From Adineta ricciae (Eukaryota; Rotifera; Eurotatoria; Adinetida; Adinetidae), in assembly GCA_905250025.1 (NCBI GenBank), contig CAJNOJ010000188.1, positions 124,001 through 188,000 on the forward strand: a DNA stretch of 64,000 bases, read 5' to 3'. Within the stretch, counting starts at the first letter, position 1. Each line of letters begins with the position of its first letter. Below, in pieces: positions 1-64,000 of this stretch. A model generated the notes under the pieces. It made no database searches. It was not told the DNA's origin and was given only the letters and a program-made list of their open reading frames with translations. The position numbers were made by a program, and so were the translations under genes.

Positions 1-700
1 GTTCAGGTAGAGGTTTCGATGGATCAACCTTCTAATAACGTGGATCTCAACGAAAATTTTGCGTGGCTATAGCAATTGTATCGCTCTTTCGAATCGGTAT
101 ATTATCAATGATATCATTACGTGTTGCATCACGGGCTATGGCTCCAACAATAGGTGCATTTTGTAGAACATCTTTTGTTGAACTTCAGGATATTTTGACA
201 TGTAAAAAATTAACCATGAAAGAGATGTTGAAGTTTCAAAACCAGCTAATATTGACATGGAAACCTCATAAAATATTTCTGTCGGAGTTAAAAAAGCTTT
301 CGGCAACGATGAAGATTCGTTTCGTATACGTTTTTGTTCGTCAGTAATAATATTCATCACATATTGTTTCATCGTACTCAATGCCTTTTGAAATTTGCAA
401 TTCAGTTTGAGAATTAATTTTCCTAGCTAAGGTGGAATACCAGCAGCAATTATAAACTGATTCGCATAACGAACAAAATCATTGGATGCTTCTCGTAAAC
501 GAATTGAATTTTTTTTCGATGAAGATTCAATATCATAATCAATATCATTATATTTTCAATCAAACTGTCATACAAAATTATCGATATTTCATCTTGATTC
601 ATCGTTTATCTCATGACATACCTTCAGGTGGAAGTTTTAACAATATAGAAGTTCTGTTAAGGACAATCACGATCATTGAATAGATTCGAAAAATGTGAAG
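1..700 (-). pseudogene. Cytochrome P450 remnant (several in-frame stops, internal deletion)
   Basis: Read right to left, the minus strand encodes P450-like peptides. First comes NRTSILLKLPPE, ending at a GT donor near 621. A segment ending IAAGIPP follows, then an I-helix segment containing AGFETSTSLSW (the AGxET oxygen-binding motif) followed by SKYPEVQQK. After that comes PIVGAIARDATR and DPRY-stop-KVDPSK, which resembles the region before the PERF motif. Stops lie in frame at 427-429, 47-49 and 32-34. Two of them (IPP-stop-LGK and Y-stop-KVDP) sit where P450s usually have Trp, so TGG to TAG changes are likely. Around 136-150 the frame shifts, and roughly 50 residues between the I and K helices are missing. 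The haem-binding Cys loop would lie beyond the left edge. I read this as a dead gene. Confidence 0.8.
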
Positions 701-2047
701 AAATCAACATTAATTGAAATTCTCTATAGACGTTAGGCGTTGATCGATTTCAGATACCCATCGATTTTTCGGGAAGATCTACCAAATGATGTTCACCAGT
801 GTTAACTAAGAAATAGTAAACCAGATTTATCGACACCCAACAATAGTTTAACGAGGATGTATAAATTCGTTAGATTAGATAGAAACATAGTTCTCCTCTT
901 GACTTCGAATCATTTATTAATCGAAATTACAAGATTTGGATAGAACGAATTCATTACCATACCAAAAATGTCTTCTAGACAAATGGTAATAATACAGATC
1001 AATTTGAAATGTTCGAACTCACTTCCTCTGTATATAAATTGCTGCACTACTAACAACTAATGACAACAACGTTTACGCGCGAACACACACACGCACGCGC
1101 ACAGGCACACGTCGTTTCATGGACATCATTTCTAGCGTTCATATTTTCAAGCGACACGTCGTCATCTTCACCTGAAAGACGTACTTTTCGTACTGACCGC
1201 AATGACTGAATAATGTCCCGAAAAGCACCACACGACAGTAAACACAGAACGTAGTTTAAATATAATTTAATAATCACATCATGTTACATCTTCAACCAAT
1301 TACGCACACCCACACCCTCACCCTCACACCCTAGTTGTATTGGTCGCGTTCTTTAAACTATAGTGAAGGATATTACGGTCGTATGTCTTCCATCAATACA
1401 TGAAAGTCGAACCTTCCCACAGAGAGTTCAAGGTCGTAGATATACAGCGTGATTTGATTACATGAATGATGATCCATTTCTTTATTCGCTATAATGGCAT
1501 ATTGTATTTTTTTATTTATCAGTGTGTAAGATTAGAAGTGGTAAATGGTGGATTCATCCAACTGATGTACGACGCTTCGATTTGCGAAAAAAGAGATATC
1601 AAAATACATTAAAAAAAAACATAACAATGTTGACACCCCACACCCTCAAGAAAGACTCTGTATAAACGCTTTCCAAGTGCATTTTTACGCAAGCGGATGT
1701 CATTTTCCGTTCTATGCAATGTCTCAGAAGTTAACTAAGTACACAAAATATTAATATACTGAATAAGTTCGAAAGAAAAGTTCTTAATAGATAAAAACTC
1801 TTTTCCTTAGTAAAATTAACGACTGAAAACAACATCAAAGTAGAATCTGTGATGTAGAATGAAGCGGTAATCGTGCTAAGCTATATCTAGTCAAAGACAA
1901 TAAATCACGCACATTTAATTTATTCCAGGCGTTTAAATATAAAAACAATCACTTTTATGACTATATATATAGATGCATTATAGCACCTGATTCACTACTT
2001 CTCAAGACTAGAGAAGAAATATCAACGCTGGTCAATTCCTTTCAAAA
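701..2047. other. Intergenic; CA/CG tract and telomere-like CCCTCA/CCCACA tracts
   Basis: No convincing gene. A CA/CG alternating tract at about 1082-1112 produces a spurious minus-strand ORF (1050-1277). Short C-rich tracts at 1304-1333 and 1632-1650 mix CCCACA and CCCTCA units. Confidence 0.5.
1962..1972 (+). promoter_or_regulatory. Candidate TATA box of the 7TM receptor gene
   Basis: TATATATATAG lies about 75-85 bp upstream of the ATG at 2048, which leaves room for a short 5' UTR. It is in an AT-rich setting, so chance is possible. Confidence 0.35.
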
Positions 2048-2998
2048 ATGACCAATAACTTTTCTGCTGCAACTGAATTTAGTACCAAAGATACATACCT
2101 GCCGCCAAACTGGCTCGATATAAAATTTTCTTTATATCTTGTGGGTGAAGGACTATCAATTCCATGTTATTTATTCGTCTTCTATCATCTTTTGGCGAAA
2201 AAAGCAGCTCGTACAACTCTCTGTAACCATTCACCATTGGTCGTATTGATCTTCAGTTTTATAAATCTTATAATAGATCTGCCATTACAAATGTCCTATT
2301 ATCGACGAGGATTCTATCTACCATTTAACCCAGCTATATGTCTTGTCCATCGGCTCGTGGACTATGGAATGTGGTACGGTGCAATCATAGCGATGCTATG
2401 GCTATCTTTCGAAAGACACCTTCTAATATTTCATTCAAACTTAGTTCGAACAGCCCGCGGTCGCTTAGTTTTTCATTATGCGCCAGTCATCTACTTTTGC
2501 CTGCTTTTTCTTCGACCATGTGAACAGAAGTACAATGCTTATATATTTCTATGCGGTGGTCCATTTGATAAATGTCCGCTTTCGAGCGCACTGTCTTGGT
2601 ATTTGGTTATTGCTCACGATATCGTACCAGTTCCGTTGATCGTTATTCTTAGTGGCAATCTTCTTGTTCGAGTCATCGTTCAAAAGCGCCGACTACAGCA
2701 TGGCAACAGTTGGCGACAAAATCGAAAGATGATGATGCAATTCATGTTTTTATCAGTAGTTTATATAATTTTTATTCTACCTTTCGCAATTGTAAGACTG
2801 TTAATTACGGTAGGAATCACAAATTTCAACACGAATGTTTCATTTTTTCTTTTTAACATGACAAATGTACTTTCAATAGTTATATCCTACGCAATGGCCG
2901 TTTCATTACCAAATCTGCGGCAAAAACTTCGTACGTTAGTATGTCAGAAACCAACGGAAGAAAATGTCTTTATTTTAACGTATCGCGCACGACCATAA
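2048..2998 (+). CDS. Rhodopsin-like 7-transmembrane receptor (GPCR), orphan
   Basis: Single-exon 316-residue protein with seven hydrophobic segments at roughly residues 27-50, 64-86, 102-128, 140-158, 185-210, 232-255 and 265-287. The third segment ends in SFERH, a variant of the E/DRY G-protein motif. TM6 holds FILPFAIVRL. TM7 (NMTNVLSIVISYAMAVSLPNLRQ region) lacks a canonical NPxxY. Two Cys in the second extracellular loop (CGGPFDKC) could pair with the conserved Cys before TM3. It would act in the plasma membrane; the ligand cannot be guessed. Only its last third (TM6-TM7 and tail) recurs at 44542, so the left boundary of the large duplication lies inside this gene. Confidence 0.8.
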   Translation: MTNNFSAATEFSTKDTYLPPNWLDIKFSLYLVGEGLSIPCYLFVFYHLLAKKAARTTLCNHSPLVVLIFSFINLIIDLPLQMSYYRRGFYLPFNPAICLVHRLVDYGMWYGAIIAMLWLSFERHLLIFHSNLVRTARGRLVFHYAPVIYFCLLFLRPCEQKYNAYIFLCGGPFDKCPLSSALSWYLVIAHDIVPVPLIVILSGNLLVRVIVQKRRLQHGNSWRQNRKMMMQFMFLSVVYIIFILPFAIVRLLITVGITNFNTNVSFFLFNMTNVLSIVISYAMAVSLPNLRQKLRTLVCQKPTEENVFILTYRARP

Positions 2999-3577
2999 TG
3001 ACAGTGTCGCGATCATTGTAAAGACGTTCTTCAGTGTGATGTAAAATAACAAAGGAAAAGAAAATCATCTTTCAAGTTTTGATCTCTCATCTCATTTTTA
3101 ATTGATTCTCCTTTTCATGAATTGTGAGCTAAAAATGCTTGAGCTATGTTTTGAAACATATTGCACGCTTTAGCAATCCTCAAATATCTCTCAAATTACT
3201 ACTGAAATACACTGTGCATGACAGACATTTCGCAGAAAATCTACATCGACAGAATTTTGTGTACATTCCATAGTGTCGATGCTACATTGAGAGTGAGTGG
3301 ATTAAACATTGCTTTTACTTTCTTTTGTTGCTCTGCACGTGTAGCATCGCACTTCAAACGAACAACAAAACAACATTAGCCAAATATACAAAAAAGTTTC
3401 TTTGGTAATAAAGAAGAGATCAACAATTGAAATAAAAAGGTTTTTTTCTTCTGTTTGGAGAGAAAAAACGTATGCTTCTCTTCATCTTAAGTTGTTGTTG
3501 ACTGCAACAAAAGCTTCCTTGCTTTCCAGTGTGTCGATTCGCATCCACAACAAAAGTACGTTTATCGAAATAATCAC
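2999..3577. other. Intergenic, 5' flank of ART-TPR gene 1
   Basis: AT-rich and without a credible ORF longer than a shadow. Copy B (44809-45316) is shorter because about 50 bp present here after 3010 are missing there. No clear promoter motif. Confidence 0.5.
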
Positions 3578-6500
3578 ATGGACAAAGATCTCTCGATACG
3601 ATCTGAAAATCAAAATACCATGCAACAGGCTTGTGTTCGAAGCTTCCATGTTCTTTGGTTGGATGTATACCATGATGAATCTAATCGGCAGATGAGAAAC
3701 GCAATTGCTGGGCTACGTGACTTCGTTGATGGAATTACCTTACTCGATGATGCGGATGAATGTCGAGATTTCTTTGAACATAGAAAGACTGAAACAATAT
3801 TCATGATCGTTTCGGACGTTTTAGCACAGCAAGTCATTCCGAAAGTTCATGGGATGCGTCAACTGCACTCGATCTACGTCTTTTGTCTTAAGCAGTTGCC
3901 TGACGAACGATGGTTAAATACATGGTCGAAGGTAAAGGAAACTACTCCGCAACTTACCTTCATCTGCGAATCAATCAAACGAATCATACAACAATATATT
4001 CAGGATACAATTTCGATGAGTTTCACTTCAACAAATGATCTTATCGATGAAAACGATCAATCATTCATGTATATGAAAATATTGAGAGATATTCTTCTCG
4101 ACAAGAATTATGATACTCGTGAACAATCATTCGCCGCATTTACTTCGTACTGTCGTCGTAACAATATACTAACAAGTAGCATAATCGATTCTTTCGAACA
4201 TGATTATACCAATCATACACCTATTTGGTGGTTTACGAAGCGATGTTTTCTTTCTTTAGTACTCAATCTTTATATGAACCGTCAAGATGCCAAAGGTATT
4301 AAAAGCATGGATGTCTTTATTCGAGCTTTACATCAAGAAATACAAACACATCACGAGCAACAGCAAAAGGAACATCCACAAGCATTCATTGTCTACCGAG
4401 GCCAAACTATGCCACATGAAAACTTTTCTACGATGATGAAATCGACGAAAGGTTTAATATCATTCAATAATTTTCTATTGACAAAGACGAGTAATAAGGA
4501 TGCTTTTATCTATGCACAGCATGCTCTGAAAAGTTCGAATTCAATCGGTGTCGTGTTCAAAATGAAGATCAATCCATTAATTTATTCTAGGCCATTTGTC
4601 CGTCTCGATAATGCCAACAATGGAACATCAGAATACTTATTTTCGTTGAATACTGTTTTTCGTATTGATGAAGTACAGCAGATCGACAATGATACCCGCT
4701 TGAGGCTAGTGGAATTGACATTAGTGGATGTCGAAAATCCACAGTTCAGTAACCTGAGCAAGAGAATAGATGAAATGCTTGACGAATCAAATGGCTGGGA
4801 GCGACTGGGAAAATGGTTGATAAAGATGCAAGATTATGATAAAGCCGAGCAAATGTATCTTGTTTTACTCGATGAAACTACTGACAACAAAAAACAGGTG
4901 ATGTATTTAGAAATTCTTAGTAAAATTAAAAAGAATCAAGGCAAATGGAGGGAAGCCATCACATTCTATAGAGAAGGTATCAACATCAAGGAAAAAGTTC
5001 TTAGCCCGAACGATTCCAATTTAGCTGAATCGTACAACAATATTGGTCGTATGTATGAACATCTAGGTGACTATCCTAGAGCACTTTCGTCCTATCAGAA
5101 AAGTCATGGCATTCGCAGTAATATTCTCTCGTCAAACTCTGGTGAACTCGCCGATTCGTTTCACCAACTGGGAGTCATTCATGAGAAACTTAGCGATTAT
5201 TTCAAAGCACTGTCGTTTTATGAACAAGAGTTAACCATACGACAAAGTACAGTTCCTGTTGATGAATCTCGCATTGCTCGATTGTATGATAGCATTGGTT
5301 CAATATATGAGAAACTTGGCGACTATTCGAAATCAATGTTGTTTTTACAAAAATCGCTGGATACTCATGAGAATACGCAGCATTCGGATGCGAGTGACTT
5401 GGCCCGTTTATATTACAATATCGGCTGTACACACGACCATATGGGAGAGTATGGTGAGGCTCTGAAATGGATTGATAAATGCCTGAATATTCAAAAGATG
5501 AATTCGTTTCTCGATCAACTATTGCTAGCTACAGCGTATGACAGATATGGCATGATTAATGACAAAATGGGTCAATATTCCAAGGCTTTTCTCTTTATTA
5601 AGAAAGCATTCGATATACGAAACAAATTCTTAGATGTAAATCATCCTGATCTACTTACTTCGTACAACAACATGGGTGTACTATTTATTCGAATGATTGA
5701 ATATTCAAAAATGTTCACCGCTGATGAGTTAGCGCAGAAAAGAGAGTACTGCTCATTGTTCTTGACAGATAAAGATACCAGTTATCCAGTACACGACATG
5801 AATGAGTATCCTGAAGCATATCAATTTATTCAAAAAGCTTTTCAAATTCGTCAAACAGTGCTACCTTCCGATCATCTGGATATCGCCGACTCGTGGAGCA
5901 GTATTGGATTAGTGTCGATAAAGGCAGATCAATATGCAAGCGCTTTGTCTGCCTACGAAACAGCAGAGCAAATGCGTCGAAAACTTTTATCGGCAACGCA
6001 CCCGGAATTGATTCCATTGTACAATTCTATTGGGCTCATTCATACAGTGAATGATGAGTATGCAAAAGCGTTTACATATACAGAAAAAGTTACCGAAATT
6101 TATCAGACATGTCTTTCTCCGAATCACCCATACGTAGCAACTTGCTACAATGTTATAGGTTTCACTTATGCTAAAATGGAGAAATTCACTGAAGCAATTT
6201 CACACTTGGAAAAAGCGATTTCACTTTACAAGAAATATCTTTCTCCCAATCATCCAGATTTGTCTACTACGCTGAACACGATTGGACTAGTACATTACAG
6301 AATGAATGATTATTCTAAAGCCCTTCCAGCTTTTGAAAGTTCATTGGAAATTCGTGAAGCAAAACTGCAACCCGATCATCCTAATTTGACGACTACCTAC
6401 GAAAATATTGGATTGGTGCATCTGAGAACAGGCAACTATTTCAAAGCGTTACAGGCCGTGAAAAAGTCTCTGATTATGCGTGAAGAATCACACATGTCAA

Positions 6501-8302
6501 TTGATTCCCAGTTAGCTGTATCGTATAACAACATTGCATTAGTTTATGCGATGATGGATCAGTATTCTGAGGTATATTTCTATTTTGAAAAATCTTTTAA
6601 GATTCGAAATAAAACCTTACCGGAAAATCAATCTGATTTCATTACATACAACAATAATGTTGGTTTAGTTGATTTTAATATGAATGACTATTCCACAGCG
6701 TTCATATGTTTGAATAAATGTGTGAAATTGGGCGAGGCGAAGCTTCCTCCCGATCATTGTGACTTGGCTCATCTTTATAATAATATCGGCATTATATATG
6801 CAGGTCAAACTGATTACTCCAAAGCGCTGTCATTTTTAAACAAATCATTGGAAATTCGAAAGAAAATATTACCTCCAAATCACCTTGATTTAGCTATTTC
6901 TTATAACAATATTGGTTTGGTTCATCTTCGAACTGATAATTACTCCGAAGCGTTAACATTTCTGACGAAATCGATCGAAATACATGAGGAAAGTCAACCA
7001 ATAAACTATCCTGATTTGGCGACAGCGTATAACAATATCGGTTCAACTTATGATCAAATGTTCGAATATGAAAAGGCCATGCCTTTCTACGAAAAATCAT
7101 TAGAAATTCGTCAAAAAACGCTTCCTTCATATCATACTAATTTGGCTATCTCTTACAACAATACCGGCCTGGTATATGCAATCATAGGTCGCTATACAGA
7201 AGCATGCCCTTTATTGGAAAATGCACTTGACATTCGAAAGAATATCCTACCGGAAAACCATTGTGACTTAGCGACATCTTATAATAATCTTGGGAATGTG
7301 TATTCGAAGCTACATCAATTTGGAAAAGCGCTGATATGCTATCATCAAGCAGTGACGATTGCTGAAATCAATTCAGGCATATCCCCGTCTGATTCCATCA
7401 CGTTTCACAACAATCTCGGTCTCTTATACTGTCACACAGGTCAATTTTCAATGTCAATTCCATATCTCCAGAAAACAATTGAAATTCATCAAAAATATGT
7501 TCCTTCTAAGTATTTGGAATCGGCTATTTATTACGAGAATCTTTGTAATGTCTACATCAAACTAGAAGAATATTCCGAAGCACTTTCCTATCAAATGAAA
7601 GCACATGCAGTATATGAACAAACACTTTCCCGTCAGCATCCGATCATGGCGAAATCTTACACGACGATTGGTTTCATACATGATAACGTCGGTGATTATG
7701 TAAATGCTCTTCAAGCTTATCGTGAAGTAGTACAGATTCAGGAAGGTATCAATTCACTTGACCAACAAGAATTAGCTGTTGCATATAAGAATCTTGGTAA
7801 TATTTACTCGAAAATGAGCAATTATTCTCGTGCATCGTTCTACTACGAGAAAAGTCTCATTATCGATGAAAATACGTCATCGGACAACGATCCAGCTTTG
7901 ACTAGTAGTTACAATCAACTTGGTTTAATTTCAGAACTCCAAGGCGAACAATATCGAGCATGTTCATACTACGAAAAAGCCATAGAAATGTGTCAGAAAC
8001 AACCCTATGAGAACTCTCGTAATCTAATCTTATTTTATAATAAGATCGGCAGTGTCTATTCCAAACTAGATCAGCATGACAGAATAACACCATTGCATTC
8101 TCAACAATCGAAGAACAAATCAAATCTTCTTGCTCTGGAAGCTCACGATACCACGGATACTTTTAAACAGGGAAATATGCTGCAGGGCCCTTTAATGGAA
8201 GATTTACCACGACAAATTTCAATTGGCGAACTTCCCTTTCACATTTCACTTTACTCACAAACGGCAAATTGCCCTCATATACGAGTGATGCAACATGCTT
8301 GA
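3578..8302 (+). CDS. ADP-ribosyltransferase fused to about 25 TPRs (1574 aa)
   Basis: Intronless. Residues 20-135 form an alpha/beta region of unknown family (starts VLWLDVYHD) that also opens the neighbouring gene. Residues about 265-385 form an ART domain with the R-S-E triad: R274 (YRGQ), S295 (SFNNFL), E352 (SEYLF), then the hallmark NTVFRI. The residue two before E352 is Thr, so the ExE signature of arginine-specific ARTs is incomplete. From about residue 410 to 1500 there are 25-26 kinesin-light-chain-type TPRs of 42 residues (YNNIGxxY...DYxxAL). The eighth carries an insert of about 34 residues (MFTADELAQ...). Likely role: NAD-dependent ADP-ribosylation of a partner recruited by the TPR superhelix; the substrate is unknown. 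ATG at 3578 is the first in frame; residue 15 is a second candidate. No signal peptide, so probably cytosolic. Confidence 0.85.
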   Translation: MDKDLSIRSENQNTMQQACVRSFHVLWLDVYHDESNRQMRNAIAGLRDFVDGITLLDDADECRDFFEHRKTETIFMIVSDVLAQQVIPKVHGMRQLHSIYVFCLKQLPDERWLNTWSKVKETTPQLTFICESIKRIIQQYIQDTISMSFTSTNDLIDENDQSFMYMKILRDILLDKNYDTREQSFAAFTSYCRRNNILTSSIIDSFEHDYTNHTPIWWFTKRCFLSLVLNLYMNRQDAKGIKSMDVFIRALHQEIQTHHEQQQKEHPQAFIVYRGQTMPHENFSTMMKSTKGLISFNNFLLTKTSNKDAFIYAQHALKSSNSIGVVFKMKINPLIYSRPFVRLDNANNGTSEYLFSLNTVFRIDEVQQIDNDTRLRLVELTLVDVENPQFSNLSKRIDEMLDESNGWERLGKWLIKMQDYDKAEQMYLVLLDETTDNKKQVMYLEILSKIKKNQGKWREAITFYREGINIKEKVLSPNDSNLAESYNNIGRMYEHLGDYPRALSSYQKSHGIRSNILSSNSGELADSFHQLGVIHEKLSDYFKALSFYEQELTIRQSTVPVDESRIARLYDSIGSIYEKLGDYSKSMLFLQKSLDTHENTQHSDASDLARLYYNIGCTHDHMGEYGEALKWIDKCLNIQKMNSFLDQLLLATAYDRYGMINDKMGQYSKAFLFIKKAFDIRNKFLDVNHPDLLTSYNNMGVLFIRMIEYSKMFTADELAQKREYCSLFLTDKDTSYPVHDMNEYPEAYQFIQKAFQIRQTVLPSDHLDIADSWSSIGLVSIKADQYASALSAYETAEQMRRKLLSATHPELIPLYNSIGLIHTVNDEYAKAFTYTEKVTEIYQTCLSPNHPYVATCYNVIGFTYAKMEKFTEAISHLEKAISLYKKYLSPNHPDLSTTLNTIGLVHYRMNDYSKALPAFESSLEIREAKLQPDHPNLTTTYENIGLVHLRTGNYFKALQAVKKSLIMREESHMSIDSQLAVSYNNIALVYAMMDQYSEVYFYFEKSFKIRNKTLPENQSDFITYNNNVGLVDFNMNDYSTAFICLNKCVKLGEAKLPPDHCDLAHLYNNIGIIYAGQTDYSKALSFLNKSLEIRKKILPPNHLDLAISYNNIGLVHLRTDNYSEALTFLTKSIEIHEESQPINYPDLATAYNNIGSTYDQMFEYEKAMPFYEKSLEIRQKTLPSYHTNLAISYNNTGLVYAIIGRYTEACPLLENALDIRKNILPENHCDLATSYNNLGNVYSKLHQFGKALICYHQAVTIAEINSGISPSDSITFHNNLGLLYCHTGQFSMSIPYLQKTIEIHQKYVPSKYLESAIYYENLCNVYIKLEEYSEALSYQMKAHAVYEQTLSRQHPIMAKSYTTIGFIHDNVGDYVNALQAYREVVQIQEGINSLDQQELAVAYKNLGNIYSKMSNYSRASFYYEKSLIIDENTSSDNDPALTSSYNQLGLISELQGEQYRACSYYEKAIEMCQKQPYENSRNLILFYNKIGSVYSKLDQHDRITPLHSQQSKNKSNLLALEAHDTTDTFKQGNMLQGPLMEDLPRQISIGELPFHISLYSQTANCPHIRVMQHA

Positions 8303-8692
8303 GACACCATTTCATAAACGTTTTACATTCTTAACAAACGAACTTTTTTACCGTCAAAAAATAAATAAATAAATAAATAAAGAAGAACAACGCATATTTT
8401 TCAACTTTCAGCATAATCATTAATAGTAGTTATCTTCGAGAATGCCATTTACAAAGAAATAAAATAGAGAGATGGGCAAATAAATTTAGTTCTCATCCCC
8501 TTGCGGAAATTAAAGGAAAGAGAATCAGAACAAAACTATCCGTTTATAGAGGACGCCTTTCAAACGCAGAAAAGAAAAAGGAAAAAAACTTTCCAACCTA
8601 TAGTGCAACGTAAAACCATGTGACATATGCATGAAGCTTATGCGAGAAGCAGAACAAAACACATTTATAGTCAATATTCCATTATACGGCAA
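8303..8692. other. Intergenic between the two ART-TPR genes
   Basis: AT-rich spacer with no further gene. It holds an AAAT microsatellite. The ATG at 8627 extends the downstream frame but is not conserved in copy B. Confidence 0.5.
8358..8381 (+). repeat. (AAAT)n microsatellite
   Basis: About six AAAT units here and about three to four at the matching site in copy B (near 50102), a simple length polymorphism between the copies. Confidence 0.9.
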
Positions 8693-10639
8693 ATGCTTCG
8701 AAACTATCGACTAGTTTGGCTTGACAATGACATTGACAATGTGAAAAACTATGATTCTATTGCACAATTAAGGTCAATCGTGAATACAATCGATACATTT
8801 AACGATATTGCTGCATGTTTTGAGCATATTGAAAGTATCAAAGACGAGACGTCAGCATTACTCGTTTCAAATAAGCTTGGCGAAAAAATAATACCAACTA
8901 TACACAAGCAATCGAATATAAACGCGATCTTTATCTTTAGCCAAACCGTCATCTCCGACAATCGATGGATGCAGAAGTGGTGGAAAATACATGGAGCATT
9001 CCATGATATATCATCCGTTTGCCGAGCATTGAAGTCTGCTACTTACGATTACAATCAGAGTACAATCGCAATGAATTGTTCCCGAACGAATAGACTCGAT
9101 CATGACCTCATTTATACGTTTTTACTAAAAGAAATCTTATCTACAATCAAGTTTGAATACGAGCATAAGCGTGAATTTCTGAAATACTGTCGCGAACAAT
9201 ATGTGGGCAACAGTATACAATTGAAAAAAGTCGATCAACTTCAAACGGACTATCGTCGGCAGGACGCTATCGCATGGTACACACATGAAGGAATCTTGTA
9301 TTCGATGCTTAATGATGCTTTGCGTACACTGAATGTAGATTTAGTTCTCAAGATGGGCTTCTTTATCAATGATCTTCATGAACAAATTGTTGCTCGTCAT
9401 TTGCAACAGCATGGTAATCAGCAGGTGGCAGAGCCACTCACTGTATTTCGAAGTCAAGGTGTTTCTCATTCAAATTTCGACTTGTTGATGAGAACACGAG
9501 GTGGAGTATTATCGTTTAACAACTTTCTGTATACCAATAAGAATCGTGCCGAATCTCTTGATTTTGCCCGACGGACAATGACTAAATATGACGTAGTTGG
9601 CGTTCTTTTTATCGTTACTGTTGATTCTGCAACATCTAAAACTCCGTTTGTTAATATTCATATGGAAGGTGACGAAGAACAGGTACTCTTCTCTATGCAC
9701 TCAATCTTTCGCATTGATCAAATGAAACAAATCAACGGAAATAATCGTTTTTGGCAAGTTGAATTATCGTTGATGGATAGTGATAAATATTTATCTGATG
9801 ATAGTATTCAACATGCGCGCAAAGAAATAGAAGGATCAACCGAATGGGTTCGAATAGGAAAACTGATGGTAAAGTTAGGACAATATGATCTAGCCGAAAG
9901 CCTTTATCGAAAGATTCTTTTACAAACAAATCAGGCAAAATCACAAGCAGATTTACTATACCAACTTGGATGTATCTATTGTATTCAAGGGAAATATTTC
10001 GAAGCATTAGCATCCTATGAAAAAGTGTTAAGGATGCATGACAAATTATTCTCGTCGAAACATCCCAGCATTGCCAAGTGCTACAATGATATCGCAATTG
10101 TCTATGGTGAAATGAACGAAATCTCAACGGCACTATTCTATTCGGAAAAAGCTATCGAAATATTCGAGAAAGCCGTTGAAGAGAATCCTTTAGATTTAGC
10201 AAATGCCTACGAGATCATTGGAGTATTATATTCCAAGAGGAATGATTATTTAAAGGCACTTGCGTATTATGGAAAAGCATCGAGAATCTACCAAAGAACT
10301 CTACCTGCAAAAGATCCTCAGTTTGCTAATTTGAATACTAATATTGGTTCCATCTATGCTAGAATGAGCGAATATCTTACAGCACTGACATATTTCGAGA
10401 AAGCACTTGAAATTCAAAGCAAAAGTCTTCCTTCAAACCATCCTGACCTAGCCTTTTCCTATGGACACATAGGATTGGCGTCGTTCTTTACCGGGAATCA
10501 CTCAAATGGATTATTGTATTGTCAACGAGCATTAGAAGTAGCCCAACAGTCATTACCGGTAAATCATCCTCATATTCAAATCTATAAGGCTAATTTAAAC
10601 TGCATTACATCACAAATGAACGATACTGTACAGGAATAA
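8693..10639 (+). CDS. ART-like/TPR protein with Gln in place of the catalytic Glu (648 aa)
   Basis: Same plan as its neighbour: N-terminal alpha/beta region (YRLVWLDND), ART-like domain, then about six or seven TPRs from residue 390. ART landmarks are R253 (VFRSQG), S274 (LSFNNF) and DEEQVLF before SMHSIFRI. The residue directly before VLF, where ARTs have the catalytic Glu, is Gln330; Glu328 sits two residues earlier. The copy at 50424 has the same Gln, so this may be a catalytically weakened or non-catalytic paralog acting as a scaffold. I start at 8693 rather than the longer 8627 option because copy B lacks the upstream ATG and both copies then give 648 residues. AATAAA follows the stop by about 25 bp. 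Confidence 0.83.
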   Translation: MLRNYRLVWLDNDIDNVKNYDSIAQLRSIVNTIDTFNDIAACFEHIESIKDETSALLVSNKLGEKIIPTIHKQSNINAIFIFSQTVISDNRWMQKWWKIHGAFHDISSVCRALKSATYDYNQSTIAMNCSRTNRLDHDLIYTFLLKEILSTIKFEYEHKREFLKYCREQYVGNSIQLKKVDQLQTDYRRQDAIAWYTHEGILYSMLNDALRTLNVDLVLKMGFFINDLHEQIVARHLQQHGNQQVAEPLTVFRSQGVSHSNFDLLMRTRGGVLSFNNFLYTNKNRAESLDFARRTMTKYDVVGVLFIVTVDSATSKTPFVNIHMEGDEEQVLFSMHSIFRIDQMKQINGNNRFWQVELSLMDSDKYLSDDSIQHARKEIEGSTEWVRIGKLMVKLGQYDLAESLYRKILLQTNQAKSQADLLYQLGCIYCIQGKYFEALASYEKVLRMHDKLFSSKHPSIAKCYNDIAIVYGEMNEISTALFYSEKAIEIFEKAVEENPLDLANAYEIIGVLYSKRNDYLKALAYYGKASRIYQRTLPAKDPQFANLNTNIGSIYARMSEYLTALTYFEKALEIQSKSLPSNHPDLAFSYGHIGLASFFTGNHSNGLLYCQRALEVAQQSLPVNHPHIQIYKANLNCITSQMNDTVQE

Positions 10640-11188
10640 AACTATTCTTCGTGATACTATTCTAATAAATTTTTGCATTCATTTGTACATGAGAAGTTCT
10701 TTTTTTGTTGAACTGTGACCTTCCTACTGTTGGAGAAGTTTCTGAGCACTTTTAATGGCGCTCGCACGCGCGTAAAAGCTCTTCAAAGATGAGTTGTCGT
10801 TCGTCGTAGAATACTTCGATGGTTTATGAATACAAACTGTTTGTTTTCTTTTGTATTCTCACTGCAAAAATTGATTCTATTTTCAGAATATTAGAAGGTA
10901 TGATGAATATTGCAATGATGTAATGCTCTGAGTCGGATTATGAGATTTTATATATTAGTGCTGCAGATTCGAATGGTATAGCACAAAATTCCTTCCCACA
11001 TTCTCTATAATTGAATTTGACCTTTTCAAAGAAAACAGGAAATTGGATATATACGTATAAAGTTTAGAGTTTCATATTTTATTCTAACCTTCTCTCTACA
11101 CTCATTAGTCTGTTATGTCGACATCATCTCTTACTAACTATTTATCTGATTTATAACCACCAACCTTGGAATTGATTACCGAACTTCA
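10640..11188. other. Intergenic; nothing recognised
   Basis: AT-rich 3' flank of the ART-TPR gene. A poly(A) signal AATAAA lies near 10662. No coding or structural signal seen. Confidence 0.5.
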
Positions 11189-11690
11189 ATGTATCTTATT
11201 GGCATGGGAGATAATCTGTTGAATATCTTGATTATCACACGATGTAAATTGAGTGATTAGCGCATGTTTACTGTATTTCATTGTTATTTCTATCAGACAG
11301 ATCATTCTTTTCAATAGTTTAGCATTAACTATAATTATCATGTAGCTAACTGGTGACGACCTATTTATCTTTAGTCTTGGATTAATGCGACAATTCTTAT
11401 GTTTAATTTCCATTGATCAGTGGTTTATAGTGACAAAGAATGTCCACATGAGACGAGCTAAGCCATCAGAAGTTGTTCGATGGTTAATCGTTGGCGTTAG
11501 TTTATTTCGAATGATTTATTCTATTCATACACTGGTTGGTTTCCAATCGTCGAAAGAATGCGATTGTACACATTTGTTATGCACAGACAGTTGTGCATTG
11601 TTTTACATTATACATTATACTGTCTCCTCTCTAATACCGATTTTAAATATTATTTTGTGTAACATTTTAACTGTTAAAAATTTACGTTAG
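11189..11690 (+). pseudogene. 7TM receptor pseudogene
   Basis: The plus strand begins MYLIGMGDNLLNILIITR, a typical TM1 with the Gly-x-x-x-Asn pattern. It meets an in-frame TAG at 11258-11260, then further stops. A later open stretch (11385-11690) has a DQW/TKN loop like the end of TM3 and two hydrophobic segments ending in a Pro-containing helix and NILTVKNLR, as in TM5. The central part is missing or scrambled. The copy at 52747 has a cleaner TM1 (GIGGNLMNILIFT) but a different extra stop and a deletion, so both copies are dead. Confidence 0.65.
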
Positions 11691-12263
11691 CGATGACTTC
11701 ATGTTTTTTCAACCTTGCAACGTCAAGGAGAATCGAACTCGATGGCTGTTATATTACCTCAATACACTGTATGTCATCGACGAGAGATGCAGTTACTTAG
11801 ATTGCCACTTTTACAAGTTGCTTTCTACACTAGCTTAAATATTTAAGGTACATTTTTTCTTCTCTATACCTGTTTTTTACAAATTATCAAACGAAAAGTG
11901 CAGATCAATATGCTATTGATGGATTTCTTATTATTTATCAATAATTTATCAATCATCTAAAGAACATTTTATACTGATGTGTAGTAGTGCTTCTTTTGAT
12001 ATTGGATGTCTGAAATCTATGAGAATACATAGCTGTAATAAAAAACAGACCCTTTGCCTTTCTTTAAACATGTATTTGTATCGAAAAGATTTTGTCTTCG
12101 GGCTAATGAAAATTTAGACTCCTAGGTTTCACACAAAGATGCGCCAGCTATGTCTTAAGCTATTTAAATGGTATTGAATGTGTTTATTTCAAGGAATCTA
12201 ACGCTGGTTTAATATAAAAAGAAAACGTATAAAATACAACAGTTTATGTCACATATCTGTACT
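11691..12263. other. Intergenic; nothing recognised
   Basis: AT-rich and conserved in copy B (53141-53717) with small indels. No open frame on either strand survives in both copies. Confidence 0.5.
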
Positions 12264-12762
12264 TCATTCCTAAATTATACAAATAGAAAATAAATAATTT
12301 AGGAAATTGTAGAAAAAAAGCACTTACTTTATGTTCGATCTTTACATGAATTTCGCCTTTCGAACGAAGACCTAACAGGGCGGGTAGTTTTATCCACTCG
12401 TCAAAAGCGCCTTTGGAAAAATCATGCTTTCTCAGATCAATCTTTGCTTCGCCGATCGAATCTTTGCCGACTGCATCGTCATCATAAACATGAAGATGTA
12501 AATCGTCATGATTTCGCGATAAATTACTACGATATACAACTTATAAATCAAATCAGATCATCGTATGAATAGGAACAACTTACAAGGTAAATGTTTCGTT
12601 CCACTGAGGATCGTTGTTATTCTTAATCGTCTTTGTTCGTTGTTTGTAGTCTTTGTCTAGATAGACTTCAACGAAAGCATCATTTTTGCCAACGATGTCT
12701 TGATCTTTGAGATGACGAGCTTCGATAATGGTTACTTCAAGTGTACCGTGTGAACCACTCAT
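12264..12762 (-). CDS. Small C2-domain protein (127 aa, three exons)
   Basis: Exon 1 (12762-12584) encodes MSGSHGTLEVTIIEARHL, a typical C2 opening, with Asp residues in KDQD and KNDAFVEVYL. A 57-bp intron (12583-12527) follows. Exon 2 (12526-12328) gives NHDDLHLHVYDDD, the second Ca-binding loop, then VGKDSIGEAKIDL and ends VKIEHK at a GTAAGT donor. An acceptor at 12270 would add a two-codon last exon (Glu, stop TGA at 12264-12266); the same acceptor exists in copy B. The frame is exact: 179+199+6 nt. One C2 domain and no membrane anchor suggest a soluble Ca/phospholipid-binding adaptor. The terminal mini-exon is inferred. Confidence 0.75.
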
Positions 12763-13566
12763 AATGCTTGTTCGTTCAGGTTATTGTTGAGAATTTTTAG
12801 AAAGATTGGTGAATGAAAAAAGACAGTAAATGTTCGACGTATTTAAATGCATTTGTTTCTTTCCGTTCTTAATAATACGAGAAAAAGAACCTTTTAACTT
12901 TTTGTTATGAGAGAAGCAAAGAAAACGAATGAGGAGTTCATATGGTTGCATCGAAAGTAAAAAGAATAACGAATTGGTAGATTCTAGAATACAAACAATG
13001 CTTTCTTTTTTTTGTCAGCTTCGTTCGTCACTTGAAAAAGTATGTACCATCAAAAAAAATTTCAAACAGTACTTCTGCGTTCGCGGCGAAACACGTGATC
13101 TGTACGATGATGAAAATCGAGAAGGTCTTTTGGTAGAGCATCAAGATGAACTCAAAGAATTCTTTTTATTTGCAAGTATCTATGACTAATTATGGGGAAT
13201 TATTCATCGTGATAATGTCAATCATTGCGATGACGTTCAAATTATTAACGATGACGATGTATGCGGATATTTTCGTGTTTGTCTAATATGTATGGAAGAT
13301 TAAGATAGAGAGTTCTTTAGTCGGATTGTAAAGAATAACAAGCTCATTCATTTTTAAAGTCAATTATTTCATCAGATCTCAGATAGCTATAAAAAGTGTT
13401 TTTTTGCTAACGAGAATAGACCGACGTTGACAATAATGAAAATGAGACCATGTCTAAACAGAAGATAGTCAATGGTCAGTGCGATTAGACGTCTCTTTAG
13501 ATCCTGAGAAATTACATTTGCTGCCAATCTTAGTTAAAGAGACCCAAACTTCAAAAATGTATCGAA
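12763..13566. other. Intergenic between C2 gene and tRNA-Trp
   Basis: Contains an 86-codon plus-strand frame (12929-13189) matching no family I know. In copy B (near 54388-54626) it is disrupted by deletions, so I do not call it a gene. Confidence 0.5.
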
Positions 13567-13638
13567 GACTCCGTGGCGCAACGGTAGCGCGTCTGACTCC
13601 AGATCAGAAGGTTGCGTGTTCAAGTCACGTCGGGGTCA
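13567..13638 (+). tRNA. tRNA-Trp (anticodon CCA)
   Basis: 72 nt that folds as a cloverleaf. The acceptor stem GACTCCG pairs with CGGGGTC, with one G-U. The anticodon stem TCTGA/TCAGA encloses loop CTCCAGA with anticodon CCA at 13599-13601. The internal promoter A box (TGGCGCAACGG) and B box (GTTCAAGTC) are present, and the TTTTT pol III terminator lies just downstream (about 13649). No intron and no encoded CCA end, as usual for animals. The second copy is identical. Confidence 0.93.
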
Positions 13639-14939
13639 AATATACTCTTTTTAGTAATTTTACGTAAAAATGATCGATCTTTTATTTTTCAATGATAATT
13701 CCATTAGAGAAGAATTTGTCACACTCGAAAAATAAATAAATTATTAGATGTGAAGCTATTCGTTCACACTTATACTCTCTCGATGTACGTACATTGCTGG
13801 CGTGACGTAGCCACAATGAATACACAAGTTACATATAATATTTCTGGAAAAAAAGATGAAAGACTTCGAAGCTGTGGCGAGTATCCTATTAGTGTGCTAA
13901 TGTTCGAAGGAAATGACTTTGAAAATCTTCCATTAAACACCAAATATTGGCTGTATCTACAAAAACCGATTATTCTTCATGCCTTCATAAGAACGAATTT
14001 TGCTATTAATAAATTATTAAATTTCTAAAAAACGAGAATAATCTGAGCAGATAATCAAAAGAAATAGCGTCCAAAATTATTTGCTTATTCATCTTATGTC
14101 ACTAATATGAGTTCAAAACAATTTGTTCTCCTGGTTGTATTTGTCGAACAAATGAACAAGATAGGCGATCATTTCGTCTGTCTCTACTCACTGATTGGCA
14201 ATGTCATCGTTCCAATACAACTGGTTCACCGTTTGTTTAGCACTTAGTTGTAGAGCAGTCAGTTACTATCGTTCGAATTTCAATGGCCAATTGTTTACTG
14301 ACATGCCAAATTCAAATGGAAACATATTATTAAATGCTAAAATTACTACGACGATTGTTGTCCTAGAACAAACGAGTTCCCACTGTTTAGTATAGGCGTG
14401 CAACGGAAAAGATTAGAAGAGTGATTGTTTGGTTGAATCGAAAATACATTACACTTTATATTATGATTACAATATTCTTTTGATGGCACACGGACAATTC
14501 ATGTCATATGTATACTATAATTAATTTACATTGAAAAATGATCTTTTCTTGGTTGGCATTGTTGATCTATTGAGTCCTCAAATGAAAAACTAATCATAAG
14601 TAGTATGCTACTAAATGGTGTCCAGACGTCCTTGACTTGATACATGTTAAACTTGTCACACCGGATTTTGTTAATTGTTTACGAACATAACTCTTGCAGG
14701 AGACGCATGTCTCTCTTCATTCATCTGTATATTTTCGTAATCTTGTTACAATTATTAAATTCTACGACGAATAGTCTGCGATCAATTTTCTCCTTCTGCT
14801 ATTTTTTTATCCATATTTATGAAAAAAACTCATGGTAAAGGATCAGAAATCTTAACGTCGAAAGAAATTGCGGGAAACCAGTTTAGAATCATCATGTTTT
14901 ATTTTTGCATTCTAGAAAATAAAATCGTCATAGAAATAT
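13639..14939. other. Intergenic; no conserved gene
   Basis: Short frames at 13750-14028, 14195-14395 and 14644-14838 resemble nothing recognised, and indels break them in copy B (55083-56305). Treated as non-coding. Confidence 0.55.
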
Positions 14940-15467
14940 TCAATAGTTTGATGTATCAAAATCAATTCTCATAACATTAATATTCGATTCGCCGTGCCGT
15001 AACGTTTCGACGAGGTGAAATCCTTGTTTTTCAAATAAACCTTGAGCACTTCTCGTCCATAGCCACACATATGTATGTTTCAATTCTTTCGCTAGTTCGA
15101 AGATTTTCCCAATCATGTACTTTGCTATACCTTGTCCACGATATTCTGGCTTCGTATAAGTACAAGCTAGCCAAGGTGTTATATTATAATATGGATTGCC
15201 TGGAGATACATCAAAAACTTCCAAACCAATAGTTGCAATAAGATTCTGACTCTGTTTATCCAGTAGAATCATTAATAAAGGTAGTTGTTTTTCATTTCGA
15301 ATATAATTCATTTCGGCGTCTTGTATCACAGCTTCGAGGGTCAGCAAACCGAATGCATGATAACTGTCCTGCCATTCGTTGTAGAATATGTTGCTTACTT
15401 CTTGAACATATTCCGGCTTTTCCCGTAAAAGATGAATTGTATATTTCGCTTCGAAGTTGTTACTCAT
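14940..15467 (-). CDS. GNAT-family N-acetyltransferase (175 aa)
   Basis: Single exon. The acetyl-CoA-binding motif A is clear: YTKPEYRGQGIAKYMIGKI (RGQGIA, the Q/RxxGxG/A loop), preceded by a beta strand LIATIGLEV and followed by YVWLWTRSAQGLFEKQGF, the motif B region ending in the usual EKxGF. Length fits a single GNAT domain. It transfers acetyl from acetyl-CoA to an amine; the substrate is unknown. Copy B (56306-56833) is intact at the same length, so both are probably functional. Confidence 0.85.
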   Translation of the reverse strand: MSNNFEAKYTIHLLREKPEYVQEVSNIFYNEWQDSYHAFGLLTLEAVIQDAEMNYIRNEKQLPLLMILLDKQSQNLIATIGLEVFDVSPGNPYYNITPWLACTYTKPEYRGQGIAKYMIGKIFELAKELKHTYVWLWTRSAQGLFEKQGFHLVETLRHGESNINVMRIDFDTSNY

Positions 15468-15621
15468 TTTTCACTCGATTACTTGTGATGAAAACAACGT
15501 ATCTGTTGTGCAAGATAACCGACATATGCATGACTCATATTCGATCTTTTGACAGATGTCAGTCTTTGACAAAATCTTATTTTATTATATGTGGCATGAA
15601 AAAGTTTTTCTTGTGTTTCAA

Positions 15622-16252
15622 TCAATCACGTGGTCGTCCATATAAAAGTGTGCTGTCCAATGCTTTTCTGTAGAATGTTGGATAATCATTACGATATTCC
15701 AGATAACATTCTTCATTATGGCTTCCATTTTTTCCAACAAACGGACTGTCTATCATTTGAATAATAGTTGACAAGATCGTATGCAATGATAATGTCGGTC
15801 TGTAGTTTGAATCTGCAAAGCGAAAGCCACAATCACAACCACAACATACACCTGTTTGTGAAATATTCGGATGATAAATTGGATCTAGAAACTGTATGTC
15901 AGGATATTTGAAAGGATATTCTGCAGTCAAACCAATCTGAAGAAGAAATGATGCGCGGCAGTACGGCTCACTTTGTAACAGAAGTCGACCTTCAATGGTG
16001 TGGCGGTAGTGTTCAGACGAACGTACGGTTATTGGCGTGTTGTTGAAACGTGGTGGTGGTCTATTGGTATCAATAGATTGTCCTGAAACTTTGTCTAATA
16101 TGAATTTATTTTCTGACTCCAACTTTTTAAGTAGTTTGATCTCAGCTATTACTTTGCGATTTAATAATACAGGAGAGGCTATAATGACACAAACAAATAC
16201 GTATTATTTTTTTACGAGTAGACGTATTATTCTTGATATACCTGAATCTGGA
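15622..16252 (-). CDS. 3' part of F-box/E2 fusion gene: UBC exon, cut by the N at 16253
   Basis: The large exon (16178-15622) encodes a UBC fold: helix 1 NRKVIAEIKLLKK, then AEYPFKYPDIQFLD, and YHPNISQTGVCC with the catalytic Cys expected at the second of the two. This resembles UBE2L3-type E2s (YHPNI...VC). The exon has no in-frame ATG before helix 1 and is preceded by a 63-bp GT-AG intron (16241-16179). Only 11 bp of the upstream exon remain before the N. The complete version is at 56988-58300. Here the F-box part is absent because sequence beyond the N belongs to another locus. Confidence 0.8.
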
Positions 16253-16253
16253 N
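16253..16253. other. Single unknown base (N) at an apparent join
   Basis: Left of the N is the F-box/E2 gene; right of it is an inverted piece of an S9 peptidase gene. In copy B the sequence runs on into the F-box exons instead. Confidence 0.9.
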
Positions 16254-16360
16254 ATTGGAAGACCTCATCATGTAGCAGGAACTGACATTCTTTCAGGAAT
16301 GGATCAATTAATTGCCGATGGAATTGTTGATCCATCTCGACTTGCTGTTGGTGGTTGCAA
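16254..16360 (+). pseudogene. Inverted fragment of an S9 peptidase catalytic domain
   Basis: The plus strand reads VAGTDILSGMDQLIAD then VDPSRLAVGGC, the segment just before the nucleophile motif (normally GxSYGG) of prolyl-oligopeptidase-family enzymes. It faces the minus-strand N-terminal half of the same family and meets it at the self-complementary hexamer TTGCAA (16355-16360). It ends exactly before the catalytic Ser. Confidence 0.75.
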
Positions 16361-17719
16361 TATTCCTTCTATTGTCTTACCATCATTTTTACTAGTCCAA
16401 TTGTATACGATGGTTTCTGGCAGATGTCTTTCGGTAAATAATTTATTTTCGTTAGTAATCTGTCTTGCCGACACTAAATTTTTAACATCTTGTGCACAGT
16501 AGATCTCCATAGGTCGTTGTGATGATGAATAAACAAAAGCTAAGGCACAGTTTGGATTCGAGGACGAGGCAACCGAAGTGTAACTTCCGGGAATTCCATC
16601 ATGTCGTACCCATTCTCCATCTATTGATTGTACTGAATAGACTTGTATTTGTGTTCTCCATTGACCAAGGACATACACGCCACCATCTACTTTTGCAGTG
16701 TAATCTATGATGTGCAGTTCGGATTTTTTTCCAACTCGACGTATAGTTCCATTTTTTACATGCAATGCGTATAGTTCTTGAATAACAGCATCATTATCAT
16801 CGTTCTGATCAATATTTACAGTAAAAAAGACAGTTTTACCATCGCTAGACAATTGCAACATTCGATCATCGTCTTCATCGTTTGTTAATCTGTTGATTAT
16901 TGAATTATCTTTCAGATCGAGCGAATAGATTTCATTGGTTTCCACGTTTTTATTAGTCAATTCCTTGCTGATGAAAATGAACTTGTCTTCGGACGGTACA
17001 AACAATAATTCGCGAACATGGAGTGGAATTGTTTGAAGAATATTTATTGTGTAAGTTATACCACCATTTGTTCCGCTAAGACGTACACTATAAAGCTTTG
17101 ATTCTTTATCAGATTGTTTCAGTTCTCCTTTCAGATTAGCTCTATTCAATTCTATATTTTGAAGTACATAAATAGTTGAAGCATTTTGAGACCATGTAAC
17201 AATAGTTGGAATTGAATATGCAACTGGAATGAATATAATAATACGTAATTCAATTGAATAGACAGAAAAGCCGTGTTTGAATTGATCGGGTGAATTTGCT
17301 CGACTTCCAAATGCACCAGGCAAGTTATTTGCTGTGTGGGATACGTATTTATCATATGAAACATATGTTATAAAATTACTGCTCGGTGACCATTGTGGAT
17401 TCACATTTGGTTCGAGATATTTTGTGATCTGGGTTGTTTCCATCGTCTGAATGTTGTACAACCATAGGCCATACGCATGATATTCAGTAACAGGCGATGG
17501 ACGTTTAGTTGCATAAAGTAGATATTGACCATTGGGTGAAAATGACATGTGCAGAAAAGTTGTATAATCGAAAAATTCATCCAATGTCAACTTTTGTTTT
17601 GTTTCAGATGTAGATGCAATAGATTCATCGATCGATGGCATTGAGTCTTGCTCAATTGGTATACATAACAGTGCATTAATAATAATTGTAAAATATACAA
17701 CAATGCTGAACAGCAACAT
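16355..17719 (-). CDS. Secreted S9 (prolyl-oligopeptidase-like) peptidase, N-terminal half only
   Basis: About 450 residues. A signal peptide (MLLFSIVVYFTIIINALLC) is followed by KLTLDEFFDYTTF and FSPNGQYLLYATKRP, the start of the beta-propeller of acylaminoacyl/dipeptidyl-peptidase-like S9 enzymes. Propeller strands with WSP and SSDGK motifs continue to WTSKNDGKTIEGIL, the usual link to the hydrolase domain. The hydrolase domain (Ser, Asp, His) is missing because the reading runs into the inverted fragment at 16355-16360. The last 20 or so codons of the open frame (to 16304) are antisense of that fragment. Extracellular peptide cleavage would be the role of an intact copy. Confidence 0.75.
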
Positions 17720-18201
17720 CGTTGATTTTGCTTGAAATTAGCTTAAACGATTTGTAAACGACGAGATAAAAATGTCCGACTGGTTTTCTCAGACATCGAG
17801 TGTGACACTTTATATACGTTAAGGCTGGGAAGACTGGTCTAAAACGTACTTGATGGGATACAGATAACGAATTCCATTGTATTGTACTGTATTCATTGCT
17901 AGAAATATTCTTAGTACACTGTGGGAACAGGGAAAGAATTTCCTTTCCTTCTCTTCGAAAAAAAAATGAAGTTTTTCACGTCGTCAATAGATTTCTTAAT
18001 GGATGATTTTTTTTATTAAAGCTATGTTGTTATTTTTGTATACTCACTGCACTGTTATCATTGCAGGACAGCAAAAAATTTCATAATCATGCTGATACAT
18101 GATGACAGTATGCGAATAAAGATTTTATTTTGAGTCTTACTTTAAAAACTCAACATCGTTTATTTTAGTTGCGTGTTTTAGTGCAGTCAAAAAGCGACAA
18201 G
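17720..18201. other. Divergent intergenic region
   Basis: Lies between the minus-strand S9 gene and the plus-strand NHL gene. It holds the TATA element of the S9 gene. Nothing else recognised. Confidence 0.5.
17808..17816 (-). promoter_or_regulatory. Candidate TATA box of the S9 peptidase gene
   Basis: The minus strand reads TATATAAAG about 90 bp upstream of the ATG at 17719. Confidence 0.4.
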
Positions 18202-19590
18202 ATGATACAGCATAACATATGTTGTTGTTTCGCACTACTTGCCCTCAAGTAAGCATCAAAATTTGTCTTTATACTCTTTGAAACATACTGTTTTGACCCT
18301 AGTATATTAGCAGTTATAACTCTACCACAAACATGTCATGATTTAGCTCAATACGACAAATGTTCCAGCAATCCTTTGTGTGCTTGTCTACATTCTGTTT
18401 CTTCAAACGACAGCGGCATTTGTGCCTTCCGATGGACAACTTGTTCTGAACTTGACGCTTGTACAATAAACACTCATCTATGTTTTCAACCTAATCATAT
18501 TTGCGTTCATCACCCTGATTGTCAGAACCAACCATTGTGTTATCCACTATCCATGACTACTGCTGATCTATGCCCCACTATCAGCGAAACAACCACTCCA
18601 AGTAAATAAATCAATTTTTTTTTGTAAACGAACTCGATGTGTCTTACAGCTTCAAGCTTTTCAACAGGGACCGATGATGTCGAACTCTGTTTAACAGCAA
18701 CATGGTCTACGCAAGGTATAACAGTTGCTGGTGGAAAAGGTTTTGGAGACAAATTGGATCAATTAGCTGACCCCTACGGAATTTTTCTTGATGATAATGA
18801 TACAATTTACATTGCAGATCGTTCGAATCATCGTATTGTTATGTGGGAACAGGGTGCTATCGTGGGCCAATGGCTTGCTGGTTATAAAGAAGATAATGCA
18901 CGTAGTATGTCCTTAAACATGCCGCAAGATCTTGTTGTTGACCAAAATGGAACGATGCATATAAGTGATGGAGGAAATTACCGCGTTGTTCGATGGAATC
19001 GAGGCGCACAGGAAGGTGAAGTGATTGTTGATCACATTCAAGCGGTGGGTATTGCGCAAGATAATACCGGATCAATTTATGTGTCGGAATATGCGGACGG
19101 TCGAATAACAAAATGGAGCAAAAATAATGATGACCAATTATTTGGACAAGTGATTGCAACAAAACTGCGTCAATCGAATTTTATATTCGTCGATCGGGAT
19201 CGATCAGTCTATTCAACAGGTTATATGGCACATCGCATAGTTAAAATAATCGAAGGAGTTGAAGAACCTCTCGTTGTTGCTGGTCAATCAGACAAATCTG
19301 GACATGATCTGCATCAACTGACATTTCCAACTGGTGTTTTTGTTGACCATCAAGGTACTATTTATGTGGCTGATACTGATAATCATCGAATAGTACGTTG
19401 GCCAAAAGGAGCTACGTCGGGTATTCTAATCGTAGGTGAACATGGACGAGGTTCAGCATCAGATCAATTGACACACCCTTCTGATTTATTTCTTGATCGG
19501 CAGGGAAATTTATACGTTACTGACACTTTGAATAATCGTGTACAAAAATTTCTTATCGATAAAAGTTCTTGTCATTCGAAATCGAAATAA
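18202..19590 (+). CDS. Secreted NHL-repeat beta-propeller protein with Cys-rich N-terminus (428 aa)
   Basis: Three exons: 18202-18248 (signal peptide, CCCFALLAL), 18303-18601 and 18650-19590. Phases are 2 and 1, and the sum is 429 codons. Exon 2 encodes a Cys-rich segment (CHDLAQYDKCSSNPLCAC onward) with about 13 Cys, rich in NHLC and HPDC patterns, suggesting a disulfide-bonded extracellular module. Exon 3 has six NHL repeats, for example DPYGIFLDDNDTIYIADRSN and FPTGVFVDHQGTIYVADTDN, enough for a six-bladed propeller. Likely a secreted binding protein; the ligand is unknown. Confidence 0.78.
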
Positions 19591-20128
19591 ATCTTCCTTG
19601 CCATTTTCATTATTAGCGTTCAATTGTATTCATATCAAGTTTTCCATATGATCGGTGTCCATACTTGCGCATAGTCATAGCGGTCTAATTCATTGTTGTG
19701 ATCATTCAGATTGATCTTTAAAGCAAGGAAGTACAAGGCTCAGTAACCGTGTTTACTTTCATCACATTATCCGAATGTTAGTGAAGAGCCGGTGAATGTT
19801 TTACTTAGAAACTTAGTTAATGATAAACAATTTTCTCATTTGTCAAACTATTTCTCGAAGCACATTTGTGTGTGTTTTTTATCATTAGAATTACTTGCGG
19901 AACTGTGATCAAATCGTCTAAATGATCTAAAAAGTATGTCAGTGTTCTTCACAAAAATATTTATTCCTCAAAGCATACATGCATAACGATATTTTCTTCC
20001 AATTTTCAAAACATGTTTATATCAATGAAACATCAAGGCTAATATGCGTAATATATGTTAAACGGACACTTTTATTGACTCTAACTATATAACAGACAGT
20101 ATGTCGGTGTACTTAATGTTAGTTCTAG
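19591..20128. other. Intergenic; nothing recognised
   Basis: AT-rich spacer between the NHL and kinase genes. Confidence 0.5.
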
Positions 20129-21506
20129 ATGCTTTCCGATCAAATGTTCTCTAAAAGGCCAGTACATACAAATCAAACTCATAGCATTAATGGTGAATTG
20201 TATACTTTGCTAAGTCGAATAGGTCACGGATCGTATGGATCTGTATGGAAATCTGTAACACCAAAGGGTATGGGTATTTTCTTTTTTTTCATCTATCTGT
20301 AAGATTCATGTCATATCCATGCGATATGATCAAAGTTTTCTGTACAAGAATCTGTTGAGTGTCTTTCGAGAAATATACAAGACGGTCGTCGTTCATCAGA
20401 TCTAATAGATCGTTTTGCCGTATAGTCTATTTTTGCAAATTACAGACGGTAGATAGTTCACTCAAAGTATGCTGAAATATTTCAGCACCGTTGTTTCTAT
20501 CTATTCTGAAAAACAACGGCAAAGAGCAATTACGCGTGCAAAATAATAGTTCGAAGTTTAACTAAATACATTTATATGGAGAGTAAATAATGTCAATGAC
20601 TAATTGAGAAAAGTAATTGCTGCCTGACTTGTTTAGGTGAATATTATGCTGTGAAAGTGTTTGAATTCAATCATGCACAAAATCCTCTTGCTTCGGATGA
20701 CCGACTGAGCTCTTTTAAAACTGAAGTTAAAATGGGTAAAAAACTTTATGATGAAACTGAGCACGTTGTAACAATGTGCGGGTATGAATATAGTCCACGA
20801 TACGGGGTGGGTTTTATTGCAATGGAATTGGGCAGCGAATCATTAGTTGATCGAGTTAGAAATCTTCATCAAACACATTCAAAATCGCCGATGTTCGATT
20901 ACTATGATTACATTTCGCTAAGAGATCAACAGAATATATGGTGTCAATTAGTCAATATCATTCTTGCTCTTCACCAGTATGGTGTAGTAAGTTAAAGTTG
21001 ATATAGATCATTTTTAGAACAATGTTCGACCTACGAAAAAAAATTTCATAATAGATCCATCGTGATCTCAAACCAGCGAACCTATTGTTTTTCGGGCCTA
21101 CCTTGAAAGTGATTGATTTTGGTATGGCGCAAGACGAATTTGTAGGGTAAATTTCATTTTCTTTTCTACGTTTTTCATTCATCGTCTTCTTTTACACAGA
21201 TTTAGCCCACATCACAGAATAGGCGGCACTCGTCCTTATAGTGCACCCGAATGTTTCACGGGTCAGGCGCTAATCACTCCAAAAGCCGATGTATGGTCCG
21301 TGGGTGCCATTTTATATTATCTAACTTATGGCAATGCACCGGTATTCGAAAGTCCACGACCCCCGTTCGGCGCTTTACCTACTCGCTCTCGTCACATTCA
21401 GGAGATTCTTGAACATTGCCTTCGACCAGTTGCGTCTCGACGGCCAGATCATCAATCACTTGCTCAGCATCCTTTCACAAAACCTTTTAAGAGATACTTA
21501 AAGTGA
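20129..21506 (+). CDS. Small protein kinase, possibly TTK/MPS1-like (295 aa, four exons)
   Basis: Exons 20129-20267, 20637-20986, 21055-21146 and 21200-21506 join in frame to 296 codons. Kinase landmarks are complete: Gly loop GHGSYGSV, AVKVFEF (the VAIK Lys), HRDLKPANLL (catalytic loop), DFGMA (Mg-binding DFG), GGTRPYSAPE (APE), DVWSVGAILYYLTYG, and a final Arg (ASRRPDHQSL, subdomain XI). The protein is almost only a kinase domain. DLKPANLL with LKVIDFG and a short activation loop recall the TTK/MPS1 group, but no checkpoint-specific N-terminus is present. Family assignment is tentative; activity is likely. Confidence 0.82.
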
Positions 21507-21826
21507 TTGTATATGATGTTTTTAATATAGATAAAATTAGAAAATTCAATGGAATTTATAACATATACACTTGAATGATTTTAGAAGTATAAATTCTTAG
21601 CTATATTGACGTAAGCTTATGGGTAAAAAGAACACTCTGCAATAATAACTGAAAGTGTTGACAGCTTTCTTGTCGTTCTCTTAGCAAATTTTGGAATTTT
21701 ATCTTTTAACAACATACCTTTATCTCGAAGACAAAGCGTATGTTGGAAATTCTCGTCTCGAGTTACGTCAACTGAAATCTGACTTCAACAAGATGTTCTG
21801 GTTTTAGATAGAAATTTGTTTTCACT
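21507..21826. other. Intergenic; nothing recognised
   Basis: AT-rich spacer between the kinase and caspase-NHL genes. Confidence 0.5.
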
Positions 21827-23681
21827 ATGGCTAACGCAGAATATCAAGATTTTTCAGATGGCTCACGTCGTAAAGTAGCTTTGGTTATCGGAAATAGCAA
21901 TTATGCTTTAGAAAGATCGTTACCGAATACAATCAATGATGCTAAACAAATGACAATTGCATTAAGGCGTCTTGGATTCCATATTCACGATGACGAGCCG
22001 AAATTAGACTTGACGTATAGGGAATTTTCTATGACCTTGATGAGTTTTGTTTGTTCAATTGACCAAAATGATTTGGTTTTATTTTATTTTTCCGGTCACG
22101 GAACTCAACAGGAGGTAAAGCTAAGGAATGACAATGAATTTATTTCATAATTCTTTTTTTATCAGAATGAAAACTATTTAATTCCAGTGGACGATTTCAA
22201 GGAAGAAAACAAAGAAAGAGTCAAGCTAGATGGAACTGATCTAAAAAGATATGCAATTAATGCACAACAGTTTCTAAATAATATTGATGATCGCAATCCA
22301 TTTGCGATCTTATTTTTCTTAGATTGCTGTCGAACTTATCATTTAAAACAAGAAAGATCACCAAAGAGCCTGAAAAGTTGTTCACCGGATCAACTACACG
22401 GATTAAAATCGATGTCGCCGAAAATCGGTTCATTGATCGCCTTTGCTTGTGCGCCTGGAACAACAGCTGATGACGGAAATAATCGAGAAAAGAATGGTTT
22501 ATTTACAAAACACCTTCTCAAACACCTCTCCACAACCAAAGAAGATGTTATTGGAATACTAATGAACGTAACAGATGGTGTTATTCAAGAGTCGAATAGC
22601 CAGCAAATTCCACATGTTACTTTTGTGTTAACAAAAAAGATCTTCTTGTGCAATGAAAATCAAAGTAATTATTATTTTATTGCTAGTGAGAGAAAAAATA
22701 CTATGTTTGCTATCCAAACATAAAAAGATGAGAAGCAATCACATTTGAGAGTTTTATTCTCAATCTTCATAGTTTCCATTCAATTTAGGAATCAGATTCA
22801 ACAGATGGACACAAGATGGTGTCACCATAGCTGGCGGGAATGGAAGAGGAGAGGCTCTAAACCAATTGAATAGGCCTCACGGAATCTGTATCGATAAAAA
22901 CAACAATACTCTCGTTGCCGATTGGGGAAACGACCGGATTATGAAATGGAAACCGAATGGCAAACAGGGTGAAATTTGTATAGATAGGATCGGGAATCTA
23001 GCTGACCAACTGACCTGGCCAAGAGATGTAATTGTTGATGAACAAAACTGTTCATTAATCATTGGCGATTGGGGAAACAGACGGGTGATTCAATGGTGGA
23101 ATCATGATCTATACGAAGTTCTTGTTGATGACATTTCATGTTCTCGTTTGACAATGGATAAATATGGATTTCTTTATATTTCTGATTGGGAGAAGCATGA
23201 AGTGAGAAGATGGAAAATTGGTGAAAGGCAAGGGAACCTAGTAGCTGGGGGCCATGGACAAGGAAACCGACTCAATCAATTGGATTGTCCAACGTTTATC
23301 TTCGTTGATGACGAGCAATCTGTCTATGTTTCGGATAGAGACAATCATCGTGTGATGAAATGGAGAAAAGGTGCGAGAGAAGGAACTGTTATCGCTGGTG
23401 GAAAAAGCGGAGGAAGCCATCTGAGTCAATTGAGTTCTCCTCAAGGAATATTCGTGGATAAATTCGGTCAAACTTACGTAGCAGACACTGGAAATCATCG
23501 AATAATGCGTTGGCGTGAAGGAACGCAGCAAGGTGAAATAATTGTTGGTGGGAAAGGAATAGGAAATCGATCGAATCAACTGAATTCTCCAATTGATCTA
23601 TCGTTTGACGATGGCGGAAATCTTTATGTTGCTGATTTGGGAAATGATCGAGTCCAAAAATTCAGTCTGATTTACAATTAG
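21827..23681 (+). CDS. Caspase-like (C14) peptidase fused to NHL propeller (559 aa, inferred three exons)
   Basis: Exon 1 (21827-22114) and exon 2 (22166-22664) encode a caspase fold: KVALVIGNSNY, then LVLFYFSGHG (catalytic His) and AILFFLDCCR (catalytic Cys), then IAFACAPG. Exon 3 (22789-23681) has six NHL repeats (NRPHGICIDKNNNTLVADWGN and similar). The donor at 22665 (phase 1) and acceptor at 22788 match, giving exactly 560 codons. The NHL frame has no ATG before the first repeat and no separate promoter is obvious. If the last intron were retained, the caspase would end at 22723 as a stand-alone protein. Possible role: regulated proteolysis with the propeller as sensor or substrate docker. 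Confidence 0.72.
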
Positions 23682-24057
23682 AGAGACGCAAATCCTATCA
23701 AGAAGTAGTAAATATTATTGTTGAGTAAATAAAATAGTTTCGCATGAAAGTAAACTTTTGTTTCTTCATTTCACTTTCCATATTTCAAAAGTAACTTCGG
23801 CTGAGCAGAAAATGATTGAATTCTGTTCAATAGCTTTTCATTACCTTTGATTGTGTAGTTATAACTTTGTTTTATGTTTGCTAAGATTTTTAAGCAAAAA
23901 ATTCATCGACGATATGATCACAAAAAGAAGTCAAATATGAAATGTAAAAATATGAATTTATTTTTGCTAAATGATGAAGTTTTCAACGTGCTTCAGTTTA
24001 GAAGATCATAAATCAACCAAATTTTTGAAAGTAAACAGAACTACTCAATTGATTTCG
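23682..24057. other. Intergenic; nothing recognised
   Basis: AT-rich 3' flank of the caspase-NHL gene, with AATAAA near 23727. Confidence 0.5.
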
Positions 24058-24316
24058 TCATTGATCTTTTTGTTTTGTCAATAATGTCGAGAACGAATGA
24101 AGATGGATCACGAGTTGAGATCGTGATATTGTCGGGAGATTGATTTGAAGATGGGGTTTTTTATGAAGAATTAGCTTTTGCAATCGACTATTGAGGTAGA
24201 AGAAGCTTCCGGAAATGTAATAAACATCAAGATATTCAAAGATTTCATGGATTGTAACTTTCCTTTCTTGTGCATAAATAGAACTGGTTAGATCGAAGTA
24301 TGCGTAGACAACAATT
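24058..24316 (-). pseudogene. F-box-like fragment
   Basis: A minus-strand frame of about 86 codons without an ATG contains IHEIFEYLDVYYISGSFFYL and LNSRLQKLI. This resembles the F-box pattern EIxxEIFxYLD...FxxLNSR of bdelloid F-box proteins. The usual LP start of the box is degraded (ERKVT), and no LRR tail follows. Probably a remnant; could be noise. Confidence 0.4.
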
Positions 24317-25323
24317 TGAAACTTTCAAATTTTCCTATCGGAATATGTCTTCGGTTAGCTGTCAATAATGGTAGTACGTGGATTCCAATTTGTTCGAGAC
24401 GATATTAGAATGACTATTGAAAATTTGCTCATCTTTCTTGGAGTTCTTTTCCTTTATTTAAAAGCGGTACTCACATTGATCAACGTGCCGATTCTTCAAC
24501 GATTTGAGCCAAGAACAATGTTCAATCTGATTGATTTTTATCAAAAGTAAAAATGATTAGCTACCGATGGTTTCATAGGATCTATTTGTAAAAAAATCAT
24601 GTAATATGAGACCAGGAACATTAAGTGTTACAAAATGTCCTTTCTGTTTCAATTTACCATTGATTCGCACGTTTAACAGTCGAATATGACACCTCTGGAA
24701 TTACTTACCTTGGAACGAATCTGTTATATTAAGAGCTCCACATGAAACCGTTGTTGTTGGCATAGTCACTGTTAAATTTATTTAGATCTTATGATTAGTA
24801 TTAAGTATTCACTTAGTAGTATTGTGATTCATTATATTGACATATTCTATGAATTTCGTACATATGTTTTGTACTTGGAGTGTATTTAAACTGACTAGGA
24901 TGTACGCGAGAAAAATTTAGTGTTATTTTTATAATTGATGAAATTCAAAAGTCTTCGCCGTCACAAGAATGATGTGAAGAATACCTTGGGCGTGAGCTTT
25001 GGCAAGCAGCATACAAACTGGATCGAATGATTGTGTCTGGATGATTTCTCAAATCAACGAGGATTTTTATTATGAAAAAGTACTGATAGAAAACGGATGC
25101 TCGAGAAAAACATAAAAGGTACAGTTTCTTCGGTGTGATATATAATCAGTTAGTAAAATTATACGTTGAGAGAGAAGAATAAACAGAACGAATAAAGCTC
25201 TCACCACTATAGTTACCCTCAAAGAAAGAAATCGACAGAGAACACTTTCACGTGTTATAATTTTTTTGTCCTACAAATCATAATCTTCACATACATGCAG
25301 CAGTCAGTCAGGTTTTTGTACTG
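24317..25323. other. Gene-poor stretch with a possible decayed minus-strand exon
   Basis: Minus-strand reading near 24770-24550 gives a coherent peptide (about 40 residues, INGKLKQKGHFVTLNVPG) ending at a stop, with a nearby GTAAGT. I do not recognise it and cannot build a gene. Confidence 0.35.
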
Positions 25324-26587
25324 ATGTCTTTAATGTTTCCTAGTCGCAATACTATGATCCCAATTGTATGCTTATTTATCTTCCTACAAACTATTAACTA
25401 TATTTATAATGTCAAAACAAAAGGGAACCAACCACTCGAAGAATTCTCCTCATCCAATTTATACAAACATTCGTCGACTGACAAAAACAACTCGACATAT
25501 AATAATACACGAAAATTTCCACCTTTATCTTCAGATTCAAAACTATCCGTATTTTTCGGTACGTCATTTTCAGCGTCTGCAAACTTTACGAAACCTGATC
25601 CTTCTATTTATAAATCTTATCCGAATTGCAGTTTTTCTCTCTCAAACAATGATTCAGCTTCCTATCGGGTATCGATTAACAAAAATATACAATCTTTTAA
25701 TACAATTGAACATCGTTATGAGAAAGATCTTTATCCTGGTGGACATTTCTTCCCAAAAACATGCCGGCCTAAGCAACGTTTAGCGGTGATCATATGTTAC
25801 AGAAATCGTGAATCACATTTGAAACTTTTTCTTAATCATATACATGCTTTTCTTCAGCAGCAACAACTTGATTATACAATATTTGTTGTTAATCAGCATG
25901 GTCAAGAACAATTTAATCGAGCTGCTCTATTCGACGTTGGCTTCCTTGAAGCAATAAAATTATATTCATTCGATTGTTTCATTTTTCACGACGTTGATCT
26001 TTTACCTGAAGATTTACGTAATGTCTACAAGTGTGGAAAGCAACCAAAACATATGTAAGCGCGGAGAAAAATAAGGATTTGCTCGATCGACAGTTGTTTT
26101 CTTGTGTAGGTCAGTCGCTGTTGATACGTTCAAGTACAAATTACCTTATCCGACTCTGTTTGGTGGTGTAACTGCAATCAGTTTAACGGATTTTATCAAT
26201 GCAAATGGTTATGCCACTATTTACTGGGGTTGGGGTGGTGAAGATGATGATATGTATCAGCGTGTAAATCGAACACTGCGTAAATCAATTGCACGCTATC
26301 CGACGGTTATCGCGCGTTATCAGATGATTTGCTCACATAACCATGTCTCTGCTGAAGCTAATCCTAGTAGAGATATTATTCTACGTTCAAATTATGATCA
26401 CAAGAAGGATGGACTGAATTCGATAAAATATGTCTTACACAAATTAACTTTTTATAGATTATTTACATTGATAAACGTGACACTAACTGAAGAATCATTG
26501 AATGAGATTAGCAAACGTATGAATATTAAATTTCCGAAAAAAACAACAACTATGAAAATGCGAGTGTTACCAAGAAAAAGCGCATAA
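25324..26587 (+). CDS. Beta-1,4-galactosyltransferase-family enzyme (GT7), type II membrane protein (402 aa)
   Basis: Exons 25324-26054 and 26110-26587 join at phase 2 to 403 codons. A short cytoplasmic end and one anchor helix (IPIVCLFIFLQTINYIYNV) precede a Ser/Asn-rich stem. Catalytic landmarks are in order: RLAVIICYRNRESHL, FNRAALFDVGFLEA, FHDVDLLPEDLRN (the DVD metal site), FGGVTAISL, and YWGWGGEDDDMYQRV (acceptor/metal site). Expected to act in the Golgi, transferring Gal (or GalNAc) from UDP-sugar to GlcNAc-terminated glycans. Several N-glycosylation sequons are in the stem. Confidence 0.9.
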
Positions 26588-28301
26588 TTTGATGTTTTTA
26601 AATTGTTTTTCGAATAAATTTGTTATGCTCTGCAGTATGCTGTTAAGTCTTCACAATAAAAATGATTTTCTATGCTTGCACCGAGTGCACTATAAGTATG
26701 GTAAGAAGACGTCCTTGATAATCATTAAACTATAACAGAATATACACACCCGTAACAGCAAGTTTGGCTGTGATGTAAGTAGGCAAGATATTTGCACAGA
26801 ACGATTTAGCTGGCTTAGGATGCACTGATACTCCACCGTTCAAAGTTAATTTTGAAATTCTTAGATTTAGCACGTACATTCAATAATGTCCAAGTATAAA
26901 GAATAATTTGGGTTGTTATTTAATTTGTCTCATCCGACTTTTGCACTGATATCTGATAGTTTTTCGAGAAATCACAAAGAAATATGAATAATAAAAAGCT
27001 ATGAGAGCAATGACATTCAACAGAACATGTTGATATTGTACAGCAAGATCTCTTTGAATTTCTCCATCATGTTTAACAAATTGTTCATTAACTAATCGAT
27101 TAGGATCGAACAAATAGTTTAGAACAAATCTCAATATGTTTGAAATATTTTTTTGTTCGATTCTCTCCGAGCCATTGTCGTAGTTTTTAATGAATGTTAC
27201 TTTCCAGAGAGCAGACTTTTCAAAACACAACTCAAAGATACTGTCGTATCAGAAGTACTTCTATCAAAATCCCTAACAGAAAAAGTCAGGTTTTTCGATC
27301 AGCACAAATGCCTTCGTAATCAATACATTTTATCGTCAAAAGATCACGTTCTATAGCGAAGAATATCGTTTGCTGAGTCATTCACTCGTTTCGAATGAGG
27401 CATTCGTCTATCGGCAAAAGTGAGAATAAATATCGTTGTCTTTTTAGTTTGATTAATCAATTGCTGACATCGTTCAATGTTATTAGATGATTTTGATCAA
27501 TGCTTGGATTTAAGATTATAATCCTTTCACGATCCAAAGTTCGAAATTGTTGAATCATATCTTTCGTGATACTCGTCTTCGTATTCATGGTCTTGTCTTG
27601 AACTTCGTTTTAAGGATTGGTATTTACCAGTTTTTTGTCTTGTATTGCGTTCTCTGAATTTCAGCGTTTCGGTAATCTCCTCTTCGCACACAAAGAAGCA
27701 AAATGGACTTTTCCAATATACTCTTTCTTCCTTTCATGATATACACGTATGATATTGATCGAGAATCGAATAAGCCATGCCCGTCCACCTTTGTTCTATT
27801 CTTCCTTTTATACGTATGTACACAGCAAAGAGAAACAATGGTGAAAAATGTGCGTTCTGTATTCTTTTTTTGGTCATGTGAATCGAATATTACTGATTGA
27901 GGTTTTATCTGTGAAAAAAAAAATTCACATTGATGGAATTGATAAAGATTAGATTGAAAAAAGGAACATAGGAACAATTTAAGAATAGAAAATATAATAA
28001 ATTCGATCTAATCGTCCAGAGTCACCTGTTTGTATTACAATAGTTTGAATTTAATTGCTTCTCTTGTTTTTATAATCAATCACTCATTAAATGTTTCGAA
28101 AAAAAAACAATTCTGAATTAATTGAAAATATTCGCACAGATATTTGTCACATAGGATTGACTAATCCACTCAAAGCCCTGTTAGTGGTGTTGTCAGGTGC
28201 TTTTTTTCAAATATCAGGTTTTCTTGATATAATGTGTAAAGGTGTTTAACGCAATTTTTCATTACGATATTAATTTCGACAGTATCTCTAATATATTGAA
28301 A
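26588..28301. other. Gene-poor stretch with remnants of a minus-strand gene
   Basis: A minus-strand frame at 27230-26916 ends in one clear membrane helix (LLNVIALIAFYYSYFFVI) after DLAVQYQ. Further right, at about 27570-27350, two frames give coherent peptides (REIIILNPSIDQN-like, then KKTTIFILTFADRRMP) separated by a frameshift. Together they suggest a decayed membrane-protein gene of unknown family. The 117-codon frame at 27624-27977 looks spurious. Confidence 0.35.
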
Positions 28302-30059
28302 ATGAACGTCGTATACGTATCACTATTACTTCTTATCGTACGAAGGACATTTAGTGCTGTGTCTTACAATTGGACGTACACTTATGATCCAAGTTCAACT
28401 GCTTGGAATCCGTTAAAAGGTTTTGTTCCTTATTATTATTGGACAGGATCTCAACCAACGATTAATTTTCCTCATTCAATGGAAAATCAATACTTCTCAA
28501 TGAAAAGTTTAATGCTTGGCCCAAATTCATTTGATTTCTCGTCAATTGATTCTGTTTTGAACAATACAGCAAAAAGAAATCATCATGCTATTGTTCGAGT
28601 CTATGCTGATTATCCGGGAAGAAGTTTAAATTCGTCTATACCGGATTTTCTTTGGAATGGACTAACGTAAGAATTTATCATGAAAAAAAAACACGAAAAG
28701 AAAGATTTAATTTCATAGAATATATTCGGGATCTTCTAGTCGAGATTCCTTTCCTGATTATAACAATCAAACACTGATCGATGCTATGGTAACACTTATC
28801 CAAGCATTAGGTGTCGTTTAAAATTCTTTTGTATAGTTGATATTGATTTTACTTGTTTAGGTCAAAGATATGATGGAGATATTAGAATTGGATTTTGGCA
28901 AATTGGATTTTTGGGACATTGGGGTGAATGGCATACGTATCCGAATGCTACTTATTTTGCGTCAATTACACATCAAAATCAAATTATCACTGCTTTTACT
29001 TCTTCTTTTACTAAAACAAAGCTTCAACTTCGTTATTTCGCTGTGACTGGAAGTTACAATCCTATAAATTTGAATATTGGATTTCATGATGATTCGTTCT
29101 TTCAAGATACGTATGGACAATCGTGGATGTTTTATAATACGAGTGTCACTGTAGGAGCAAATAATCAATGGAGAAGTCAAGTAATTTGAACTGAATTATG
29201 AAATGTATTTGCTAAATTCTACTATTGTAGCCAATCGGTGGTGAAGTTCGTCCTGAATTGATGCCCTGTGCATTTGCGAATAATCCTACAACAGCTTGTC
29301 AATCAATAACTGGATTAAAACCTTTGGATTGGTCTACTTGTGTTCAATTAACTCATTCAACATATCAATGGCTTTTCTATGCTTTCAATACACCTGGATA
29401 TTCTGATTTGGATTATAATAGAGCTGTTAATGGATCGATCATGCAAGGATATTCTTTCTTTGTATCTCAAATAGCTGTAAATGAAATAACTTGCTCAGCA
29501 TTGTAAGTCATCACTATTTTAGATTTGTTTTCTTTTCATTTAAGAATCTTGACTGTTCTTTAGGTCACATGTCATGAGAATCAGTGTTACGATGTCGAAT
29601 GTCGGAGTCGCACCCTTTTATTATCCATTAACTATGAATGTCAAAGCTGCTGATAGTACAAACAAATCTGCAGCGATTTACAAATCGATCTCTGTTCCTA
29701 TTTCGAATCAACTCGACCAAATTTCTTTCGTTTATTCTTTCGATGTGACAGTACAAACCTATGCGAATATACAATTTTCCATTTGGCTCAATAGCCCATA
29801 TCTTGTTGGAAATCAGACAATCGTATTTGCTATTTCTGGTGCCAATACTTCAGGAATCATTGAACTTCCGACAATACCTATCGAGCCTTGCGGAACGCAG
29901 AGTGTGACTGCAGGTTGTGCCTCTTATATCAATTCTGCTCAAATCAATGGAACGCTGGGTACCTCGAATACTATTCGTTCCAATACTAATGATTTCCATG
30001 ATCCGTGTTCGTCATCTGTATCTTACAACACTGGTATTGCACTCAAAAAGACTGTTTAG
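28302..30059 (+). CDS. Secreted DUF4832-like protein (514 aa, five exons)
   Basis: Exons 28302-28666, 28719-28810, 28861-29180, 29231-29502 and 29564-30059 give 515 codons with consistent phases. A signal peptide (VVYVSLLLLIVRRTFSAVS) is followed by NPLKGFVPYY, then GFWQIGFLGHWGEWH and SYNPINLNIGFHDDSFF, patterns I associate with DUF4832/DUF4874 proteins that have a TIM-barrel-like hydrolase appearance. The C-terminal 150 residues look like a beta-sandwich (ISVTMSNVGVAPFYYPL). Acidic residues in GEWH and HDD are plausible catalytic groups. Probably acts on extracellular polysaccharide; no substrate is known. I use the second ATG because it opens the signal peptide. Confidence 0.65.
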
Positions 30060-30842
30060 AATGGGAATTCATCAATTATGACTTGATCCTATTTTTCTTA
30101 ATCACAATAAATAGGAGCCACGACTACAACAATGAAATTCAGACTATATATGACCAATATGAGAAGAAAAGCATACAATCGAGTTGCACATAGCTCGTGT
30201 CTGAGCATTGTTGTAGTGTTATTTTCATCAGGTATAAAAAGAGATTATAGTGGTGAATGAATAATTATATTCCTGCAACCAACTAAGTAGATTTTGATAT
30301 ATGCATTACTAAGACGCAATGAGAAATAAGCTTTTGGTTCAGTTCCTCGTTCGTTGTTTATTATATGAATTCTAATGAAAGTAAATATTTGTGCTGAACA
30401 AGTTCAAAACCAACAAATATTCAGCAAAGACATTGAATAACATTGTATAAATAGGAGCAGAAAGTAGAAAGAGAAGGAGGCGAAATGAAGAGCTATACAG
30501 AAGTGTTTACATTGGTTTTAGTTTATTGAAAAAAAGCAATGTAGTATATTTTGATGAAAATATAGAAGAAGAAAATCTAACTCTTTCACCTTCTGTTCGT
30601 TTCAGAAAATTGCATTTTTGATTGAATATATAAAATCGAACGATAATGACACTATTAGCTAGTTTCATGAACAAATCGCCCATTCAATAGAAGATTTAGT
30701 TCAATTCAATATGCGTATTTAACACCGCTGTAGATTATTCTCTCGTATTGTAAAATTCCATTGAATAAATTGCGATGTGTTTTTTTAATCGCAATGAGAT
30801 TGAAAATTAATCCTATTTGAGGAAAATATTTGATGGTATCAT
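30060..30842. other. Intergenic; nothing recognised
   Basis: AT-rich, no credible frame. Confidence 0.5.
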
Positions 30843-33698
30843 ATGGCAACAGAATATCGATTTATAAGGTGTATCTTTTCATTTTGGTGTTATAATTTAC
30901 CATGTATCAGTTTATTTTTAATATTCTTATTTTCAATTTCTTGTTACTGGCTATTGTCAGTGCATCAAGTATGTCCTTTAGTTTGTCATGAAGAGATTCT
31001 ACGACGTGTTATTTTAGATGAATACAATCATCAACAAGCAAGACAAATCGGGTAAAATCTATTGATCTTTCAGTGCATTTATCATTCTGTACTTCTCGTG
31101 TTTAGCCGAGAGCTACTCGTTGATCAACGTGGTGGAACTTCGTACAAGACAATTGCCTCTGCAGTCTCTTCAGCTGTTCCTGGCGATAAAATTATATTAG
31201 CTAAAGGCAGTGGTCCTTACCGGGAAACGCTCAATATTAGAAAATCCGGTACGGCTACAGCTCCGATTATAGTTGAAGGTAATGGTGAGACGATCACTGG
31301 TTTCGATCCAATGCCTTTCACATTCAATGATAACGTTTGGATGTACACACTTTCAAAACCATTCGAGACAGCACCAGCTGTTATTACATGGTATGGGCGA
31401 CGTATTCTTCAAGATCAAAACACTGGCGAATTTATTGGGCCAATCAAATTGCGAACGGATGGAAAAACTCTCGAACTTACTTCTGGTACGTCGGCGGAAG
31501 GTTGGGAAATCTCTACTCGTCTTTTTGTTGTTGCTCTTAATGGCGTTTCCCATCATATCTATCGCAATATAATTGCCACCGGTAGTCTCAATGACGGCTT
31601 TAATCTTCACGGAGATGGTAATAACATCATATTCGAGAATATCGCTGGTTACAACAATCTTGACGAAGGTTTCTCTTCACACGAAACAATCTCTTGTACG
31701 ATTACTAACGGTCGTTTCTGGGCTAATGACAACGGTATTGCCAATGTTCATAATAGTGTGACAAACATCACTAATGTTATGATACATGATAATGTTGGCT
31801 ATGGTCTGTGGCTTCCTGACAATACCACAAGCAACTTAGTTGATATTCGTGTCTGGAACAATGGTGCTGCTCAGATTCGTCTCAATGGTCGTGCGACAGG
31901 TACAGCTACTCGAGTTTCTGTATGGAAATCATCATGGAGTTCACCACCTTGGCGTCGTTACATGGAATCTAAAGTCGTTAAGAATACGACAACACTAGAT
32001 GGTAATGCCGCTTACACGTCAGTTCCGTTTTGGACGGGAAAATCCGAAATCATGAATATATCCACTATGCCTATCCCCGTTAATCCAACAGCGAATAGCA
32101 CTGTACCTAGCATCGCAGTCTTGATTCAGAACGCTATTACAACTAGTCGTTCATTTGTAGTTCTCCCAGCAGGAATTCATCGCCTCACAGATCAAATAAA
32201 CATTCGTAATGCCACTAATCTCGAAATAGACGGTACTGGTACGACTCTAATTATGACTAACCGTAAACGCAGTATTCTATCTATTTCAAAAGCGAATAAT
32301 TTAGTCATTCGAGGTTTAACATTCGATTATGATCCACTTCCCTTTACTCAAGGCACAATCACTGCTGTCACATTGAGTTCGATTACATTTAAAGTGCATG
32401 ATGGATATCCTGATCTCGATAATGGCTTTGGTTCAACACCACCGGCACATTTGTTCAAACCAGATGGTCGACGACATCCACATGCTTATGATTTCTATAA
32501 ACCTTCTTTAAAAATCATTACGAATCGTACGGGTACTTTAATCAAGACCGGTCCTAACTGGCCGGTAACCCTTGCTATTGGTGATTTTGTTGCTTTGGAT
32601 CGTCGTGAAACTGATGCGACGAATGCTGTTAATATCTTTGATTGTATTGGCTCAGTGACGTTTGAATATATCGTCATGCTCAGTTCGCCTTGTCTTAGTT
32701 TTGTTGGTCGTTATAATCTCGATGTTGTTAACTTCCGTCGGGTTACTTTACGACCTGGTTCAGTACCAATTGGTGCCATTCAATCACGTCTTCTTTCCAC
32801 AAATGCTGACGCAATCAACTTTGCATATTGCCGTAAAGGACCACGAATAGAAAATTGTGACATATCTCATCAAGGTGATGATTCTCTTAATGTACATGGA
32901 CCTTTTCTCAAGATTACAAGTGTACTCTCGAACACACGCTTTCAGTTTACCCATCCACGTCCTTATTCCTTCCTCCATCCTACAAAGACTGGTGATACTG
33001 TACGTCTACATGCTAATGGCAGCTTCAACTTGATCGGAATGGCGAAATTTGCTTCTTACAGGTTAGTGAATACGAGTGACGAAGTCACTACATATGAAAT
33101 CAATCTTTTAACTTCACCTACCACCCATCTTGCTGTGGATCAATGGTTTGACATTCCTGAATTGAATAGTCCTGATTATATTGTTCGTGATAGTTATTTT
33201 CATGATCATCGTGCACGTGGTTTGCGTCTCATGGCGAGCAATGGTCTCATCGAACGAAATCGCTTTGAACGTCTTACCAAATGTGCTATTTCAGTCGGTC
33301 CCGAATTTGGATACTGGCGCGAAGCAGGTTGGGTCAATAACGTCACAATTCGAAATAATAACATCAGTTACATCGGTGTAGATATAAGTTTATCAGCAAC
33401 AGGTAGTATCACACCCGGTGCTATTAGTATCTTTGTTCACACAGACAAACAATTAACACCCTATCCAAATAATCATAGCAATCTTATTATTGAAAATAAC
33501 GCCATTCAAGAAATATCAGTCGCTGGTATTCATGCTTATGCTGTCAATGGTCTTCTTGTACGTAATAACACACTTTTTCATACAAATCTTATTCGTGGTC
33601 AGGGTACAGATTCATCTACTGGTCTCGTCACTACTGGGCCAATTTCAGTTTCTGCTGCTGTTAATGTCACTCTTGAAGACAATTATATTCTCCAATAA
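30843..33698 (+). CDS. Membrane-anchored right-handed beta-helix protein, GH110-like C-terminal half (933 aa)
   Basis: Exon 1 (30843-31051) encodes a short tail and one long hydrophobic anchor (CISLFLIFLFSISCYWLL). A 54-bp intron leads to a 2.6-kb second exon. That exon starts LVDQRGGTSYKTIASAV, the classic opening of secreted beta-helix proteins, then shows N-rich parallel-helix rungs (NNIIFENIAGYNNLDEG). From about residue 430 a second helix begins (FVVLPAGIHRLTDQINI) with INFAYCRKGPRIENCDIS and HQGDDSLNVHG. This resembles alpha-1,3-galactosidase (GH110) signatures, with Asp pairs as candidate catalytic residues. Likely a cell-surface or extracellular glycan-active enzyme. The single long exon and bacterial-looking architecture suggest horizontal origin with an added anchor exon. 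Confidence 0.72.
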
Positions 33699-33824
33699 AA
33701 ATCTCTCTATCTCCTTTCTATAAGGATGGGTGGGTGAGAATCAATTTTTGATTAATCTGTTCGTATGAAAGTAGTATTAGTATGGATAGTTAATTGTAAC
33801 ATCGTCTAAAAAATATGCGATAAG

Positions 33825-34485
33825 TTAAGCATGAAGCGTCAATGGTTCTTGCAAGATTGCTGTAATTCGACTTCTTCTACACAGTTTTTCACACATTTTT
33901 ATCGCAATTGGGACAAAGAATCGAAATATAACGGCCAATCCACCATAAACGCCAAAATAAGATACTAATGATATTAAGAGTATTTGTGCGTTGAATATAC
34001 GAGTATTCGCAGTGCAAAGGTGCACAAATAGAAAAGTAACTCGAATAATCCATAGATGTCTTCCATTCTTTAACAAAAAGATCATGAATCAGTTCTCTAA
34101 TTGGTAATGTGATATTTTCAATTAATGATGATTTAAGAGGAACGATATTGAATTTACTTTGATCAATAACCAAATCAGTCATCAATTGTGTGAGATAATT
34201 CTTTTCATAGAAAGATTCGAGAGTTGATAAACGCAATCCATCGATAAGTAAACAAGCCCGAAGTAAACCTGGATATGATTTATTTGAAGAAAACATTAAT
34301 GATCTTGAACATGTTGATGAACGAGTACATGAACACGATGATGACTTATTATTGGTAGGAAATGTACGAGGAACTGTATTAATTATATATTTCTCCTGAG
34401 CATTTGTAAGTTCAACTTGCCAGTTAGACGAAAGAATATATATGAATTGATTTACTCGAAAACTTGAATCATGGCAGGAATGTCC
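33825..34485 (-). pseudogene. C-terminal part of a bdelloid-type orphan membrane protein, frameshifted and 5'-truncated
   Basis: The minus strand reads VNQFIYILSSNWQVE, a Ser/Cys stretch (SSSCSCTRSSTCS), then SYFSICAPLHCEYSYIQR and YFGVYGGLAVIFRFF. This Cys-pattern plus terminal membrane helix recurs in uncharacterised bdelloid proteins as I recall them. A run of four T (minus strand, near 33957) instead of three shifts the frame between LNIISIL and FGVYGG. Upstream coding ends where the TIR element at 34476 begins, so the insertion probably removed the 5' part. Confidence 0.6.
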
Positions 34486-35198
34486 TCAAAATTTGGTCCT
34501 CGCAAAAAATGTCCTTGCAGAAAATGTTTTTTGAGAAATGGTCCGGCAGTTAAAATTGTCCTTTGCATTTGACAAAGAAAATTCCGAATGAAGCATCTCT
34601 TAGACATAGATGACGTTGTAGTTTAACGAAAATTCGTACTATGCTAAGTCATTTAAATAGAGGATTTACTTACATGTACAGAAAATGAAAGAAAAGAAAA
34701 TATGGCCATTGTACACGTATTGATCGTATCGAAACATAATTTATAAGTGATAAAAATCGAAAAATTTCAACATGAAACCGAGTGATTTTGTTATAATTGA
34801 TGATATGTTGTCATCTTCTTCATCCTCATTCTCGTCTAGTTTAATTTCTCAAATGAACTCCGGAATGACATCTCGTGAAAAGAAGACTCAATAGAAAATC
34901 GTCGAACGAAGAATTACACAGCTATATTGTCGCTTCAATTTAGAAAGGATTACAGTCGAAGAATTATTACACCAGCTTTCTTTTTTTGTTACAAATGATA
35001 AATAAATCAAAATTTGACTCTTTATAATAGAAAATAGACTATTTACACTACCCATCGGCTGTTTCTTTGTTTTATACCGAAAGGACATTCCAATAATGGA
35101 GGACTTTTTTTCATAGGACCAAATGACAAAGGCCTATTTCTAAAGGACATTTTTTAAAAGGCCATTTACAACACAAGACATTTTCTAACGGACATTCT
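34476..35198. mobile_element. Foldback/TIR element with AATGTCC subterminal repeats
   Basis: The left end reads AGGAATGTCCTC and goes on with repeated AATGTCCTT/ATGGTCC units (to about 34565). The right end, read on the minus strand, starts AGAATGTCC and goes on with AATGTCTT, AAATGGCC, AAATGTCCTT and TTTGGTCC units (35198-35090). The core of about 500 bp has no transposase frame. Structure fits a non-autonomous DNA transposon of about 720 bp. I see no clear target-site duplication. Confidence 0.6.
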
Positions 35199-35302
35199 TG
35201 ACGGATACCACAAATCTGATGTTACTTTTTTCAGAATTAAAAGAAAATTTTTCAAACCAAGGATACCGATTTTCAGAAAAACATTTATAACTTGTTTACA
35301 AG

Positions 35303-35394
35303 TTCGACCTTCTGTTGCCCAAGACGCTGAATTGAAACGTCTAGATGAACTTGAAAAAAAGACAAAACGAGAATGTACCTCTTCCACTTTTTGA
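35303..35394 (+). pseudogene. Duplicated 3' tail of the helicase remnant
   Basis: Encodes RPSVAQDAELKRLDELEKKT then a stop at 35392-35394. It is the mirror of the minus-strand tail at 36770-36866. No upstream helicase motifs accompany it. Confidence 0.7.
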
Positions 35395-35859
35395 TCGTGT
35401 ATAAATCGATACATTGTTAAGAGTTTAGTGTTATTACAAGCATATAAAATGTATTATCACTTTTCAAATTATCTTAAAATAATTATTTGTATATGTTCAT
35501 TTTTTACCTCTTTCTTTGCAATTATCTTAATTATTGTAGTAATCGTTTCTTTTCTCTCATTGTAGCAGATATTTCCTATCGTGTTGTCTTATTTTCTTTT
35601 TTCATGTAGTAACTCATAATCTACTTAATTGTATTGATACTTATTTAGAATATCTGGTTGTCAATTTGATATATGGTATAAATATCTATCACTACTTTTG
35701 TGAAAATATCTAATCTACACTAAAAATAGGTTAATATACACAACAATAGCTTTAAAGCGTAATATCTGAAACCACAATTTTTACGAGAAAGACCTGAGCG
35801 AGTCGCTAGACGAGCGTTACTTGTCATTTAAACAAAGACCCATGTCGAACGTTCCGGTG

Positions 35860-36125
35860 TCCAGATCGCTGAGGATCCTACAGGAAAGCCCCGGAAAAAA
35901 ACGCTGGATCCTGCAGGAAAGAACTGGAAATCGCTGGAACATGGAAGCAGTATTCCAACCGGTAATTTTCGGAAATTTTCCCGTGATTTCCGGTCAGTTT
36001 CCGATCTTTTCCAACAGGAACTGGCTGGAAACCATGGGAAACAATTCCGAAAATTTTCGGTCGGAATACTGCTTCCATGTTCCAGCGATTTCCGGTGCTT
36101 TCCTGTGGGAACCGGCCCGTACTCT
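35860..36125. mobile_element. GC-rich hairpin (foldback) element inside the inverted-repeat spacer
   Basis: Arms 35914-35974 and 36045-36105 are near-perfect reverse complements (CAGGAAAG..CTGGAAATCGCTGGA, TGGAAGCAGTATTCC). The unit has extra GGAAA-rich copies at its edges. Because of the palindrome both strands carry open frames with the same words (RWNMEAVF, EYCFHVPAIS); these are artefacts. GC content is visibly above its surroundings. Non-autonomous MITE-like; no TSD defined. Confidence 0.7.
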
Positions 36126-36772
36126 TTGACCTTGGGATGTTTGCAAATTGAAATTGTATAAAAAAAATAGGTTTTTCGAACAGAATGCCATAGCTTGCAA
36201 GAATAAAGGCAATTACATTGAGAGAATATACATACACACAATCTTTTGCATTTTTTTATTCTGAAATACTTCAGTTTAGAAAAACTGAGTAAAAAAGACT
36301 TTTTATGATATGAATGTCCAACTAATATAGTTCTTCTCAGAAAAAGCTATAGTTTATTATGAAAGCTACATATAAATTTTATTTTCAATATGCTACAAGT
36401 AACGCTTGTCGAGGCAGACTCACTTAGCTCTTTCTCGTAGAAATGTCGCTTGTGGATGTTATATTTTTAATGCATTATTGTGTATATAAGTTTATTTCCC
36501 GCATAGATTAGATATTTTCAAGAAATTCCAATACTATTAGAAGGATTACGGATGATTACATCAAAAAACGAAACAAAAAAAAAACACGACAGGCAATATT
36601 TGGTACAAATGGCAGAAAAACAGACAATTATATAATAATTAACATAAGTGTAAATAGAGATAAAGGAAATGAACATTTATAAATAATTATTTTAAGATAA
36701 TTTCAAATTATATTACGTTTTATATGCCTACCATGAAACTAGACTCTTAGCAAAGTATCGATTTACACATAT

Positions 36773-37430
36773 TTACGAAATGAAAGAGGTACACTCTCGT
36801 TTTGTCTTTTTGTCAAGTTCATCCAGACGTTTCAGTTCAGCGTCTTGAGCAAGAGAAGGTCGTACTGGTAGAACCTTCATATCAAAAGGTCGAAGAATGA
36901 CTGTATCTTCCGCTCTCTTCACCCTGCTGAGTGGTACATATACTGACGCCACTTGCAATGTCTGAAGTGGAACTTGAAGATCGACTACAATTTTGTTCAT
37001 TGTGAGTCCATACGCTTCATATGTAGTTATTGCGTTCGTGTGACTTGAATGATTTGTGAAATTTTTCTCCCATTTTGTACTCGATCGAGCAGATGTCCGA
37101 AAAGTTGCCTTATACGTAGGAACAGTGAATTGCTTCTTGATTAATGGAATAGAAATTAGTTTGGGACGAAGGCCATTGAGATTTGTTTCTACTTGTGATG
37201 CATTCATTTCTACGAGTGCATATAATGGTTTTCGTATGTAGATTGCACTTGAAGGAAATATTTCGCTTTTTATCTTGAAATCGCTCGGATCCTCCTGATC
37301 GTCGTATATGAGCTCTCGAAAAATGCCTTGAGTACCATTGGAAAGCCCTGTCTCACAGGCATGTTTGGTACCAGAGGTAAACGACCAGGAAGAAGTTCCG
37401 TATTGTTGGCAGGTATATGGAGGTTAATTC
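36773..37430 (-). pseudogene. PIF1/Helitron-type helicase C-terminal remnant
   Basis: The minus strand reads LLPGRLPLVPNMPV, a PIF1-like stretch. A frameshifting deletion near 37360 follows, then GLSNGTQGIFRELIYDDQ and, further on, YEAYGLTMNKIVVDLQ (motif V-like) and VYVPLSRVKRAEDTVILRPF (motif VI, LSRV), ending at a stop at 36773. This order is typical of the helicase of Helitron transposons or a PIF1 paralog. Walker A/B motifs and the Rep domain are absent. Its 3' end is duplicated in inverted orientation to the left. Confidence 0.7.
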
Positions 37431-40400
37431 AAAGTTCGTTTATGAAGATCAGTTATTAATTATTATGTCACTAGACAGTAAACACAATGTTTTATTTATC
37501 ATACTAATACGCTTGCCTACAGCCGGTATCATATGTTTATATATTTTTTCAGAAAATCAACACCCTTTGTTTCAGAATGCTAACATTAGATTCGAGTTTC
37601 CGCACTGAAATACCCCTGGAAATGCCTTTTCCGAAAAATCGATTTTTTTAATGTTTTTTTACCCTGCGGGCATACAAGGAAACAAACAAGCAAACAATTT
37701 ATGCTTCTAAGACTCTTCTCTGAGAGAAAGAGAATAAATCAATATATCAATTTTAAAAAATAAAATTTGAATGGACAATTACTCATTTGCCTCTCCTCTG
37801 GTTGCGCCACTGCAACGAGTAATCCGGCTTTCAGATCCTGCCGAATTCCCATCGAATCCGATTGAGTGTACTCGCTCTGAGCAACCATCCCCTGAAGCGT
37901 AATTAAGATTGAGAACTTCAAACTCGACGTCAATTTCTTCTGATGCATCTTTTTTCTTAAATCTTAGTCGATATGTAGTCTATTTGAAATGAAATCTTTT
38001 GGATCCATTGTATGTATGCGTAAACTCCTTGCTCTTCTATGCTGAAAAAAAAAACATCATGTGACGTACAGTAGGATGTCATTGGTGTTAAACATGGTAT
38101 AAAGTCAAAGATATTCATTGAATTCGAATATGAATAGAAAAACGGCGGATATTGTAGATCGATCATTATAATATCGGCTAGGCAACAACGGCTTTTTTTT
38201 ACAAAGAGACAAATGGTTTGGTTTATGAGGTAAAGCAATTCTCTGTGGTGTTTCAAGTATGCTGAAAGATATAGATTTACCATTTTAGTATCAGATCAGC
38301 GAGTTTAATGAGCGGACATTACTTATAAATTTCATATGTATATTGAAATAAGTTTCATTGTGCACGTATTCGTTATCCTGAACTTGGTCTTTCCTTTTGT
38401 TGGAAATATTAGATCTAAACTGAAAATTCAACAAGATTTACCGTCAGGAGACGATGCTTTTGAGCGTGAGCGCTTTATTTGGAACAAATGTGGAAGGATA
38501 TTTTTTTCGTGTGTTAGAAGAAGCTTCTGCAACTACTGGAAACTAAAGAATATTAACTAATCCAAGCATGTTTACCTCATTTTAACAATGACAATGAAAA
38601 GTGACTGTATACTCAGCTAAAAAGTTCCAATATTGCACGGCGTGATTTTATTTACTGAAAACAAAATGCACATATCTTCTTTCTTTGACTGTTTTATATA
38701 TCCGTATATACAAATTCTGTCGATAGCATTATATCGGAGTTCGTGGATACCAGTGCTGGTTGTTGCAAATTCTACTTTTTATCTACATCACGTACAGACT
38801 ATTACTAAACAGTTGTATTCGTTGAGAATGCTGTATTGATAAACAAACGGTGACTAAATGTGCGCAAATATCTTGATTAAAAGTAAAATTATTTGTACTT
38901 AGATGATGATAATTTGCATACTTTCAGTCCACTCGATTTATATGAGTGTACTTTGACTAAGTACTGTTAACCCCTTGCAAAAAGGCGGTATATATACATA
39001 TCATTTCAGATACATCTCAAAACCTAGCAACGCTACAGACACAAAATCAGTCTGGAGTGACGTCAGATAGCCAAAATCCACTTCTCTTCAATGATCATCA
39101 TTTTGTGCGAGGTTTCAATCACCGATATGTGCAGAGAACTCAAAGACAGGTACTCAAATCAAACGAAATGTATGTTCTCTTACAGTGTAATGTTAAGGAA
39201 CGCTACGAATATATAATATCTCAGCGCACAGGCTATGATGTTGAATGATGCACAACTAACTGGTTTCAGTTTTTTCATCATTCGAAAGATAGATCTTAGA
39301 GAAAGGGCACAATAGGAGCCTATCATTAGATATTAAATGTACCAGTCCGGACCTGACTAAGAAGACTCGTCAAACTGGTTATCCTCCACTATTCTTACGG
39401 CATCAAATTTCCTATAGTTTCAAGCAGTGTACAGATTTTACACGTAAGCAAACCATAAACGAAAATCCTGTTATCAGAATAATATACAAACAAGTTCGAG
39501 AGTATATTCCACTGCTTTTCCCGCGATAAAATGTTGCAACAAATACTTCCCTGATATTTTTCTATGGATCTACACTGAGAGTGCATGGAGCTGATCATAA
39601 TCGACAAAATAACTTCTTCTCAGACTACGCTGATCGTGGCAAACGATTAGTCTAACAGCGCGATCTGCTGCGCTACTTTTTGACCATTCTCTCTTCACTG
39701 TGCTATTTCAGTCACTTTACACTACATTGTTTCTTTCCAATGCACCACAGAATTCATAGATAACGGATACATACTATCCTCTCCAAAAATAAACTGCAAA
39801 CAAACATAACACTTCATTAACAAGCTCTCAATACATTTAGGATTTGGAATCAAACATAAAACAGCTAGATAATAATGAAACATCGCTCTCATTCAATGTA
39901 CCTTGATCTGATGACTTTGCCTTTACGACAACTGACATGTAAAATACATACGTGCTGTACTCCTCTCAATACAATTCTGCCACACCTCCAATGTAGTCGA
40001 GCAGTCCGCAATAATAATGTCTCGTCAATCACACACTTTCCGAAACAAATTCCAACCCAAGAGAACCTCCTATAAACGCATCGTACCATCATAGCTCTTC
40101 CATCAAACATTGCTCCGTTACACCTCCGTAAATACAACAATCACTTTCACTATTCCACATATATTTTCCCGCAACAAAAAGCATTCTCATTAAGGTCACA
40201 TCCTCTTCTCGCAACACAATTCATTTTTTATTCATCCACTACCTATCAACGCCACCAAAATCACACACCAAACGGTATCGACTAAGTTCTCAATCGAAAA
40301 GCATCCTTTCTACGAAAAACGTCACCAGATCCCCTATCACTTGTTCTCCCATTCCATTCAGCGCAAGATCTACACCATATTCACGCTCTAAGAATTAGAT

Positions 40401-40444
40401 AAATCAGATATTCCAAATCTCTTCCACCAAAACATCAATCTTAC
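37431..40444. other. 3-kb gene-poor region
   Basis: Only short unrelated frames, none resembling a family I know, and AT-rich with scattered microsatellite-like runs. A TATATATA stretch at about 38987-38995 is not followed by a convincing gene. It may hold the 3' part of the neighbouring LRR gene near 40400, but I cannot define exons there. Confidence 0.45.
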
Positions 40445-42920
40445 TACATTCCTACGCAACGCGTCCGCAATGTACTCTGCTGCTTCAGCACTGATTTGGT
40501 TATCGACGAGATCGAGTGTGGTGAGTGTCTGTATGTGGGAGAGAGACTAAGTACTTCACCTTACGTAGAATGAGATCAGTATTACCGTGTTCGTTCGCAA
40601 CGCACCCGCAATGTGTTGTGCTCCTTCAGCACCGATTCGGTTCCAATTGAGGTCTATTGTGGTGAGTGCCTATATGTGGGAGAGAGAGTGAGTACTCCAC
40701 CTTCCGTGGAATGAGATCAATACTACCGTGTTCGTCCGCAACGCATCCGCAATGTGTTGTGCTCCTTCAGCACCGATTGTGTTATATCGGAGGTTCATCG
40801 TGGCGAGTGTCTGTAGGCGCGAGAGAGTCTGAGTACTTCACCTTCCGTGGAATGAGATCAATATTACCGTGTTCGTTCGCAACGCATCCGCAATGTGTTG
40901 TGCTCCTTCATCACCGATTCCGTTATACTCGAGATGTAGTGTGGTGAGCGTCTATAGGTGCGAGAGAGAATGAATACTTCACCTTCAATGAAATGAGATC
41001 AATATTACCGTGTTCGTTCGCAACGCATCCGCAATGTGTTGTCCTCCTTCATCACCGATTTCATTAGCGCGGAGTTTTAGCGAGGCGAGTGTCTGTTGGT
41101 ACGAGAGAGACTGAGTACTTCACCTTCGATGAAATGAGATCAATATTACCGTGTTCGTTTGCAACGCATCCGCAATGTGTTGTGCTCCTTCACCACCGAT
41201 TCCGTTGTTGTTGAGATCTAGTGTGGTGAGCGTCTGTAAGTGTGAGAGAGAATGAATACTTCACCTCCGATAAAATGAAATCAATATTACTGTGTTCGTT
41301 CGCAAGGCATCCGCAATGTGCTGTGCTCCTTTAGCAGCGATTGTGTTCGCGGCGAGGTTTAGTGTGGTGAGCCTCTGTAAGTGTGAGAAAGAGTGAATAC
41401 TTCACCTTCCGTGGAATGAGATCAATATTACCGTGTTCGTTCGCAACGCATCCGCAATGTGTTGTGCTCCTTCATCATCGATTGTGTTATTTCGGATGTT
41501 CATCGTGGCGAGTGTCTGTAGGTGCGAGAGAGACTGAAAACTTCATCTTCCGTGAAATGACATCGATATTACCGTGTTCGTTCGCAACGCATCCGCAATG
41601 TGTTGTGCTCCTTCAACACCGATTCTGTTGTTGTTGAGATCTAGTGTGGTGAGTGTCTGTAAGAGTGAGAGAGACTGAGTACTTCACCTTCCGTGGAATG
41701 AGATCAATATTACCGTGTTCGTTCGCAACGCATCCACAACGTGTTGTGCTCCTTCACTACCCATTCCGTTGCTGTTGAGATCTAGTGTGGTGAGCGTCTG
41801 TAGGCGCGAGAGAGAATGAATACTTCACATTCCGTGGAATGAGATCAATATTACCGTGTTCGTTCGCAACGCATCCGCAATGTGTTGTGCTCCTTCATCA
41901 CCGATTTCGTTATCACGGAGGTTTAGCGTGGCGAGTGTCTGTTGGTACGAGAGAGACTGAGTACTTCACCTTCCGTGGAATGAGATCAATATTACCGTGT
42001 TCGTTCGTAACGCATCCGCAATGTGTTGTGCTCCTTCAGCACCGATTCGGTTCCAATTGAGGTTTATTGTGGTGAGTGTCTATATGTGGGAGAGAGAGTG
42101 AGTACTCCACCTTCCGTGAAATGAGATCAATATTACCATGTTCGTTCGCAACGCATCCGCAATGTGTTGTGCTCCTTCACCACCGATTCCGTTGCTGTTG
42201 AGATCTAGTGTGGTGAGTGTCTGTAGGAGTGAGAGAGACTGAGTACTTCACCTTCCCTGGAATGAGATCAATATTACCGTGTTTGTTCGCAACGCATCCG
42301 CAATGTATTCTGCTCCTTCAGCACCGATTCGGTTACACTCGAGATCTAGTGTGGTGAGCGTCTGTAGGTGCGAGAGAGAATGAATACTTCACCTTCGATG
42401 AAATGAGATCAATATTACCGTGTTCGTTCGCAACGCATCCGCAATGTGTTGTGCTCCTTCACCACCGATTCCGTTGTTGTTGAGATCTAGTGTGGTGAGC
42501 GTCTGTAGGTGCCAGAGAGAATGAATACTTCACCTTCGATGAAATGAGATCAATATTACCGTGTTCGTTCGCAACGCATCCGCAATGTGCTGTGCTCCTT
42601 TAGCACTGATTCTGCTGGCAGGGATGTTTAGTGTGGTGAGTGTCTGTAAGTGTGAGAGAGAATGAATACTTCACCTTGCGTGAAATGAGATCAAGATTAC
42701 CGTGTTCGTTCGCAACGCATCCGCAATGAGTTGTGCTGCTTCATTACTGATTATGCTACCGCCGAGGTTTAGCGTGGTGAGTGTCTGTAGGTATGAGAGA
42801 GACTGAAAACTTCACCTTCCGTGAAATGAGATGAAGATTACCGTGTTCCTTCGCAACGCATTCGCAGTGTGTTGTGCTTCTTTAGCACCGATCACGTTGA
42901 GGGTTAGTTCGGTGAGTGTC
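40445..42920 (-). repeat. About 18 tandem 140-bp units, each one LRR exon plus its intron
   Basis: Each unit on the minus strand has an 84-bp exon (TLTTLDLxxNGIGxEGAQHI, then ADALRTNT) and a 56-bp intron starting GTAATATTGATC and ending CTACAG. Landmark TTACCGTG on the plus strand recurs at about 40583, 40734, 40865, 41006, 41147, 41288, 41427, 41568, 41710, 41850 and onward to 42838. Introns are as similar as exons. Confidence 0.88.
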
Positions 42921-43460
42921 TACATGAAAGGAATATATTATGAAAGGGGCAAGTAGCAAAGAAAACCTTTGATGACACTTCCGACTGTATATGTGTGATA
43001 TGAGGGTGAGGGTGGGAATGAATATAGGCGTAGACCGAGAAATCGTGGAGAGCAGTTTGCTTCGTTTGGGAGGGTTGATCAAAAGTGATAGCTGATGCTC
43101 TTTTGTATCGAATAGCTCAACATATATAGGAGAAAGGCGAGAGAGTGGGGGGGAATGCTTGATTTCATGACTTCGCACTGTGAGTGTCTTATTTGAGCAA
43201 TTTATTTGCGGACTATGAGATTACTTGCGGCTTCTTATGAAGAAATTTACGACGTTAAATATCATTAGGCTTATGTGTAGTACAGCGGGCAAGAATGCTA
43301 AGGTGTCATCAAGTAAACTTACTCGATATCGTCTATAGGTGCTGAGGATCTGATTAAGCCGCCGGGAAGTATTTTGCATTGAACAAAGTAGCGTCTTCCC
43401 ATTTTGATGATCCATAATTCGGTAAACAAGTTCGACGGGTAATGTGGAAAACGTGTGCAT
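40445..43460 (-). CDS. F-box/LRR protein with one exon per leucine-rich repeat
   Basis: The first exon (43460-43323, 46 codons, ending at GTAAGT) encodes an F-box: MHTFSTLPVELVYRIMDHQ and LLCSMQNTSRRLNQIL. Then come about 18 phase-0 exons, each coding a 28-residue ribonuclease-inhibitor/NOD-type LRR. The first recognisable one is shorter (26 codons, 42920 region) and the last (TLTTLDLVDNQISAEAAEYI) is more diverged. One or more exons between 43322 and 42921, and the C-terminus left of 40445, are not resolved. F-box plus LRR implies a substrate receptor for an SCF (SKP1-cullin) ubiquitin ligase in the cytosol or nucleus. Repeat number probably varies between alleles. Confidence 0.7.
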
Positions 43461-44541
43461 GTTGTATTTCAATCGTGTAGCAGACCGTACCGTAGAGACT
43501 GGAAGCGATGAAAAATGTTTGACTTTGTTTGTTATGAGTAGTAACTCATGGGGGTGACGTATTTATATATGTTTTTGAGGAAAACAAATGACGTGTAATC
43601 ATTTCGACAGTAACGAATTGTTGGCGTGCGCAGAAAGATGGCGTTAGAATACGCATGCTCATGAAATTCTGTTTTGACATTTAAAATAGAAGTTTTAAGA
43701 ATTAAAAGTAGAAAATATTTTATGCCTTTGACTGCTTTGCAACTCTGTAAAAAAACCGGGCGATATTGAAGCATAAAAGGTTTTCGCTAGCGACTAAAAT
43801 CTTTTATGGTTCTAGATTTGGGTACCATCTTCAGAATCTTTTGGGTTCTAGCAAAGAAATCTGAAACCTTTTCTAGTTCGGCACATTTGGCTAAAACCAA
43901 AAAAGGTTCTGAAAAAGGTACCGAGAAAAGGTTCAGTATGACCCGATTTTTTTTACAGAGAAGCCGATTCGATTTTCTTCAAAAGAAACTGACACCTCGA
44001 AATTAAATTTTTTAGCTAAAAAGTATAGTGTAAGTTAAAAAAACTCTACAGCTTACATTAGAGATTTATTCCGATTATGTAAGTTTTGTTTTCGAGAACA
44101 CTAAATGCCACCAAGTCAGTTTTCACTGGTTGTTTTGCACCATTTGACGTTTTTCAGTAAAAAAAAACACATGACCGTAAAAATTTTCACGATATAGTTT
44201 GCTGAGAGCTTCATGCAGCATCTCTCATTGTGTTCGTTTCATTCTTCCCAAGTCTTATTCGATGATAGATAAAAGAAACAAGAAAAAAAGATCGTTTGTC
44301 AACCTGAAAAACCAGTCGCATGATCTTATTTCTTTTTGAAGCTACAAAATAGAAAATTGAGCTACGGTTTACCGCAAGGGTGACGTTAACTTGAACACTT
44401 AAAGTTAAGTTAAATTGCCACTCCTAAAATATATATATCTTTTTTGTGTTGAGGAGTGAGTTAGAACACTCAGCATCTTTTACATAAATAGAATGCCAAC
44501 TCCCTCACCGAGGTGCTCTAACAATTCGTTGTGAATTCATT
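43461..44541. other. Intergenic up to the duplication boundary
   Basis: No gene. At 43766-43945 there are repeated AAAGGTT/GGTTCT words in both orientations, perhaps a small decayed repeat. Near 44390-44520 related words (GAGTGAGTTAGAACACTC, TTGAACACTTA, CTCACC) sit next to the block-B boundary at about 44542. Confidence 0.4.
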
Positions 44542-44808
44542 TTGATACAATTCATGTGTTTGGCAGTAGCGTATATAATTTTTATTTTACCTTTCGCAAT
44601 TGTAAGACTATTAATTACAGTAGGAATCACAAGTTTCAACGCGAATGTTTCATTTTTTCTTTTTGACATGACAAATGTACTTTCAATAGTTATATCCTGT
44701 GCAATGGCGGTTTCATTACCAAATTTGCGGCAAAAACTTCGTACGTTAGTATGTCATAAACCAACGGAAGAAAATGTCTTTATTTTAACGTATCGTGCAC
44801 GACCATAA
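44542..44808 (+). pseudogene. 3' third of the 7TM receptor gene (TM6, TM7, tail)
   Basis: 88 codons matching the C-terminus of the gene at 2048-2998 (FILPFAIVRLLITVGIT, NVLSIVISCAMAVSLPNLRQ). Upstream of about 44542 similarity stops, so TM1-TM5 are missing. Truncated by the block boundary rather than by decay. Not expected to be functional. Confidence 0.85.
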
Positions 44809-45316
44809 CGACAGTTTCGCGATTATCTCATTTTTAATTGATTCTCCGTTTCATGAATTGTGAGCTAAAAATGCTTGAGCTATGTTTTGAAACATATCGC
44901 ACGCTTTAGCAATCCTCAAATACCTCTCAAATTACTACTGAAATACATTGTACATGACAGACATTTCGCAGAAAATCTACATCGACAGAATTTTGTGTAC
45001 ATTCCATAGTGTCGATGCTACATTGAGAGTGAGTGCGGATTAAACATTGCTTTTACTTTCTTTTGTTGCTCTGTACGTGGAGTATCGCACTTCAAACGAA
45101 CAACAGAACAACATTAGCCAAATATACAAAAAGTTTCTTCGACAATAAAGAAGAGATCAGCAATTGAAATAAAAAGGTTGTTTTTCATCTTCTTGGAGAG
45201 AAAAAAAGGTGTGCTTCTCTTCATCTTAAACTGTCGTTGACTGCAACAAAAACTTCTTTGCTTTTCAGTGTGTCGATTTGCATCCACAACAAAAGTACGT
45301 TTATTGAAATAATCAC
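44809..45316. other. Intergenic, 5' flank of ART-TPR gene 1 (copy B)
   Basis: Counterpart of 2999-3577, shorter by about 70 bp. No gene. Confidence 0.5.
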
Positions 45317-48300
45317 ATGGACAAAGATCTCTCGATACGATCTGAAAATCAAAATAACATGCAGCAGGCTTGTGTTCGAAGTTTCCATGTACTTTGGTTG
45401 GATGTATACCATGATGAATCTAATCGGCAGATGAGAAACGCAATTGTTGGGCTAAGTGACTTCGTTGATGGAATTACCTTACTCGATGATGTGGATGAAT
45501 GTCGCGATTTCTTTGAACATAGAAAGACTGAAACAATATTCATGATCGTTTCGGACGCTTTGGCACAGCAAGTCATTCCGAAAGTTCATGGGATGCGTCA
45601 GCTGCACTCGATCTACGTCTTTTGTCTTAAGCAGTTGCCTGACGAACGAATGTTGAATACATGGTCGAAGGTAAAGGAAGCTACTCCGCAACTTACCTTC
45701 ATCTGCGAGTCAATCAAACGAATCATACAACAATATATTCAGGATACAATTTCCATGAGTTTCACTTCAACAAACGATCTTATCGATGAAAACGATCAAT
45801 CATTCATGTATATGAAAATATTGAGAGATATTCTTCTTGACAGGAATTATGATACTCGTGAACAATCACTCGACACATTTACTTCGTACTGTCGTCGTAA
45901 CAATATACTGACAAGTAGCATAATCGATTCTTTTGAACATGATTTTACCAATCATACACCTATTTGGTGGTTTACGAAGCGATGTTTTCTTTCTTTAGTA
46001 CTCAATCTTTATATGTACCGTCAAGATGTCAAAGGTATTAAAAGCATGAATGTCTTTATTCGAGCTTTACATCAAGAAATACAAACACATCACGAGCAAC
46101 AGCAAAAGGAACATCCACAAGAATTCATTGTTTACCGAGGCCAAACTATGTCACAAGAAAACTTTTCTACGATGATGAAATCGACGAAAGGATTACTATC
46201 ATTTAATAATTTTCTATTGACAAAGACGAGTAATAAGGATGCTTTTATCTATGCACAGCATGCTCTGAAAAGTTCCAATTCAATCGGTATCGTCTTCAAA
46301 ATGAAGATCAATCCATTAATTTATTCTCGACCATTTGTTCGTCTCGATAATGCCAACAAGGGAACATCAGAATACCTATTTTCGTTGAACACTGTTTTTC
46401 GTATTGATGAAGTACAGCAGATCGACAATGATACCCGCTTGCGGCTAGTGGAATTGACATTAGTGGATGTCGAAAATACACAGTTCAGTAACCTGAGCAA
46501 GAGAATAGACGAAATGCTTGACGAATCGAACGGTTGGGAGCGATTGGGAAAATGGTTGATAAAGATGCAAGATTATGATAAAGCCGAGCAAATGTATCTT
46601 GTTTTACTCGATGAAACTACAGACAAGAAAAAACAGGTGATCTATTTAGAAATTCTTAGTAAAATTAAAAAGAATCAAGATAAATGGAGGGAAGCCATTA
46701 CGTTCTATAGCGAAGCTATCAACATCAAGGAAAAAGTTCTCAGTCCGAACGATTCCAATTTAGCTGAATCATACAACAATATTGGTCATATGTATGAACA
46801 TATAGGTGACTATCCTAGAGCACTTTCGTCCTATCAGAAAAGTCATGGCATTCACAGTAATATTCTCTCGTCAAACTCTGATGAACTCGCCGATTCGTTT
46901 CACCAACTGGGAGTAATTCATGAGAAACTCACCGATTATTTCAAAGCACTGTCGTTTTATGAACAAGAGTTAAACATACGACAAAGTACAGTTCCTGTTG
47001 ATGAATCTCGCATTGCTCGTTCGTATGATAGCATTGGTTCAATATATGAAAAACTTGGCGACTATTCGAAATCAATGTCGTTTTTACAAAAATCGCTGGA
47101 TGCTCATGAGAATACGCAGCCTTCGGATGCGAGTGACTTGGCTCGTTTATATTACAATATCGGCTGTACGCACGACCATATGGGGGAGTATGGTGAGGCT
47201 CTGAAATGGATTGATAAATGTCTGAATATTCAAAAGATGAATTCGTTTCTCGATCAATTATCGCTAGCTACAGCGTATGACAGATATGGCATGATTAATG
47301 ACAAAATGGGTCAATATTCCAAGGCTTTTTCCTTTGTTAAGAAAGCATTCGATATACGAAAAAAATTCTTAGATGCGAATCATCCTGATATACTTACTTC
47401 GTACAACAACATGGGTATACTATTTATTCGAATGATCGAATATTCGAAAATGTTCACCGCTGATGAGTTAGCGCAGAAACGAGAGTACTGCTCATTGTTC
47501 TTGACGGACAGAGACACCAGTTATCCAGTACACGACATGAATGAGTATCTTGAAGCACATCAATTTATTCAGAAAGCTTTTCAAATTCGTCAGACAGTGC
47601 TACCTTCCGATCATCTGGATATAGCCGACTCATGGAGTAGTATTGGATTAGTGTCGATAAAGGCAGATCAATATGCAACAGCTTTGTCTGCCTACGAAAC
47701 AGCAGAGCAAATGCGTCGAAAACTTTTATCGGCAACGCATCCGGAATTGATTCCATTGTACAATTCTATTGGGCTCATCCATACAGTGAATGATGAGTAT
47801 GCAAAAGCGTTTACATATACTGAAAAAGTTATCGAAATTTATCAGAAATCTCTTTCTCCAAATCACCCATACGTAGCAACTTGCTACAATGTTATAGGTT
47901 TCACTTATGCTAAAATGGAGAAATTCACTGAAGCAATTTCACACTTGGAAAAAGCGATTTCGATTTACAAGAAATATCTTTCTCCCAATCATCCAGATTT
48001 GTCTACTACGCTGAACACAATTGGACTAGTACATTACAGAATGAATGATTATTCTAAAGCCCTTCCAGCTTTTGAAGGTTCATTGGAAATTCGTGAAGCA
48101 AAACTGCAACGCGAACATCCTAATTTGGCGACTACCTACAACAATATTGGATTGGTGCATCTGAAAACAGGCAACTATTTCAAAGCGTTAGAGGCCATGA
48201 AAAAGTCTCTGATTATGCGTGAAGAATCACATGTGTCAACTGACTCCCAGTTAGCTGAATCGTATAGCAACATCGCATTAGTTTATGCGATGATGGATCA

Positions 48301-50041
48301 GTATTCTGAGGTACATTTCTATTTTGAAAAATCTCTTAAGATTCGAAGAAAAAACTCACCAGAAAATCAATCTGATTTCATAACATATAACAATAATGTT
48401 GGTTTAGTTGATTTTAATATGAACGACTATTCCACAGCGTTCATATGTTTGAATAAATGTGTGAAATTGGGCGAGGTGAAGCTTCCTCCCGATCATTGTG
48501 ACTTGGCTGATCTTTATAATAATATCGGCATTATATGCGCAGGTCAAACTGATTACTCGAAAGCACTGTCATTTTTAAACAAATCATTGGAAATTCGAAA
48601 GAAAATCTTACCTTCAAATCATCTTGATTTAGCTATTTCGTATAACAATATTGGCTTGGTTCATCTTCGAACTGATAATTACTCCGAAGCGTTAACATTT
48701 CTGACGAAATCAATCGAAATACATCAGGAAAGTCAACCAATAAACTATCCTGATTTGGCGACAGCGTATAACAATATCGGTTCAACTTATGATCAAATGT
48801 TTGAATATGAAAAGGCCATGCCTTTCTACGAAAAATCATTAGGAATTCGTCAAAAAACGCTTCCATCATATCATACTAATTTGGCTATCTCTTACAACAA
48901 TACCGGCTTGGTATATGCAATCATAGGTCACTATACAGAAGCATGCCCTTTATTGGAAAATGCACTTGACATTCGAAAGAATATCCTACCGGAAAACCAT
49001 TGTGACTTAGCGACGTCTTATAATTATCTTGGGAATGTGTATTCGAAGCTACATCAATTTGGAAAAGCGCTGATATGCTATCATCAAGCAGTGAACATCG
49101 CTGAAATCAATTCAGGCATATCGCCGCCTGATTCCATCGCGTTTCACAACAATATCGGTCTCTTATACTGTCACACAGGTCAATTTTCAAAGTCAATTCC
49201 ATATCTGCAGAAAACAATTGAAATTCATCAAAAATATGTTCCTTCTACGTATTTGGAGTCGGCTATATATTACGAGAATCTTTGTAATGTCTACATCAAA
49301 CTAGAAGAATATTCAGAAGCGCTTTCCTATCAAATGAAAGCACATACAGCCTATGAACAAGCACTTTCCCATCAGCATCCGATGATGGCGAAATCTTACA
49401 AGACGATTGGTTTCATATATGATAACGTCGGTGATTATGTAAATGCTCTTCAAGCTTATCGTGAAGTAGTACATATTCAGGAAGGTATCAATCCACCCGA
49501 CCAACAAGAATTAGCTGTTGCATATAAGAATCTTGGTAATATTTACTCGAAAATGAGCAATTTTTCACGTGCATCGTTCTACTACGAGAAAAGTCTCATT
49601 ATCGATGAAAATACGTCATCGGACAACGATCCAGTCTTGACTAGTAGTTACAATCAACTTGGTTTAATTTCAGAACTCCAAGGCGAACACTATCGAGCGT
49701 GTTCATATTACGAAAAAGCCATAGAAATTTGTCAGAAACAACCCCATCAGAACTCTCGTAATCTAGTCTTATTTTATAATAAGATAGGCAGTGTCTATTC
49801 CAAATTAGATCAGCATGACAGAATAACACCATTGCATACTCGACAATCGAAGAACAAATCAAATCTTCCTGCTCTGGAAGCTCACGATAACACGGATGCT
49901 TTTAAACAGGGAAATATGCTGCAGGGTCCTTTAATGGAAGATTCACCACGACAAATTTCAATTGGCGAACTTCCCTTTCACATTTCGCTTTACTCACAAC
50001 CGGCAAATTGCCCTCATATACGAGTGATGCAACATGCTTGA
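45317..50041 (+). CDS. ART-TPR protein 1, copy B (1574 aa)
   Basis: Same length as the copy at 3578-8302, with no indel and about 5% residue differences. The ART triad is kept (YRGQ; SFNNFL; SEYLF before SLNTVFRI). The TPR array of 25-26 units and the 34-residue insert in TPR 8 (MFTADELAQ...) are preserved. Two intact 4.7-kb frames argue for purifying selection on both, as expected for homologs in use. Substitutions cluster in TPR surface positions as far as visible (for example RTGNYFKAL to KTGNYFKAL). Confidence 0.85.
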   Translation: MDKDLSIRSENQNNMQQACVRSFHVLWLDVYHDESNRQMRNAIVGLSDFVDGITLLDDVDECRDFFEHRKTETIFMIVSDALAQQVIPKVHGMRQLHSIYVFCLKQLPDERMLNTWSKVKEATPQLTFICESIKRIIQQYIQDTISMSFTSTNDLIDENDQSFMYMKILRDILLDRNYDTREQSLDTFTSYCRRNNILTSSIIDSFEHDFTNHTPIWWFTKRCFLSLVLNLYMYRQDVKGIKSMNVFIRALHQEIQTHHEQQQKEHPQEFIVYRGQTMSQENFSTMMKSTKGLLSFNNFLLTKTSNKDAFIYAQHALKSSNSIGIVFKMKINPLIYSRPFVRLDNANKGTSEYLFSLNTVFRIDEVQQIDNDTRLRLVELTLVDVENTQFSNLSKRIDEMLDESNGWERLGKWLIKMQDYDKAEQMYLVLLDETTDKKKQVIYLEILSKIKKNQDKWREAITFYSEAINIKEKVLSPNDSNLAESYNNIGHMYEHIGDYPRALSSYQKSHGIHSNILSSNSDELADSFHQLGVIHEKLTDYFKALSFYEQELNIRQSTVPVDESRIARSYDSIGSIYEKLGDYSKSMSFLQKSLDAHENTQPSDASDLARLYYNIGCTHDHMGEYGEALKWIDKCLNIQKMNSFLDQLSLATAYDRYGMINDKMGQYSKAFSFVKKAFDIRKKFLDANHPDILTSYNNMGILFIRMIEYSKMFTADELAQKREYCSLFLTDRDTSYPVHDMNEYLEAHQFIQKAFQIRQTVLPSDHLDIADSWSSIGLVSIKADQYATALSAYETAEQMRRKLLSATHPELIPLYNSIGLIHTVNDEYAKAFTYTEKVIEIYQKSLSPNHPYVATCYNVIGFTYAKMEKFTEAISHLEKAISIYKKYLSPNHPDLSTTLNTIGLVHYRMNDYSKALPAFEGSLEIREAKLQREHPNLATTYNNIGLVHLKTGNYFKALEAMKKSLIMREESHVSTDSQLAESYSNIALVYAMMDQYSEVHFYFEKSLKIRRKNSPENQSDFITYNNNVGLVDFNMNDYSTAFICLNKCVKLGEVKLPPDHCDLADLYNNIGIICAGQTDYSKALSFLNKSLEIRKKILPSNHLDLAISYNNIGLVHLRTDNYSEALTFLTKSIEIHQESQPINYPDLATAYNNIGSTYDQMFEYEKAMPFYEKSLGIRQKTLPSYHTNLAISYNNTGLVYAIIGHYTEACPLLENALDIRKNILPENHCDLATSYNYLGNVYSKLHQFGKALICYHQAVNIAEINSGISPPDSIAFHNNIGLLYCHTGQFSKSIPYLQKTIEIHQKYVPSTYLESAIYYENLCNVYIKLEEYSEALSYQMKAHTAYEQALSHQHPMMAKSYKTIGFIYDNVGDYVNALQAYREVVHIQEGINPPDQQELAVAYKNLGNIYSKMSNFSRASFYYEKSLIIDENTSSDNDPVLTSSYNQLGLISELQGEHYRACSYYEKAIEICQKQPHQNSRNLVLFYNKIGSVYSKLDQHDRITPLHTRQSKNKSNLPALEAHDNTDAFKQGNMLQGPLMEDSPRQISIGELPFHISLYSQPANCPHIRVMQHA

Positions 50042-50423
50042 GACACCATTTCATAAACGTTTTACATTATTATTAACAAACGAACTTTTTTACCGTCAGA
50101 AAATAAATAAATAAAGAAGAAAAACGCATATTATTTCAACTTTCAGCATAATCACTAATAGTAGTTATCTTCGAGAATGTCATTTACAAAGAAATAAAAT
50201 AGAGAGATGGGCAAATAAATTTAGTTCTCCTCCCTCTCGCGGAAATTGAAGTAAAGAGAATCAGAATAAAACTATCCGTTTATAGAGGACACCTTTCAAG
50301 CGCAGAAAAGAAAAAGGAAAAAAACTTTCCAACGTATAGTGCAACGTAAAGCCATGTGACATAGAAGCCTATGCGAGAAACAGAACACAACAAATTTATA
50401 GTCAATATTCCATCATACAGCGA
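50042..50423. other. Intergenic between ART-TPR genes (copy B)
   Basis: Counterpart of 8303-8692. The ATG at 8627 of block A is replaced (CATAGAAGCC at about 50360), which fixes the start of the next gene. Confidence 0.5.
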
Positions 50424-52370
50424 ATGCTTCAAAACTATCGACTAGTTTGGCTTGACAATGACATTGACAATGTGAAATGTTATGATTCTATTGCACAATT
50501 AAGATCAATCGTCAATACGATCGATATATTTAACGATATTGCTGCATGTTTTGAGCATATTGAAAGTATTAAAGACGAGACGTTAGCATTACTCGTTTCA
50601 AATAAGCTTGGAGAAAAAATAATACCAACTATACACAAGCAATCGAATATAACTGCAATCTTTATCTTTAGCCAAACCGACATCTCCGACAATCGATGGA
50701 TGCAGAAGTGGTGGAAAATACATGGAGTATTCCATGATATATCATCCGTTTGCCAAGCATTGAAGTCTGCTACTTATGATTACAATCAGAGTACAATCGC
50801 AATGAATTGTTCCCGACCGAACAGACTCGATCATGACCTCATTTATACGTTTTTACTAAAAGAAATCTTATCTACAATCAAGTTTGAACACGAGCACAAG
50901 CGTGAATTTCTGAAATACTGTCGCGAACAATATGTCGGCAACAGTATACAATTGAAAAAAGTCGATCAACTTCAAACGGACTATCGTCGACAGGACGCTA
51001 TCGCATGGTACACACATGAAGGGATCTTGTATTCGATGCTTAATGATGCTTTGCGTACACTGAATGTAGATTTAGTTCTCAAGATGGGCTTCTTTATCAA
51101 TGATCTTCATGAACAAATTGTTACTCTTCATTTGCAACAGCATGGTAATCAGCAAGTGGCAGAGCCACTCACTGTATTTCGAAGTCAAGGTGTTTCTCAT
51201 TCAAATTTCGACTTGTTGATGAGAACACGAGGTGGAGTATTATCGTTTAACAACTTTCTGTATACCGATAAGAATCGTGCCGAATCTCTTGATTTTGCCC
51301 GACGAACAATGACTAAATATGACGTAGTTGGCGTTCTTTTCATCGTTACTGTTGATTCTGCAACATCTAAAACTCCATTTGTTAATATTCATATGGAAGG
51401 CGAAGAAGAACAGGTACTCTTCTCTATGCACTCGATCTTTCGTGTTGATCAAATGAAACAAATCAACGGAAATAATCGTCTTTGGCAAGTGGAATTATCG
51501 TTGATGGATAGTTATAAATATTTATCTGATGATAGTATTCAACATGTGCGCAAAGAAATAGAGGGATCAACCGAATGGGTTCGAATAGGAAAATTGATGG
51601 TGAAATTAGGACAATATGATCTAGCCGAAAGCCTTTATCGAAAGATTCTTTTACAAACAAATCAGGCAAAAGCACAAGCAGATTTACTATACCAACTTGG
51701 ATGTATCTATTGTATTCAAGGGAAATATTTCGAAGCATTAGCATCCTATGAAAAAGTATTAAGGATGCGTGACAAATTATTCTCGTCGAAACATCCCAGC
51801 ATTGCCAAGTGCTACAATGATATCGCAATTGTCTATGGCGAAATGAATGAAATCTCAACTGCACTATTCTATTCGGAAAAAGCTATCGAAATATTCGAGA
51901 TAGCCGTTGAAGAGAATCCTTTAGATTTAGCAAATGCCTACGAGATCATTGGAGTATTATGTTCCAAGAGGAATGATTATTCAAACGCACTTGCGTATTA
52001 TGGAAAAGCATTGAGAATCTACCAAAGAACTCTACCTGCAAATGATCCTCAGTTTGCTAATTTGAATACTAACATCGGTTCTGTCTATGCTAGAATGAGT
52101 GAATATCTTACAGCACTGACATATTTCGAGAAAGCACTTGAAATTCAAAGCAAAAGTCTTCCTTCAAACCATCCCGACCTAGCCTTTTCCTATGGACACA
52201 TTGGATTGGCATCGTTCTTTACCGGGAATCACTCAAATGGATTATCGTATTGTCAACGAGCATTAGAAGTAGCCCAACAGTCATTACCGGCAAATCATCC
52301 TCATATTGAAATCTATAAGGCAAATTTAAACTGCATTACATCACAAATGAACGATACTGCACAGGAGTAA
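50424..52370 (+). CDS. ART-like/TPR protein 2, copy B (648 aa)
   Basis: Starts MLQNYRLVWLDND and is collinear with the gene at 8693-10639. It retains VFRSQG, LSFNNF and EEEQVLF, so the Glu-to-Gln change at the catalytic position is shared by both copies and predates their divergence. About six or seven TPRs follow (YNDIAIVYGEMNE, YGHIGLASFFTGN). Function is probably as for the block-A copy: binding rather than catalysis is suspected. Confidence 0.83.
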   Translation: MLQNYRLVWLDNDIDNVKCYDSIAQLRSIVNTIDIFNDIAACFEHIESIKDETLALLVSNKLGEKIIPTIHKQSNITAIFIFSQTDISDNRWMQKWWKIHGVFHDISSVCQALKSATYDYNQSTIAMNCSRPNRLDHDLIYTFLLKEILSTIKFEHEHKREFLKYCREQYVGNSIQLKKVDQLQTDYRRQDAIAWYTHEGILYSMLNDALRTLNVDLVLKMGFFINDLHEQIVTLHLQQHGNQQVAEPLTVFRSQGVSHSNFDLLMRTRGGVLSFNNFLYTDKNRAESLDFARRTMTKYDVVGVLFIVTVDSATSKTPFVNIHMEGEEEQVLFSMHSIFRVDQMKQINGNNRLWQVELSLMDSYKYLSDDSIQHVRKEIEGSTEWVRIGKLMVKLGQYDLAESLYRKILLQTNQAKAQADLLYQLGCIYCIQGKYFEALASYEKVLRMRDKLFSSKHPSIAKCYNDIAIVYGEMNEISTALFYSEKAIEIFEIAVEENPLDLANAYEIIGVLCSKRNDYSNALAYYGKALRIYQRTLPANDPQFANLNTNIGSVYARMSEYLTALTYFEKALEIQSKSLPSNHPDLAFSYGHIGLASFFTGNHSNGLSYCQRALEVAQQSLPANHPHIEIYKANLNCITSQMNDTAQE

Positions 52371-52746
52371 AACTATTCTTCGTGATACTATTCTAATAAA
52401 TGTTTGCATTCATTTGTAAATGAGAAGTTCTTTTTTTTGTGTTGAACTGTGACCTTCCTGCTGTTGGAGAAGTTTCTGAACATTTTTTATGGCGCTCGCA
52501 CGTGTGCAAAAGCTCTTCAAAGACGAGTTGTCGTTCGTCGTAGAACACTTCGATGGTTTATGAATACGAACTGTTTGTTTTCTTTTGTACTCTCACTGCA
52601 AAAATTGATTCTATTTTCAGAATATTAGAAGGTATGACGAATATTGCAATGATGTCATGTTCTGAGTCAGATTATGAGATTTTATATAAATTACTAACTA
52701 CTTATCTGATTTAACCACAAAGTTTGGAATTGATTACTGAACTCCA
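52371..52746. other. Intergenic; nothing recognised
   Basis: Counterpart of 10640-11188, about 170 bp shorter through a deletion near 52688. Confidence 0.5.
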
Positions 52747-53140
52747 ATGTATCTTATTGGCATAGGAGGTAATCTGATGAATATTTTGATCTTCACATGA
52801 TGTAAATTGAGTGATTAGTGCATGTTCGCTGTATTTCATTGCTATTTCTATCGGGCAGATCATTCTTTTCAATAGTTTAGCATTAACTAAAGCTATCGCG
52901 CAGCTAATTGGTGAAGATTACGGTCTAACCATCAATATTCTTTGTAAAATGTGAAGTTACCTATTTATTTTTAGTCTCGGATTAATGTGGCAAATCTTAT
53001 GTTACACTGGTTGGTTTCCAATCGTCGAAAGCACGTGGCTGTATGCATTGTTTTACGTTACACAATGTACTGTCTCCTCTCTAATACCGATTTTGATTAT
53101 TATTTTGTGTAGCGTTTTAAGTGTAAAAAATTTACGTTAG
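52747..53140 (+). pseudogene. 7TM receptor pseudogene, copy B
   Basis: Opens MYLIGIGGNLMNILIFT (TM1 with GxxGN) then a TGA, and later the same TAG as copy A. About 100 bp of the TM3-TM4 region present in copy A are missing. The tail ends VKNLR and TAG as in copy A. The damage is partly shared and partly private. Confidence 0.65.
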
Positions 53141-53717
53141 CGATGACTTCACGTTTTTTCAACCTTGCAACATCAAGGAGAATTGAACTCGATGGCTGTT
53201 ATATTACCTCAACATACTTTACGTCACCGACGAGGGATGCAGTTACGTAGATTGTCACTTTTACAAGTTGCTTTCTACACTAGCTTGCATACTCAAAATA
53301 CATGATTTCTTTCCAATACCATTTTTTTTTACAAATTATCAAACGACAATTGCAGATCAATCTGCTATTGATAGATTTCTTATTATCTATCAATAATTTA
53401 TCAATCATCTAAAGAATATTTCATACTGATATATAGGAGTGCTTCTTTTGATATTGGATGTTGTCTGAAATTTACGCAAATACATAGCTGTAATAAGAAA
53501 CAGGCCCTTTGCCTTTCTGTAAACACGTATTTGTATCGAAAAGATTTTCTCCTCGGACGGATGAAAATTTCGACTCCTAGGTTTCGCACAAACATGCGCC
53601 AGCTATGTCTGAAGCTATTTAAATGGCATTGAATATGTTTATTTCAAAGAATCTAACGCTGGTTTAATGTATAAAAAAACGTATAAAATACAACAGTTCA
53701 TGTCACATATCTGTACT
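53141..53717. other. Intergenic; nothing recognised
   Basis: Counterpart of 11691-12263. Confidence 0.5.
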
Positions 53718-54217
53718 TCATTCCTAAAATATACAAACAGAAAATAAATAATCTAGGAAATTGTAGGAAAAAAAGCACTTACTTTATGTTCGATCTTTAC
53801 ATGAATTTCGCCTTTTGAACGAAGACCTAACAGGGCGGGTAGTTTTATCCACTCGTCAAAAGCGCCTTTGGAAAAATCATGCTTTCTCAGATCAATCTTT
53901 GCTTCGCCAATCGAGTCTTTGCCGACTGCGTCGTCATCATAAACATGAAGATGTAAATCGTCATGATTTCGCGATAAATTGCTACAATATACAACTTATA
54001 AATCAAATCAGATCATCGTGTGAATAAGAAGAATTTACAAGGTGAATGTCTCGTTCCATTGAGGATCGTTGTTATTCTTAATCGTCTTTGTTCGTTGTTT
54101 GTAGTCTTTGTCTAGATAGACTTCGACGAAAGCATCATTTTTGCCAACGATATCTTGATCTTTGAGATGACGGGCTTCGATAATGGTTACTTCAAGTTTG
54201 CCGTGTGAACCACTCAT
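53718..54217 (-). CDS. Small C2-domain protein, copy B (127 aa)
   Basis: Exons 54217-54039, 53981-53783 and a two-codon exon 53723-53718, with the same phases as copy A. Exon 1 differs by a single residue (Thr8 to Lys: SGSHGKLEV). The donor of intron 1 is GTAAAT here and GTAAGT in copy A. The C2 Asp loops are unchanged. High conservation against a diverged flank argues for a working gene. Confidence 0.75.
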
Positions 54218-55010
54218 AATGCTTGTTCGTTCAGGTTATTGTTGAGAATTTTTAGAAAGATTAGTGAATGAAAAAAGACAGTAAATGTTCGATGTATTTA
54301 AATGCATTCGTTTCTTTCCGTTCTTAATAATACGAGAAAAAGAACCTTTTAACTTTTTTGTTATGAGAGAAGCAAAGAAAACGAAGGAGGAGTTCATATG
54401 GTTCCATCGAAAGTAAAAAGAATAACGAACTGGTAGATTCTAGAATACAAACAATACTTTCTTTTTTTTGTCAGCTTCGTTCGTCACTTGAAAAAAAATT
54501 CAAACAGTACTTCTGCGTTCGCGGCAAAACACGTGACCTGTACGATGCTAGCAATCAAGAAGGTTTTTCGGTAGAGCATCAAGATGAACTCAAAGAATTG
54601 TTTTCATTTGCAAGTATCTATGACTAATTATGGCGAATTATTCATCGTGATAATGTCAATCATTGCCATGAAGTTCAAATTATTAACAATGATGATGTAT
54701 GCGGATATTTTCGTGGTTGTCTAATGTTCATGAAAGATTAAAATAGAGAGTTCTTTAGCCAGAATGTAGAGAATAACAAGCTCATTCATTTTCAAAGTCA
54801 ATTATTTCATCAGATCTCAGATAGCTATAAAAAGTGTTTTTTTGCTAACGAGAATAGACTGACATTGACAATAATGAAAATGAGACGATGTATAAACAGA
54901 AGATAGTCAATGGTCAGTGCGATTAGACGTCTCTTTAGATCCTGAGAAGAAATCACATTATCTGTTGCCAATCTTAGTTAAAGAGACCTGTACTTCAAAA
55001 ATGTATCGAA
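54218..55010. other. Intergenic between C2 gene and tRNA-Trp (copy B)
   Basis: Counterpart of 12763-13566. The 86-codon frame of block A is broken here. Confidence 0.5.
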
Positions 55011-55082
55011 GACTCCGTGGCGCAACGGTAGCGCGTCTGACTCCAGATCAGAAGGTTGCGTGTTCAAGTCACGTCGGGGTCA
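55011..55082 (+). tRNA. tRNA-Trp (anticodon CCA), copy B
   Basis: All 72 nt are identical to the gene at 13567-13638 although the flanks differ by several percent and indels. The downstream TTTTT terminator is kept. Confidence 0.93.
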
Positions 55083-56305
55083 AATATACTCTTTTTAGTA
55101 ATTTTACGTAAAAATAATCGTTACATTAGAAGAATTTGTTACATTCGAAAAATAAATAAATTATTAGATGTGAAGCTATTCGTTCACGCTTATACTCTCT
55201 CGATATACGTACATTGCTGTCGTGACGTAGTCAATGAATACACAAGTTGCATATAATATTTTTGGAAAAAAAGATGAAAGACTTCGAAGCTGTGGGGAGT
55301 ATCCTATTAGTGTGCTAATCCTCCATTAAACATCGAACATTGACTGTATCTACAGAAACCAGTTATTCTACTATTAATAAATGATTAAATTTCTAAGAAA
55401 CGAGAATAATCTGAGCGGATAATCGAAAGGAATAGCGTCCAAAAGTATTTGTTTATTCATCTTATATTATTGATATCAAGTCGTGGTTTGAGTTAAAATC
55501 AATTTGTTCTCCTGGTGGTTGTATTTGTCGAACAAATGAACAAGAAAGGCGATCATTTCGTCTGTCTCTACTCACTGATTGGCAATGTCATCGTTCAAAT
55601 ACTACTGGTTCACTGTTTGTAATGAGCATGCAAAAATGTCGCACCGTTTATTTAGCAGTCAGTTACTATCGTTCGAATTTCAATGGCCAAATTCAAATTG
55701 AAACATATTATTAAATGCTAATATTACTACGACGATTGTTGTCCCAGAACAAACGAGTTCCCACTATTTAGTATAGGCGTGCAACGGAAAAGATTAAAAG
55801 AGTTATTGCTTGGTTGAATCGAAAATACATTACATTTTATATTATGATTACAATATTCTTTTGATGACCCACGGACAATTCATCTCACATGTATACTATA
55901 ATCAATTTACATTGAAAAATGATCTTTTCTTGGTTGGCATTGCTGATCTATTGAGTCCTCAAATGAAAAACTCATCATAAGTAGTATGCTACTAAATGGT
56001 GTCCAGACGTCCTTGACTTGATACATGTTAAACTTGTCACACCGGATTTTGTTAATTGTTTACGAACATAGCTCTTTCAGGAGACGCATGTCTCTCTTCA
56101 TTCATCTGTATATTTTCGTAATCTTGTTACAATTATTAAAGTCTGCGATCGATTTTCTCCTTCTGCTTTTTTTTATCAATATTTATGAAGAAAACTCATG
56201 GTAAAGGATCAGAAATCTTAACGTCGAAAGAAATTGCTGGAAACCAGTTTAGAATCATCATGTTTTATTTTTGCATTCTAGAAAATAAAATCGTCATGGA
56301 AATAT
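55083..56305. other. Intergenic; no conserved gene
   Basis: Counterpart of 13639-14939 with many small deletions. The short frames of block A are not preserved. Confidence 0.55.
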
Positions 56306-56833
56306 TCAATAGTTTGATGTATCAAAATCAATTCTCATAACATTAATATTCGATTCACCGTGGCGTAACGTTTCGACGAGGTGATATCCTTGTTTTTCAA
56401 ATAAACCTTGAGCACTTCTCGTCCATAGCCACACATATGTATATTTCAATTCTTTCGCTAGATCTAAGATTTTCCCAATCATGTACTTTGCTATACCTTG
56501 TCCACGATATTCTGGCTTCGTATAAGTACAAGCTAGCCAAGGTGTTGTGTTATAATATGGATTGCCTGGAGATACATCACAAACTTCCAAGCCAATAGTT
56601 GCAATCAGATTCTGACTCTGTTTATCCAGTAGAATCATTAATAAAGGTAGTTGTTTTTCATTTCGAATATAATTCATTTCGGCGTCTTGTATCGCAGCTT
56701 CGAGGGTCAGCAAACCGAATGCATGATAACTATCCTGCCATTCGTTGTAGAATACGTTGCTTACTTCTTGAACATATTCCGGCTTTTCTCGTAAAAGATG
56801 AATTGTATATTTCGCTTCGAAGTCATTACTCAT
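56306..56833 (-). CDS. GNAT-family N-acetyltransferase, copy B (175 aa)
   Basis: Collinear with 14940-15467. The acetyl-CoA loop RGQGIAKYMIG and the EKQGYHLVETL end are intact. A handful of conservative substitutions (FELAKEL to LDLAKEL). Confidence 0.85.
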   Translation of the reverse strand: MSNDFEAKYTIHLLREKPEYVQEVSNVFYNEWQDSYHAFGLLTLEAAIQDAEMNYIRNEKQLPLLMILLDKQSQNLIATIGLEVCDVSPGNPYYNTTPWLACTYTKPEYRGQGIAKYMIGKILDLAKELKYTYVWLWTRSAQGLFEKQGYHLVETLRHGESNINVMRIDFDTSNY

Positions 56834-56987
56834 TTTTTACTCGATTACTTGTGGTGAAAACAACGTATCTGTTGTGCAAGATAACCGACATATGCATGAC
56901 TCATATTCGATCTTTTGACAGATGTCAGTCTTTGACGAAATCTTATTTTATTATATATGGCATGAAAACATTTTTCTTGTGTTTCAA

Positions 56988-58300
56988 TCAATCACGTGGT
57001 CGTCCATATAAAAGTGTGCTGTCCAATGCTTTCCTGTAGAATGCTGGATAATCATTACGATATTCCAGATAACATTCTGGATTATGGCTTCCATTTTTTC
57101 CAATAAACGGACTGTCTATCATTTGAATAATAGTTGACAAGATCGTATGCAATGATAATGTCGGTCTGTAGCTTGAATCTGCAAAGCGAAAGCCACAATC
57201 ACAACCACAACACACACCTGTTTGTGAAATATTCGGATGATAAATTGGATCTAGAAACTGTATGTCAGGATATTTGAAAGGATATTCTGCAGTCAAACCA
57301 ATTCGAATAAGAAATGATGCACGGCAGTATGGCTCACTTTGTAACAGAAGTCGACCTTCAATGGTATGCCGGTAGTGTTCAGACGAACGTACGGTTATTG
57401 GCGTGTTGCTGAAACGTGGTGGTGGTCTATTGGTATCAATAGATTGCCCTGAAACTTTGTCTAATATGAATTTATTTTCTGACTCCAACTTTTTAAGTAG
57501 TTTGATCTCAGCTATTACTTTGCGATTTAATAATACAGGAGAGGCTATAATGATACAAACAAATACGTATTATTTTGTTACGAGTAGATGTATTATTCTT
57601 GATATACCTGAATCTGGAACGAATGAATATTCTCGAGTTGTCAAATGACGTACATATCGAAACCTTGCTTGAAATTTTACTTTATCTTCTTTTGTCGCCA
57701 TTGCTACATTCAAAATTTTCAGACTAGGAGTGCCTGTCCACTTTTCATTGAATGACACGGCCCCAATATCGAGTATTTTACATATTCGAAGACGAGAGAA
57801 TCCGTTCGACAAAAGTATTTCCAACAAATCACTTATCACTTTTAACTTATCTTCCTGTGTGCCATCGAAATCTATTCGGGAAATGAAACAAATAGATGGA
57901 TTAGTACAATGACATCATCGTTTCATTACCTGTGATATGAAGAATCTCAAGATGTGGAAAATTATTTGGTTGGACACTATAGAGCTGCGCACTCGTGGAA
58001 CATTGTAGCGAAAGTGAACGTAGATTGATTAGAGATTTGAAATTGGCTGTGTTAGAGTAACGAATGTCTAACCGATCGACAACAGTTGGAAATACCTGTA
58101 GAACACGAACAGCGTCAATATTGTTGTTTTTAACGCCATGATATTTGTGCCTGACACTGCGAATAACTGAATTGACGAATGAATTGAGATTGAGGAAGGA
58201 TGCCAGAAGTTGTTGAAGTGAGAAAAAAATCAAAGATAAGAAGAATAACTTCGATGGGCAAGTGTTCAAATGAAGCTATAGATTCTATGTTACCACTCAT
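56988..58300 (-). CDS. F-box/ubiquitin-conjugating-enzyme (E2) fusion gene, one-base frameshift in exon 1
   Basis: Exon 1 (58300-57930) encodes the F-box SFEHLPIEVILLIFDFF and an LRR-like region (LINLRSLSLQC). Exon 2 (57871-57608, 88 codons) continues it (GTPSLKILNV). Exon 3 (57544-56988) is a UBC domain: helix NRKVIAEIKLLKK, AEYPFKYPDIQFL, YHPNISQTGVCC (second Cys at the catalytic spot). Introns are 58 and 63 bp, all joints phase 1. Exon 3 has no start codon and its frame upstream is closed by a stop, so it must be spliced to the F-box exons. Exon 1 has seven A (58223-58229) where the copy at 60744-60749 has six; with six, the gene has 397 codons. Predicted role: SKP1-binding adaptor carrying its own E2 module. 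Confidence 0.78.
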
Positions 58301-59435
58301 ATTACAATAATGCTGTAATTTCGACACACAGTGGGTTTTTATACGTAAAATTGAAGAAAAACAAACGTATTTAACCTCTCGCGAAACGCATAACCTGCTC
58401 GTTCTGTCACAAAGCACGTGGCTAACTCACTAACACAAAAAAAAACACTGAATTCTTTTTTCACCATCATTTATCTTAGAACATGAAGTAATAGAACGTG
58501 CAATGTTGTAAACGAAAATCAGCGAACGAAAATTCGAATATAACTTCTTAATTTATGATGTCATGCTTTCCCCGAACAGCACAACCTTGATTTGTACAAA
58601 AGGAAGTAGTTGAGTTAGAAGAAAATAGTATTTACTTATCGTACTGCATTTCTCTTGTACTCAATAGGTAACAAGATTATACTACTTCGTAAAGATGTTT
58701 CATACAATAAAGAAACTAATGATTATCGCAACTAGTACTGTCATTAACCAAATTGCAGAAATAATCGGTCCATTTATATCATGACTGCAGAATAAGCTTT
58801 AACGATTGATGTGTCGATGTATTCGAATAAATTGCCAAATACCATATACAGCAAAAAAAGAACACCAGTAATTGCTAAAATAATATCGGATCTGTTAAGG
58901 TCGTTGATCAGCTCGGCGACGTATCCTTGCACTAGCACAACTAGTTGTCAATATATTTAAACCCATTCGTGTCCCAGATAGGAAGGTTCGTTCGTTCGAT
59001 AGATGAAGTTTCATTAAATTGTTCTCTTGGTTACCTTGAGTACTGCTGCTTTTTAGACTTCGTTGTTGCTTTCACCATCGTTCCTGTGAATGTATGTGCG
59101 TGCGAAGATGCACAAAAAAAAAAGAAAGGCATTATACATCGACATCCTGGACATCACAGGCAGCACCGCAATGCCTATACCACGATAGGAAACAGAATAG
59201 ATCAAAAACTTCTTTTTCTCTCGATAATGAGAAACATAGCTGAGCAGTTCATTTGCTCTACAACTCTAGTTCTTTTGGACATTAATGTAGAGAAATATTG
59301 TCGTTTCTCTCGCTAGAAATATTTTATTTTGTGTGCTAAGGACATAATTCGTTATCACACCCTACAAAGAATCTGACGAAGCAAGCATTTTATCAGTTTG
59401 CATTATATATTACATATTAATTCAGACGCATCGTA
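58301..59435. other. Divergent region between F-box/E2 and kelch genes, with a decayed membrane-protein trace
   Basis: Minus-strand reading at about 58935-58780 gives LVQGYVAELINDLNRSD and a membrane helix (IILAITGVLFLLYMVFGN). A second helix (IISAIWLMTVLVAIISFFIV) lies near 58760-58700 in another frame. The matching stretch at 61650-61490 has a different frameshift. Probably a dead membrane-protein end; family unknown. The plus-strand frame at 58945-59316 looks like 5' UTR noise. Confidence 0.35.
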
Positions 59436-59952
59436 ATGTCGTCTCATGCGACGTGCAACGAATGTACTCCTTTGAATAATAAACCCAAAAATTGGTGGCA
59501 TCATCGTTTGATTAAGATTATTGGGTTCGCATTCACACTGTTAACAATTTCAACGATTTGTATTACTCTCTTCTGGAAATTTAATAATTCTCAACGTGAG
59601 ACATCAACTATCACCAGAACGATCGAGAAGTCAAGTAAGTCTGAAAGTTGAGTTAGACTTAACGAGCTATTTTTTTGTAAGAACAATTACGAACTATCAA
59701 TGTTTACTGTTTAGGATGGTCTCTTACAGGTAGTATGCGCTACGCACGCGGTGGTCATAACGCGATTCTGTTGCATAACAAGAAAGTATTAGTGACGGGC
59801 GGTGCTAATAGTGTTAATCGGAATGATGGTGTTTTGAAGAGCGCAGAACTCTATGATGCATTAAGTAAATCATGGAATCTGACTGAAAACATGGTGAACT
59901 CACGAATTGGACATGCCATAATCATGCTCAATAATAAAACAGTCTTGGCTGT
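59436..59952 (+). CDS. Membrane-anchored kelch protein, 5' part only (cut by the N)
   Basis: Exon 1 (59436-59634) encodes a short cytoplasmic end and an anchor helix (IIGFAFTLLTISTICITLFW). An 80-bp intron follows, then exon 2 from 59715 with the first kelch repeat (RYARGGHNAILL, KVLVTGGAN). The frame then runs into the N and continues as E2 antisense, an artificial chimera. Compared with the intact copy it has three extra residues in the first repeat (SVN). Confidence 0.85.
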
Positions 59953-59953
59953 N
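59953..59953. other. Single unknown base (N) at a second apparent join
   Basis: Left: kelch exon, broken in mid-repeat. Right: antisense of the E2 exon. The intact kelch copy at 62627 continues with different sequence, so the junction is not native to the gene. Confidence 0.9.
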
Positions 59954-60820
59954 GTATCAATAGATTGCCCTGAAACTTTGTCTAATATGAATTTATTTTC
60001 TGACTCCAACTTTTTAAGTAGTTTGATCTCAGCTATTACTTTGCGATTTAATAATACAGGAGAGGCTATAATGACACAAACAAATACGTATTATTTTTTT
60101 ACGAGTAGACGTATTATTCTTGATATACCTGAATCTGGAACGAATGAATATTCTTGAGTTGTCAAATGACGTACATATCGAAACCTTGCTTGAAATTTTA
60201 CTTTATCTTCGTTTGTCGCCATTGCTACATTCAAAATTTTCAGACTAGGAGTACCTGTCCACTTTTCATTGAATGGCACGGTCCCAATGTCGAGTATTGT
60301 ACATATTCGAAGACGAGAGAATCCGTTCGACAGAAGTATTTCCAACAAATCACTTATCACTTTTAACTTATCCTCCTGTGTGCCATCGAAATCTATTTGG
60401 GAAATGAAACAAATAGATGGATTAGTACAATGACATCATCGTTTCATTACCTGTGATATGAAGAATCTCAAGATGTGGAAAATTATTTGGTTGGACACTA
60501 TAGAGCTGCGTACTTGTGGAACATTGTAGCGAGAGTGAGCGTAGATTGATTAGAGATTTGAAATTGGCTGCGTTAGAATAACGAATGACTAACCGATCGA
60601 CAACAGTTGGAAATACTTGTAGAACACGAATAGCGTCAATATTATTGTTTTTAACGCCATGATATTTGTGTCTGACACTGCGAATAACTGAATTGACGAA
60701 TGAATTGAGATTGAGGAAGGATGCCAGAAGTTGTTGAAGTGAGAAAAAATCAAAGATAAGAAGAATAACTTCGACGGGCAAGTGTTCAAATGAAGCTAGA
60801 GATTCTATGTTACTACTCAT
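59954..60820 (-). CDS. F-box/E2 fusion gene, second copy (E2 part truncated by the N)
   Basis: Exon 1 (60820-60451, 370 nt) is open: SFEHLPVEVILLIFDFF then SLQQLLASFLNLNSF. Exon 2 (60392-60129) and the first 112 nt of exon 3 (60065-59954) follow with the same phases and intron sizes (58 and 63 bp) as in the copy at 56988-58300. The UBC domain is cut after helix 1 (DKVSGQSIDT). Three of four sites that separate blocks A and B in the shared 186 nt match block A, so this is likely the missing 5' part of the gene at 15622-16252. Confidence 0.8.
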
Positions 60821-62118
60821 ATTACAATAATGCTGTAATTTCGACACACAGTGGGTTTTTATATGTAAAATTGAAGAAAAACATACGTATTTACCCTCTC
60901 ACGAAACCTGGCTTCCTACTCCTCCTCTTTTCCCCTTTTCTCTCTTCTTTAGTTTTTCTCTATTTTTTTGTCTGCATTATTACCACCCTTTTTTTATAAA
61001 CTTATATTCGGTGATGTTTAAGTTTTTGCAAAAGGAAAAGAAAAAAGATGTTGCAAGAAAATATATTTCCTGAAAAAAAAAGACGAAAAAGAGGAAGTGG
61101 GAAGCCAGCATGAAACACATAACCTGCTCGTTCTGTCACAAAGCACGTAGCTGACTCACTAACACAAAAAAAACCCTGAGTTCTTTTTTCACCATCATTT
61201 ATCTTAGAATATGAAGTAATAGAACGTGGAATGTTCCAAACGAAAATTCGAATATAACTTCTTAATTTATGATGTCGTGCTTGCCCGAAGAGTACAATCT
61301 TCATTTGTACAAAAGGAAGTAGTTGAGTTAAAAGAAAATAGTATTTACTTATGATACTGCATTTCTGTTGTACTCAATAGGTAACAAGACTATACTACTT
61401 CGTAAAGATGTTTTATACAATAAAGAAAAAAAAAAGATTACCGCAGCTAGTACTATAATTAACAAAAATGCAGAAATAATCGGTCCATTTATATCATGAC
61501 TGCAGAATAAGCTTCAACGATTGATTTGTCGATGTATTCGAATAAATTGCCAAATACCATATAGCAAACAAAGAACACCAGAAATTGCTAAAATAATATC
61601 GGATCTGTTAAGGTTGTTGATCAGCTCGACGACGAACCCTTGCACTAGCACAACTAGTTGTCAATATATTTAAACCCGTTCGTTCGATAGATGAAGTTTC
61701 ATTAAATTGTTCTCTTGGTTATCTTGAGTATTGCTGCTTTTTAGACTTCGTTGTTGCTTTCACCATCGTTCCTGTGAATGTATGTGTGTGCGAAGATGCA
61801 CAAAAAAAGAAAGGCATTATACATCGACATCCTGGACATCATAGGTAGCACCGCAATGCCTACCACGATAGGAAACAGAATAGATCAAAAACTTCTTTTT
61901 CTCTCGATAATGAGAAACATAGCTGAGCAGTTCATTTGCTCTACTACTCTAGTTCTTTTGGACATTAATGTAGAGAAATATTGTCGTTTCTCTCGTTAGA
62001 AATATTTTATTTTGTGTGCTAAGGACATAATTCGTTATCACACCCTACAAAGAATCTGACGAAGCAAGCATTTTATCAGTTTGCATTATATATTACATAT
62101 TAATTCAGAAGCATCGTA
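60821..62118. other. Divergent region between F-box/E2 and kelch genes (second copy)
   Basis: As 58301-59435 plus the TIR insertion at 60908-61109. The membrane-protein trace at about 61650-61490 is again broken. Confidence 0.4.
60908..61109. mobile_element. 202-bp TIR element (MITE), absent from the other copy
   Basis: Ends are CTGGCTTCC...GGAAGCCAG; the inverted similarity extends about 25 bp (pyrimidine-rich CTCCTCTTTT against AAAAAGAGGA). Flanked by ACGAAAC (60901-60907) and ATGAAAC (61110-61116), a likely target duplication with one mismatch. The first copy at 58380-58390 has the uninterrupted site GCGAAACGCATAACC. No coding capacity. Confidence 0.78.
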
Positions 62119-63429
62119 ATGTCGTGTCATGTGACGTGCAACGAGTGTATTCCTTTGAATAATAAACCAAAAAATTGGTGGCATCATCGTTCGATTAAGA
62201 TTATTGGGTTCGCATTCACACTGTTAACAATTTCAACGGTTTGTATTACTCTCTTCTGGAAATTTAATAATTCTCAACGTGAGACATCAACTATCATCAG
62301 AACGATCGAGAAGTCAAGTAAGTCTGAAAGTTGAGTTAGACTTAACGAGCCATTTTTTTTGTAAGAACAATTACGAACTACCAATGTTTACTGTTTAGGA
62401 TGGTCTCTTACAGGTAGTATGCGCTACGCACGCGGTGGACATAACGCGATTCTGTTGCATAACAAGAAAGTATTAGTAACGGGCGGTGCTAATCGAAATG
62501 ATGGTATTTTGAAGAGCGCAGAACTCTATGATGCATTAAGTAAATCATGGGAACTGACTGGAACCATGGTGAACTCACGAATTGGACATGCCGTAATCAT
62601 GCTCAATAATAAAACAGTCTTGGCTGTATCTGGTGATAACGATAGTGGTATGACTACGAGTACTGAACTATATGATCCATTCACAGAAACGTGGACACCT
62701 ACTGGCGATGTTCATTTTGGTCGTAATGGACATACAGCGTCCTTATTAGCAGATGGAAAGATTTTGATTGTTGGTGGTTTTGATGAAAGTTATAATCGAT
62801 TGAAAAGTGCCGAAATTTATGATCCAACTACTGGAGTATGGACAATTACCGGTAGTATGAGCAATGGACGAGATTATCATCAAGCATGTGTCCTAGGAAG
62901 CGGAAAAGTATTGGTGATTGGTGGAAATGGGCCTCCTCCTAATGCGACAAATACTTGTGAACTATATGATCCATTAACAGGAAAATGGGCGTCTACTGGT
63001 AGTCTGAATATTGCACGAGTCTTTCATACAGCGACTCTGTTACTGAATGGAAAAGTTCTAGTTAGTGGAGGATGGACAATTGGTGGCTCGCAAAGTTGTG
63101 CAGAATTATACGATCCATTGACAGAGAAATGGACAATGACTCGTAATATGTCATCTCCACGAAGTAGTCATAGAGCAGTTCTATTACAAGATGGAAAGGT
63201 TTTAGTGAGCGGTGGATTCGGCAATCCTTCGACTGGTAATAGTACAGAACTGTATGATCCGTTAGAAGAGACATGGACATTCGCTGGCCGTATGAATTAC
63301 ACACGCGAATATCATACAGCCACATTATTAGAGGATGGAAAAGTATTAGTAGCAGGTGGATCGTATCAGACCACACATTTTCTGAACAGTGCCGAAATAT
63401 ACGATCCATCCAAATACTTTCTCTATTAG
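62119..63429 (+). CDS. Membrane-anchored kelch-repeat protein (409 aa, two exons)
   Basis: Exon 1 (62119-62317) gives a Cys-containing N-terminus (MSCHVTCNECIPL) and one membrane helix (IGFAFTLLTISTVCITLFW). Exon 2 (62399-63429) joins at phase 1, for 410 codons. It holds about seven kelch repeats of 47-50 residues with the double-Gly strand (KVLVTGGAN, KILIVGGFD, KVLVIGGNG, KVLVSGGW) and the spaced Tyr/Trp (AELYDPLTEKW). Type II topology places a kelch propeller outside the cell or in the secretory lumen, where it would bind protein or glycan partners. Length fits a complete propeller. Confidence 0.85.
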
Positions 63430-63597
63430 TTGTATTGACAATTTTTTTTCCTTTTTTGTGCTTTTCGAACTATGTTATGCTTTGTGATATGATGAGAGCA
63501 ATATTGCCGGAGCATCAGCTGCCTTTGCAAGATAAAAAGAGTTAGGTCGTGTTTTTATCACATATCCATTTTTATTTTAGTATACGTTGTATTTCAC

Positions 63598-64000
63598 ATG
63601 GCAGTTTTTCAAATCATTTTCGTTCTACTTATTAATATCGCTGTGAATTGTTTCGGGCAACAATGGATAAATACAAATGATCTTTTAAATAGACGTGTTG
63701 ATCATACCGCAACTGCTCTAAAAAATGGAGAAGTTCTAGTTACTGGTGGCAGTGAATACATTACTCTAAATGAAGCTGAAATTTATGATCCATCTTCCGG
63801 AACATGGAGATTTGTTGAATTTATGATCAATCCGAGATCGTATCATACGGCAACTTTATTATCAAATGGAAATGTTTTAGTGAGCGGTGGTGCCAATCCT
63901 GGTCCTTTAAGTACTAGTGAAGTGTATGATATTCAGACACAAAAATGGACGGATAGTAGTGTGATGAATTATCCACGAATTTTCCATACAGCTACACTGT
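63598..64000 (+). CDS. Secreted kelch-repeat protein, 5' part (runs off the right edge)
   Basis: ATG at 63598 starts a signal peptide (AVFQIIFVLLINIAVNCFG) followed by QQWINTNDLLNRRVDHTATA and kelch repeats with EVLVTGGS, NVLVSGGAN and YDPSSGTWR. It lies 168 bp after the anchored kelch gene on the same strand. Repeat sequences resemble that gene but the N-terminus differs (cleavable signal instead of anchor), so it looks like a tandem paralog. No intron is seen in the 403 bp available. Confidence 0.78.
   Translation, partial: MAVFQIIFVLLINIAVNCFGQQWINTNDLLNRRVDHTATALKNGEVLVTGGSEYITLNEAEIYDPSSGTWRFVEFMINPRSYHTATLLSNGNVLVSGGANPGPLSTSEVYDIQTQKWTDSSVMNYPRIFHTATL

Follow-up and report, generated by a model that had tools for sequence, protein, structure and literature searches.

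A gene joining an F-box/leucine-rich-repeat part to a UBE2L3-like E2 domain in the bdelloid rotifer Adineta ricciae

Normally, the receptor of a cullin-RING ligase and the E2, the enzyme that carries ubiquitin, are two separate proteins. According to PMC7904520, ARIH1 receives ubiquitin from UBE2L3 in human SCF, and an F-box receptor, a UBE2L3-type E2 and an RBR partner meet on one substrate, the E2 being a protein of its own. UBE2L3 carries His119 in place of D117 and shows thiol-only reactivity (PMC5095918), and its reaction with thiols only is likewise stated in PMC8899012. The closest described system in which an F-box is followed by a C-terminal E2 fold in one protein is Morgue, found in Drosophila and a discrete set of invertebrates, which comprises a zinc finger, an F-box and an E2-variant domain with a glycine for the catalytic cysteine. 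Morgue associates with polyubiquitin and with SkpA, its link to SCF, and substitutions of the glycine, cysteine included, left the over-expression lethality and the enhancement of cell death unchanged (PMC3787007).

The gene described here lies in a stretch of 64,000 nucleotides of Adineta ricciae (contig CAJNOJ010000188.1, positions 124,001 to 188,000), referred to as the window. The initial annotation had described three exons with phase-1 joints and introns of 58 and 63 bp at 58300-56988, all of which were recovered in this gene, named copy A. Its parts, and those of a second, split gene in the window, are as follows.

58300-56988, minus strand: copy A, whole gene, three exons of 371, 264 and 557 nt
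57930..58300, minus strand: copy A exon 1, coding for the F-box and the first leucine-rich repeats (LRRs), frameshifted, 371 nt compared to 370 in the intact copy
58223..58229, minus strand: copy A run of seven T, the frameshift site (6 T in the intact copy, 60744-60749)
57872..57929, minus strand: copy A intron 1, 58 bp, phase 1
57608..57871, minus strand: copy A exon 2, LRR part
57545..57607, minus strand: copy A intron 2, 63 bp, phase 1, at the fusion junction
56988..57544, minus strand: copy A exon 3, with the whole E2 (UQ_con) domain and the stop
57207..57209, minus strand: copy A predicted catalytic Cys codon, counted as 8 residues past the Asn of HPN
60451..60820, minus strand: intact copy, Y half, exon 1, F-box and LRR start (F-box residues about 11-50 = 60790-60671)
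60129..60392, minus strand: intact copy, Y half, exon 2
59954..60065, minus strand: intact copy, Y half, first part of exon 3, which breaks off at the N at 59953
15622..16178, minus strand: intact copy, X half, exon 3 with the E2 domain
15841..15843, minus strand: intact copy, predicted catalytic Cys codon, position by count
16254..59952, no strand: block of 43.7 kb holding copy A and splitting the intact gene, flanked by single Ns at 16253 and 59953

The introns of copy A are of the GT-AG type, and a profile scan placed a UQ_con domain at 57431-57027 of exon 3 (1.9e-14). As had been annotated, the open frame of the E2 exon (57569-56988) begins after a stop and holds no methionine ahead of helix 1; its first methionine lies within IIQMIDSP, beyond the active site. 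The claim of a single gene with F-box and E2 is borne out, the fusion being real; in copy A itself, the extra T shifts the frame inside the F-box and, as sequenced, leads to a stop after 56 codons. This frameshift may be an allelic lesion or an error of sequencing or assembly.

The same structure had also been reported at 59954-60820, and for 15622-16252 the E2 end together with the 63-bp intron. Exons and intron sizes agree with this description, but the two places are not two further copies, since both end at a single N (59953 and 16253), share 186 bp that differ at one position (16067-16252 = 59954-60139) and, as Y half (60820-59954) and X half (16252-15622), join into one intact gene of 396 codons with exons of 370, 264 and 557 nt and introns of 58 and 63 bp. 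In a self-comparison, positions 44543-59952, which belong to the intervening block, aligned piecewise with the outer flanks at 88-97% identity. In the simplest reading of these matches, 16254-59952 would be an allele-like second haplotype that was set in tandem by the assembler; it may instead be a true tandem duplication. A probe from the block (20000-21500) has a partner of 93% identity at C188:98980-100443, and weaker pairs (66-75%) on C267, C333, C719, C459 and C545. The copy pairs on these five contigs, seen with one probe, are each located on the same contig, which is perhaps a systematic habit of the assembly of this genome. Besides, the window contains a tandem array at 40434-42899 with units of about 141 bp that are 80-87% alike in the self-comparison, and a same-strand open reading frame just downstream of copy A (56306-56836) that by eye looks like a GNAT acetyltransferase and whose start recurs downstream of the copy at 15622.

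Elsewhere in the genome, intact fusions were found twice on C199 (copies a and b, 387 codons each; introns of 206/295 and 206/254 bp; same joints and phase) and once on C1005 (393 codons, and 392 if the second of two adjacent acceptors is used; first intron 94 or 97 bp long). The C1005 gene keeps the first joint and phase of the other copies and has no intron 2, LRR part and E2 lying in a single exon with an open frame of 275 codons. F-box, LRR and E2 are hence contained in one open spliced frame in four copies besides copy A, i.e. X+Y, the C199 pair and C1005. As read from these genes, it is near certain that F-box/LRR and E2 form the architecture of one gene, and the retention of one open frame in four copies is more than chance. 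With the E2 as query, the best five among the 68 matches listed were the X half, copy A, the C199 pair and C1005, four of which are immediately preceded by an F-box part in the same orientation, and X regains its F-box only via the join to Y. With the F-box part as query (150 of 338 candidates scored), eight of the nine best matches sit upstream of an E2 or an E2 stump (C199 twice, C396, C1005, Y, copy A and C383 twice), and the ninth, on C182, showed no E2 within the 3.3 kb examined. When viral contigs were scanned with the E2 alignment, 116 pattern matches came up, but not one was confirmed.

Two further pattern searches bear on the taxon. For the bdelloid spliced leader, no exact match, 41 places with one mismatch and three with two mismatches were obtained, compared to none for the reversed control. 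Together with the occurrence of paired copies, this result speaks for a bdelloid rotifer. Many spliced-leader-like copies occur on L053, C6, C8, C43, C77, C79, C99 and C146, frequently arranged as inverted pairs with a spacing of about 150 bp. The telomere repeat, found at 38 places compared to 44 in the reversed control, was uninformative as a taxon mark.

A domain search of the spliced proteins recovered the E2 half, with UQ_con above the cut-off in all three fused proteins scanned (1e-16 to 4.4e-16), but left the Pfam F-box models under the cut-off: the F-box-like model reached at best 20.9 bits (C1005; 20.2 in C199 copy b) against 24.3, and the F-box of the window copy showed an E of 0.017. 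An alignment of the F-box part was built from 20 sequences, four from fused genes and 16 from paralogues, which were chosen from the F-box-part genome matches and have no E2 in the roughly 3.3 kb examined around each. At E up to 0.1, 15 of these 20 members match the F-box-like model (best 2e-6) and nine the F-box model. Compared to the PDB, the family profile recovered FBXL5 (1.4e-5) and SKP2 (5e-4) among other LRR proteins. Like these FBXL-type proteins, the window family (copy A, X+Y and their fused relatives) shows an F-box followed by LRRs, whereas its LRR part is short and continues into an E2. The window protein matches 15 of the 16 paralogues at E up to 1e-5, and C199 a, C199 b and C1005 match all 16 each. 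In nine paralogues the similarity to C199 copy a stops at residues 199-204, where intron 2 separates exons 2 and 3; in six it stops earlier, and in one it continues to residue 237. Judged by these matches, the N-terminal part is a member of the F-box/LRR family of this genome. On C4, C182 and C197 there are several F-box/LRR genes that are related to the N-terminal half and have long open reading frames of about 280-380 codons.

For the E2 half, UBE2L3 (UbcH7) was the best match of known structure, for the fused E2 as well as for the standalone E2 on C51. The window E2 matched UBE2L3 and an engineered form of it best (2e-12), with UBE2T close behind (4e-11), and the C51 protein matched UBE2L3 with 2e-29, followed by UBE2L6 (1.3e-24), UBE2T (1.5e-22) and UBE2D2 (4e-20). 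On this similarity, the fused E2 is assigned to a local UBE2L3-like family. Further likenesses are a YGxxR-like C-terminus and the phenylalanine at the position of UBE2L3 Phe63, kept in all four fused E2s. In contrast to UBE2L3, these E2s are fused to an F-box/LRR part, show low identity, have a further cysteine beside the predicted active one, and keep neither His119 nor Pro88 (4/4, Pro88 by count from the cysteine), the latter a residue with a role in the active site. UBE2L3-like standalone E2s are expanded on C28, C51, C78 and C218 (L017, L018, L019, L021), with arrays on the first three, and an open reading frame next to a standalone E2 (L018, 2292-2798) looks like an E2 variant lacking the HPN motif.

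A cysteine is located 8 residues past the third residue of HPN or HPD in all four intact genes, the motif being HPN in three and HPD in C199 copy b. Since the window copies contain a longer, cysteine-rich active-site loop (VCCGCDCG), their exact catalytic cysteine is given by count only. In UBE2D, D87 is an acidic residue serving direct lysine transfer. The positions of UBE2D D87 and D117 hold no acid in any of the four fused E2s (D87 by count from the cysteine, D117 by the column of His119). Since the His119 of UBE2L3 is not kept either, thiol-only chemistry of the fused E2 would be an argument from the missing acids.

In an E2 tree of 16 rows, the four fused E2s came out as a single clade (100/99), which groups with three standalone E2s (98/97); after omission of one very long row (15 rows), the corresponding values were 100/99 and 100/97. 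Human UBE2L3, represented by partial letters from the PDB alignment, attaches in this unrooted tree between the clade of fused and standalone E2s and the other E2s. The F-box halves form one clade at 93/93 (21 rows), which is below the starred level. A single fusion event is suggested, since it fits both trees. In gene models made by eye, the standalone E2s on C28, C51 and C218 have their own methionine within about one residue of the start of the fused exon.

The C199 pair showed a dN/dS of 0.30, composed of 0.46 for the F-box, 0.42 for the middle part and 0.21 for the E2. By codon position, the differences amount to 8, 6 and 24 in the E2 exon, a clear third-position excess, compared to 10, 4, 11 and 5, 3, 6 outside of it, where there is little such excess. 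Copy A and X+Y gave a dN/dS of 0.33 for exons 2-3, from 24 changes only. Between lineages, dN/dS lies at 0.27-0.33, a rough value at an overall dS of 1.7-1.85, which is near or past saturation, and for the E2 alone dS is undefined in four of six comparisons. The E2 dN between the three lineages of 0.54-0.71 indicates a fast divergence.

The comparison with Morgue points out a shared order and a different composition. The initial annotation had regarded the joining of F-box and E2 as an architecture not yet described, which does not stand, since fly Morgue combines an F-box with an E2 variant (PMC3787007) and the present genome contains a Morgue-like gene as well. In this gene (L052, C22:18000-22000), a CX2CX12CX2C stretch is combined with an F-box (2.7e-5) and with an E2 (1.6e-24) that reads HPNINIHGDIG and has a glycine for the cysteine. 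Compared to Morgue with its N-terminal C4 zinc finger, the window family leaves only about 10-13 residues before the F-box; while the Morgue F-box is rich in tryptophan, typically with five, no tryptophan occurs in the first 50 residues; and the E2 active site shows cysteine instead of glycine, each in 4/4 intact genes or proteins. The window family also has LRRs, and its E2 falls apart from that of the C22 gene: one clade of fused E2s and C22 E2 was rejected with a p-AU of 0.0002 (15 rows, in which the C22 gene stood for Morgue), for a grouping that was named after the first tree had been seen and with long branches present. What is new is therefore restricted to the lineage of the window, namely a separate fusion, the LRR part and the kept cysteine. 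The literature consulted, mostly outside subscription journals, gave no account of this F-box/LRR-E2 fusion.

Altogether, it is assumed tentatively, and with a little less than even confidence, that the protein is an SCF receptor with its own, probably thiol-only E2, which arose by one fusion of an F-box/LRR gene with a UBE2L3-like E2 and would hand ubiquitin to an RBR ligase, e.g. ARIH1. In a single event, the F-box/LRR gene would have lost its last repeats and gained a complete E2 across a phase-1 intron; as read from the sequence, the fused exon appears to begin, within about one residue, where standalone E2s have their start methionine. The F-box would dock the protein on SKP1-CUL1, the short LRR part would bind the target, and ubiquitin would be carried on the cysteine of the protein's own E2 and be passed on, from thiol to thiol, to an RBR ligase, for instance ARIH1. 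This transfer would be the likeliest next step, since the fused E2 is devoid of both UBE2D acids for direct lysine transfer, and it is suggested by the kinship to UBE2L3 and the missing acids, by the Ariadne (6 exon matches) and Skp1 (15 matches) domains found in the genome, and by the human SCF-ARIH1 precedent. The more extensive proposal of a self-sufficient, catalytically competent SCF receptor, whose thiol-only E2 in cis would feed ARIH1 or another RBR on the same cullin and which would have a bdelloid origin independent of Morgue, seems doubtful.

Among the alternatives, the one that survives best, although rather unlikely, is that the E2 part carries no ubiquitin and is a binding module for ubiquitin or a partner that tunes the SCF, as discussed for Morgue. 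The glycine of Morgue, its association with SkpA and polyubiquitin, and the glycine substitutions without effect on lethality or cell-death enhancement provide a model for such a module (PMC3787007). The HPD in one of four intact genes and the fast divergence of the E2 (dN 0.54-0.71) point in the same direction. Against it, the cysteine is kept in all four intact genes, and in the C199 pair the E2 shows the lowest dN/dS of the three parts.

It is quite unlikely that the built-in E2 acts mainly in cis, ubiquitylating the receptor itself or its own SCF and thereby setting its own lifetime. F-box proteins are often turned over by self-ubiquitylation, which favors this explanation, as does the position of the E2 immediately behind the LRR part of one polypeptide. 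However, the absence of acids at the UBE2D D87 and D117 positions speaks against ubiquitin being passed straight to lysine unless an RBR or HECT partner takes part.

Decay is observable in the family, since the relatives on C396 (L024) and C383 (L028, L030) contain stops and miss parts of the E2, which shows the fusion family to be dispensable in part. The frameshift of copy A together with these three decayed relatives could indicate that the window locus is dying and its C188 copies are heading to pseudogenes as well. Nonetheless, this is improbable, as the other allele-like copy is intact once joined, exons 2-3 show a dN/dS of 0.33 (from the 24 changes), and the homopolymer indel may be an assembly error.

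That two neighboring genes, or an accident of assembly or annotation, were read as one is very improbable. The window assembly is broken at the two Ns, copy A is frameshifted, and C199 copy a has a methionine inside helix 1 of the E2. Yet the order is kept in five copies, and the C199 copies show no N within the 5.0- and 5.5-kb stretches read. A separate E2 gene was rejected on account of the window copies, with no methionine before helix 1, and of the single exon of LRR part and E2 in C1005. Orthology to Morgue, although the order of F-box and E2 is the same and Morgue is present in a discrete group of invertebrates (PMC3787007), is the least probable explanation and was rejected, as there is no room for a zinc finger, no tryptophan in the F-box, cysteine instead of glycine, an AU p of 0.0002 for grouping with C22, and in the C22 gene a better candidate.

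If the assumption of a receptor with its own UBE2L3-type E2 is true, it shows that evolution can join receptor and E2, and the protein would be a natural E2-tethered cullin ligase and thus a tethered system for studying the transfer from SCF to RBR. It would further represent a catalytic counterpart of Morgue, whose E2-like part has glycine for cysteine. Within the large F-box and E2 expansions of the bdelloid genome, the gene is also a clear example of a fusion that took place at an intron.
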